Positions 1-36,159 of a stretch of DNA of 36,159 nt are shown here, piece after piece. Within the stretch, counting starts at the first letter, position 1; every line of letters begins with the position of its first letter. The position numbers were made by a program, and so were the translations under genes. The notes below the pieces were generated by a model. That model was not told the DNA's origin. It saw only the letters and a program-made list of their open reading frames with translations, and made no database searches. Origin of the DNA: Methanobacteriota archaeon (GTDB lineage Archaea > Thermoplasmatota > Thermoplasmata > RBG-16-68-12); contig JAIBJG010000009.1 of assembly GCA_020029475.1 (NCBI GenBank), positions 1 through 36,159 on the forward strand. Direction: 5' to 3'.

Positions 1-303
1 GCGTGGCGGCGGGCCCCCCGCATCAAGTTCGTGAAGGGCGCGGAGGACGTGAAGTCCACCGCCCAGATCATGGAGATCGCCCGGGACCTCGGGAGGCCCC
101 GCTCGGACCTGTACGAGATCGCGGTGTGGCAGGACGGGGTCCACGTCGTCGACGGGACGCAGCTGTACTACTTCCAGGCCGTCCACCAGGAGAGCGATGT
201 CGTCCCGGAGAACGTCGACGCGATCCGCGCGATGCTCGAACTCGAGAAGGACGGACGGAAGAGCATCGAGAAGACGGACCGTACCCTGGGCATCGGGGCC
301 TAA
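1..303 (+). CDS. Unknown protein, 5' end cut by window edge
   Basis: An open frame runs from base 1 to a TAA at 301-303 and gives about 100 residues with no stop. A GTG at 31 could be a start, but the frame is open to the window edge and the residues before it (WRRAPRIKF) look like normal coding sequence, so the gene most likely begins outside. The visible part is a mixed alpha/beta segment ([17 protein letters not shown], then [18 protein letters not shown]) followed by a charged helical tail. I do not recognise a family. The next gene starts 46 bases downstream on the same strand with a weak TATA-like element between. Confidence 0.6.
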
Positions 304-314
304 ACGTCCCGGGA

Positions 315-324
315 ACCATTATCC
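315..324 (+). promoter_or_regulatory. Weak TATA-like element before the ABC exporter
   Basis: The sequence ACCATTATCC is centred about 30 bases before the ATG at 350, the usual spacing for a leaderless archaeal transcript. It supports ATG 350 over the upstream in-frame start at 197, which lies inside the preceding gene. Confidence 0.35.
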
Positions 325-349
325 CCGCCCCGCGTGTTGCGCAGTCGGG

Positions 350-1294
350 ATGCTCGTCCAAGCCTCCGGTCTCACGAAGACATACCCGAAGGCGCGGGCG
401 CTTGATCACGTATCCCTCGAGATCCGCGAGGGCGAGGTGTTCGGCCTCTTCGGTCCGAACGGGGCGGGCAAGACGACGTGCCTCCGCGTCCTCTCCGGCA
501 TCACCCAGCCGGACGCGGGGGACGCCGTCGTGTGCGGCGTCCACCTCCGTGCGGCCCCGAACGACGTCCGCCGACACCTCGGGATCCTGTTCGACCTCCC
601 CACTCCCTACGAGGGAATGCGGGTGAGTGAGTACCTGACCTTTTTCGCCCGGCTGTCGGGACATCCCCCCGCGGAGGTCCGGGAACGCGTGTTGTGGGCG
701 ATGGACCTCCTCGTGATCCGCCACCTCCAGGAGAACCGGATCGGCCGGCTTTCCATGGGGGAGCGACAGCGGACGGAGCTCGCCCGCGTCCTCCTGTCCC
801 CCGCGCGGCTCCTTCTCCTGGACGAGCCGTTCTCGAACGTCGACGTCGACATGCGCATCGCCCTCCGAGGGGTCCTCCGGGCATGGGTCTCCCGCGGCGG
901 CTCGATCCTGTTCACGAGCCACAACCTGATCGAGAGCGAGGCGATCGTCGACCGGTACGCGTTCATCCACCTCGGCCGGATCGTCGCCGTGGGCACCGCG
1001 AGGGAGCTGAAGGAGACCCTCCTCGCCCCCGCCTTCCAGATCGAGGTCACGGACGTCGACCGCGCGATGGCCGCCCTAGAGAAGGTGCCCCACCAGACCC
1101 TCTCCCGGGGAGGGCCCGGACTCATCCATATCGGGCTCCTCGCCCGTTCGGACGCCGCGAAGGTCGCGCGGGCCCTCGTGGAGGCGGACGTGGACCTTCT
1201 CGAGATGAAGAGCGTCGGTACGATGGAGGACGTGTACGCGAGGCTCACCCGCGCGGGATACGGGTTCCTCGCGCCTCCCGGGGGGACCTCCTGA
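350..1294 (+). CDS. ABC transporter ATP-binding protein (ABC-2 type exporter)
   Basis: This 314-residue protein is the ATPase of a two-gene exporter and should hydrolyse ATP on the cytoplasmic face of the membrane. Walker A is GPNGAGKT at residues 35-42. The signature is RLSMGERQR, a variant of LSGGQ. Walker B is LLLLDEPFSNVD, and the H-loop histidine is in FTSHN. The last 90 or so residues form the C-terminal extension typical of drug/Nod-factor-type ABC-2 exporters. ATG 350 is chosen because the ABC domain begins right there (MLVQASGLTKTYP) and a TATA-like element lies 30 bases upstream. The stop overlaps the permease start (ATGA), so the two are translationally coupled. The substrate cannot be told. 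Confidence 0.93.
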   Translation: MLVQASGLTKTYPKARALDHVSLEIREGEVFGLFGPNGAGKTTCLRVLSGITQPDAGDAVVCGVHLRAAPNDVRRHLGILFDLPTPYEGMRVSEYLTFFARLSGHPPAEVRERVLWAMDLLVIRHLQENRIGRLSMGERQRTELARVLLSPARLLLLDEPFSNVDVDMRIALRGVLRAWVSRGGSILFTSHNLIESEAIVDRYAFIHLGRIVAVGTARELKETLLAPAFQIEVTDVDRAMAALEKVPHQTLSRGGPGLIHIGLLARSDAAKVARALVEADVDLLEMKSVGTMEDVYARLTRAGYGFLAPPGGTS

Positions 1295-2160
1295 TGGAAT
1301 GGCGGGAGCGTCTCACCCTGATCTGGACGATGGTGCGCAAGGACCTCGCGCACGCCGGAATCCCGATCCTCGCGTGTGCGGTCGTCGCGGCGACGATCGC
1401 GTTCCTCCTCGGGCCCGCCGCCCTCGCCAGCTCGCGCTTCCCCACGGCGTTCCGCTGGTTCGACTCCTCGTTGCGGCCCTTCTTCGCGATCTCCGCGGCC
1501 CTCACGGGGTTCACCTTCGCGATCACGTTCTACGAGGTCCACGGCGGGGAGATCCGCAGCGGGACGATCCGATCAATCATCCTCTACCCGGTCGACGCGA
1601 ACGACATCGCGTTTGCGAAACTCGGCTCTGCCCTCGTGATCACGTTCATCCTCACGACGATCCTGTTCTTCGGCGCGCTCGCCCCCTTCTTCGCCCTCGG
1701 CATCTGGCCCGTCCTCGACTTCCTCGCGATCCATCTGATGGCCCTCGGGGCGGGGTTCGTCTCCCTCTCCACGGGCGTCTTCCTCGCGCATGTCCTCGCA
1801 CACTACGCGAAGCGGATCGTGATCTCGCCCGCGGGCCTGGGGACGCTGTTCATCATCGGCTCCATGCTCCTGACGGAGTTGATCGCGAACGGCATCGCGT
1901 TCCAGATCACCCTACTCCTCGCCCGCTCGCGGGACCAGTTCCCCACGCCCGAGGAGACGCGCGCCGCGCTGGCGTTCGCACAGACCGTGAGCGTCCTGTC
2001 CCCGTACCACTGGGGCGCAAGAATCCTCTCGCAGGGGTTCGGAATCTTCCCTGCCGGGGGAGAACCCCTTATCGCGATCTCCGTTGCACTGACCCTTCTT
2101 GCAATCGTCGGCGGATTCATCCTGGGAAAGAAGCTCTACTTGGACATCTTCACGCGATGA
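1294..2160 (+). CDS. ABC-2 type permease
   Basis: This 288-residue membrane protein is the partner of the preceding ATPase. Six hydrophobic segments can be read: around ILACAVVAATIAFLLGPAAL, FFAISAALTGFTFAITF, ALVITFILTTILFFGALAPF, AIHLMALGAGFVSLSTGVFL, AGLGTLFIIGSMLLTELIA and a C-terminal ISVALTLLAIVGGFILG. The loop after segment two (GEIRSGTIRSIILYPVDANDI) resembles the amphipathic region of ABC-2/NatB-type permeases, where sodium or drug exporters have a similar 'G..R.ll..Pv' motif. The ATG overlaps the ATPase stop by one base. The end is convergent with trmJ, one base apart. The substrate is unknown; family assignment is firm, specific role is not. Confidence 0.88.
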   Translation: MEWRERLTLIWTMVRKDLAHAGIPILACAVVAATIAFLLGPAALASSRFPTAFRWFDSSLRPFFAISAALTGFTFAITFYEVHGGEIRSGTIRSIILYPVDANDIAFAKLGSALVITFILTTILFFGALAPFFALGIWPVLDFLAIHLMALGAGFVSLSTGVFLAHVLAHYAKRIVISPAGLGTLFIIGSMLLTELIANGIAFQITLLLARSRDQFPTPEETRAALAFAQTVSVLSPYHWGARILSQGFGIFPAGGEPLIAISVALTLLAIVGGFILGKKLYLDIFTR

Positions 2161-2161
2161 C

Positions 2162-2881
2162 CTACCGTTCGCGGGGGCGCTCGAGCCGCCGAATCCGTTT
2201 CGTCGCTCGCTGCACGACACCCATGAGGGCGTGGAACTCCCACTTCGACGGGACCGCCCGGCCGACGAGCCGGCGGAACATCACCTTCGTCCGGGTCCGC
2301 TTGTGGGGCGGGTAGTCCGTCGCATCCAAGAGGTCCGCGAACGCCCGGTGTAGGACTTCGTTCTCCGCCCGGGAGGCCTTCCGGAGCCGCCCTGCGGGCC
2401 GCCGCGCGCTGAACAGCTCGTACAGGATCACGACGGCGGCGTGGGACAGGTTCAGGATCCCGTACTGCGGGCTCGCGGGGATCGACACGAGGAGATCGCA
2501 CCGCGCGAGCTCCCCGTCGAGGAGACCGAAATCCTCGCGCCCGAACACGACCGCGAGGGTGCCGTCCATCGCCGCGACCTTCCCCGCGAAGTCCTTCGGA
2601 GAGAGCGCGATCCGGAGAAACTTCTTCTCGCTCTTCGTCGAGATCCCGGTCGTCCCCGCCACGAGGTCCATCCCCTCGAGGGCGGCGTCCAGCGTCGGCA
2701 CGGACTGTGCGCCGTCGAGGATGTCCGTCGCGTGCATCGCGCGCTTCCGCGCCTCGTCGCCGATCGGGCACGGGTCCACGAGGACGAGCCGGCGGGCGCC
2801 GAAGTTCTTCATCGCCCGGGCGACGGCGCCGACGTTCCCCTCGTTCTTCGGACCTACGAGGACGACGGCGACGTCCGGCAT
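2162..2881 (-). CDS. trmJ: tRNA (cytidine/uridine-2'-O-)-methyltransferase TrmJ-like (SPOUT/SpoU)
   Basis: This 239-residue protein belongs to the SpoU branch of the SPOUT methyltransferases. Archaeal TrmJ uses S-adenosylmethionine to 2'-O-methylate position 32 of tRNA. Visible SpoU motifs are motif 1, GPKNEGNVGAVARAMKNFG near the N-terminus with the conserved NxGAxxRxMKNFG; motif 2, VVFGREDFGL with the GRE core; and motif 3, LVSIPASPQYGILNLSHA, which forms part of the trefoil knot that binds SAM. The C-terminal helices (about residues 165-239) fit the TrmJ extension. ATG 2881 is chosen because MPDVAVVLVGP begins the fold; the frame open upstream is antisense to truA. Its promoter is the TATA box shared with truA. 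I am sure of the family and fairly sure of the subfamily. Confidence 0.88.
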   Translation of the reverse strand: MPDVAVVLVGPKNEGNVGAVARAMKNFGARRLVLVDPCPIGDEARKRAMHATDILDGAQSVPTLDAALEGMDLVAGTTGISTKSEKKFLRIALSPKDFAGKVAAMDGTLAVVFGREDFGLLDGELARCDLLVSIPASPQYGILNLSHAAVVILYELFSARRPAGRLRKASRAENEVLHRAFADLLDATDYPPHKRTRTKVMFRRLVGRAVPSKWEFHALMGVVQRATKRIRRLERPRER

Positions 2882-2907
2882 GCGAGCGCGGCTCAGCGCG
2901 GGGCTTC

Positions 2908-2914
2908 TATATAA
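2908..2914. promoter_or_regulatory. Shared TATA box between trmJ and truA
   Basis: TATATAA lies almost exactly midway in the 51-base gap between two divergent starts (2881 minus, 2933 plus). It is near-symmetric, reading TTATATA on the other strand, and no second AT-rich box exists in the gap. Start distances of 22 and 30 bases fit leaderless transcription both ways. Confidence 0.6.
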
Positions 2915-2932
2915 TACGTAGAATACACGACC

Positions 2933-3724
2933 GTGCCCCGCATCGCGATGAAGATCGCGTACCGGGGATCCGACTTCCACGGGCAGGCCCGCCAGCCGGG
3001 GCTGCGGACCGTGGAGGGGGAGGTCCTCCACGCCCTCGTCCGGGCCCGGGCGATTCGGGATCCGAGGTCGAGCCGGTTCCAGAGCGCGAGCCGCACGGAC
3101 CGGGGGGTGAGCGCACTCGGGAACGTGGTCGCATTCGACACGAGGCTCGGACCGGAACCCGCGGTACGTGCGTTCAACGCGAAGACCCATGGGGTGTGGG
3201 CCTGGGCGGCCGGCGCGGTCCCCGAAGACTTCAGCGCGAGAAAGGCGAGGGAGCGGTGGTACCGCTACCTCCTCCCCTCAACGCACGACCTCGACAAGAT
3301 CGGGGGCGTCCTGCGTCGATTCGAGGGGGAGCACGATTTCCGGAACTTCACCCGGGACCGCTCCCGCACCGTGGCAAGGATCGACCTCGCGCGAGCGACC
3401 CCGGGGGTGGGAGGCATCTCGCTCGACTTTAAGGCCCCCAGTTTCCGGTGGAACCTGGTCCGGCGCCTCGTCTCCGCATCGCTTCGCTTCGAGGCGGGGA
3501 AGGCGTCTATGGAAGAGATTGAATCCGCTCTCGATGGCTCCCGCTCTCTCGACCTTGGCCTCGCGCCTCCCGAGCCGCTCATCCTGATGGAGGTCGTGTA
3601 CGAGTTCACGATTCCGGGGGTCCGCGACCCCACGACGCAAGATCGGGTCCGCCGTCTTCTGCGCGAGCGGGAGCGGGACGGGGAGATTTTCGAGGAAATC
3701 GCCCGGAAATTCGAAGTTTTCTGA
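2933..3724 (+). CDS. truA: tRNA pseudouridine synthase A
   Basis: This 263-residue enzyme isomerises uridines 38-40 in the tRNA anticodon arm to pseudouridine. The N-terminal strand MKIAYRGSDFHGQARQPG is the TruA opening (usual form YDGt.f.G.Q.Q). The catalytic aspartate is D56 in SASRTDRGVSALG, the family's core motif. The motif RRFEGEHDFRNFT matches the usual L.G.HdF..F. The later FRWNLVRRLVSA fits the 'F...Mvr.i.g' segment, with Trp-Asn in place of the common Leu-Tyr-His. The start is GTG at 2933, placed 22 bases after the TATA centre; MPRIAMKI gives the expected N-terminus. The C-terminal 30 residues are charged and helical. Pairing with trmJ makes this a divergent tRNA-modification locus. 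Confidence 0.92.
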   Translation: MPRIAMKIAYRGSDFHGQARQPGLRTVEGEVLHALVRARAIRDPRSSRFQSASRTDRGVSALGNVVAFDTRLGPEPAVRAFNAKTHGVWAWAAGAVPEDFSARKARERWYRYLLPSTHDLDKIGGVLRRFEGEHDFRNFTRDRSRTVARIDLARATPGVGGISLDFKAPSFRWNLVRRLVSASLRFEAGKASMEEIESALDGSRSLDLGLAPPEPLILMEVVYEFTIPGVRDPTTQDRVRRLLRERERDGEIFEEIARKFEVF

Positions 3725-3745
3725 AGGGATTTCTCCTCTGGGCAA

Positions 3746-3755
3746 CCTATAAATA
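3746..3755 (+). promoter_or_regulatory. TATA box of the protease/receptor operon
   Basis: CCTATAAATAG is a strong archaeal TATA box. Transcription should start near 3775, which rules out the in-frame GTG at 3758 as the protease start. Confidence 0.7.
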
Positions 3756-3801
3756 GCGTGCGAAACATTGCGGCGCGCTTTTCCCAGCAAGTCGCGAAAA
3801 G

Positions 3802-3806
3802 GGAGG
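3802..3806 (+). promoter_or_regulatory. Shine-Dalgarno site fixing the protease start
   Basis: GGAGG lies 8 bases before ATG 3815. Together with the TATA box position this selects ATG 3815 and puts the hydrophobic signal peptide at the protein's true N-terminus. This gene has a leader of about 40 bases, unlike many leaderless neighbours. Confidence 0.65.
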
Positions 3807-3814
3807 AGAAAAGG

Positions 3815-6800
3815 ATGTCGAACGCCTTAATGCGCAGACTCGCAAGTCTGCTCGTTCTGTCGGCGCTCGTCTTCTCGGGCTTCGTCGTCGCAACGAGCGC
3901 AGCCCGCGCAGATGCCCCGGCCGTGCCGGACCCGAGCGCCGCGGACAGCAGCACTTCAGTGACTCATTCGAGGGACTCTCTCACACCCACGACCGCAGCC
4001 GGAGATTCAAGACTCCGGCTCGCGCTCGACAAGATGGACCCGTCCCTCCAGCCAGTTGCACAGAGCCGACAGAAGGGCTACTCCGACGTGATGATCTACA
4101 CGACGAACATGCCCCAGCTAGGACAGGCTCTCCAGGCCGCCGGTGCGCGCATCGCCTATACCGTGGACGATCAGACCCGCGTTCAGCGGTTCGTCGCCCG
4201 CCCGTGGGGCGCCGCCGGCCAGATGGTGAGCATCTACGTCCAGGTCCCGAACCCCGCCCTCTTGGGCATCGCGGGACTCGACGGCGTCGCGTACCTCCAG
4301 CAGCGGGACGTGTACGCCCCGGCGATCATCCGGGACGAGGTCACCTCGGAGGAGCACGCGCAGTTCGAGTCCGTCCGGTCGCAGATCAGGGATGGGAATT
4401 TCAAGCTCCCGCCCGAGATCACGAGCGACAAGAGCAAGGGCTCCGTCTCTCCGACGAGCTGGGCGATCGCCCGCGAGCACAAGGCGCTCGACGTTTGGCG
4501 GGACCTTGGCTACGACGGCAGCGGCGTGAACGTCGCCGTCATCGACACGGGCGAGGACTTCGGCCACCCGAGCCTCCAGGGGCAGTGGGCGATCGACACG
4601 AACCCGGGCTCGGAGTACTTCGGCTGGCCTGTGATGTTCCACCCCGCCTCCATGGAGGGGCTGTTCGGTCAGGGGTTCTGGACGGTCGGAAGCGACATCG
4701 ACCGGCTGCCCCTTCCGTACTGGCTCAGCGTGAACGACGGAGACGTCTGGTACTCGAACACGGACTACCGCGCGAACGACTCGAACCTCGATGGGTTCCT
4801 CGTCTACAATAACGCTCTCACGCCGGACCCCGTCACGGGGCTGCGCCAGTACACACCGCAGCGAAACCCGCAGCAGTACGGGAATTGGGGAGCCAACTTC
4901 AACACGCGGATCAACCGGAACTACTGGATCGGCGCCCCGGGAGACCCGGACCAGATCATCAGCGCCTCGGGCCTGTATCGTCTCGGCGTGAACCGAGACG
5001 ACAGCCTGACGGGTCTGTGGGGCGAGAAGGTCGGGATCCTCCTCGTGGACAGCGTCGTGCCCGAGATGTACGACACGGTGTACGTCGATCTGAACTTCAA
5101 TTTCGACTTCACGGACGACACGCCCGTCACGCGGGCGAACCCCCTCGCCGTCGCGGACCTCACGGGGGACGGCGTCTCGGATGTCTCCGGCGGGCTCCTG
5201 TACTTCATCGCAAGCTCGTCGAGGGTCACTGGAGAGGTCGTGATCGCGTCGATTACCGGAACGCAGACCGGCGCGGCCCTCGCGAACCGGGGCGTGGCGG
5301 TGGACGTCACGGGCCTCCGGATGTTCGAGCCGATCGCTTTGACGCTGGAGAGCGGCCCGACCTCCCTGTACCTGCCGGGCATGACGGAGGACATCATCGA
5401 GGAGTTCTCCATGGGGGCGGGCGACGAGACGAACACGGTTTGGAGTCTCGGCAGCGCCCAGACCGTCTTCGGCCCGGTGACGGTCGACCTCGGGGACCTC
5501 CTGGGTCTCTCGGGCTTCGACGGGCGGGCCGTGGACAGCGCGAGGCTGCTCCGGGGTCCGAACACGGACTTCTCGATCGGGCTGATCTACGATATCTCGA
5601 ACAGCACGACGACGCTCGCCGCGGGCACGGACTACAGCATCAATCTCGCGACCGGTGAGATCACGTGGCTCCACAACTTCCCCGCCGGGGACTTCGTGGA
5701 CATCATCTACCAGCTCGATTCGTACACCCTGAACGCCGGGGCGGGCACGGTGACCTTCAACGCCCCGTTGCCGACGGGCTGGAGGCTCCTCGCGACGTAC
5801 GACGACGGAGTTCCGATCCCGTACAGCGACATCTACGCGGCGAACCACGGGCTCGACCTGTTCGTCCCCGCGAACGGGGACCTCGTCGCGTTCCACGGCG
5901 ACTTCGACTTCGGCCAGAGCCACGGGTCGTTCGTCTCGTCGACGATCGCGGCGCGGCCGTTCGGGAACCTCGCGAGCCCGTTCTTCGAGGTGTTCGGGAC
6001 GGCCCCGGGCGCCAAGATCATGGGGATCGCGGCGTGCTGCAACGTCGCGGGACCGATCGGTCTGTTCGGCTCGATCGAGGACCAGAGGGACTTCGCTGCG
6101 GTCGGGTATGATGGGATCACGAACGGCTTCGACGACGCCTCGATCATCAGCAACTCCTTCGGGAGCACCCAGACCGTGAACACAGGATTCAGCTTCGAGG
6201 ACCGCTGGCTGTACGACTTCGCGCAGCGGAATCCCACGGTGACGACCCTGATCGCGTTCGGCAACAACGGCGCCGGCTATGCGACGGGCGCCCCCGGTGG
6301 GACGTCCCCCGGTGTCATCACGATCGGCGCGGGGACCTCGGGAGACTACCGGGTCCTGTTCGGCTTTGACGGCGGCGAGGGGAACTACGAGTTCCCGCTC
6401 TGCCCGGGACCGCCTCCGATCGACCCGGCGACGTGTGTCGGAATCGGAGCGGCCTCCGGCGATGGGCCGGGGCCGTACGGCGACCACGCGTACTTCTCGA
6501 GCCGCGGGCCGACCCTCCTCGGGCAACCGAAGCCGGACGTCGTGAGCATCGGGTCCTTCGCCGTCGAAGCCGCGCCCCTGAACCTGTACTGCACGAACCC
6601 CGGTACGGGGTTAGATGACCCCGCCTGGTGCGACGGTAACTTCGCCTTCGACATTTTCAGCGGCACTTCCCAGGCCACCCCGGTGACATCGGGGATCGCC
6701 GCCCTCGGCATCGCGGCGTACCGCGACACCCACGGCGGTGCGTTCCCCACGAACACGCAAGTGCGGGCGGCCCTCAAGGCGGGCGCGGACGACATGCACC

Positions 6801-9800
6801 GCGACATCCTCCAGCAGGGTGCGGGATGGACGAACGCGCTCCGTTCGACGAGGATCATGGCCGAGCTCGACGGGATTACCTCGAGCCCTTCGTCATGGAT
6901 TCCCGGCAGCTACCAGGGGATCAAGCGGCCCGCGTTCGTGAACCTCCTCGCGGCCGGCGCGAACGACGCCACCACGATCACGGTGACGAACCACCACCCG
7001 ACCCTGGCGAAGAACGTGCAGGTCTCGGACGCGGTGATGCAGCGGATGCCGAACGGCGCGTTCAGCTGGGCCGTCAGCGTTGGCACCGGGACGGGCCGGA
7101 ACTACATCCTGAAGGCGGACGGAATCTACGCCGGCGACGGAGCGACCCTCCTGATGGCGGAGCCGTGGACGGCGCAGTGGAACACCGCGGACTTCACGAA
7201 GATCACGTGGACGTACGACTCCGCGGCGTACACGGCGCCCACGAGCCTGCGACTCGACGTGTTCGACTGGTACGACAACCAGCACCCCACGTTCGAGCTC
7301 GTCGCGGAATCCACGCTCACGACGTACACGAACCAAACGATCATGATCGGCGTGAACGGGGAGACGAAGGCGAAGGTGTTCAATCCCGGAACGACGGGCT
7401 TCGCATGCAGCCAGGCCGGAGTCGACCTTCGATCGGCGACCGGGTTCGCCGTCCTCGGAGGCGCGTCGGTGACGAACACCGGTCCGACGATTGTCACCGG
7501 CGATCTCGGCGTGAGTCCGGGCACCTCGATCACGGGATTCCCGCCGGGAACCGTGATCGGGACGATCCACAACAACAATCCGATTGCCGCCCAGGCGATT
7601 GCCGACCTGACGACCGCGTACAACGACGCCGCTGGACGGACTCTGTGTCCGATCACCGTGGCCGGAAACATCGGAGGGCAAACGCTCGCCCCCGGCCTCT
7701 ACAAGTCGACGTCGAGTCTTGCGGTGTCCTCGGGGGATCTCACCCTGGACGCCCAGGGCGACCCGAACGCGGTGTGGATCTTCCAAGTCGCGTCCACCCT
7801 TGACACGACACCCGGCCGCCAGGTGATTCTGGCGGGCGGCGCGCAGGCCTCCAACGTCTACTGGCAGGTCGGCACTTCGGCGACGATCGGAACGACCTCC
7901 GCCTTCGTAGGGACAATTATGGCGGATCAGTCCGTCACGCTGAACACCGGCGCGACGCTGGAAGGCAGGGCGTTGGCTCGGATTGCCGCAGCGTCGCTGG
8001 ACTCGAACATCATCAACCAGCCTGGCCCCGGGACGGGGGGGACTGGGACCCCGCACAACTTCTACCGGGACTCCGTCGGCTTGATGACGGACATCTCGCC
8101 GGGGCCCTGCCCCCTCATTCCGGACCCGACCCTGTACTGGATCAACGTGGCGACGGGCGAAATCATCCTGTGCGCCCCGCTGCTCGATGGAGAGCGACTC
8201 TACGGTGACTACACCGTCTACGTCCTCATCAGGGCCGGGGACAGCGTCTTCCTGTCCCACACGGGCATCGTCCCGGGGAGCGAGACCGTCTTCCTGAACG
8301 GCAATGTCTGGGCGCCGTCGAACTACGTGATCAACTACGCCACGGGCGAGTTCACGTTCCTCACGGGCCTCGCCCTGGGCGACGTCGTGGAGATCTCGTA
8401 CCTCTGGGACCACCCGCAGATCTACGACGGGTTCGACGAACGCAACCGGATGACGGTGGCGGTGTTCGGCGGCAACGCGAACAGCGTGCACGAGTCGTTC
8501 GGGAGGTTGCCGACGAAGATGCACGACGGCCTCGTCCTGAACATCCGATCCGGGGCCGCCGCGGCGATCCCCGCGACGTTGATCGTCGAGTTCTACCAGA
8601 AGGCGGACTGGACGTGGCTCACGGAATCCGCGGGTTCGTTGAACATCCCGGCGGCGGGCGGGACGTCCCCCGTGACGGTCACGGCGACCGTCCCGGCGGG
8701 GGCGCAGCCCGGACTGTACGAGGGCGCCGTCTACCTGACGGACGCCGGGACGACGACCACGATCCCGGTCGTGATCAACGTGCCCGTCACGGGATTCCCC
8801 GTGAACCTGGGCGGGAACGTGCCGTCGACGTCCCTGTACGACAACAACGGCGTAATCCAGGGCGCCCGCAGCGGCTGGCGCCAGATCGGGGACAGCCGGT
8901 ACGTCTGGGCGGACCTCAGCCTCGCGTCCGTTCCGGGCCGCCGCATGATCTACAACGCGATCCTCCAGGGCAGGCTCTCGGACCCGGACATGCTCGTGTT
9001 CAGCTGCATCCCGGACCCTGACGGATACACCGCGGACGCGACGTACGGACCGTGCAGGATGTCCCAGCTCGCGGCGACGAAGGAGAATGTCGGCGTGACG
9101 GACACCCTGTTCCCGAACAAGGAGTTCATGCACTCGGACGTTGTCAGCGGGCTGATCGCCTTCCAGCTGAAGGCGTTCGGCTCCCGCGGCACGTATGCGA
9201 ACGGGGCAGAGCCCCTCGTCGCGAACATCGGGATCATGCAGGCGACGATGAGCGGACCCGGCAACCCGCTGGGCCCGACCGAGGTTTCGACCGCGACGAA
9301 CCGCCTGACGGGGAGCGTCCCGCTCGTCGTGTGGGCGAACGTCCCATTGTACAACGGCCTCGGGGCCGCGGTCACGGAACAGGTGAGCGTGGTCTGCGCG
9401 GCGAACTTGCCGGTGACGCCGTACCCATATCCAGGAGGCGACTTCGAGACGTACTTGTTCAACGCGCCGAACAAGGCGCGCTGTGATGTCACGGCGAACA
9501 CGATCAGCGTGACATGGGTCGCGCAGTTCTTCAACGGGGCGGACATCGACTACGGCATCTTCCAGGACCTGAACTGCGACGGAGTCTACACGGTCGCGAA
9601 CAGTTTTGCGGGGACCTCGATGGCTACGGGCGCGAACCCGGAGACCTTCTCCGCGGGCTTCCCGCCCCCGGGCTGCTACTGGGTCCACGCGGCAGGGTTC
9701 GACGCGACCGGGAGCACGACGACGACGATCACGATGAACGTGAACCGGATCGGCGTCTCTCCCTTCGCCTTGGTGAACCCGCCGACGACGGACGTCGCGC

Positions 9801-11275
9801 CGAACACCCCGATCCAGACGGGTATCGGCTGGACGTTCCCGCCCAACCAGGCCCAGGTCGTCGTGAGCGGGCTCCTCTTCGTGAGCCCGGGATACGCGCC
9901 CTTCGCCCTCGCCCAGGGACTCACCCTGTCCGTGCGGTACGACACGACGCCCGTGACGATTCAGGACTTTGCCCCTGCGCCAGGGTCGACGGTGAGGGAC
10001 CCGCGAGCGTCCATCGTCGCGAACGTGTACGACACGGCCGTGCAGATGATCAACATCGACAGCGCCCGGTTGTGGGTGGACGGCGCGGAGGTCACGCAGG
10101 TGATGCGGAAGCTCCCGACGTTCGCGAGCGCGGTCTCGTGTTGCTACAACCTGTTGACCGTGGCGTATGATCCGCAGACGGACATGGTGGACGGACCCCA
10201 CAGCGCGACCCTCGAGGTCAGTGACATCGCGGGGAACGTCGCGCGAGCGACCTGGTCGTGGACCGTCGACGCGAGTGGTTCGAAGCTCACCCTCACGAGC
10301 CCCGCGGGCGACGGAGTAGTGAGTCGTCCGGCCCTCGTCGTGAGCGGCATGGCGCCCGGCGCGGTGTCGGTGACCGTGAACGGCGTGGCCGTGACCGTGG
10401 ACTCGGTCACGGGTGCGTTCTCGACCGTGGTCATCCTGACCCCAGGGCCGAACACGATCGACGTCATCGCCACGGATGCGGCGGGCAACACGGCCCGGGT
10501 GACGCGGACCATCATCTTCGACACGTCGGGCCCGACGTTGCTGAACGTCCGGTCCAGCGAGCCCTCGAAGACGAACAAGGACACCACGGTGATCAGCGGG
10601 ACCGCGGGTGAGGCCGTGAGCCGCCTCACCGTCGCGGGCCTCGCGGTCCCGGTCCGGGCGGACGGCAGCTTCTCGATCCGGATGCCCCTCGTCGAGGGTG
10701 TGAACACCTTCGACGTCGTGGCGTCGGACCTGGCGGGGAACCGCAACACCGTATCCGTCGTCGTGACCCGGGACACCGTCGCCCCCGCGTTCACGGTGGC
10801 TCCGATCACGCCCTCGATCATCACGGACCTGAGCCGGACCACGGTGAACGTCACCGGGACCGTGAACCTCGTAACGAGCCCGGATGTGAGCCTCGTGACT
10901 GTGAACGGAATCGCGGTGGCCGTCGACCCCGTGACGGGTGCGTTCCGGCGGCAGTTCTCGCTGTCCCTCGGCTCGAACGTCTTCGTCGTCGAGGCGCAGG
11001 ACGATGTCGGGAATCGCCGGACGGCGACGACGTCCGTGACGTACTCGCCCGTCGTCGAGACGATCCAGCGCAGCTACACCTCGTACATCCTCGGATCGGT
11101 CGCGCTGATACTGCTCGTGATCGGGTTCGTCGTCGGATGGCTCTTGCGGGGCGGCAGGCCCCCGCGGGACGTCGTGATGGTGGCACCCGCGGGAACGGTC
11201 GTGGAGACGCGGGCGCCGGAGCCGGAAGAGATCCCGGCTGAAGAGGAAATGACGACCGAGGAGGAAGAGCTATGA
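3815..11275 (+). CDS. Giant secreted subtilisin-family (S8) serine protease with DUF3494 and Ig-like domains
   Basis: This protein of about 2486 residues is predicted to be exported and held at the cell surface. A Sec signal peptide covers roughly residues 1-33 (ASLLVLSALVFSGFVVATSA, then ARADAP). The S8 residues are Asp244 (VIDTG), His703 (QSHGSFVS), oxyanion Asn817 (FGNNG) and Ser952 (FSGTSQATP). The Asp-His gap of 459 residues is far longer than in ordinary subtilisins and holds a VYVDLNFNFDF / DLTGDGVSDVSGG region. A DUF3494 ice-binding-like domain spans about 1198-1400. Modules with an INxATGEI core occur near 610, 1450 and 1510. At least three bacterial Ig-like repeats cover about 2148-2410, followed by one membrane helix (2424-2447) and an acidic tail (EEEMTTEEEEL). 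The stop overlaps the next start (ATGA). Family call is firm; substrate is unknown. Confidence 0.92.
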   Translation: MSNALMRRLASLLVLSALVFSGFVVATSAARADAPAVPDPSAADSSTSVTHSRDSLTPTTAAGDSRLRLALDKMDPSLQPVAQSRQKGYSDVMIYTTNMPQLGQALQAAGARIAYTVDDQTRVQRFVARPWGAAGQMVSIYVQVPNPALLGIAGLDGVAYLQQRDVYAPAIIRDEVTSEEHAQFESVRSQIRDGNFKLPPEITSDKSKGSVSPTSWAIAREHKALDVWRDLGYDGSGVNVAVIDTGEDFGHPSLQGQWAIDTNPGSEYFGWPVMFHPASMEGLFGQGFWTVGSDIDRLPLPYWLSVNDGDVWYSNTDYRANDSNLDGFLVYNNALTPDPVTGLRQYTPQRNPQQYGNWGANFNTRINRNYWIGAPGDPDQIISASGLYRLGVNRDDSLTGLWGEKVGILLVDSVVPEMYDTVYVDLNFNFDFTDDTPVTRANPLAVADLTGDGVSDVSGGLLYFIASSSRVTGEVVIASITGTQTGAALANRGVAVDVTGLRMFEPIALTLESGPTSLYLPGMTEDIIEEFSMGAGDETNTVWSLGSAQTVFGPVTVDLGDLLGLSGFDGRAVDSARLLRGPNTDFSIGLIYDISNSTTTLAAGTDYSINLATGEITWLHNFPAGDFVDIIYQLDSYTLNAGAGTVTFNAPLPTGWRLLATYDDGVPIPYSDIYAANHGLDLFVPANGDLVAFHGDFDFGQSHGSFVSSTIAARPFGNLASPFFEVFGTAPGAKIMGIAACCNVAGPIGLFGSIEDQRDFAAVGYDGITNGFDDASIISNSFGSTQTVNTGFSFEDRWLYDFAQRNPTVTTLIAFGNNGAGYATGAPGGTSPGVITIGAGTSGDYRVLFGFDGGEGNYEFPLCPGPPPIDPATCVGIGAASGDGPGPYGDHAYFSSRGPTLLGQPKPDVVSIGSFAVEAAPLNLYCTNPGTGLDDPAWCDGNFAFDIFSGTSQATPVTSGIAALGIAAYRDTHGGAFPTNTQVRAALKAGADDMHRDILQQGAGWTNALRSTRIMAELDGITSSPSSWIPGSYQGIKRPAFVNLLAAGANDATTITVTNHHPTLAKNVQVSDAVMQRMPNGAFSWAVSVGTGTGRNYILKADGIYAGDGATLLMAEPWTAQWNTADFTKITWTYDSAAYTAPTSLRLDVFDWYDNQHPTFELVAESTLTTYTNQTIMIGVNGETKAKVFNPGTTGFACSQAGVDLRSATGFAVLGGASVTNTGPTIVTGDLGVSPGTSITGFPPGTVIGTIHNNNPIAAQAIADLTTAYNDAAGRTLCPITVAGNIGGQTLAPGLYKSTSSLAVSSGDLTLDAQGDPNAVWIFQVASTLDTTPGRQVILAGGAQASNVYWQVGTSATIGTTSAFVGTIMADQSVTLNTGATLEGRALARIAAASLDSNIINQPGPGTGGTGTPHNFYRDSVGLMTDISPGPCPLIPDPTLYWINVATGEIILCAPLLDGERLYGDYTVYVLIRAGDSVFLSHTGIVPGSETVFLNGNVWAPSNYVINYATGEFTFLTGLALGDVVEISYLWDHPQIYDGFDERNRMTVAVFGGNANSVHESFGRLPTKMHDGLVLNIRSGAAAAIPATLIVEFYQKADWTWLTESAGSLNIPAAGGTSPVTVTATVPAGAQPGLYEGAVYLTDAGTTTTIPVVINVPVTGFPVNLGGNVPSTSLYDNNGVIQGARSGWRQIGDSRYVWADLSLASVPGRRMIYNAILQGRLSDPDMLVFSCIPDPDGYTADATYGPCRMSQLAATKENVGVTDTLFPNKEFMHSDVVSGLIAFQLKAFGSRGTYANGAEPLVANIGIMQATMSGPGNPLGPTEVSTATNRLTGSVPLVVWANVPLYNGLGAAVTEQVSVVCAANLPVTPYPYPGGDFETYLFNAPNKARCDVTANTISVTWVAQFFNGADIDYGIFQDLNCDGVYTVANSFAGTSMATGANPETFSAGFPPPGCYWVHAAGFDATGSTTTTITMNVNRIGVSPFALVNPPTTDVAPNTPIQTGIGWTFPPNQAQVVVSGLLFVSPGYAPFALAQGLTLSVRYDTTPVTIQDFAPAPGSTVRDPRASIVANVYDTAVQMINIDSARLWVDGAEVTQVMRKLPTFASAVSCCYNLLTVAYDPQTDMVDGPHSATLEVSDIAGNVARATWSWTVDASGSKLTLTSPAGDGVVSRPALVVSGMAPGAVSVTVNGVAVTVDSVTGAFSTVVILTPGPNTIDVIATDAAGNTARVTRTIIFDTSGPTLLNVRSSEPSKTNKDTTVISGTAGEAVSRLTVAGLAVPVRADGSFSIRMPLVEGVNTFDVVASDLAGNRNTVSVVVTRDTVAPAFTVAPITPSIITDLSRTTVNVTGTVNLVTSPDVSLVTVNGIAVAVDPVTGAFRRQFSLSLGSNVFVVEAQDDVGNRRTATTSVTYSPVVETIQRSYTSYILGSVALILLVIGFVVGWLLRGGRPPRDVVMVAPAGTVVETRAPEPEEIPAEEEMTTEEEEL
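7406..8015 (+). repeat. DUF3494 domain-coding segment, copy 1
   Basis: This segment inside the protease gene encodes about 203 residues from CSQAGVDLRSATGFAVLGG to SLDSNII. It matches copy 2 in the next gene along its whole length. One run of 32 bases (7685-7716) is identical to 11659-11690, synonymous positions included. Confidence 0.85.
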
Positions 11276-14200
11276 AGCCCGTGACCGCGGCCCTCGGGCT
11301 CGCGTTCCTCATGGTCGCCGTCCTCTTCGCGATCCCGGCGGGGCCCGCCCGAGCGGCGGACCCGAACGGGCCGAATGCATGCGGCCAGGCCGGGGTCCCC
11401 CTCGGAGCGGCCGCCGGTTTCGGCGTCCTGGCGGGCTCGACGGTGACGAGCACCGGCATGACCACGGTCACCGGCGATCTCGGCGTGAGTCCCGGCACCG
11501 CGGTGACGGGCTTCCCGCCCGGAATCGTGGTCGGGGCGATCCACGCGGGCGATCCCGCCGCTGCCGCGGCGATCGCCTCCCTGACGACTGCGTACAACGA
11601 CGCGGCTGGGAGGACCCTGTGTCCGATAACGGTTGCCGGAAACATCGGAGGGCAGACCCTCGCCCCCGGCCTCTACAAGTCGACGTCGAGCCTTGCGGTG
11701 TCCTCCGGAGACCTGACCTTGGACGGTGGGGGCGACGGGAACGCGGTCTGGATCTTCCAGATCGCGTCCACCCTCACCACGACCTCCGGCCGTCAGGTGA
11801 TCCTGGCGGGCGGCGCGAGGGCTTCCAACGTGTACTGGCAGGTCGGGAGTTCCGCGACGATCGGGACGACCTCGGTCTTCGTGGGGACGATGATGGCGGA
11901 CCAGTCCATCACATTCACCACCGGCGCGACGCTGGAGGGTAGGGCGTTGGCACGGATCGCCGCCGTCACGCTGGACGGGAACGAGGTCACCAAGCCCGCG
12001 CCCGCCACCGACGGCGGCGTCGGCGGCGTGGACCTCTCGGGGGAGCGTGGAGGGAACTTCCGGATGGCGGTGCTCTCGGCACCGAGCTGGAACCCGGCCT
12101 CCACGAACCCCACGGACGCCCCGGTCCACAACCTCGTGTGGGACACCCTGGCCCGGCCCGACCCTGTGACGTCGGAGCCGAAGCCGTGGGCCGCCCTCGG
12201 CTGGACCCCGGACAGCGCGGCGAAGACGATCACCGTCTCGATCCGCTCGGGGCTGCGGTGGTCCGCGGGCGGCGCGATCACGAACGCGGACCTCGTGCGG
12301 ACGTTCACGCAGTACGGGTTCACCGTGACCGCCTCGGGCTCCAACCTCGTGTTCAACTTCACGGCGGGGGAACCCGGAAGGTTCTACTCGGAGGTCCTGT
12401 ACGACTGGATTGCATGGGACTCGGTGGGGACCCTGGGATACAGCGGGATGTTCGCGCCGACGCCGGGGAACACGAACCTGCTCGCAACGAACACGCACTA
12501 CTGGGCGGGCCCCCCGAAACTGGACTCCGTGACCCTCGTCGTGGCGTCGTCCGTCGATGACGCGGCGTGCCGGCTCCTGAAGAACCGCGCATTGCCGACG
12601 CCTCCGGCGGGGACGGTGGACTTCATCGGGTTCGGCCTCCTGCCGAACGACCTCACGGACGAGCGCGCGTGCACGGCGTACGGAGGGTTCCTGGACGGCC
12701 TGGGCAACCCCCTGAACAAGTCCCTCGTGAACGCGAACGCGTCCCGCGCAGAGCCGAGCGTGTCCGCGGTCCACAACCCTGGCCCGCGGTTCATGTACTA
12801 CTGGCTGAACGTCGCGGGCGGCGGGGCGATGGGGGACGTGAACTTCCGACGGGGGCTGTACCTCCTCGTGAACAAGCAGCTGGCGGTGCAGATCGAGCCG
12901 AGCTCGAAGGTGACACACTCCCTGATTAGCCGGGACGACCAGTTCTGGTTCATGCCCACATGGGAGGTGATCCGGGACGCGGGCTTCACAACGATCCGGG
13001 ACCCGCTCGGCACCCCGCGCCAGGACACGAACCCGTTCCTCGGGGCCCAGGCCCTTGACATGGCCGGGTACCTCGACCGGGACGGGGACGGCTGGCGGCA
13101 GACGCCGACAGGCGCGGCGTTCTCGATCAACGTCGGCGTCGTCGGGTTCAGCGTGGACCCGCGGAAGACGACGATCGTGGGCGCGTACATCGACGTGCTC
13201 CGGCGGCAGGGCGTGAACGCGAACCTGATCACGTACAACTCGTGGACGGACCTGCGGGCCGCGGAAGCGAGCGGCGCGTTGCAGGTCGCCCTCGAAACGT
13301 ACGATCCCGGGACCTCGAACCCGCGGTGGATGGAGACGTTCCAGCCGATCATCGACGCGAACGACCCGAGCACGGTCACGCACCTCGGCCTCGGGAAGAA
13401 CTCGTACACGCTCGCGGAGCGCAGGCTGCACTACAATCACGTGCCGTACTACAACAGCCTGTGCGCCTGCGTGCCGCCCGTCGTGCACTACGAGACGCTC
13501 GAGGCGTTCGACCGGTACTCGTTCTCGGGATGGGTCGAGCGCTTCGGCGGGATCAACAACGTGTGGTCCTTCGGAGGCCTGCGGCTGCCGGCGGTGGGCA
13601 CCCTGTTCGTCTCGATCACGCCGTTCACGAGGTCCGTGACCTCCGGCGGGTCCACGACGATTCAGATCGTTGTGTCGGACGCCTCCGGGGCCGCGGTCCC
13701 CGGCGCGTCGGTCGTGATGACCCAGACGGCGGGGTACGTGACCCCATCGAGCGGAGTGACGGACGCGAGCGGGCGGTTCCAGCCCACGTGGACGGCGCCG
13801 ACGGTGACCCAGGACATGGACGCGACCGTGACCGCGATCGTGGGCAAGGCAGGCTACGTCGGAGCCGTCGTGTCGACGGGACTGACGACGCACGCGCCCT
13901 TCCGTCCCCTGGACATCCTTGTGGTCGTCCAGACGCCGACGCTGGGTGCGGGCAACACCACGACCGTTACGGTCACCGTGACGAGCCTGGGCGCGTTCGT
14001 CCCGGACGCGGACGTCTCCCTCTCGATCTCCCTGCCGGGGGGCCAGCTGAACCCCAGCACCGGCCGGACCGGGTCCAACGGGGTGTTCACCGCGACGTTC
14101 ACGGCGAACCCGTCCGTCCGATCGATCTACCGGATTGACGTGACCGCGAGCAAGCCAGGGTACGCGCCCGGTGCCGGAGCGGGGTCCGTGATTGTGACGC

Positions 14201-14337
14201 CCGCCCCGAACGACCCGGACAAGTTCACCCGGGTGACGACGATCATCCCGGGATTCGAGACAATCGCGGTCCTCGGGGCGATCGGAGCGGCGGTCGTGAT
14301 CCTGCGGGTGCGGAGCCGAACGCGAAGGGAAGGCTGA
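11272..14337 (+). CDS. Surface peptide-binding protein: DUF3494 + SBP family 5 + Ig-like domains + PGF-CTERM-like tail
   Basis: This 1021-residue protein has a signal peptide at about 1-32 (ALGLAFLMVAVLFAIPAGPARA). A DUF3494 ice-binding-like domain covers about 37-236. A family 5 extracellular solute-binding domain (oligopeptide/nickel type) covers about 255-780: it opens with GGNFRMAVLSAPSWNPAS and keeps the typical LVWDTLARPDP and VSIRSGLRWS motifs. Two Ig/invasin-like domains span about 785-985 (SGAAVPGASVVMTQTAG and DVSLSISLPGG). The C-terminus reads IPGFETIAVLGAIGAAVVIL followed by RVRSRTRREG, a PGF-motif, hydrophobic helix and basic end, as in archaeosortase substrates. Family 5 proteins usually hand peptides to an Opp/Dpp permease; none is in the window. 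Coupling to the protease gene suggests capture of its products. The domain combination is unusual. Confidence 0.9.
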   Translation: MKPVTAALGLAFLMVAVLFAIPAGPARAADPNGPNACGQAGVPLGAAAGFGVLAGSTVTSTGMTTVTGDLGVSPGTAVTGFPPGIVVGAIHAGDPAAAAAIASLTTAYNDAAGRTLCPITVAGNIGGQTLAPGLYKSTSSLAVSSGDLTLDGGGDGNAVWIFQIASTLTTTSGRQVILAGGARASNVYWQVGSSATIGTTSVFVGTMMADQSITFTTGATLEGRALARIAAVTLDGNEVTKPAPATDGGVGGVDLSGERGGNFRMAVLSAPSWNPASTNPTDAPVHNLVWDTLARPDPVTSEPKPWAALGWTPDSAAKTITVSIRSGLRWSAGGAITNADLVRTFTQYGFTVTASGSNLVFNFTAGEPGRFYSEVLYDWIAWDSVGTLGYSGMFAPTPGNTNLLATNTHYWAGPPKLDSVTLVVASSVDDAACRLLKNRALPTPPAGTVDFIGFGLLPNDLTDERACTAYGGFLDGLGNPLNKSLVNANASRAEPSVSAVHNPGPRFMYYWLNVAGGGAMGDVNFRRGLYLLVNKQLAVQIEPSSKVTHSLISRDDQFWFMPTWEVIRDAGFTTIRDPLGTPRQDTNPFLGAQALDMAGYLDRDGDGWRQTPTGAAFSINVGVVGFSVDPRKTTIVGAYIDVLRRQGVNANLITYNSWTDLRAAEASGALQVALETYDPGTSNPRWMETFQPIIDANDPSTVTHLGLGKNSYTLAERRLHYNHVPYYNSLCACVPPVVHYETLEAFDRYSFSGWVERFGGINNVWSFGGLRLPAVGTLFVSITPFTRSVTSGGSTTIQIVVSDASGAAVPGASVVMTQTAGYVTPSSGVTDASGRFQPTWTAPTVTQDMDATVTAIVGKAGYVGAVVSTGLTTHAPFRPLDILVVVQTPTLGAGNTTTVTVTVTSLGAFVPDADVSLSISLPGGQLNPSTGRTGSNGVFTATFTANPSVRSIYRIDVTASKPGYAPGAGAGSVIVTPAPNDPDKFTRVTTIIPGFETIAVLGAIGAAVVILRVRSRTRREG
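11380..11990 (+). repeat. DUF3494 domain-coding segment, copy 2
   Basis: This segment encodes the N-terminal domain of the peptide-binding protein (CGQAGVPLGAAAGFGVLAG to VTLDGNEVTK). It is the counterpart of 7406-8015, about 3.97 kb upstream in the same orientation. Confidence 0.85.
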
Positions 14338-14380
14338 GCCTTCCCACCCTTTCCTTTTCCTTTCTTCTTCCTTTTCCAGA
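14327..14380 (+). terminator. Hairpin plus T-rich tract ending the protease/receptor operon
   Basis: GGGAAGGCT (14327-14335) and AGCCTTCCC (14337-14345) are perfect inverted arms around one base, overlapping the stop codon. A pyrimidine tract rich in T runs follows (about 14346-14377). Archaeal termination depends mainly on T-rich tracts; the strong stem resembles a bacterial intrinsic terminator. Confidence 0.65.
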
Positions 14381-14394
14381 GTCTTCGTGAACCC

Positions 14395-14402
14395 TTAATA
14401 TA
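14395..14402 (+). promoter_or_regulatory. TATA box of the AK6-like kinase
   Basis: TTAATATA is centred 28 bases before ATG 14426. It supports that start, leaderless, over the in-frame TTG at 14414. Confidence 0.6.
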
Positions 14403-14425
14403 CCCCGCACCGGTTGGTGCGGGCC

Positions 14426-14947
14426 ATGCTCGTCGCCCTCACGGGCACCCCCGGGACCGGGAAGAGTTCCGTGGCCGCCGAGCTCGAGCGGCGCGGATAC
14501 GTTGTCGTCGCCCTGGACCGGTTCGCGGAGGAGCGGAAGCTCGTGACCGGGTATGATGCCGTCCGGGGAACGAAGGAGGTCGACGTGGACGCGCTGGACC
14601 GGGAGATCCGGGTCCCCGCGAAGCTCGGGTTCCTCGTCGGCCACTACGCGCACCTCCTGAGCGTGAACCTCGCGATCGTCCTGCGGTGCCACCCGAAGGT
14701 CCTCGCGGAACGGCTCCGGGCCCGCGGGTGGGCGGCGCCGAAGGTCCAGGAGAACGTGGAGGCGGAGGCGATCGACGCGATCACCCAGGAGGCCGTCGCA
14801 CGGCTCCCCTTCGTCTACGAGATCGAGACGACGATGACGACCCCCGAGGCCGTGGCGGGCGTCGCCCTGGAGATCCTCCAGGGGAAGGTCGCGGGCCGGG
14901 AACCGGGCCGCCTGGACTGGAGCGACGAGGTGCTCTCATGGTACTAG
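14426..14947 (+). CDS. AK6/Fap7-type adenylate kinase-like P-loop NTPase
   Basis: This 173-residue protein resembles the AK6 (Fap7, hCINAP) family of small adenylate kinase-like NTPases, which in archaea and eukaryotes are linked to small ribosomal subunit maturation and can phosphorylate AMP. The P-loop GTPGTGKSS is at residues 7-15. VVALDRFAEERKLV and the acidic DVDALDREI stretch follow. The segment VLRCHPKVLAERLRARGW is the AK6 LID-side motif (usual form vLr..p..L..RL..RgY), and the tail EGRLDWSDEV resembles the usual 'grvdW...' end. The start is ATG 14426, leaderless. The next gene overlaps its last ten bases. Linkage to a CDP-alcohol phosphatidyltransferase gene may just be an archaeal neighbourhood. 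Good confidence in family, moderate in role. Confidence 0.85.
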   Translation: MLVALTGTPGTGKSSVAAELERRGYVVVALDRFAEERKLVTGYDAVRGTKEVDVDALDREIRVPAKLGFLVGHYAHLLSVNLAIVLRCHPKVLAERLRARGWAAPKVQENVEAEAIDAITQEAVARLPFVYEIETTMTTPEAVAGVALEILQGKVAGREPGRLDWSDEVLSWY

Positions 14948-15561
14948 ACGCATACCGCCACTTGGCGGACGCGGTCCTGAACCCGATCGCTCGCCGGCTC
15001 GCGCACGTGTCCCCGAACACGCTGTCGTGGGCGGCCCTCGTCTCCGCGGCCTTCGCGGGGTTCTCGTTCCTGTTCGAGGGCGGGTGGCCCCTCGTCCTCG
15101 GGGCGCTCTTCGTGTTCCTGAACGCCCTCCTGGACGCGCTCGACGGGAAGGTCGCGAAGATGACCGGGAAGGCCTCCCGCCGCGGGGACTTCCTGGACCA
15201 CGTCCTGGACCGGTACGCGGACGTCTTCATGCTCGGGGGGATCGCACTCGGCCCGTACTGCCCCGTGTGGCTTGGCCTCCTGGCGCTCGTCGGCGTCCTG
15301 CTGACGAGCTACATGGGGACGCAGGCCCAGGCGGTGGGAGCGGGCCGGGACTATGGCGGGGCCCTCGGGCGGGCGGACCGGCTCGTGATCCTCATCGTGG
15401 CCGCCCTCGTCCAGGCGGGGATCGACCCGAACGCGATCCGAGACCTGGGGCTCGAGCCCCTGCGATACTCCGTCCTCGGGTGGGCGATGGTCCTGTTCGC
15501 CGCCCTCGGGAACCTCACGGCGGTCCAGCGAGCGGTCGCGACGTGGCGGCAGCTGAGCTGA
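14938..15561 (+). CDS. CDP-alcohol phosphatidyltransferase (archaetidylinositol-phosphate synthase-like)
   Basis: This 207-residue membrane enzyme should join a CDP-archaeol-type lipid to a small alcohol acceptor to make a polar head group. The family signature is at residues 66-91: Asp66, Asp69, Gly70, Ala73, Gly83, Asp87 and Asp91, all in the standard D-x2-DG-x2-A-x9-G-x3-D-x3-D spacing. The usual Arg after Ala73 is Lys74. Around it are hydrophobic segments WAALVSAAFAGFSFLF, PLVLGALFVFLNALL, LGLLALVGVLLTSYM, LVILIVAALVQAG and VLGWAMVLFAALGNL. Similarity to archaeal inositol-phosphate transferases is my impression; glycerol- or serine-type acceptors are possible. ATG 14938 overlaps the kinase stop. 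The 3' end overlaps the convergent priL end by 47 bases. Confidence 0.85.
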   Translation: MVLDAYRHLADAVLNPIARRLAHVSPNTLSWAALVSAAFAGFSFLFEGGWPLVLGALFVFLNALLDALDGKVAKMTGKASRRGDFLDHVLDRYADVFMLGGIALGPYCPVWLGLLALVGVLLTSYMGTQAQAVGAGRDYGGALGRADRLVILIVAALVQAGIDPNAIRDLGLEPLRYSVLGWAMVLFAALGNLTAVQRAVATWRQLS

Positions 15562-16573
15562 GCCATCGCGGCTTCTTCCGGTAGTACGAGAGCGGGTGGC
15601 GGATCGTGAGGCAGAGGGCGTCCGGCCCCGGGCAGATCCCGTACGACTTCATCGTCGCGCACTCCGGCGTGGAGTACTCCGTCGCGCTCGTCGTCCCCGT
15701 GATGTGCTCGATCTGGTAGCGGGTGACGTCCACCGCGAAATCGGGCACGTCCCCGAAGACCTTGAAGATCTCCTCGTTCGAGAGCCCGATGTGGTGGAGG
15801 AACGTCACGATCGCGAAGCGGCCCGTGTGGGGGACGTTCTCGTGGTTCTGGATCGACGCGAGGAGATTGTACATGCACGGCGGGAAGCGCGTGATGGAGA
15901 CCTTCCCGAGCTCCTCCGCCTTGAACCGCTCCTTCCGGTTTGCGAGGAGGGCCTTCACGTGCTGGGCGTCCCGCCGGAACGCCTCGAGGACATCGTCGTT
16001 CACGGGGAGGGGCAGCTCGCTCTCAATCTTCCGCTGGATCGCGTTCCGGAGGACCCGGAGGACCCGCTCCCGGGGGAGGCGGACGTACCCGTCCTCGAGG
16101 GGCTGGTTGATCAGCTTCCAGTCCTTCTCCCGCATCGTGCTCGTGTGCCGGAGGAAGTCCGTGAAGTGGAGCCGGAACCCGCCCTCCCCGGGGCGGAGGT
16201 CGAGCCCGAGCTCCCCCGCCAACGAGACGATGAAGGAGGCGTCCTCGATCGAGAGGCGCATCTGGCCCCACACCGCCTCCGTCAGGGCGTACCGCCGGAT
16301 CAGGTAGGGGTCCGCGATTGCGGACACGAGCATCCGGGCGACGGGGTACGCGAGGACCTCCGTGAGGACCTCGACGTCCGCGTGGAGGGGCGGCTCCTCG
16401 AGAGGCGCCTTGTCCCCCTTCTCCAGGGCGAGAAGGACGCGTTCGAACCCCCGGAATCGAGCCCGCCCATACGCGTCTTCGCGGAGGAGGTCGGAGAGGG
16501 TGATCCCGCGGTCCCTGAGGAACCCGGAAGCGTCCCTCAGGTACGGGAACCGGGCGAGACGACGAGGGTCCAC
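15515..16573 (-). CDS. priL: DNA primase large subunit PriL
   Basis: This 352-residue protein is the regulatory Fe-S subunit of the archaeo-eukaryotic primase, which partners PriS to start RNA/DNA primers. The N-terminal helical half carries a typical PriL pattern (YPVARMLVSAIADPYLIRRYALTEA, shown in part: the ARMLVS and RRYALTEA motifs). The C-terminal half binds one [4Fe-4S] cluster through four cysteines, here C233 (RFPPCMYNLL), C305 (TPECATMKSYG), C314 (YGICPG) and C321 (ALCLTIRHPLSYY). All four are present, and the 'HPL.YY' ending after the last Cys is characteristic. The start is GTG at 16573; no ATG exists nearby in frame. The C-terminus extends over the convergent phosphatidyltransferase gene by 47 bases. 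The small subunit gene is not in the window. Confidence 0.94.
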   Translation of the reverse strand: MDPRRLARFPYLRDASGFLRDRGITLSDLLREDAYGRARFRGFERVLLALEKGDKAPLEEPPLHADVEVLTEVLAYPVARMLVSAIADPYLIRRYALTEAVWGQMRLSIEDASFIVSLAGELGLDLRPGEGGFRLHFTDFLRHTSTMREKDWKLINQPLEDGYVRLPRERVLRVLRNAIQRKIESELPLPVNDDVLEAFRRDAQHVKALLANRKERFKAEELGKVSITRFPPCMYNLLASIQNHENVPHTGRFAIVTFLHHIGLSNEEIFKVFGDVPDFAVDVTRYQIEHITGTTSATEYSTPECATMKSYGICPGPDALCLTIRHPLSYYRKKPRWLSSAAATSRPLAGPP

Positions 16574-16655
16574 GGACGACCATCGGCGTGGACGGGGATA
16601 AGGCTTGGCGGGAGGACCGCGAAACTGCGGGCGTTCCCTACGGCAGAGTCAAGGT

Positions 16656-16663
16656 CTTAGTAA
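16656..16663 (+). promoter_or_regulatory. TATA-like element of the glycosyltransferase gene
   Basis: CTTAGTAA is centred 27 bases before ATG 16687, favouring that start over the in-frame ATG at 16588, which lies upstream of it. Confidence 0.4.
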
Positions 16664-16686
16664 GTCGGGGCCTTCGACGGACCGCG

Positions 16687-17757
16687 ATGCCGGCCCCCTC
16701 TGGATACGTGGCGGTGAACTCCCTCGGCCTGGGTCACGCGGCTCGCGCCGTTGCCGTCGCGAAGGAGCTCACCCGCCGCCATCCGGACCTGTACCTCTTC
16801 TTCCTCGCGGGATCCCCCGCCCTCGACCTCGCGATCGCGAGCGGGTTCGACGCGATGCCTCTGCCCCCGACACCGGAGTGGTTCCACGAGCGGGGGGAAA
16901 TCCGCCACATGGCCCGGTGGTACCGGGAGTATGCGAAGTACCTCCGGATCACCGGGCGGTTCCTTCGAAAAGAGGCGGACTGGGAGCGGTTCCGGTTCCT
17001 GATCTCGGACGGCGAAATGGCCTCCGTTCGGGAAGCCTCCCGCCACGGGATCCCGACGGTCGCGTTCGTCCATTCCATCGGACAGTCGTTCGCCCAAGAC
17101 CCCGTGACCCGCCTCGTCGAGGGGTTCGGCCGCCGGTGGATGGGTTCCCTCCTCTCCCGCCCGAACGTCCGGATCCTCAGCCTAGAGGAAGGGATCGATC
17201 TCCCGAACGCCCGCTACGTGGGGCCGATCGTGAGACCGTTCTCCAAGGACCGATCCACGCTGCGGGAGGACCTCGTGTTCCTGAAGAAGACCGTCCTCGT
17301 CGCGCCGGGGGGGACCGCGGTCGGCGGCTTCCTGATCGACGAAGCGGTGCGCGCGTGGCGGGGCCTGGATCTCCCGGATGCGCAGATGATCGTCGTGAGC
17401 GGGCCGAAGCTCAAGCCGGAGCACGTCCCCGGCGTGTACTACAAGGGGTTCGTCCCGAACCTCCAGGACTACGTCCTCGCCGCGGACCTCGTGATCACGA
17501 TGGCGGGGAAGGGGACGATGATGGAGGCCCTCGCGGCCGGGACTCCCGTGATCGCGATCCCCCCGAAGGGGCACGCGGAGGCGGAGCGGAACCTGCGGGC
17601 GTTCGGCCTCCGGTACCGCTACGAGGACGCCTTCCGGTTGCGGGAGCTGATCCCCGAGGTGCTCTCCGTGGTCCGTCCCACGCCAATCGACCTCGGGCCG
17701 CACAAGGCGGTGGACGAGATCGAGACGTTCCTCCGGGAACGTGGCGTCCTCGGATAG
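16687..17757 (+). CDS. MurG/GT28-like glycosyltransferase
   Basis: This 356-residue protein has the two-domain GT-B layout of the MurG/UDP-GlcNAc transferase group. The N-terminal GYVAVNSLGLGHAARAVAVA contains the glycine-rich acceptor loop (GxGHxxR-like). The C-terminal donor domain has VLVAPGGTAVGGFLIDEAV, VSGPKL, the typical YYKGFVPNLQDYVLAADLVI segment (F...m.e.m..aDl.i) and the donor loop MAGKGTMMEALAAGTPVIAIP, where MurG has GaGT.sE. It likely transfers a sugar from a nucleotide donor to a lipid or protein; the acceptor is unknown. No membrane helix is visible. ATG 16687 starts right before the fold and after a TATA-like element. The gene is monocistronic or leads into the VOC gene 51 bases on. 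Confidence 0.82.
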   Translation: MPAPSGYVAVNSLGLGHAARAVAVAKELTRRHPDLYLFFLAGSPALDLAIASGFDAMPLPPTPEWFHERGEIRHMARWYREYAKYLRITGRFLRKEADWERFRFLISDGEMASVREASRHGIPTVAFVHSIGQSFAQDPVTRLVEGFGRRWMGSLLSRPNVRILSLEEGIDLPNARYVGPIVRPFSKDRSTLREDLVFLKKTVLVAPGGTAVGGFLIDEAVRAWRGLDLPDAQMIVVSGPKLKPEHVPGVYYKGFVPNLQDYVLAADLVITMAGKGTMMEALAAGTPVIAIPPKGHAEAERNLRAFGLRYRYEDAFRLRELIPEVLSVVRPTPIDLGPHKAVDEIETFLRERGVLG

Positions 17758-17779
17758 CCGCCGTTTGGCGGGTCTAACC

Positions 17780-17786
17780 CCATATC
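17780..17786 (+). promoter_or_regulatory. TATA-like element of the VOC gene
   Basis: CCATATCC lies about 26 bases before ATG 17809. It is a weak match but well placed, and suggests a separate leaderless transcript. Confidence 0.35.
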
Positions 17787-17808
17787 CTCCGACGCCCTCC
17801 CCCGTTCC

Positions 17809-18195
17809 ATGAAGTATCGGTTCTATTACGCAGGAGTTCGGGTCCGGAACCTCCCCCGTTCCCTGAGGTTCTACACGAAGGCGCTAGGGATGACGCCGGA
17901 CAACAAGGGGACGATGGGGCATGGCGGGAAGTACGTGCAGCTCGTGAGCCCGCGCACACAGATGCGGCTCGAACTGAACTGGTACCCCCCGGAATCAGAG
18001 TACGCGACCCGCTACACGAAGGGGGAGGAGCTCGACCACCTCGCGTTCGTCGTGGACGATGTGGCGAAGGCGTACGACGACCTCCTGAAGAAGGGGGCGA
18101 AGCCCGTCGTCTCCCCCGCGAAGGCGAAGCGGGACAAGGTCGAGGTGTACGTGAAGGACCCCGACGGGATCTGGATCGAGCTCCTGCAGGCCTAA
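17809..18195 (+). CDS. VOC/glyoxalase-like protein
   Basis: This 128-residue protein has two beta-alpha-beta-beta-beta modules of the vicinal oxygen chelate fold. Module one is YYAGVRVRNLPRSLRFYTKALGM with MRLELNWYP; module two is LDHLAFVVDDVAKAYDDLLKKG ending DPDGIWIELLQA. In glyoxalase I the metal is held by His, Glu, His, Glu. Here three positions are kept (Glu in LELN, His in LDHLAF, Glu in WIELL). The first, normally His just before the opening strand, appears to be Tyr. It could be a glyoxalase, a dioxygenase-like enzyme or a binding protein; the reaction cannot be assigned. Standalone gene, convergent with the cobalamin genes 28 bases away. Confidence 0.82.
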   Translation: MKYRFYYAGVRVRNLPRSLRFYTKALGMTPDNKGTMGHGGKYVQLVSPRTQMRLELNWYPPESEYATRYTKGEELDHLAFVVDDVAKAYDDLLKKGAKPVVSPAKAKRDKVEVYVKDPDGIWIELLQA

Positions 18196-18223
18196 GCGGC
18201 GGGGTCGGTCGGGAACGCCGCGG

Positions 18224-18763
18224 TCATCGGTACGTCGGGTGCTCCTGGCGGGCGCCCTCGTCCCGTTGGACCCACACCGCGAGGGTGAAGAGGAGGGAAG
18301 ATAGGCGGTTCAGGTACTGGAGGAGCTCGGGGTTCGCGGGCTCCTTCTCCGAGAGAGCAAAGACATGGCGCTCCGCCCGCCGCGCGACGGCCCGCGCGAG
18401 GTGGAGCGTGGCGACCGCCATCGAGCCCCTGGGCATCACGAACTCCGTGACCTTCCCCGGGTCCATCGCGTCCACCGCGGCCTCCATCGCCATGACGTCG
18501 TGCGAGGTCACGCGGGGCATCTCCGCCTTCGCCCCCGCCGCGACGCTGAGCTCCGCCCCCACCGTGAACAGGGTGTTCTGGACCATTCGGAGGACCTCGA
18601 GGACCTTCGGGTCCGACTGCGCCGCCATCGCGACCCCGATCGCGGCGTTCAGCTCGTCGACGTCCCCCATCGCCTCGACCCGCGGGTGGGTCTTGCTCGC
18701 CCGCTTCCCGCCCATCAGGGTCGTCTCCCCCTTGTCCCCGGTCCGGGTGTACATCCGGGCCAT
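18224..18763 (-). CDS. pduO: Cob(I)alamin adenosyltransferase, PduO type
   Basis: This 179-residue enzyme moves the adenosyl group of ATP onto cob(I)alamin to make coenzyme B12. The PduO ATP-binding loop is at the N-terminus (YTRTGDKGETTLMGG). The helical bundle carries the family markers VEAMGDVDELNAAIGVA, the central VMPRGS, RAVARRAERHVFAL and YLNRLSSLLFTLAVW. These include the conserved Arg and Glu of the R-x2-E-R stretch and the Asn-Arg-Leu-Ser motif of the active site. The length is usual. It starts one base after the stop of the btuF-like gene, so the pair forms a cobalamin uptake/activation operon. Assignment is firm. Confidence 0.94.
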   Translation of the reverse strand: MARMYTRTGDKGETTLMGGKRASKTHPRVEAMGDVDELNAAIGVAMAAQSDPKVLEVLRMVQNTLFTVGAELSVAAGAKAEMPRVTSHDVMAMEAAVDAMDPGKVTEFVMPRGSMAVATLHLARAVARRAERHVFALSEKEPANPELLQYLNRLSSLLFTLAVWVQRDEGARQEHPTYR

Positions 18764-18764
18764 C

Positions 18765-19682
18765 TCACACCGCCAGCCGCAGCACGGCGACCTTCGGCCA
18801 CTCCCTCGGGAACGCCTCCGGGTGGAGGATGTGCGCGAGGATCTCGACCCCGTCCACGAGGCGGGGACCCGGGCGGCTGAAGTAGCTCGACGCGTCCACC
18901 GCGTACACCTCGTCCTTCCGCACCGCGGGGAGGTCCCGCCATCCCGGGAGGCGGGCGAGGACCTTCGAGTCGGCCACGGCCCGGTCCACGTTGAAGCCGC
19001 ACGGCATCAGGACGACGACCTCCGGGGCCGCGGTCGCGACGTCCCGCCACTCGATCCGGACGGAGGGCTTCCCGGGGACCGCGAGGACGTCCGCCCCGCC
19101 CGCCGCCTCCACCATCTCCGGGACCCAGTGGCCCGCGTTGAAGAGAGGCTCGAACCACTCCAGGCAGCCGACCGTGGGGACCCGCTCGAGGTCCCACGTC
19201 TCCGACTGCACCGCGAGGAGCCGGGCCCGCAGGGACTCCACGAAGGACCGGGCCTCCGCCTCCCGTCCCGTCTCCCGGCCGACGGCCTCGATCGACGCGA
19301 GGACGCCGTCGAGGTCCGCGGGGTCGAGGGAGACGACCTTCGGGGCCTTCGAGAGCTTCGCCGCGGCGGCCTTCACGCCTTCGATCGACGGCGCGCACAC
19401 CTCGCACAACCCCTGGGTGAAGATGACATCCGGGGCGGCCTCCTCGAGGAGGCGGTCGTCCACGTGATACAGGGACCCGCCGTCGCGGAGGTGCTCGACG
19501 ACCTTCCCGTCGATCTCGCCCTGGGACATCATCTCCGGGGTGATGAGGTTCCTGGAGAGCACGACCTTCCCCCTCGCGGCGGGCGGGTAGTCGCACTCCG
19601 GGCTCACTCCGACGATCTCGTCGTCGAGCCCGAGGGCGAAGAGGATCTCTGTGGCGCTCGGGAGCAGGGAGGCGATCCGCAT
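18765..19682 (-). CDS. btuF: Cobalamin-binding protein, BtuF-like
   Basis: This 305-residue protein belongs to the class III periplasmic-binding fold of corrinoid/iron-complex receptors. MRIASLLPSATEILFALG opens the N-lobe, HVDDRLLEEAAPDVIFTQG follows, and GCLEWFEPLFNAGHWVPEMV and VVLMPCGFNVD lie across the domain linker and C-lobe. It has no signal peptide or lipobox and carries a CEVCAP dicysteine motif, as in the soluble 'cobalamin-binding protein' subgroup, so it may act in the cytoplasm or be exported another way. No BtuC or BtuD gene lies nearby. The downstream PduO adenosyltransferase gene supports a corrinoid ligand. A TATA-like element and a GC-rich palindrome precede it. Confidence 0.85.
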   Translation of the reverse strand: MRIASLLPSATEILFALGLDDEIVGVSPECDYPPAARGKVVLSRNLITPEMMSQGEIDGKVVEHLRDGGSLYHVDDRLLEEAAPDVIFTQGLCEVCAPSIEGVKAAAAKLSKAPKVVSLDPADLDGVLASIEAVGRETGREAEARSFVESLRARLLAVQSETWDLERVPTVGCLEWFEPLFNAGHWVPEMVEAAGGADVLAVPGKPSVRIEWRDVATAAPEVVVLMPCGFNVDRAVADSKVLARLPGWRDLPAVRKDEVYAVDASSYFSRPGPRLVDGVEILAHILHPEAFPREWPKVAVLRLAV

Positions 19683-19693
19683 CTCGAACCGGT

Positions 19694-19709
19694 CCGCGCG
19701 AACGCGCGG
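19694..19709. promoter_or_regulatory. GC-rich palindrome before the btuF-like gene
   Basis: CCGCGCG and CGCGCGG are perfect 7-base arms around AA. The element lies between the likely TATA (TTAAGAG on the minus strand, about 19714-19720) and the btuF start, where a regulator could block transcription. Chance occurrence is quite possible at this GC content. Confidence 0.25.
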
Positions 19710-19764
19710 GAGGCTCTTAACGGTTCACCCGGGGGGCGTGTCCGTCGCACCCCCGGCCGCTGCA

Positions 19765-19782
19765 TACCTCTACTTAGAGGTA
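19765..19782. promoter_or_regulatory. 18-base palindrome in the btuF / 93-residue protein divergent region
   Basis: TACCTCTA and TAGAGGTA are perfect 8-base arms around CT. It lies near the middle of a 168-base divergent intergenic region, 83 bases from the btuF-like start and 69 from ATG 19851, a position suited to a dimeric regulator acting on either gene. It does not overlap a coding region. Confidence 0.4.
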
Positions 19783-19819
19783 CGACCACGATCCCGAAAG
19801 GCATCCCCGCGGGCCGGGG

Positions 19820-19827
19820 ATTTTATC
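19820..19827 (+). promoter_or_regulatory. TATA-like element of the 93-residue protein
   Basis: ATTTTATC is centred about 27 bases before ATG 19851 and implies a leaderless transcript. Confidence 0.5.
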
Positions 19828-19850
19828 CCGGCGAAGGCCTTCCGCCTTCC

Positions 19851-20132
19851 ATGGACGAGAAGATCCTCACGCTCCACCCGCAGGGGAAGAAGGGCGTCCG
19901 AATCGACCGGTCGAAATACGACACGATGAAGGCCGCCATCCTGAAGGTCCTCAAGGGGAAGGAACTCACCCATCACGAGCTCACACACGCGGTTGAGGAC
20001 GCTCTGAGACGGAAGTTCGATGGCTCGATCCCCTGGTACATGGAGAGCACGAAGCTCGACATTGAGGCCCGCGGGGTGATTGAGCGGGTCCCGGGAAAGA
20101 CGCACGACGTGTACCGCGTCAAGAAAGGGTAG
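19851..20132 (+). CDS. Small winged-helix-like protein (DUF6958-like)
   Basis: This 93-residue protein starts MDEKILTLHPQGKKGVRI and ends ARGVIERVPGKTHDVYRVKK. The middle is three helices (KYDTMKAAILKVLKG, LTHHELTHAVEDALRRKF, MESTKLDIEARGVI) followed by a beta hairpin, the layout of a small winged helix. It resembles a family I know as DUF6958; the name is from memory. Such proteins may bind DNA, but no function is established. The TATA box 27 bases upstream fixes the start. A strong hairpin follows the stop. High confidence that it is a real gene, low on function. Confidence 0.78.
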   Translation: MDEKILTLHPQGKKGVRIDRSKYDTMKAAILKVLKGKELTHHELTHAVEDALRRKFDGSIPWYMESTKLDIEARGVIERVPGKTHDVYRVKKG

Positions 20133-20134
20133 GC

Positions 20135-20157
20135 GGGGAGGGCTCGCCCTCCCCCTT
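20135..20157. terminator. Hairpin between convergent genes
   Basis: GGGGAGGG and CCCTCCCC are perfect 8-base arms around CTCG, followed by CTT. It sits between the stops of the 93-residue protein (20132) and psmA (20168), and can serve both strands. The T tract is short. Confidence 0.5.
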
Positions 20158-20167
20158 CGGACGAAGA

Positions 20168-20866
20168 TTACTTCCCCTTGGGCGCGGGAGGCTTCGGGGC
20201 CTTCCCGCCGTTCAGGTGGTTGAACTTCCCGGACTCCCGCGTGATCACGCCGTGCTCGATCGCGGTCCCGCCGCCGTTCAGGGACTCGATTGCCCGCGTG
20301 TTCAGCGCGATCGCGTCGTCCACGCGGAGGCCGTCGTTGTACCCCTTCGTGAGGACATCGAGGGCCTCGTCCGCGCCCGCCCCGATCGCGAACCCGTTCC
20401 CGCGGAACGTCGTCCCGCTCGGGTCGATCTGCAGGAGCTGGATGCCGAGGGGGTCGATCCCCGCGAGGATCAGGGACGCGCCCAGGGGCCGCACCGTGTA
20501 CAGCGTGAAGTTGTGGAGGTACTGGCCGAGGTGCCGCGCGAGGGAGCCGACGTCGATCGGCACGTCGTACACGAGCCGGTGCCGCTGGGCCTGCACGCGG
20601 ATCTCGTCCACGAGGGACGTCACGTCCCCGATGTAGCCGCTCCCGGTCGCGCCGACGTGCTCGTCCACGACGAACACCTTCTCCGCGGGCTCCAGGAGGC
20701 TCCGCGTGGGCTTCACGTGGCTCGAGAGGACCGCGAAGTCCTTCGTCTTCAGGCCCACCGTCGTGGAGCCGCGGTTCACGGCCTGGAGAGCGTAATCGAC
20801 CTGGAGAAGCCGCCCCTCCGGGCTGTAGAAGAAGGGCATCCGCCCTCCCTGCGCTTCCATCGCCAT
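20168..20866 (-). CDS. psmA: Proteasome alpha subunit
   Basis: This 232-residue protein forms the outer ring of the 20S proteasome, which gates substrate entry. The signature YSPEGRLLQVDYALQAVNRGSTTVGLK is the alpha N-terminal motif (usually FSPdGRl.QVEYA.eAv..G). The lysine in EPAEKVFVVDEH sits where archaeal alpha subunits bind the HbYX tails of regulatory ATPases. The residues before the motif (MAMEAQGGRMPFF) lack the usual YDRAITVF gate sequence, so the gate may differ. The C-terminal end (HLNGGKAPKPPAPKGK) is Pro/Lys-rich. It starts right after the psmB stop, so the two are one operon. A paralogous canonical psmA elsewhere in the genome is possible. Confidence 0.9.
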   Translation of the reverse strand: MAMEAQGGRMPFFYSPEGRLLQVDYALQAVNRGSTTVGLKTKDFAVLSSHVKPTRSLLEPAEKVFVVDEHVGATGSGYIGDVTSLVDEIRVQAQRHRLVYDVPIDVGSLARHLGQYLHNFTLYTVRPLGASLILAGIDPLGIQLLQIDPSGTTFRGNGFAIGAGADEALDVLTKGYNDGLRVDDAIALNTRAIESLNGGGTAIEHGVITRESGKFNHLNGGKAPKPPAPKGK

Positions 20867-21442
20867 CTACGCGACCTCCCGCCAGGCGTCGTTGCGGACC
20901 GCGAGCACGTCCACGCCGTTCCCGCTGCCGGGGTCCCGCTCCATCGCGGCGCGGACCGCCTGCTCCGCGAGCCGCTTCCCGGCCTCCATGTCGAGCCCCG
21001 CCCGGAAGCCCTGCTCCATCACGCCGTACGCGAGAGGGCTGCCGGAGCCGGACGCCATGAAGGGCTCGCTCGTGATCGCCCCGCTCATGTCCGCCGTGAA
21101 GACGTGCGGTCCCTCCGCGTCCACGCCCGCCACGACGAGCTCGACGTAGAACGGGTTGTACGACTTCATCCCGTTGTACACGATGTTCGAGATCAGCCGG
21201 GCGCTCTCGTGGACGTTCATCGGGTACCCGCGCCGGAGGGAGATCAGCCGCCGCTCCGCCTTCGCGAGGTTCACGAGGTACTCCGCGTCGCTCATCTGCC
21301 CGGCGATCGCCACCGCGGTGGCCTCGTCGAGCATGAACAGCTTGTTCACCGCCTTCGAGCCGACGAAGAAGCCCTTGCTCGCCCGCTTGTCCGCGGCAAG
21401 GACGACCCCGTCGGAGCACGTGATTCCGATGGTTGTGGTCAT
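20867..21442 (-). CDS. psmB: Proteasome beta subunit, apparently without propeptide
   Basis: This is the catalytic ring subunit of the 20S proteasome. From ATG 21442 the protein reads M-TTTIGITCSDGVVLAAD. Taking the first Thr as Thr1, the catalytic Asp17 (AAD), Arg19 and Lys33 (AVNKL) fall in the right places, and SGSGSP and GNGVDVLAV match the Ser129 and Asp166 regions. Longer in-frame starts at 21466 and 21511 exist. The TATA-like element at 21479-21487 lies upstream of 21466 by only 17 bases and downstream of 21511, so 21442 fits best. That makes Thr1 the residue after the initiator Met, exposed by methionine aminopeptidase and not by self-cleavage after Gly. psmA follows directly. Confidence 0.88.
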   Translation of the reverse strand: MTTTIGITCSDGVVLAADKRASKGFFVGSKAVNKLFMLDEATAVAIAGQMSDAEYLVNLAKAERRLISLRRGYPMNVHESARLISNIVYNGMKSYNPFYVELVVAGVDAEGPHVFTADMSGAITSEPFMASGSGSPLAYGVMEQGFRAGLDMEAGKRLAEQAVRAAMERDPGSGNGVDVLAVRNDAWREVA

Positions 21443-21478
21443 GGGTGTATTCCCGGGAGACCCCATGACGGGGCGGGG

Positions 21479-21487
21479 CCATATTGA
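21479..21487 (-). promoter_or_regulatory. TATA-like element of the psmB-psmA operon
   Basis: On the minus strand this reads TCAATATGG. Its centre is 41 bases before ATG 21442, which would leave a leader of about 17 bases. Confidence 0.45.
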
Positions 21488-21543
21488 CTCGACATGGCGG
21501 GAGTGAGTCACGGCCCCTGGGACCGTCGCCCCGTAAGAAATGG

Positions 21544-21582
21544 ATAAATACTATGGAATCACTATCATATACCTATGGAATC
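21544..21582 (+). promoter_or_regulatory. vapB promoter with 10-base direct repeat (probable operator)
   Basis: The TATA box ATAAATA (21544-21550) lies 27 bases before ATG 21575. CTATGGAATC occurs at 21551-21560 and again at 21573-21582. The 22-base offset is about two helical turns, so both copies face the same side of DNA. Ribbon-helix-helix antitoxins often bind such repeats to repress their own operon. Confidence 0.5.
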
Positions 21583-21817
21583 GTCGTTGACTCTCAAATT
21601 TCGTGGTGCGGAGGCCGAACTCCTGGACCGGATGGTCCGGTCGGGGCTCTTCGCGACGAAATCGGAAGCGGTGCGGGCGGCCCTCGTGAAGTACGGGACC
21701 GACCTCGGGCTCCTGCGCGCCCGGGATGTGTGGGCCGCGATCGACGCCACGCCCAGACGTCGCGTGTCGACCGACCGGTTGCGAGAGCAGGTCCGGAAGG
21801 CCGAGGATGCGGACTAG
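21575..21817 (+). CDS. vapB: Ribbon-helix-helix antitoxin, VapB-like
   Basis: This 80-residue protein has the CopG/MetJ-type fold: a short strand SLTLKFRGAEA and then two helices, ELLDRMVRSGLFA and KSEAVRAALVKYGTDLGL, with the typical 'S.seavR.al' turn. It would dimerise, bind DNA at its own promoter and use the charged C-terminal region (RVSTDRLREQVRKAED) to neutralise the toxin. It overlaps the PIN gene by 11 bases. The promoter has a direct repeat. Family and pairing are firm; in-cell toxin-antitoxin activity is inferred. Confidence 0.82.
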   Translation: MESSLTLKFRGAEAELLDRMVRSGLFATKSEAVRAALVKYGTDLGLLRARDVWAAIDATPRRRVSTDRLREQVRKAEDAD

Positions 21818-22229
21818 GCTCTTCATCGACTCCAACGTCTTCATCTTTGGATTCGAGCGACCGGAATCGAATTCGCACCGGATCCTCGAGCTGGCTGCAG
21901 CTGGGGAGCTGCAGGGAGTCGTGACGGATCGCGTGGTCCGGGAAGTAATGGGGTACTTCAGAGGTCACTACGGCAAAGACTTGGCCGCGAGACTTCGGGA
22001 CTTCATTCTCCTCACCTGCGAGCTAGTAGTCGAAGCGGACCTGAGAATTCCGCGACGGGTCGTTGCCCTAGTAGGGCGAAAGGATGCGGGCGCTCTGGCG
22101 ACAGTGATCTCGCACGGCTTCGCGCACCTCGTCTCGACGGACCGCGATTTCACGGGAGTCAAGGAACATCGAACCCCGCGTGCGTTTCTGACGGAGATCG
22201 GCGAACCGGCCAGGCCCGGAGAGGAGTAG
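21807..22229 (+). CDS. vapC: PIN-domain ribonuclease toxin, VapC-like
   Basis: This 140-residue PIN-domain protein should be a Mg/Mn-dependent ribonuclease. The acidic active-site residues are present: Asp8 (LFIDSNVFIFGF), Glu46 (VVREVMGYF), Asp93 (GRKDAGALA) and the Asp112/Asp114 pair (VSTDRDFTGV). The fold ends where PIN domains usually do. ATG 21807 precedes the first strand at once and lies inside the antitoxin's last codons, giving an 11-base overlap and coupling. Some archaeal PIN proteins with ribbon-helix-helix partners target tRNA or rRNA; the target here is unknown. It ends four bases before a convergent regulator gene. Confidence 0.85.
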   Translation: MRTRLFIDSNVFIFGFERPESNSHRILELAAAGELQGVVTDRVVREVMGYFRGHYGKDLAARLRDFILLTCELVVEADLRIPRRVVALVGRKDAGALATVISHGFAHLVSTDRDFTGVKEHRTPRAFLTEIGEPARPGEE

Positions 22230-22233
22230 GCGA

Positions 22234-22815
22234 CTAGCCGTTCATCCGTACGCGGCCGTACGCCTGCGCAATATGCTGGAACAGTTCGTGGCCCGCCATC
22301 GTGGCGGCGGGGAACTGAGCCGCTTCCGAGAAGTGGGCGTCGATGGAGAGGGCGCCCGTGCGAAGGCGCGCGTCGATCTGGATCGCGTCGTCCTCGGAGA
22401 GCCACGAGAGGGTGAGCTCCTCGGGCGTCTCCATGAGTCCGTACCACCGGAGGGCGCCGAACCACTTCCCGCGGAGGTACGTCGCCAGCTCCTGGAGGTC
22501 GACCTCCGGCGGGAGGAACGTCTGGAGGATCGGGATCGATGGGACGGCGGGCTTCATCGCAGTCGGGGTCAGGAGGTCCCGGGCCCTCTCGCCGATGCGG
22601 TATCCGAGTTCCGTCTTCTCCACAAGGTCGTCCCGCTCGAGTCGGCGGAGAGCGCGGCTCAACTTCTCCGGATGGAGATGGAGGCGCCGCTTGAGGCCTT
22701 GGAAGCCCACCGCGGAGGCGGGCTCGTTCCTCAGGAGCTCGAGGACTTCGCGGTCGCTCTCCCGCAGATCCTGCATCTCCGACGAGATGCCGTGGTCTCC
22801 ACTTGCGACGACCAT
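22234..22815 (-). CDS. Winged-helix transcriptional regulator with unknown C-terminal domain
   Basis: This protein of about 193 residues starts with a winged helix: DREVLELLRNEPASAVGFQGLKRRL (in part), LHPEKLSRALRRLERDDLVEKTELGYRIGERARDLL, matching MarR/ArsR-like DNA-binding domains. The C-terminal 110 residues (PSIPILQTFLPPEVDLQELATYL and LRTGALSIDAHFSEAAQF) are not familiar and may sense a ligand or pair subunits. Starts at 22830 (GTG) and 22815 (ATG) are both possible. CTTAAG at 22848-22853 is probably its TATA, 35 bases before ATG 22815. It could control the M29-like gene upstream on the same strand, or itself. The regulated genes are unknown. Confidence 0.75.
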   Translation of the reverse strand: MVVASGDHGISSEMQDLRESDREVLELLRNEPASAVGFQGLKRRLHLHPEKLSRALRRLERDDLVEKTELGYRIGERARDLLTPTAMKPAVPSIPILQTFLPPEVDLQELATYLRGKWFGALRWYGLMETPEELTLSWLSEDDAIQIDARLRTGALSIDAHFSEAAQFPAATMAGHELFQHIAQAYGRVRMNG

Positions 22816-22847
22816 GGGATGTGGACCCACTGATGGCGGCTCGCCGG

Positions 22848-22853
22848 CTTAAG
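22848..22853 (-). promoter_or_regulatory. TATA-like element of the winged-helix regulator
   Basis: GCCTTAAGCC has a self-complementary CTTAAG core, 35 bases before ATG 22815 and 20 before GTG 22830. The same core precedes the M29-like gene at 24065-24070. Confidence 0.4.
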
Positions 22854-22930
22854 GCTGCGGTTTACAAAATCCGCTGCGAGAATCGCGACGTGATTCTCAG
22901 GGAGTCGCTACGGAAGTCCATAGTGATAGG

Positions 22931-24028
22931 CTATGCCGCGAGGGCTCCGTCCTTGACGACCGGCTTGCCGTTCACGGTGACCGTCGCTCCCGTCAGGGAG
23001 GACCCAAGGAAGAAGTCCGAGTTGTTCTTCCCGCCGACCTCGTCGTTGTTCCCCACGGCGACGTACACGTTCCCCGCCGCGATCACGTCCTGGAGGAATC
23101 CCTGGCGGCCCCGGGGGTTCACGCCGATGTCGAGGTACGCGAGGCGCTCCCGCCCCGGCTCCCCCTTCGCGCCGTCCCAGTCCCTCTGGATCAGGTCCGC
23201 GTTCTCCGTGGCGCTCCACTTGGCGAGCTTCCCGTTGTCGAACGCGAGGGAGATCCCTCGGATCCAGCGGCCGAGGTACGCGATGGGGCGGTCGAACACG
23301 ATCGTGCCCTGCGCGCTCGTCTCGTCGGGGATCACGTACACCTCCCCCGCGGGGATGTTCGCGACGTTCTCGCCCTTGTCCAGATCCTCCTCGGACACGA
23401 CGCCGTCCTCGATCCCCGCCCCTCGGCCCACGAGGTCGCAGGAGAACCGGGTCCCGTTCGGCGCCGAGATCTCCAGTCGGCCCTTCTTCGAGAGCGCGGA
23501 CTGCACCTTCCGCCCCGCCCTCAGAATCTCGGAGAGGTCCACGGAGCTCGCATCAAGGAGCATTGCCCGCCAGGCGTCGAGGTCGAATCCGTACGAGTCC
23601 GCGCGCTGCTGCGTCGCGTAGCCCAAGGCGATCCGCGCGCCCCGGAGGCGGTTCTTCTTCGCCCGCTTGTACCAGTCGCTGTTGTATCCGGTGAACGCGC
23701 CCCACTTTTCCGAGCCTACCTCGCGGATCTTCGAGATGTCTGCAGGTCCGGGGACGAACACGTACGCGTCCGCCTCGTCAATCGCCTTCCACTCGTGGCT
23801 CCCGACGCGCCCGAGCTTGGACTTCGGGAGGGTCGTGACCGACCGCCACGCGGTCGGCTCGTCCTCGAACAGGAGCATCGGGTGCGCGCCCGCGGCCCGG
23901 AGCTGGTACACGAACTCCGCGGCGATCGGGAGGCCGTGGTTCCAGCACTCGATGATCACGTTCTCCTTCGGCTTCACCTTCAAGGTCTTCTTGATCACGT
24001 TCTTCGCGAGGGACTCGTACTCGGACAT
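22931..24028 (-). CDS. M29 aminopeptidase-like protein with substituted metal ligands
   Basis: This 365-residue protein resembles the M29 (AmpS/AmpT) metallopeptidases, with an N-terminal MSEYESLAKNVIKKTLKVKP and the GENVANIPAGEVYVIPD region, which keeps the first metal-ligand glutamate (E229). The other expected ligands look changed. The usual 'iaElgiGtNp' reads LAYLDIGVNP (Glu to Tyr298). 'GtvHiA.G' reads GNVYVAVGNND (His to Tyr322). 'GG.N.S..H.D' reads GGKNNSDFFLGSS, with Phe and Gly at the His and Asp places. If this reading is right it cannot hold two metals in the usual way, so it may be a binding or regulatory protein. ATG 24028 follows CTTAAG at 24065-24070; the open frame upstream is antisense to a small gene. 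Confidence 0.75.
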   Translation of the reverse strand: MSEYESLAKNVIKKTLKVKPKENVIIECWNHGLPIAAEFVYQLRAAGAHPMLLFEDEPTAWRSVTTLPKSKLGRVGSHEWKAIDEADAYVFVPGPADISKIREVGSEKWGAFTGYNSDWYKRAKKNRLRGARIALGYATQQRADSYGFDLDAWRAMLLDASSVDLSEILRAGRKVQSALSKKGRLEISAPNGTRFSCDLVGRGAGIEDGVVSEEDLDKGENVANIPAGEVYVIPDETSAQGTIVFDRPIAYLGRWIRGISLAFDNGKLAKWSATENADLIQRDWDGAKGEPGRERLAYLDIGVNPRGRQGFLQDVIAAGNVYVAVGNNDEVGGKNNSDFFLGSSLTGATVTVNGKPVVKDGALAA

Positions 24029-24064
24029 GCTCCCCACCGGCCCCGCAGGGAGGCCGCGGCGGCG

Positions 24065-24070
24065 CTTAAG
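24065..24070 (-). promoter_or_regulatory. TATA-like element of the M29-like gene
   Basis: CTTAAG is centred 39 bases before ATG 24028, leaving a leader of about 15 bases. Confidence 0.35.
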
Positions 24071-24104
24071 GGTATGCGGGTCGCGGAATAATTCCCGCCA
24101 CGAA

Positions 24105-24115
24105 CCATAAATATC
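24105..24115 (+). promoter_or_regulatory. TATA box of the 70-residue protein
   Basis: CATAAATATCC is a good archaeal TATA box about 36 bases before ATG 24146. It supports this small gene being expressed. Confidence 0.55.
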
Positions 24116-24145
24116 CGGAGGAGGTTCCGCGTCGCCGGTGGTTCG

Positions 24146-24358
24146 ATGACCCGCCAGCTCGAAGACACGATCGACTCCCTCGAGACGAACGACGCCCTCC
24201 GCGTGCTCGATGCCGTGGACGGCACCCTCGACGCGCTGCGGCAGGACGCCTTGAGCCTCGGGGAGACGCCGGAGATCAAGGAGCTCGTCCGCCGGATCGA
24301 CACGTACAAGGGCCATCTCGACCGGCAGCGGTCCGTCCTGCTCGCGCCCTCCGCGTAG
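24146..24358 (+). CDS. Small helical hypothetical protein
   Basis: This 70-residue acidic protein (MTRQLEDTIDSLETNDALRV...) is predicted to be almost all helix, with heptad-like leucine/valine spacing (DTIDSLETNDALRVLDAV, IKELVRRIDTYKGHLDRQ) typical of a short coiled coil. There is no membrane segment, cysteine or recognisable motif. Support that it is real comes from a well-placed TATA box and codon use like the neighbours. It is divergent from the M29-like gene, 117 bases between starts. I do not recognise a family and propose no function. Confidence 0.6.
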   Translation: MTRQLEDTIDSLETNDALRVLDAVDGTLDALRQDALSLGETPEIKELVRRIDTYKGHLDRQRSVLLAPSA

Positions 24359-24392
24359 GCGCCCGACTCCCGAGTTCTGTCCCAAGGTACGG

Positions 24393-24407
24393 AACCCACT
24401 CTGGGTT
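24393..24407. terminator. Hairpin between convergent small genes
   Basis: AACCCA and TGGGTT are perfect 6-base arms around CTC. It lies between the stop at 24358 (plus) and the stop at 24465 (minus). A second small stem, GCGGG / CCCGC, follows at 24421-24435. A role in termination is plausible; neither stem has a long T tract. Confidence 0.3.
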
Positions 24408-24464
24408 GGTCTTAGAAAAGGCGGGTGAGGCCCGCACGAACGGCTACGGCCGCGAAACGCCCAT

Positions 24465-24764
24465 CTACATCTTCTGGGGCGTGAGTTCCAGAATCTCGAT
24501 GCTGTCCCCTGCCGCGATGCTGGGGCAGCCCTTGGCCATAGCAATAGCGGACCTGAGGTCCGCCGCCTGGACAATACAGTATCCGGTTGCCTTGCTGGCG
24601 AACGTTGCGCCAAGTGTTTTTCGGTCGCCCAGTGGGGCGCCGGCGTCGACCAGGTTTTTCCCGAGCGTACCGAACCAAGCCATCCAGGCGGCCATGACCT
24701 TCTTGCCTTCTGCCTCGTTCGCTGGCATTTTGCCGCCGACAGTCAGGTACAGGAATTTCTTCAT
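24465..24764 (-). CDS. YCII-related domain protein
   Basis: This 99-residue protein starts MKKFLYLTVGGKMP and has the YCII/DGPF-type dimeric ferredoxin-like fold: KKVMAAWMAWFGTLGKNLVDAGAPLGD, then GYCIVQAADLRSAIAMAKGCP and DSIEILELTP. YCII proteins are small enzymes or sensors; some act on halogenated or oxidised compounds, but none can be assigned here. ATG 24764 is preferred over an upstream start at 24845, which lies beyond the TATATAA box at 24822-24828. Base and codon use are clearly less GC-rich than in its neighbours (for example ATA, TTT and CAA runs around 24540-24640), suggesting recent transfer. Confidence 0.78.
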   Translation of the reverse strand: MKKFLYLTVGGKMPANEAEGKKVMAAWMAWFGTLGKNLVDAGAPLGDRKTLGATFASKATGYCIVQAADLRSAIAMAKGCPSIAAGDSIEILELTPQKM

Positions 24765-24820
24765 TTCAGGGTCTTCCAGTTGAGTCCCATCCAAGGGACA
24801 GGCTGGACAAAGTATCACCA

Positions 24821-24829
24821 CTATATAAG
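24821..24829. promoter_or_regulatory. TATA box between YCII and the GcvH-TusA fusion
   Basis: CTATATAAG is near-symmetric. On the minus strand it sits about 60 bases before the YCII start. On the plus strand it could drive the fusion gene with a start near 24850. A second, weaker plus-strand candidate is AACTAAGTAAC at 24899-24909. Confidence 0.5.
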
Positions 24830-24838
24830 CGGGCGAGG

Positions 24839-25603
24839 GTGACAACCCGGGAGTGCGCTACTGAATCACGCGATTGGGGGACAGAACCGGACTCCCGCAA
24901 ACTAAGTAACCCGCCCCGGTTTCATTCCGCGGGAAGGACCACGAAGATCGCGGAGTGCGAGTTCCCGGACGACCTCCTGTACGACCCGGGGGGCCTGACG
25001 TGGGCCCGCGAGGAGGACGGCGAGGTCGTCGTCGGGATCACGGCGATCCAGGCCGCGGTGGCGGGCAAGCTCACGTCCGTGACCGCGAGGCCCGTGGGCG
25101 GGGAGTACGCGCGAGGCCGCGTGATCGGGACGCTGGAGAGTGGGAAGTACTTCGGTACGGTGAAGACCCCCGTGGCGGGGATCCTCGTCGCGGTGAACGA
25201 GGCTGTCCTCCGGAGGTCGAAGCTCCTGTCCGAGTCCCCGTATCGGGAGGGATGGTTCGCCCGAGTCCGGCCCGCGCAGTGGACCGAGGACCGGGAGCCC
25301 CTGCTCCCCATCCAGGCGGCGAACGGGGGCCTCGCATCCCTGATCGAGACCCTTCATGTCCGATGCTTCGCGGCGTTCCCCGACTACGAGATGTACGAGA
25401 TCGGGACGGAGTGCGCCGCCGTCCTCGTGAAGCTCAACGAACTCCTGTCAAGGATGGAGGTCGGCGAGGTCGTCCACATCGTCTCGGATGACTGGACCGC
25501 GCCAATCGAGATGGACCGCTGGTCCACAGAGACCGGACATCCCGTCGCGGACGCCCGCAAGGAGGGGAACCTGTACCACTTCCTCGTGCGGAAGGTCCGC
25601 TGA
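24839..25603 (+). CDS. GcvH-TusA-like fusion: lipoyl-carrier domain plus sulfur-carrier domain
   Basis: This frame encodes up to 254 residues. About 40-150 is a glycine-cleavage H-protein-like lipoyl domain: CEFPDDLLYDPGGLTWAREEDGEVVVGIT (in part) and the lipoyl-lysine loop GTLESGKYFGTVKTPVAG, with the Glu-Ser-x-Lys of the family, then NEAVLRRSKLLSESPYREGW. About 185-254 resembles TusA: IGTECAAVLVKLNELLSRM, GEVVHIVSDD, TGHPVADARKEGNLYHFLVRK. The TusA active cysteine is kept, though CPxP reads CAAV. TusA passes persulfide sulfur and H-like proteins carry lipoate, so a joined carrier is plausible. There is no ATG, GTG or TTG in frame between the GTG at 24839 and the conserved domain; ACG 24941 is the best-placed codon. 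Start uncertain. Rhodanese genes lie just downstream. Confidence 0.8.
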   Translation: MTTRECATESRDWGTEPDSRKLSNPPRFHSAGRTTKIAECEFPDDLLYDPGGLTWAREEDGEVVVGITAIQAAVAGKLTSVTARPVGGEYARGRVIGTLESGKYFGTVKTPVAGILVAVNEAVLRRSKLLSESPYREGWFARVRPAQWTEDREPLLPIQAANGGLASLIETLHVRCFAAFPDYEMYEIGTECAAVLVKLNELLSRMEVGEVVHIVSDDWTAPIEMDRWSTETGHPVADARKEGNLYHFLVRKVR

Positions 25604-25618
25604 CCTCGCGGGGCCGAC

Positions 25619-25760
25619 CTACTTCTCAATCGGGGTCCGCACGAGGTTCCCCCACTCCGTCCACGAGCCGTCGTAGGTCCGCACGTCCGGGTAGCCGAGG
25701 AGGTACCTCAGGACGAGCCACGCGTGGGACAGTCGCCCACCGATGCGGCGGTACGTGATT
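25619..25760 (-). pseudogene. C-terminal remnant of a rhodanese gene
   Basis: Translated on the minus strand this gives about 47 residues, [21 protein letters not shown] and then [20 protein letters not shown], ending TPIEK and TAG. It aligns without gaps to the last 48 residues of the intact rhodanese at 26256-27107 (IAYCRIGERSSHSWFALKYLL and on). The catalytic Cys is Arg. Homology ends at about 25760, 15 bases from the hicA stop; the rest of the gene is gone. Too short to be functional. It could be what is left of a tandem copy or of an acquired homologue. Confidence 0.85.
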
Positions 25761-25775
25761 GGGCCCCGATTTCGA

Positions 25776-26000
25776 TCACACAGACGCGAGGAATTCGTCC
25801 TCGTCCACCTGCGCGTCTCGGATGATTTTCCGAAGGAGACCCCTTCCGATGTCCTCGCCGGGATGGATGGGAACGACGGTCGTCCGGCCGTCGGGATGCT
25901 CCATGAAGAGATGGCTCCCTTTCTGTCTCACGGGTCGAAACCCGAGCGCCTCAAGGGCCCGCATCACCTTACGGGCGGGCACGGGTGAGAGCCGCGGCAA
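25776..26000 (-). CDS. hicA: HicA-type mRNA interferase toxin
   Basis: This 74-residue protein has the HicA double-stranded-RNA-binding-like fold: [20 protein letters not shown], then [15 protein letters not shown] with the catalytic histidine in GSH, and [23 protein letters not shown]. HicA toxins cleave mRNA until bound by HicB. The start is TTG at 26000, three bases after the hicB stop; the conserved N-terminus leaves little room for another start. It is downstream of hicB, the reverse of the commonest hicAB order but known. No transposase or integrase is next to it. Confidence 0.85.
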
Positions 26001-26003
26001 GGA

Positions 26004-26216
26004 TCAGACCTCGACGGTCTGAACGCCGACGAACGTGATGCCCTTCGGCACCGACCTGCGCGGGCCGATGTAGGCCTCGATGGCCTCGTGAATCCGCTCC
26101 CGTAGCTGGTCGAGGGACTTGGCCTGCGTGTGGCACCCCGGGAGTTCTGCAACGGTCCCGACATACCATCCGTCCTCGTCGCGCTCGACGATTACGTGGA
26201 AGGCCCGTTTCGCCAT
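26004..26216 (-). CDS. hicB: HicB-type antitoxin
   Basis: This 70-residue protein matches the HicB partial RNase H-like antitoxin domain: FHVIVERDEDGWYVGTVAELPGCHTQAKSLDQLRERIHEAIEAYIG (in part: DGWYVG, LPGCHTQAKSLDQL). It lacks the C-terminal ribbon-helix-helix or HTH DNA-binding domain seen in longer HicB proteins, so it may neutralise HicA without strong autoregulation. A TATA-like AACCTTAATA on the minus strand (26241-26250) is centred about 29 bases before ATG 26216, giving the pair its own leaderless promoter. Confidence 0.85.
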   Translation of the reverse strand: MAKRAFHVIVERDEDGWYVGTVAELPGCHTQAKSLDQLRERIHEAIEAYIGPRRSVPKGITFVGVQTVEV

Positions 26217-26240
26217 CGATTTCGGAAGGAGACCGCGTGG

Positions 26241-26250
26241 TATTAAGGTT
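26241..26250 (-). promoter_or_regulatory. TATA box of hicBA
   Basis: On the minus strand this reads AACCTTAATA. It lies in the 39-base gap between the rhodanese stop and hicB and is spaced for a leaderless hicB. Confidence 0.5.
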
Positions 26251-26255
26251 TGACG

Positions 26256-27107
26256 CTACGCCTTCTCGATCGGCGTGCGGACGAGGTTCCCCCACTCCGT
26301 CCAAGAGCCGTCGTAGTTCTTCACGTCCGGGTAGCCGAGGAGGTACTTCAGGGCGAACCAGGAGTGGCTGGACCGCTCTCCGATCCGGCAGTACGCGATG
26401 ACCTCCTTGTCCGGCGTGACGCCCTTCCCCTCGTACAGCTTCCGCAGCTCGTCCGCGGACTTGAACGTCCCGTCCGCGTCGTTCACGGCTTGGCCCCACG
26501 GGATGTTCTTCGCGCCCGGGATGTGCCCGCCCCGCTGCGCGTGCTCCGTCGGGTACTCCGGGGGCGCGAGAATCTCGCCGCTGAACTCCTTCGGGCCCCG
26601 CACGTCGACGAGGACCTTGTCCTTCATACGGATCGCCTCCCGGACGTAGTCCAGGTAGACGCGGATCGAATCGTCCGGCTCCTTCGCGTGGAACGTCACG
26701 TGCGCGTACGAGGGGACGTCCTTCGTCACGGGCAACTCCTCGAGGAGCCACTTCTTCCTCCCGCCGTTCATCAGGACGACGTCCTCGACGCCGTAGTACT
26801 TGAGGACCCAGAACGCGAACGCCGCGAACCAGTTGTTGAAGTCCCCGTACAGGACGATCTTCATGTCCTCCGTGACGCCGAGACGACCGAGGAGGTGCTC
26901 GAGAAGCGTCTTCGAGACGATGTCCCGGGTCACGGGGTCGTTGATGTCCTTTCGCCAGTCGATCAGGCCCGCGGTCGGGATGTGCCCGAGGTGGTAGTTC
27001 GAGGTCGGGTCGTAGTCCACCTCGACGATCCGGACCTTCGAATCGCCGATGAACCCCTTCACCCACGCCGTGTCCACGAGGACCTCCGGATGCGCGTAGT
27101 TCGCCAT
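26256..27107 (-). CDS. Thiosulfate sulfurtransferase (two-domain rhodanese)
   Basis: This 283-residue protein has two rhodanese domains. The N-terminal one (VDTAWVKGFIG, HLGHIPTAGLIDWRKDIN, VVLMNGGRKKWLLEELPV) is non-catalytic. The C-terminal one (VLVDVRGPKEFSG, RGGHIPGAKNIPW) carries the active loop AYCRIGERSSHSWF, with the catalytic cysteine and the CRIGERS form typical of thiosulfate-preferring enzymes like mycobacterial CysA2. It moves sulfane sulfur from thiosulfate to an acceptor such as cyanide or a thiol carrier. It has a strong Shine-Dalgarno (GGAGGAG, 27114-27120) and a TATA box (27145-27150). Its neighbours, a TusA-domain fusion and a rhodanese remnant, suggest a sulfur-transfer locus. 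Confidence 0.92.
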   Translation of the reverse strand: MANYAHPEVLVDTAWVKGFIGDSKVRIVEVDYDPTSNYHLGHIPTAGLIDWRKDINDPVTRDIVSKTLLEHLLGRLGVTEDMKIVLYGDFNNWFAAFAFWVLKYYGVEDVVLMNGGRKKWLLEELPVTKDVPSYAHVTFHAKEPDDSIRVYLDYVREAIRMKDKVLVDVRGPKEFSGEILAPPEYPTEHAQRGGHIPGAKNIPWGQAVNDADGTFKSADELRKLYEGKGVTPDKEVIAYCRIGERSSHSWFALKYLLGYPDVKNYDGSWTEWGNLVRTPIEKA

Positions 27108-27113
27108 CGCCTT

Positions 27114-27150
27114 CTCCTCCGAGGATGGCTAAAGGAATAACGGCGTTATA
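27114..27150 (-). promoter_or_regulatory. TATA box and Shine-Dalgarno of the rhodanese gene
   Basis: On the minus strand TATAAC (27145-27150) is followed by GGAGGAG (27114-27120), six bases before ATG 27107. This is a leadered gene with a strong ribosome site. Confidence 0.6.
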
Positions 27151-27217
27151 CCACTTTGGAATTCCGGAAGCAGGCTGTTCGCTGGCCCTGAGGGACGTCT
27201 CTGGTTCGCGCTCGGGA

Positions 27218-27508
27218 TCACTGGAGCTTCGCGATGACCTTCGTCGCCTCGCCCTGCGTCCACGCCTTCAGCGTCGTCGTCCGGGCGTTCCCCGCGCTCC
27301 CGATCTGGAGGGCGAGCTGCATTACGGCCTCGTCGCTCGGCATCTCCCCGACCCCGACGAAGTCGTACTGCCCCATCGTCAGGTACACCTCGAGCCTCCC
27401 GCCGAGCTTCGACGCCATCTCCTTTGCGATGTCGATCCGCTTCGGCGACTCCCTCACGTTCCGTACGCCCTGGTCCGTCCAGTTCCCCAACACGAAATAG
27501 TGCGGCAT
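27218..27508 (-). CDS. GYD-domain protein
   Basis: This 96-residue protein matches the GYD family of small dimeric alpha/beta-barrel-like proteins: MPHYFVLGNWTDQGVRNVRES, then KEMASKLGGRLEVYLTMGQYDFVGVGEMPSDE, with the GxYDxV core, and IGSAGNARTTTLKAWT. No reaction is established for the family. ATG 27508 directly precedes the fold and has a purine-rich ribosome site (GGAGAGGAG). It diverges from the flavoprotein gene at 27598 and lies upstream of the rhodanese on the same strand, 110 bases apart. Confidence 0.85.
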   Translation of the reverse strand: MPHYFVLGNWTDQGVRNVRESPKRIDIAKEMASKLGGRLEVYLTMGQYDFVGVGEMPSDEAVMQLALQIGSAGNARTTTLKAWTQGEATKVIAKLQ

Positions 27509-27554
27509 GGTCTCCTCTCCCCCGGAAGGGGACCCGCGGATGCCCCTGCGGGCG

Positions 27555-27567
27555 GAAAAAGGTATCC
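27555..27567 (+). promoter_or_regulatory. TATA-like element of the GMC flavoprotein gene
   Basis: GAAAAAGGTATCC is centred about 36 bases before GTG 27598. It is the only AT-rich element in the 89-base divergent gap. Confidence 0.4.
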
Positions 27568-27597
27568 CGCCCTCCCCATTCCCCGCCGGAGGCGTCC

Positions 27598-29610
27598 GTG
27601 GAGCTTTCCGGCGCGGAACGGGTGACCCTCCGGCACCTCGCGGACACGATCGTCCCCCGGACGGGGGACGCCGGGGAGCCCCTCGCCGGGTCCGCGAGCG
27701 ACCTCGGTGTGGACGCCCTCGCGGCCCGGGCAATCCTGGAGTACCAGCCGCCGGACGTTCAGCGGCAGTTCCGTCAGCTCCTGCGGGCGGTGGAGAGCCC
27801 CGTCCTCAACCTCCTGCTCACGGGCCGCCCCGCGCGGTTCCGGGAGCTGAGCCCCGAGGCGCGGGAAGCGTATGTCCTCGGGTGGGCCCGCAGCCGCCTC
27901 GGGGTGAAGCGGCGGGGGTTCCACGCAATCAAGCGACTCGTCGCGTTCCTCTACTACACCGCCCTCACGGACGACGGCCGGAACCGGAACTGGCCCGCCC
28001 TCGCGTACCCGGGGCCGGACGACGCGGGGCGGGAGACCCGCCACACGCCGCCCGACCTCGTCCTCGTCCCCATGGCGGTGGACCGGGAGACGACGATCGG
28101 GACGGACCTCGCCGTGATCGGCTCCGGGGCGGGCGGCGCGGTGATCGCCGCGACCGCGGCGAAGGCGGGGCATCGGGTCCTGGTGATCGAGTCGGGCTCC
28201 CTCCAGACGCCGGAGACGTTCACGCAGCGGGAGCTCCCCGCGACGGACTCGATGTTCGAGCGGCACGGGCTGATGACGTCGAGGGACTTCGGGTTCGGCG
28301 TCCTCCAGGGGCGGACCGTGGGCGGCGGGACCGCGATCAACTGGATGACGTGCCTGCGGCCGCCGAAGTTCACGCTTGAGGAATGGGAGCGGGTCCACGG
28401 GATCCCGGGGGTCGCGGGACCCGGGTTCCAGGCCGCGATCGATGAAGTGTGGACCCGCCTCGGGGTGAACACGGAGGAGGCGGTCCTGACCCCCACGAGC
28501 GAGGCCCTCCGGAGAGGGTGCGAGGCGCTCGGGTACACCCTCGGCGTGGACTTCCACGTCACCCCGAAGAACGCGAAGGGGTGCGGGAACCGCTGCGACT
28601 ACTGCAGCTTCGGGTGCGTGTACTCCGCGCGGCAGTCCACCCTCGTCACGTACCTCCCGGATGCCCAGCGCGCCGGCGCGAAGTTCCTGTTCGACACGGA
28701 AGCCCGCGCCCTCCTGTTGAAGGAGGGGGCCGTGGCGGGCCTAGAGGCCGTCCACCGGAGGGACGGGAAGGAGATCCCTGTGAAGGTGAAGGCCCGCGCA
28801 GTCGTCCTCGCGGCCGGCGCGATTCACACCCCCGCGATCCTCCTCCGCTCGGGGATCCGGGACCCCGGCGTCGGGCACGGGATCCGGTTCGACCCTACGA
28901 CCGCCGTCGGTGGGGTGTACGACCGCCCGATCCGGATGTGGGCGGGGGTCCCGCAGACGATCCACGTCGACCGCTGGCTCCCGATGAACGGGAACCACGG
29001 GTTCTGGCTCGAGACCGTCCCCGCGCACCCGGGGCTCACGGCCCTCGGGTTCCCGTGGCGGGGAGGGCGGGCCCACAAGGAGGTGATGCGGGAGTATCCG
29101 CGGATCGCCGCGAACATCATCCTCGTCCGGGACCGGAGCGCGGGGCGGGTGACAATCGACCGTCAGGGCCATCCCGTGATCACCTATCGGATGTCCCGCG
29201 GGGACCGGGGCACGATGATGCGGGGGATCGTGGAGTCCGCAAGGATTCACATCGCCGCGGGGGCGAGAGGGGTGTGGAGCCTCCACACGGAGTCCTGCGA
29301 GATCCCGCTCCGGGAGGGGCGGATCGCCCCGGCCGAACTCGACGGGTTCGCGGACCGGGTCGCCCGCCTCGGGATCCGGCCGAACGCGCTCGCCCTGTTC
29401 ACCGCCCACGCGATGGGGAGCGTCCCGATGGGCGCGTCCGAACGGCGGCCGACGAAGCCGACGGGGGAGCTCCGCGGGGTCCGGAACCTGTTCATCGGGG
29501 ACGGGAGCGCCCTTCCGAGCGCGGTCGGCGTGAACCCGATGATCACGATCATGGCGATGGCCCGCCGGACCGCGGACTTCGTCGTGCAGGCCCTCCGCCT
29601 CGAGTACTGA
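27598..29610 (+). CDS. GMC-family FAD oxidoreductase, long-chain-alcohol-oxidase-like
   Basis: This 670-residue flavoprotein should oxidise a primary or sugar alcohol with FAD. About 1-125 is a helical gluconate-dehydrogenase-subunit-3-like region. The FAD-binding Rossmann fold starts at 170 (DLAVIGSGAGGAVIAA, with Gly175, Gly177 and Gly180; the acidic residue is in VLVIESG). GRTVGGGTAINWMT is the GMC FAD motif. A cysteine cluster, KGCGNRCDYCSFGC, resembles plant/yeast long-chain fatty alcohol oxidases. AVVLAAGAIHTPAILLRSG is the second GMC signature. The active-site His is in FTAHAMGSVPMG, with the paired Asn in GVNPMITIMAMA. The start is GTG 27598; the frame open upstream is antisense to the GYD gene. 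Ends convergent with the Gfo/Idh gene, four bases apart. Substrate unknown. Confidence 0.88.
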   Translation: MELSGAERVTLRHLADTIVPRTGDAGEPLAGSASDLGVDALAARAILEYQPPDVQRQFRQLLRAVESPVLNLLLTGRPARFRELSPEAREAYVLGWARSRLGVKRRGFHAIKRLVAFLYYTALTDDGRNRNWPALAYPGPDDAGRETRHTPPDLVLVPMAVDRETTIGTDLAVIGSGAGGAVIAATAAKAGHRVLVIESGSLQTPETFTQRELPATDSMFERHGLMTSRDFGFGVLQGRTVGGGTAINWMTCLRPPKFTLEEWERVHGIPGVAGPGFQAAIDEVWTRLGVNTEEAVLTPTSEALRRGCEALGYTLGVDFHVTPKNAKGCGNRCDYCSFGCVYSARQSTLVTYLPDAQRAGAKFLFDTEARALLLKEGAVAGLEAVHRRDGKEIPVKVKARAVVLAAGAIHTPAILLRSGIRDPGVGHGIRFDPTTAVGGVYDRPIRMWAGVPQTIHVDRWLPMNGNHGFWLETVPAHPGLTALGFPWRGGRAHKEVMREYPRIAANIILVRDRSAGRVTIDRQGHPVITYRMSRGDRGTMMRGIVESARIHIAAGARGVWSLHTESCEIPLREGRIAPAELDGFADRVARLGIRPNALALFTAHAMGSVPMGASERRPTKPTGELRGVRNLFIGDGSALPSAVGVNPMITIMAMARRTADFVVQALRLEY

Positions 29611-29614
29611 GGGG

Positions 29615-30607
29615 TCACGCCATCCGGATGGACTTCCCCCGATCGACGGACTCCCGCGCGGCAAGGGCGACCGCGAGGGCCTCTCGTGCAGACGCTCCGT
29701 CGATCATCGCGACGTCCGCCTTCCCGGACACGGACCGGACGAAGTGTTCGCATTCCGCGAGGTACGGATCCTGCCCCTCGAACGCCACGGGCTCCATCTT
29801 CCCCTCCGCGCGGTAGCGGACGAACTCCGTGGCGGGGGCGTCGCCCCCGAGGAAGCGTCCCCGCGTCTCCATGCTGCCTTCGGTTCCCTGGAGGCGGAGG
29901 TACGTCGTGAAGGGCCAGCTGCGGGGCATCATCGCGCTCCCCTCCACGAGGGCGAGATGGTCCTCGTACTCCATCGTCACGAGCGCATGCAGGACGTGGC
30001 CGCTCGGTCCACGGACCCCTCTCGCATGGACTCCGCGGGGCTTCCCGTAGATCCAGTGGAGGTACTCGTATTCGAAGATCATCAGTTCCACCATCGGGTC
30101 CCCGTACAGGGAGAAGTCCCGCGGATTCTTCGCGGACCAGTACGGACCGGAGAGGCGGGCCGCGTGGGCCATCCTCGGCTCGCCGAGCTCGCCGTCCTCG
30201 GACGCCTTCCGGATCATGGAGTACGGGACCAAGAACTTCATGAGTTGCCCGACGGCAACAATCGTGCGATGCTTCTTCGCCGTCGCGACCATCGCATCCG
30301 CGTCCTCGAGCGTCAGGGCCATCGGGGTCTCCATGAAGACGTGCTTCCCGGCCTCCAACGCGCGCACCACGACCTCCCGGTGGAGGGCGGAGGGCACGCA
30401 CACGTCGACCGCGTCGATCGTGGGGTCTCCGAGGACGCCCTCGAGGTCCGTCGACGCCTTCGCCTTCAGTTTCGCCGCGAGGGCCTTCGCGCGGGTCGCG
30501 CTCCGACCCACCACGGAGGCGATCTCTACCCCCTTCATCGAGGAGTACGCCTCGGCGTGCATTCCTCCTGCCCATCCCGCGCCGACGATCGCGATCCGCA
30601 AGTCCAT
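29615..30607 (-). CDS. Gfo/Idh/MocA-family protein with altered active-site motifs
   Basis: This 330-residue protein begins with an NAD(P)-binding Rossmann fold (LRIAIVGAGWAGGMHAEAY) and DAVDVCVPSALHREVVVRALEAGKHVFMETP (in part). In the family the last segment ends Glu-Lys-Pro, and the lysine is catalytic; here it is Glu93-Thr94-Pro95. The second key motif, usually a D..iHdiD.l.wl stretch, reads MIFEYEYLHWIYG, so the usual His is Glu or Tyr. Both changes argue against ordinary sugar dehydrogenase activity, though some relatives use other chemistry. ATG 30607 is chosen because the fold begins there; longer upstream starts add low-complexity residues. Convergent with the GMC gene and divergent from the glutamate-synthase-like operon. 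Confidence 0.83.
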   Translation of the reverse strand: MDLRIAIVGAGWAGGMHAEAYSSMKGVEIASVVGRSATRAKALAAKLKAKASTDLEGVLGDPTIDAVDVCVPSALHREVVVRALEAGKHVFMETPMALTLEDADAMVATAKKHRTIVAVGQLMKFLVPYSMIRKASEDGELGEPRMAHAARLSGPYWSAKNPRDFSLYGDPMVELMIFEYEYLHWIYGKPRGVHARGVRGPSGHVLHALVTMEYEDHLALVEGSAMMPRSWPFTTYLRLQGTEGSMETRGRFLGGDAPATEFVRYRAEGKMEPVAFEGQDPYLAECEHFVRSVSGKADVAMIDGASAREALAVALAARESVDRGKSIRMA

Positions 30608-30776
30608 CCTCCCGCCGAGACGGGGTGGGATGGGACCACAAATAGATGACGTGGGGGCGACCGAAACTGCCCCCTCCCGCCGTGGCGGACAATGTTTCAC
30701 AATTACAGCGCATCACGATACATTTTCCACATCCTACAGCATGAGCGAGACGAACGTCGAACGATGACGGCGAGCG

Positions 30777-30787
30777 TTATTTATAGC
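30777..30787 (+). promoter_or_regulatory. TATA box of the glutamate-synthase-like operon
   Basis: TTATTTATAGC is a strong TATA box, 72 bases before ATG 30854, giving a leader of about 45 bases. The preceding 120 bases (30660-30775) are notably AT-richer than the rest of the window and hold CGAACG twice, seven bases apart (30751 on). No other gene lies in 30608-30853. Confidence 0.6.
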
Positions 30788-30853
30788 ATCCGGCCCTAGG
30801 TCGCGACGGTCGTTCGCCTCCGTGGGTAGCGGGGGCGTCGCGGCGGGGCCAGG

Positions 30854-32833
30854 ATGGCGGTTCACGCCTTGGAAATCGGTGGCCCGGGCGAGGCCGGACC
30901 TTTGATGCCGTCGGATGGAGAGCCCGAGCTTCCGATCGCGAAAGAGCTCCGGAACATCGTCGGGCCGAAGGCCCGCGTGATCTGGCGGGGGGCCGAGCTC
31001 GACCTGTACGCGAGGGACCAGGCGGACATCCCCGATTCCCTCCGGAAGATGCTGATCCGGACGACCCCGGACGCCGTCGTCCAGCCGGAGAGCGTGGAGG
31101 ACGTCGCGAACGTCGTGTCCGCGGCGTACGACCTCGGGATCCCGATCGTCCCGCGGGGGGCCGCTTCCTTCCCTCTCGGAGGCTCCGTCCCCACGATGGG
31201 GGGCGTCGTGATCGACCTCAGCGCCCTCCGGAGGATCCTCGGGGTCGACAAGGAGCGGTTCCTTGCGGACGTCGAGGCGGGGGTGCGGTGGTCCACCCTC
31301 CAGGAGATCCTCCGCGGGGAGGGGCTCACGCTCCGGACGTACCCGAGCTCCTGGTTCTCCACCGTCGCGGGATGGGTCGCCACGGGGGGGTACGGGATCA
31401 ACAGCCTGAAGTTCGGCCACCTCTCGAAGAACGTCCAGGCCCTCCAGGTCGTCACGCCCACGGGAGGGATCGAGTGGGTCGACGAGTCCCACAAGGACTT
31501 CCCCCTGTACTTCGGGACGGAGGGGCAGCTCGGGCTCATCACCCGGGTCGTCGTGAAGGTTCGGCTCCCGCCGAAGAGCTCGGAACCCCTCCTCGTGCAG
31601 TTCACGGAGGCGGCGGAGGCCCTCGAGTACGCGAAGGCCCTCGCCGCCGCGACGACCCCGACTCACATCCTGTACTTCGACCCGCACCGGATGCACACGT
31701 TCAACCGCCTCATGGAGGAGCCGTTCCTCCGGGAGGCGCACGCCCTCCTGATCCACACGGAGAACGGCGTTGGCGGGCGAGAGGCGATGGAACTCGCCGC
31801 GACCCGGAAGGCCTCGGTCGCCCCGCGGCACCACGGGAGCTACCTGTGGCGGGAACGGTTCTTCCCCCTGAAGCCGAAGCGGCTCGGCCCCGGGATCCTC
31901 GGCGCGGAGCTGATGTTCGACCAGGCCGTCGCCGCGGGCGCGTTCGAGCGGTGGCATCGCATCGCGACGGCGGCGGGGCTGGACCCGGAGCTCGAGGCCC
32001 ACGTGATCGACGGCGGGAGAGTCCTCGGGCTGTGCACGTGGCTCACGGACCCCCGCCAGGCCTGGGCGTTCACCCTCCATGCCGCCCTCTCCGTCCGCCT
32101 CGCGCTGGAGGGGATCAAGCTCGGCGGGATTCCGTACGGCACGGGGATCTGGCAGACGCCGCTGATGGCGGACCGGTTCGGGAAGGCGCAAGCCAACCGC
32201 CTCCGGGAGGAGAAGCGGCGGCGGGACCCGAAGGGCCTCCTCAACCCCGGGAAGTTCTTCCGGATCCGATCCCGGTACGGCAACGTCCTCGGCCTCGCGA
32301 TGTCCCCGCGGATGGCGAAGCTGGGGATGGCCCTTGCGGGGCCGATGATCCCGTGGCTCGCCCGGCGGGCGTACAAGCCCCCGAAGGAGCACGGTGGCAC
32401 CCTCGAGCGCTCCCGTCTCGAGTGCTCCGCATGCGGCGCGTGCATCCCCGTGTGCCCCGCGTACCTCGCGACGAACTCGGAGATGGTCACGGGGCGCGGG
32501 AAGCTCCAGGTCGCGGCGCGTCTGCTGGAGGGTGAGCCCATCACCGCGGAGGACGCGCAGTCCATGTTCCTCTGCATCCACTGCGGCGCGTGCGAGCGGG
32601 TGTGCCAGAGCGAGCTCCCCCTCGTCGCCGCGTACGACGAGCTCGAGGGGCTCGTCGCGGAGCGGTTCGGCATCCCGAAGGAGCGGATCGATGCGTTCTC
32701 CCGGCGGGTCCAGGACAACGACGAGTACCGGCAGCTCCTCGCGGCGGGGATGGTGACCCCCGCGTTCTACACGTTCAAAGACCGGGTCGTGGCGGGGACG
32801 AGCGCGGCCGCGAAGCGGAGGGGCGCCCCGTGA
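30854..32833 (+). CDS. GlcD-GlcF-like FAD-binding and Fe-S oxidoreductase
   Basis: This 659-residue protein combines an FAD-linked oxidase domain (PCMH type) with two [4Fe-4S] motifs. The FAD-binding part has TTPDAVVQPESVEDVANVV and VPRGAASFPLGGSVPTMGG, then WSTLQEILRGEGL and STVAGWVATGGYG, as in glycolate/D-lactate dehydrogenases. RDPKGLLNPGKFF is the usual end of that domain. Cysteine sets CSACGACIPVCP (about 523-534) and CIHCGACERVC (about 573-583) follow. The GlcF cysteine-rich CCG domains that normally follow are absent. It probably oxidises a 2-hydroxy acid and passes electrons to Fe-S partners. Its stop overlaps the start of a ferredoxin-domain protein (GTGA), so those partners may be the next two subunits. 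An alternative ATG lies at 30905. Confidence 0.9.
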   Translation: MAVHALEIGGPGEAGPLMPSDGEPELPIAKELRNIVGPKARVIWRGAELDLYARDQADIPDSLRKMLIRTTPDAVVQPESVEDVANVVSAAYDLGIPIVPRGAASFPLGGSVPTMGGVVIDLSALRRILGVDKERFLADVEAGVRWSTLQEILRGEGLTLRTYPSSWFSTVAGWVATGGYGINSLKFGHLSKNVQALQVVTPTGGIEWVDESHKDFPLYFGTEGQLGLITRVVVKVRLPPKSSEPLLVQFTEAAEALEYAKALAAATTPTHILYFDPHRMHTFNRLMEEPFLREAHALLIHTENGVGGREAMELAATRKASVAPRHHGSYLWRERFFPLKPKRLGPGILGAELMFDQAVAAGAFERWHRIATAAGLDPELEAHVIDGGRVLGLCTWLTDPRQAWAFTLHAALSVRLALEGIKLGGIPYGTGIWQTPLMADRFGKAQANRLREEKRRRDPKGLLNPGKFFRIRSRYGNVLGLAMSPRMAKLGMALAGPMIPWLARRAYKPPKEHGGTLERSRLECSACGACIPVCPAYLATNSEMVTGRGKLQVAARLLEGEPITAEDAQSMFLCIHCGACERVCQSELPLVAAYDELEGLVAERFGIPKERIDAFSRRVQDNDEYRQLLAAGMVTPAFYTFKDRVVAGTSAAAKRRGAP

Positions 32834-34206
32834 CGTTCAAGCGGTACCACATCCCAATCGCCCCCGCGCCCTCGCGGCGGCCCTGGACCCGCGTGAACGT
32901 CCACCGGGACCTCTCCCGCTGCCTGAACTGCGGCACGTGCATCGACTCCTGCCTGTACGGGGTCCACGACCGGCGGGATGCGGACACGCGGTTCATGGAG
33001 GAGCCCGAGGACCACCTGTGCCGGGTGTGCTTTCGGTGCGTCGCGGAGTGCCCCGTTAACGCACTCAGCTTAGAGCCGAACGTGGAGTTCACGGAGGCGG
33101 GGAACGGGCTCTTCAAGCCCGAGGTCCTCCGGACGATCGCGAACGAGGCGGAGGGGGGCCGGATCCCCGTGACGGGGGCGTGCTACCGGGGGCCGTTCGG
33201 CGGTCAGGGGTTCGACGGGATGTGGACGGACATGTCGGAGATCGTGCGGCCGACCCGGGACGGAATCCACGGGCGGGAGTACATCTCCACGAGCGTGGAC
33301 GTCGGCGCGCGTCCCACGTTCCTCGACTTCCGGAGAGGCGGGCCCTGGACCCCGCCACGGGAGCTCCCGGTCCCGTTCGTCCTCGACGTCGCGAACCCCG
33401 GGGCCCCGCCCGCGGGGATCCTCGCCTCCGTCGTGAAGGCCGCGAAGGCGTTGGACACGTACGCGATCGTCCCCGCCCGCTCCTGGCCCGCCGTGGGAGC
33501 GGACCTCCAGGGGCACGTGATCGTCCGCCTCTCCGAGGGCGAGACCACGGGATTCGAGAAGACGGCCGGGGTCGAGGCGACGTACCGCCACGGGGGTGCG
33601 GACCTCGTCGGCCTGAGGCGGTCCCTCCCGCACTCGATCGTCTCCCTCCGGGTCCCCGTCACGGCGTACGACCGCGACGCGGTGGACATGGCCCTCGAGG
33701 CGGGGGTCGACCTCATCCACTACACGGCCGACTGGAAGGACGTGGATTCGATCGACGGCGTGAACACGTACATCGCGACCCTCCGCGACCTCCACGGATA
33801 TCTCGTGGACCGGGCGGTGCGGGATACAATCACGGTCCTCGCGAGCGGGCCGATCGCGGCCGCGGAGCACGTCCCGAAGACGATCATCCTCGGGGCGGAC
33901 CTCGTCGGCGTGGACCTCGCCCTATACGGGGTGATGGAGTGCGTCCCCCCGAACCACGCCCTCCACCTCGGCCGCTTCCCGGAGGACTTCCCGCTCTCCG
34001 ACGTGCCCTGGGGGACGCAGCGGGTCGTGAACCTGATGAACGCGTGGCGGGACCAGCTCCTCGAGATCCTCGGCGCGATGGGGATGCGGGAGGTCCGGCG
34101 GCTCCGCGGGGACATGGGGCGCGCGATCTTCCAGGACGAGGCGGAGAGGGAGGCGTTCGCGGACATCAAGGTCCTGGCCCCCGCGAAGGAGGTGGTCGCG
34201 CGGTGA
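32830..34206 (+). CDS. Ferredoxin fused to a degenerate glutamate-synthase-like domain
   Basis: This 458-residue protein opens with two [4Fe-4S] motifs: Cys31, 34, 37 and 41 (CLNCGTCIDSC) and Cys64, 67, 70 and 74 (CRVCFRCVAEC). The rest aligns in outline with the GltS FMN domain of the next gene: TDMSEIVRPTRDGIHGREYI near the start, ILGADLVGVDLALYGVMEC where the partner has GADGVILGTAELIAVGC, and WGTQRVVNLMNAWRDQLLEILGAMGM at the end. It lacks the partner's GGGMSFGSVS, GEGGYP and GGYGGTGAAP FMN/substrate motifs and has only one cysteine of the [3Fe-4S] set. It is thus probably a non-catalytic electron-transfer or scaffold paralogue. GTG 32830 overlaps the previous stop and the end overlaps the next start, both by four bases. 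Confidence 0.82.
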   Translation: MTFKRYHIPIAPAPSRRPWTRVNVHRDLSRCLNCGTCIDSCLYGVHDRRDADTRFMEEPEDHLCRVCFRCVAECPVNALSLEPNVEFTEAGNGLFKPEVLRTIANEAEGGRIPVTGACYRGPFGGQGFDGMWTDMSEIVRPTRDGIHGREYISTSVDVGARPTFLDFRRGGPWTPPRELPVPFVLDVANPGAPPAGILASVVKAAKALDTYAIVPARSWPAVGADLQGHVIVRLSEGETTGFEKTAGVEATYRHGGADLVGLRRSLPHSIVSLRVPVTAYDRDAVDMALEAGVDLIHYTADWKDVDSIDGVNTYIATLRDLHGYLVDRAVRDTITVLASGPIAAAEHVPKTIILGADLVGVDLALYGVMECVPPNHALHLGRFPEDFPLSDVPWGTQRVVNLMNAWRDQLLEILGAMGMREVRRLRGDMGRAIFQDEAEREAFADIKVLAPAKEVVAR

Positions 34207-35741
34207 TCACTCTGGACAAGGACCCGCCCCACGTCGAGGAGCTGAAGCGGCTCCTCCCGGGCCCGCAGGCGTACCGCGCGTACATCTCGAAGTGGCTCGT
34301 GAACGTGAACGACGCGTGCATCGACTGCGGGATCTGCGCGGAGGTGTGCCCGTTCGGCGTCCACGAACGGAAGGAGGGGCACCTCCACCTCTCCGCGCCG
34401 AAATCCCAGCGGTGCATCGGGGAGGCGTGCGAGACGGAGGACTTCTACTGCGTGAAGCACTGCCCCGTGGACGCGATCACGATTGAGAAGAACCCGCTCG
34501 CGGAGGTCCTCGGGAACCCCCGGTGGACGAACGAGCTGATCATGGCGACGTGGGTGATGTCGGAGACGGGGAAGGCACCGGAGCGCGGGCTCGAGTACCG
34601 CATCGGGAGGGCGGGGGGCGGCTTCGACCTCCTCGACTTCGAGTTCCCGCCCTCGAAGCGGAGGTTCGACCCGGACTCCCTCACGGGGATCGACACGTCC
34701 CTCCCGCTGAACCGCCGCGGCAAGGGCGCGAAGATCGAGATCCCGATCCCGTGGTACGGGGGCGGCATGTCATTCGGCTCCGTCTCCCTCCAGATCATGC
34801 TCGCCCGCGCGATCGCGGCGACCGCGTGGAACACGTTCACGTCCACGGGGGAGGGCGGGTACCCGGAGGAGCTCGTCCCGTACAAGGACCACGTGATCAC
34901 GCAGGTCGCGACGGGGATGTTCGGGGTGCGGGAGGAGACTGTCCAGCGGGCCCGCCTCGTGGAGATCAAGTACGCGCAGGGCGCGAAGCCGGGCCTCGGG
35001 GGGCACCTCCTCGGGGACAAGAACACCCCGGTCGTCGCGAAGATGCGGGAGACCGTGGCGGGGACCTCCCTCTTCTCCCCGTTCCCGTTCCACTCCGTGT
35101 ACTCCGTCGAGGACCACCGGAAGCACGTGGACTGGATCCGGGCGATGAACCCGACCGCCCTCGTGTCTGTGAAGGTCTCCACGCCGACGGACGTGGACAT
35201 GGTCGCGGTCGGCTGCTACTACGCCGGGGTGAACATCGTCCACCTCGACGGCGGCTATGGAGGGACGGGCGCGGCCCCGGACATCTCGAAGAAGAACATC
35301 GCGATGCCAATCGAGTACGCGGTCCCGAAGGTCCACAAGTTCCTGGAGAAGGAGGGGATCCGGGACGAGGTCCTCCTGATGGCGTCCGGGGGGATCCGGA
35401 CCGCGTGGGACGCCGCGAAGGCGATCGCCCTCGGGGCGGACGGGGTGATCCTCGGGACGGCGGAGCTGATCGCGGTGGGGTGCGTCCTGTGCGGGAACTG
35501 CGAGTCCGGCCGCGGGTGCCCGTGGGGAATCACCACGACGGACCCGGAGCTCAGCCAGTTGATCCCGCCGGAGTGGGGCGCGCAGCGGATCTCGAACATG
35601 TACCGCGCGTGGCAGCTCCAGCTCCGGGAGGTCCTCGCCCGCCTGAACCTCGACTCCGTGCGGGACCTGCGGGGCCGGACGGACCTCCTCGTCCGCATCC
35701 CCGATCCATCCTCGGTCTCCGGGAAGGTGGCGAAATGGTGA
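34203..35741 (+). CDS. Glutamate synthase FMN subunit with N-terminal ferredoxin domain (archaeal GltB2 type)
   Basis: This 512-residue protein is the synthase core: it reduces 2-iminoglutarate, formed from 2-oxoglutarate and ammonia, to glutamate with FMN. The N-terminus has a [4Fe-4S] set, Cys39, 42, 45 and 49 (CIDCGICAEVC), and a second set, Cys71, 76, 83 and 87. The GltS barrel follows: WYGGGMSFGSVS, TGEGGYPEEL, KYAQGAKPGLGGHL, HLDGGYGGTGAAP and ASGGIRTAWDAAKAI. The [3Fe-4S] motif is at Cys427, Cys430 and Cys433, with Cys439 before PWGITT. PEWGAQRISNMYRAWQLQL ends the domain. It is complete. GTG 34203 overlaps the previous stop; its own stop overlaps the amidotransferase start by seven bases. 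No GltD-type NADPH subunit is in the window. Confidence 0.92.
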   Translation: MITLDKDPPHVEELKRLLPGPQAYRAYISKWLVNVNDACIDCGICAEVCPFGVHERKEGHLHLSAPKSQRCIGEACETEDFYCVKHCPVDAITIEKNPLAEVLGNPRWTNELIMATWVMSETGKAPERGLEYRIGRAGGGFDLLDFEFPPSKRRFDPDSLTGIDTSLPLNRRGKGAKIEIPIPWYGGGMSFGSVSLQIMLARAIAATAWNTFTSTGEGGYPEELVPYKDHVITQVATGMFGVREETVQRARLVEIKYAQGAKPGLGGHLLGDKNTPVVAKMRETVAGTSLFSPFPFHSVYSVEDHRKHVDWIRAMNPTALVSVKVSTPTDVDMVAVGCYYAGVNIVHLDGGYGGTGAAPDISKKNIAMPIEYAVPKVHKFLEKEGIRDEVLLMASGGIRTAWDAAKAIALGADGVILGTAELIAVGCVLCGNCESGRGCPWGITTTDPELSQLIPPEWGAQRISNMYRAWQLQLREVLARLNLDSVRDLRGRTDLLVRIPDPSSVSGKVAKW

Positions 35742-36159
35742 GCGAGCCGGACCTGATCATCCGGTCCCGCAGCGACCTCAAGTCCCCGGTGGCCGCCGTG
35801 AAGCCGGAGGACGAGGGCGGGTGCGGCGTCGTGGGCCTCGCGTCCACGGTCCCGGTCCGGGGCTACCACATCCTCTGCCCCGTCGAGCAGATGCACAACC
35901 GCGGGAACGGGAAGGGCGGTGGCGTGGCGGCGGTGGGCCTCGTCCCGGAGCAGATGCGGGTGCCCGGGGACGTCCTGAAGTCCCACTACCTCCTCCAGAT
36001 TGCGTACCTCGACGAGGGCTCCCGCCCCGAGGTCGAGAAGGAGTTCGTCACCCCGCACTTCGACGTCCACACCGCGTATGCGATCGAGAGCCTCGAGGAC
36101 CACGCCACCATCGGGCTCGACGTGAAGCCGCCCCTCGTGTGGCGGTACTTCGTCCGCGT
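35735..36159 (+). CDS. Class II glutamine amidotransferase subunit of glutamate synthase, 3' end cut by window edge
   Basis: From ATG 35735 the frame is open to the last base, about 141 residues. EDEGGCGVVGLAS is the class II (Ntn) amidotransferase start, where the Cys (residue 30) is the nucleophile that frees ammonia from glutamine. MHNRGNGKGGGVAAVGL matches the usual 'l.hRG.dg.GiA' block. The 29 residues before the Cys would have to be removed or tolerated; in bacterial GltB the Cys becomes the N-terminus after propeptide cleavage. It overlaps the FMN subunit stop by seven bases, so it should supply ammonia to that subunit. The end of the gene, and any alpha-subunit gene after it, lie outside. 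Confidence 0.87.
   Translation, partial: MVSEPDLIIRSRSDLKSPVAAVKPEDEGGCGVVGLASTVPVRGYHILCPVEQMHNRGNGKGGGVAAVGLVPEQMRVPGDVLKSHYLLQIAYLDEGSRPEVEKEFVTPHFDVHTAYAIESLEDHATIGLDVKPPLVWRYFVR

Follow-up and report, generated by a model that had tools for sequence, protein, structure and literature searches.

A probable multisubunit glutamate synthase with an exchangeable electron-input subunit in archaea and bacteria

Introduction

Glutamate synthase is a main nitrogen entry point into biomass. Of its electron donors, NAD(P)H and ferredoxin have been described, and F420H2 has been proposed. The last gene cluster of the window, i.e., of the whole 36,159-nucleotide stretch of DNA analyzed here, raises the question of where a glutamate synthase would obtain its electrons if its genes are led by a flavoprotein gene and a GltD gene is lacking. 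Putative F420-dependent glutamate synthases, FGltS(I/II) (PMC3448663), and FrhB10 clusters of ANME-1 (PMC9012536) are on record, and the gltB operon of Geobacter (GSU1235-1239) includes a pyridine-nucleotide oxidoreductase gene. A search of the open-access literature for the gene set found here retrieved no description, with only F420-GltS and the Geobacter gltB operon turning up. This agrees with the initial annotation, which knew of no complex of such make-up.

Results

The cluster consists of four genes on the forward strand at 30854-36159, with consecutive overlaps of 4, 4, and 7 bases:

Flav, 30854-32833, + strand: ATG start, 659 aa; FAD flavoprotein with D-lactate-dehydrogenase fold and, at the C-terminus, a domain with two [4Fe-4S] clusters; proposed role, electron input
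FAD-binding domain of Flav (residues 72-209), 31067-31480, + strand: PF01565, 7.8e-35
Two [4Fe-4S] motifs of Flav (Cys 524/527/530/534 and 574/577/580/584), 32420-32614, + strand: PF13183 and Cys conservation
DegG, 32830-34206, + strand: GTG start, 458 aa; ferredoxin plus degenerate GltS/FMN-type TIM barrel; pseudo-subunit, proposed Fe-S relay
DegG signature W132-E150, WTDMSEIVRPTRDGIHGRE, 33223-33279, + strand: from a 56-sequence alignment
GltS, 34203-35741, + strand: GTG start, 512 aa; combines a ferredoxin domain with an intact glutamate synthase domain of the FMN/[3Fe-4S] type
Amid, 35735-36159, + strand: ATG start, 141 aa, open-ended; class II glutamine amidotransferase, incomplete because the contig stops within it
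Presumed nucleophile Cys30 of Amid, after a 29-residue leader, 35822-35824, + strand: from comparison with the family

Coordinates and reading frames of the four overlapping genes had been given correctly in the initial annotation, and the Flav-DegG-GltS-Amid arrangement is shared by 12 more genomes of the class (13 including the window's own) as well as by dozens of loci beyond, which rules out a chance overlap of unrelated open reading frames. Among the 80 best named loci from archaea and bacteria, 57 show it. The complex was present at no fewer than 557 loci in one scan, its hosts being methane-oxidizing and methylotrophic archaea, sulfate reducers, Chloroflexi, Aminicenantes, and Asgard archaea; the complex type is widespread but apparently undescribed. 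At present the operon genes are probably annotated one by one, under names such as GlcD, ferredoxin, or “glutamate synthase-related” protein.

The contig stops at position 36159 inside Amid, the last gene visible in the window. PF14691, the N-terminal domain of GltD/Nfn, had no match in the whole assembly of the window's genome (91% complete), extending to the genome what had been noted for the operon, namely the lack of GltD. A GltD gene directly downstream, named beforehand as evidence against a flavoprotein-fed synthase, was not found in this genome, but a single Thermoplasmata family does carry an FNR-like plus GltD-like pair (Nfn/Sud arrangement) at this place.

Within the presumed catalytic core, GltS matched Fer4 and Glu_synthase (PF01645, 301 bits). 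Its Cys 427/430/433/439 are invariant, and K262, R282, and E303 align with K972, R992, and E1013 of Synechocystis Fd-GltS, which we take to be the 2-oxoglutarate and coupling residues, while Synechocystis Q978 corresponds to a His, which the canonical archaeal enzyme has there too. Judged by these retained [3Fe-4S] cysteines and 2-oxoglutarate/coupling positions, GltS would carry an intact glutamate synthase FMN domain. The window's 141-aa Amid fragment alone gave no Pfam match. Full-length relatives of about 860 aa carry a GXGXG domain; the homologue from a locus of the same genus (L035, 858 aa) matched GXGXG with 2.9e-11 and, weakly, GATase_6. Since the EGGCGV.G leader/Cys as well as HNRGNGKGGG, GHQRYPTKG, HNGD, and TDTE are invariant or nearly so among the relatives, these are predicted to be class II glutaminases with a processed N-terminal Cys and a GXGXG domain, of which the window copy is an incomplete example.

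DegG is, as far as its residues tell, a catalytically dead sister of GltS with a lost active site. Pfam assigned Fer4 and a marginal Glu_synthase match (20.8 bits, cut-off 20.4); GEGG, KPG, and GGTG are lost, while the ferredoxin cysteines are retained. Modeled as a single chain (pLDDT 85), it adopts the TIM-barrel fold of FMN oxidoreductases with flavocytochrome b2 as best match (4.5e-8). The signature W132-E150 is mostly invariant, and residues 139-147 within it are predicted to be disordered (pLDDT < 50) when DegG is modeled alone. Orthologues occur in the 12 further genomes of the class. A sequencing wreck can be dismissed, since DegG is ancient and full-length and 56 sequences retain its ferredoxin cysteines together with a near-invariant motif.

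Natural gene fusions join Flav to DegG in two loci (L063, L125) and DegG to GltS in ten. The distance correlation of Flav was 0.96 with DegG, 0.92 with GltS, and 0.88 with Amid, and the GltS tree contained a single complex-type clade in which Flav was gained once and replaced by MvhD once. Flav was thus acquired a single time and then inherited together with DegG, GltS, and Amid. Conserved order, fusions, and co-inheritance bear out that the four genes belong together, and the lead gene, whose absence elsewhere had been named as a refutation, is clearly conserved.

Discussion

Taken at the level of sequence, the locus probably encodes a distinct type of glutamate synthase with several subunits, of which the electron-input subunit is exchangeable and Flav is one version of it. 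DegG, GltS, and Amid (glutaminase and GXGXG in one chain) would form the core: Amid would hydrolyze glutamine, the ammonia would be tunneled to the GltS FMN site and added to 2-oxoglutarate, and electrons would reach this FMN via [4Fe-4S] clusters, with DegG acting both as a scaffold and as an Fe-S relay. In the window's lineage, the input subunit would be Flav with its FAD and two [4Fe-4S] clusters. A physical complex of the four proteins, the direction of electron flow, and glutamate as product are what we infer.

Electron input is the most likely role of Flav because MvhD replaces it in place and EtfBA lies beside cores devoid of it. In one lineage MvhD, usually accompanied by MetV-MetF, takes the position of Flav, and the two are mutually exclusive (57 Flav loci, 15 MvhD loci, none with both). 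EtfBA directly follows Amid in two other lineages with Flav-less cores (L085, L134); in L134 the ferredoxin motifs are lost from the core, while EtfA bears a ferredoxin domain. Since several lineages run the core without a recognizable input module, Flav is not essential to it. The archaeal lineages L077, L078, L082, and L089, for example, have the core alone, which together with the 2[4Fe-4S] domains on both DegG and GltS would fit a plain ferredoxin-dependent glutamate synthase with free ferredoxin docking on DegG/GltS and Flav as a separate or regulatory enzyme sharing the operon. We regard this as rather unlikely, as it leaves the Flav-DegG fusions, the single gain and long co-inheritance of Flav, and its replacement by a known electron-transfer protein at the same position unaccounted for.

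What Flav might oxidize is a different matter. It matched FAD_binding_4 (7.8e-35), FAD-oxidase_C (1.2e-5), and Fer4_8 (2.6e-10), and its single-chain model (mean pLDDT 88) had mouse LDHD (8jde) as best PDB match (E 3.6e-26, TM 0.83 on target). With glycolate oxidase GlcD/GlcF it shares the GlcD-type FAD domain and a GlcF-like Fe-S region. However, a CCG (GlcF/HdrB) domain gave no Pfam match in Flav, as the initial annotation had stated, and both NCBIfam scores are far below cut-off (GlcD TIGR00387: 115 bits versus 568), ruling out GlcDEF glycolate oxidase. The fold of FAD_binding_4 plus FAD-oxidase_C, typical of metal-dependent D-2-hydroxyacid dehydrogenases, is common to Flav, LDHD, and LctD of the lactate dehydrogenase-EtfAB complex (TM 0.80-0.83 on target), but Flav has its own [4Fe-4S] domain, whose cysteines are shared by 47 or more of 48 homologues, and is tied to GltS.

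The initial annotation proposed that Flav oxidizes a 2-hydroxy acid such as lactate, glycolate, or 2-hydroxyglutarate, with the electrons driving glutamate formation; with D-2-hydroxyglutarate as donor, the overall reaction would be redox-neutral. This version draws on the LDHD-like fold and on the invariant R335, which aligns with a conserved Arg of D-lactate-dehydrogenase-type enzymes. Against it, the metal ligands of LDHD, presumably H398, H405, and E442, are not conserved as a set: among the 48 aligned Flav sequences, the first position is His in 35, the second is never His, and the third is Pro/Tyr instead of Glu, whereas Y428, G431, and W433 are invariant. Because two of the three ligands are absent throughout, the 2-hydroxy-acid donor is weakened and we consider it unlikely; of the earlier proposal that the lead flavoprotein feeds GltS, the input role gains from the MvhD replacement and the adjoining EtfBA, while the electron source is not supported.

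The nitrogen side poses a puzzle. In the window's genome (91% complete) glutamine synthetase had no match, and it was undetected in 10 of the 13 complex-bearing genomes of the class versus 13 of 87 without the complex (Fisher 1.2e-5, treating genomes as independent despite their relatedness), which is odd for a glutamine-dependent enzyme. Of the 13, 12 retain a glutamine-dependent carbamoyl-phosphate synthetase. In other lineages, glnA beside the operon would suggest an ordinary GS/GOGAT pair: it is the gene immediately upstream of Flav in ten archaeal loci (ANME-1/Methanocellales-type), often with amt and PII, and loci of ANME-1, Methanocellales, and Chloroflexi have these three genes next to the operon. 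Amination of a substrate other than 2-oxoglutarate or use of another nitrogen donor, e.g., in an N-methylglutamate-synthase-like reaction, would accommodate the missing glutamine synthetase, the altered GltS substrate region (SPFPFHSVYSVEDH and KKNIAMP versus SPxPHHDIYSIED and RDHAGxP in canonical GltS), and an MttB-family gene near the operon, but appears least probable given the glnA-amt-PII neighborhoods, the retained K972/R992/E1013 equivalents, and the restriction of MttB to a single family (f8).

The proposed multisubunit synthase differs from known systems. Bacterial and plastid enzymes (GltBD, Fd-GOGAT) share its FMN-site, [3Fe-4S], and glutaminase-coupling residues, but have a single long alpha chain served by GltD (NADPH) or by free ferredoxin, and they lack Flav and DegG. 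The canonical archaeal split form (L046, L137) likewise has ferredoxin plus FMN/[3Fe-4S] GltS, a class II amidotransferase, and a GXGXG domain, yet as separate amidotransferase, ferredoxin+FMN, and GXGXG proteins, whereas the operon joins amidotransferase and GXGXG in one chain and adds DegG and Flav. GltS of the complex, about 33-34% identical to canonical archaeal GltS, forms one clade distant from the three canonical proteins compared. One genome (G071) carries both systems. The putative FGltS(I/II) (PMC3448663) and the FrhB10 clusters (PMC9012536) share the idea of a GltS with a dedicated input flavoprotein, there an FrhB/FdhB-type F420H2 dehydrogenase and here a D-LDH-fold FAD protein, and are not known to include a dead sister subunit. 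The FrhB/FdhB-type domain is absent from all four operon proteins (Pfam).

More tentatively, the complex may represent an undescribed class of anaerobe glutamate synthase, wiring nitrogen assimilation directly to catabolic electron sources by module exchange (LDHD-like flavoprotein, EtfAB, or MvhD-MetV-MetF, the last standing for the oxidation of methyl-tetrahydrofolate). Lineages with Flav would then oxidize an organic carboxylate directly to power 2-oxoglutarate amination, without NADPH or free ferredoxin. The gene swaps among input modules offer concrete tests of the substrate oxidized by each. If an exchangeable input subunit and a conserved dead sister hold true, the picture of nitrogen assimilation would change for many uncultured anaerobes.

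Organization of the operon

The initial annotation had described a glutamate-synthase-like operon of four genes, and all four reading frames proved to be real at the positions claimed for them:

30854-32833, + strand: lead flavoprotein (Flav), 4-base overlap with DegG
32830-34206, + strand: ferredoxin plus degenerate GltS barrel protein (DegG), 4-base overlap with GltS
34203-35741, + strand: ferredoxin plus intact FMN domain protein (GltS), 7-base overlap with Amid
from 35735, + strand: class II glutamine amidotransferase (Amid), open at the end (36159) of the contig (G000:C7)

Domain searches assigned FAD_binding_4, FAD-oxidase_C and a two-cluster Fe-S domain, and no CCG domain, to Flav, a ferredoxin and a GltS match barely over threshold to DegG, and a ferredoxin and a strong GltS FMN domain to GltS. 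A complete Amid from the same genus (858 aa) bears a GXGXG domain; thus, a normal GltS alpha chain is represented here by its two outer parts joined directly, with no FMN domain between them. EGGCGV.G, the GXGXG region and the motifs for glutamine binding and the oxyanion are all retained in Amid. The whole G000 assembly (91% complete) encodes one glutamate dehydrogenase; no GltD/Nfn-type protein, in line with the annotated lack of GltD, no other true GltS and no glutamine synthetase were detected in it.

In GltS, K262, R282 and E303 correspond to Lys972, Arg992 and Glu1013 of Synechocystis Fd-GltS and are kept, and the Gln978 position carries His, a substitution shared with the canonical archaeal form; the functional roles of these Synechocystis residues are those given in the literature. 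The four cysteines close to the [3Fe-4S] site do not vary, and the substrate-side stretches SPFPFHSVYSVEDH and KKNIAMP are specific to the complex-type family. DegG is predicted to fold as an FMN-oxidoreductase TIM barrel (pLDDT 85; best PDB matches flavocytochrome b2 and IDI-2). It is devoid of the GEGG, KPGxGG, HSVYS and GGTG motifs and retains a C-terminal phosphate-binding-like segment and the ferredoxin cysteines. The cysteine cluster corresponding to [3Fe-4S] is still found in most relatives and is lost in the window's lineage. The near-invariant DegG motif WTDMSEIVRPTRDGIHGRE is predicted to be partly disordered when DegG is modelled alone, which would be the behaviour of an interface.

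Elsewhere, the window holds two adjacent giant genes (3758-14337), both encoding an ice-binding-like domain. In the first (2505 aa) this is accompanied by glucodextranase-B repeats and a subtilase domain, in the second (1021 aa) by an Ig-like domain and a match to family-5 solute-binding proteins. A GMC oxidoreductase with a fused N-terminal gluconate-2-dehydrogenase subunit-3-like domain lies at 27424-29610, its true start probably being downstream of 27424.

Conservation and spread

Twelve further genomes of the class show the order Flav-DegG-GltS-Amid over whatever length their contigs cover, and DegG is present in 40 of 395 genomes of the phylum (at least 85% complete). A DegG-alignment scan of named genomes yielded at least 557 loci; gene order was tallied on the best 80, six of which, judged by length, seem to lie on contigs already counted in the class set. 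They comprise archaea (Thermoplasmata, Methanomassiliicoccales, Methanophagales/ANME-1, Methanocellales, Thermoproteota, Bathyarchaeota, Asgard archaea) and bacteria (Desulfobacterota-type, Chloroflexota, Aminicenantes, Acidobacteria, Nitrospirota and other groups). The lead gene is conserved well outside the class, Flav preceding DegG in 57 of these 80. Natural fusions join Flav to DegG (loci L063, L125) and DegG to GltS (ten loci), so that recurrent order, fusion and co-inheritance all speak for the four genes as one unit. The pairwise distances between Flav proteins track those of DegG (correlation 0.96), GltS (0.92) and Amid (0.88), as expected of any co-inherited operon, and hence are evidence of co-inheritance rather than of contact. 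In a maximum-likelihood tree made by a quick method and containing several open forks, complex-type GltS forms a single group with full support, set apart from three canonical archaeal GltS; if the latter are taken as outgroup, a single gain of Flav suffices, and the loci with an MvhD-type protein are nested within the group as a single replacement.

The proposed electron-input position

Flav is absent from 15 of the best 80 loci. These have an MvhD-type [2Fe-2S] protein instead, either immediately before DegG or at the head of a MetV-MetF pair in that position; by hand tally, none of the 80 carries both Flav and MvhD. MetV, usually with MetF, also occurs in 12 of the 80, the identities resting on Pfam. 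Further arrangements are EtfB-EtfA directly after Amid (L085, Thermofilaceae, and L134, in which the fused core has lost its ferredoxin motifs and EtfA has a ferredoxin domain) and the core of DegG, GltS and Amid alone in some archaeal lineages (L077, L078, L082, L089). The phylum also includes lineages f50 and f36 (L131, L132, L133, L135), which have the core and no input module, and in which DegG and GltS have both lost their ferredoxin motifs. In f8, a Thermoplasmata family, and named relatives, an FNR-like and GltD-like pair follows Amid by ~120-230 bases; an MttB-family methyltransferase and an MFS transporter also adjoin the f8 operon (L036:1250-4056, equivalents in L041-L043).

Gene sets beside the core
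L096:6690-8999, MvhD-MetV-MetF
L101:6646-8806, MvhD-MetV-MetF
L111:6732-8898, MvhD-MetV-MetF
L114:6500-8899, MvhD-MetV-MetF
L129:2133-4197, MvhD-MetV-MetF
L041:14335-16737, FNR-like and GltD-like pair, Nfn/Sud arrangement
L042:2578-4900, FNR-like and GltD-like pair, Nfn/Sud arrangement

The most satisfactory account of this pattern is that the glutamate synthase core stays constant and the module feeding electrons into it can be exchanged. The association of Flav with the core and its proposed role as electron feeder of GltS are well supported on comparative grounds, MvhD replacing Flav upstream of DegG.

The suggested 2-hydroxy acid donor is not supported. The Flav model resembles mouse D-lactate dehydrogenase (E 3.6e-26, TM 0.83 on target), whose three metal-binding positions are His, His and Glu. 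Among 48 aligned Flav sequences the first His occurs in only 35, and none has the Glu or the second His; invariant in their stead are Arg335, Tyr428, Gly431 and Trp433. Flav is therefore no standard metal-dependent hydroxy-acid dehydrogenase.

Product and glutamine supply

A glutamine synthetase gene lies directly upstream of Flav in ten ANME-1/Methanocellales-type loci, often preceded by amt and PII, and nitrogen genes are also close to the operon in Chloroflexi and sulfate-reducer loci. These neighbours in other lineages argue for glutamate as the product. Within the window's class, glutamine synthetase was found in only 3 of 13 complex-bearing genomes versus 74 of 87 others (Fisher p 1.2e-5, ignoring kinship among about five lineages). 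PF00120 was not found in G000, G001, G002, G026, G038, G051, G069, G077, G091 and G098, two of these ten being single-contig assemblies, and the gene is common among relatives. Twelve of the 13 retain glutamine-dependent carbamoyl-phosphate synthetase. These organisms thus probably have access to glutamine, with peptides as one conceivable source: besides the giant protein with the subtilase domain and the solute-binding-protein family 5 fusion, the window encodes an M29-type peptidase. The core reaction may also be ammonia-dependent or altered.

Relation to known glutamate synthases

F420-dependent glutamate synthases have been proposed for methanogens (PMC3448663) and FrhB-linked GltS clusters recorded in ANME-1 (PMC9012536); these likewise place a dedicated flavoprotein beside GltS, but one of a different family from Flav. 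In Geobacter, an RpoN-linked gltB operon includes a pyridine-nucleotide oxidoreductase gene (PMC2725144). No description of a Flav/DegG-type enzyme was found in the open-access papers covered, subscription journals being outside the scope. The proposed complex belongs among the glutamate synthases. In sulfate reducers and their relatives, where MvhD-MetV-MetF of the methylene-tetrahydrofolate reductase type adjoins the core, this arrangement points to a possible direct coupling of Wood-Ljungdahl methyl oxidation to glutamate formation.
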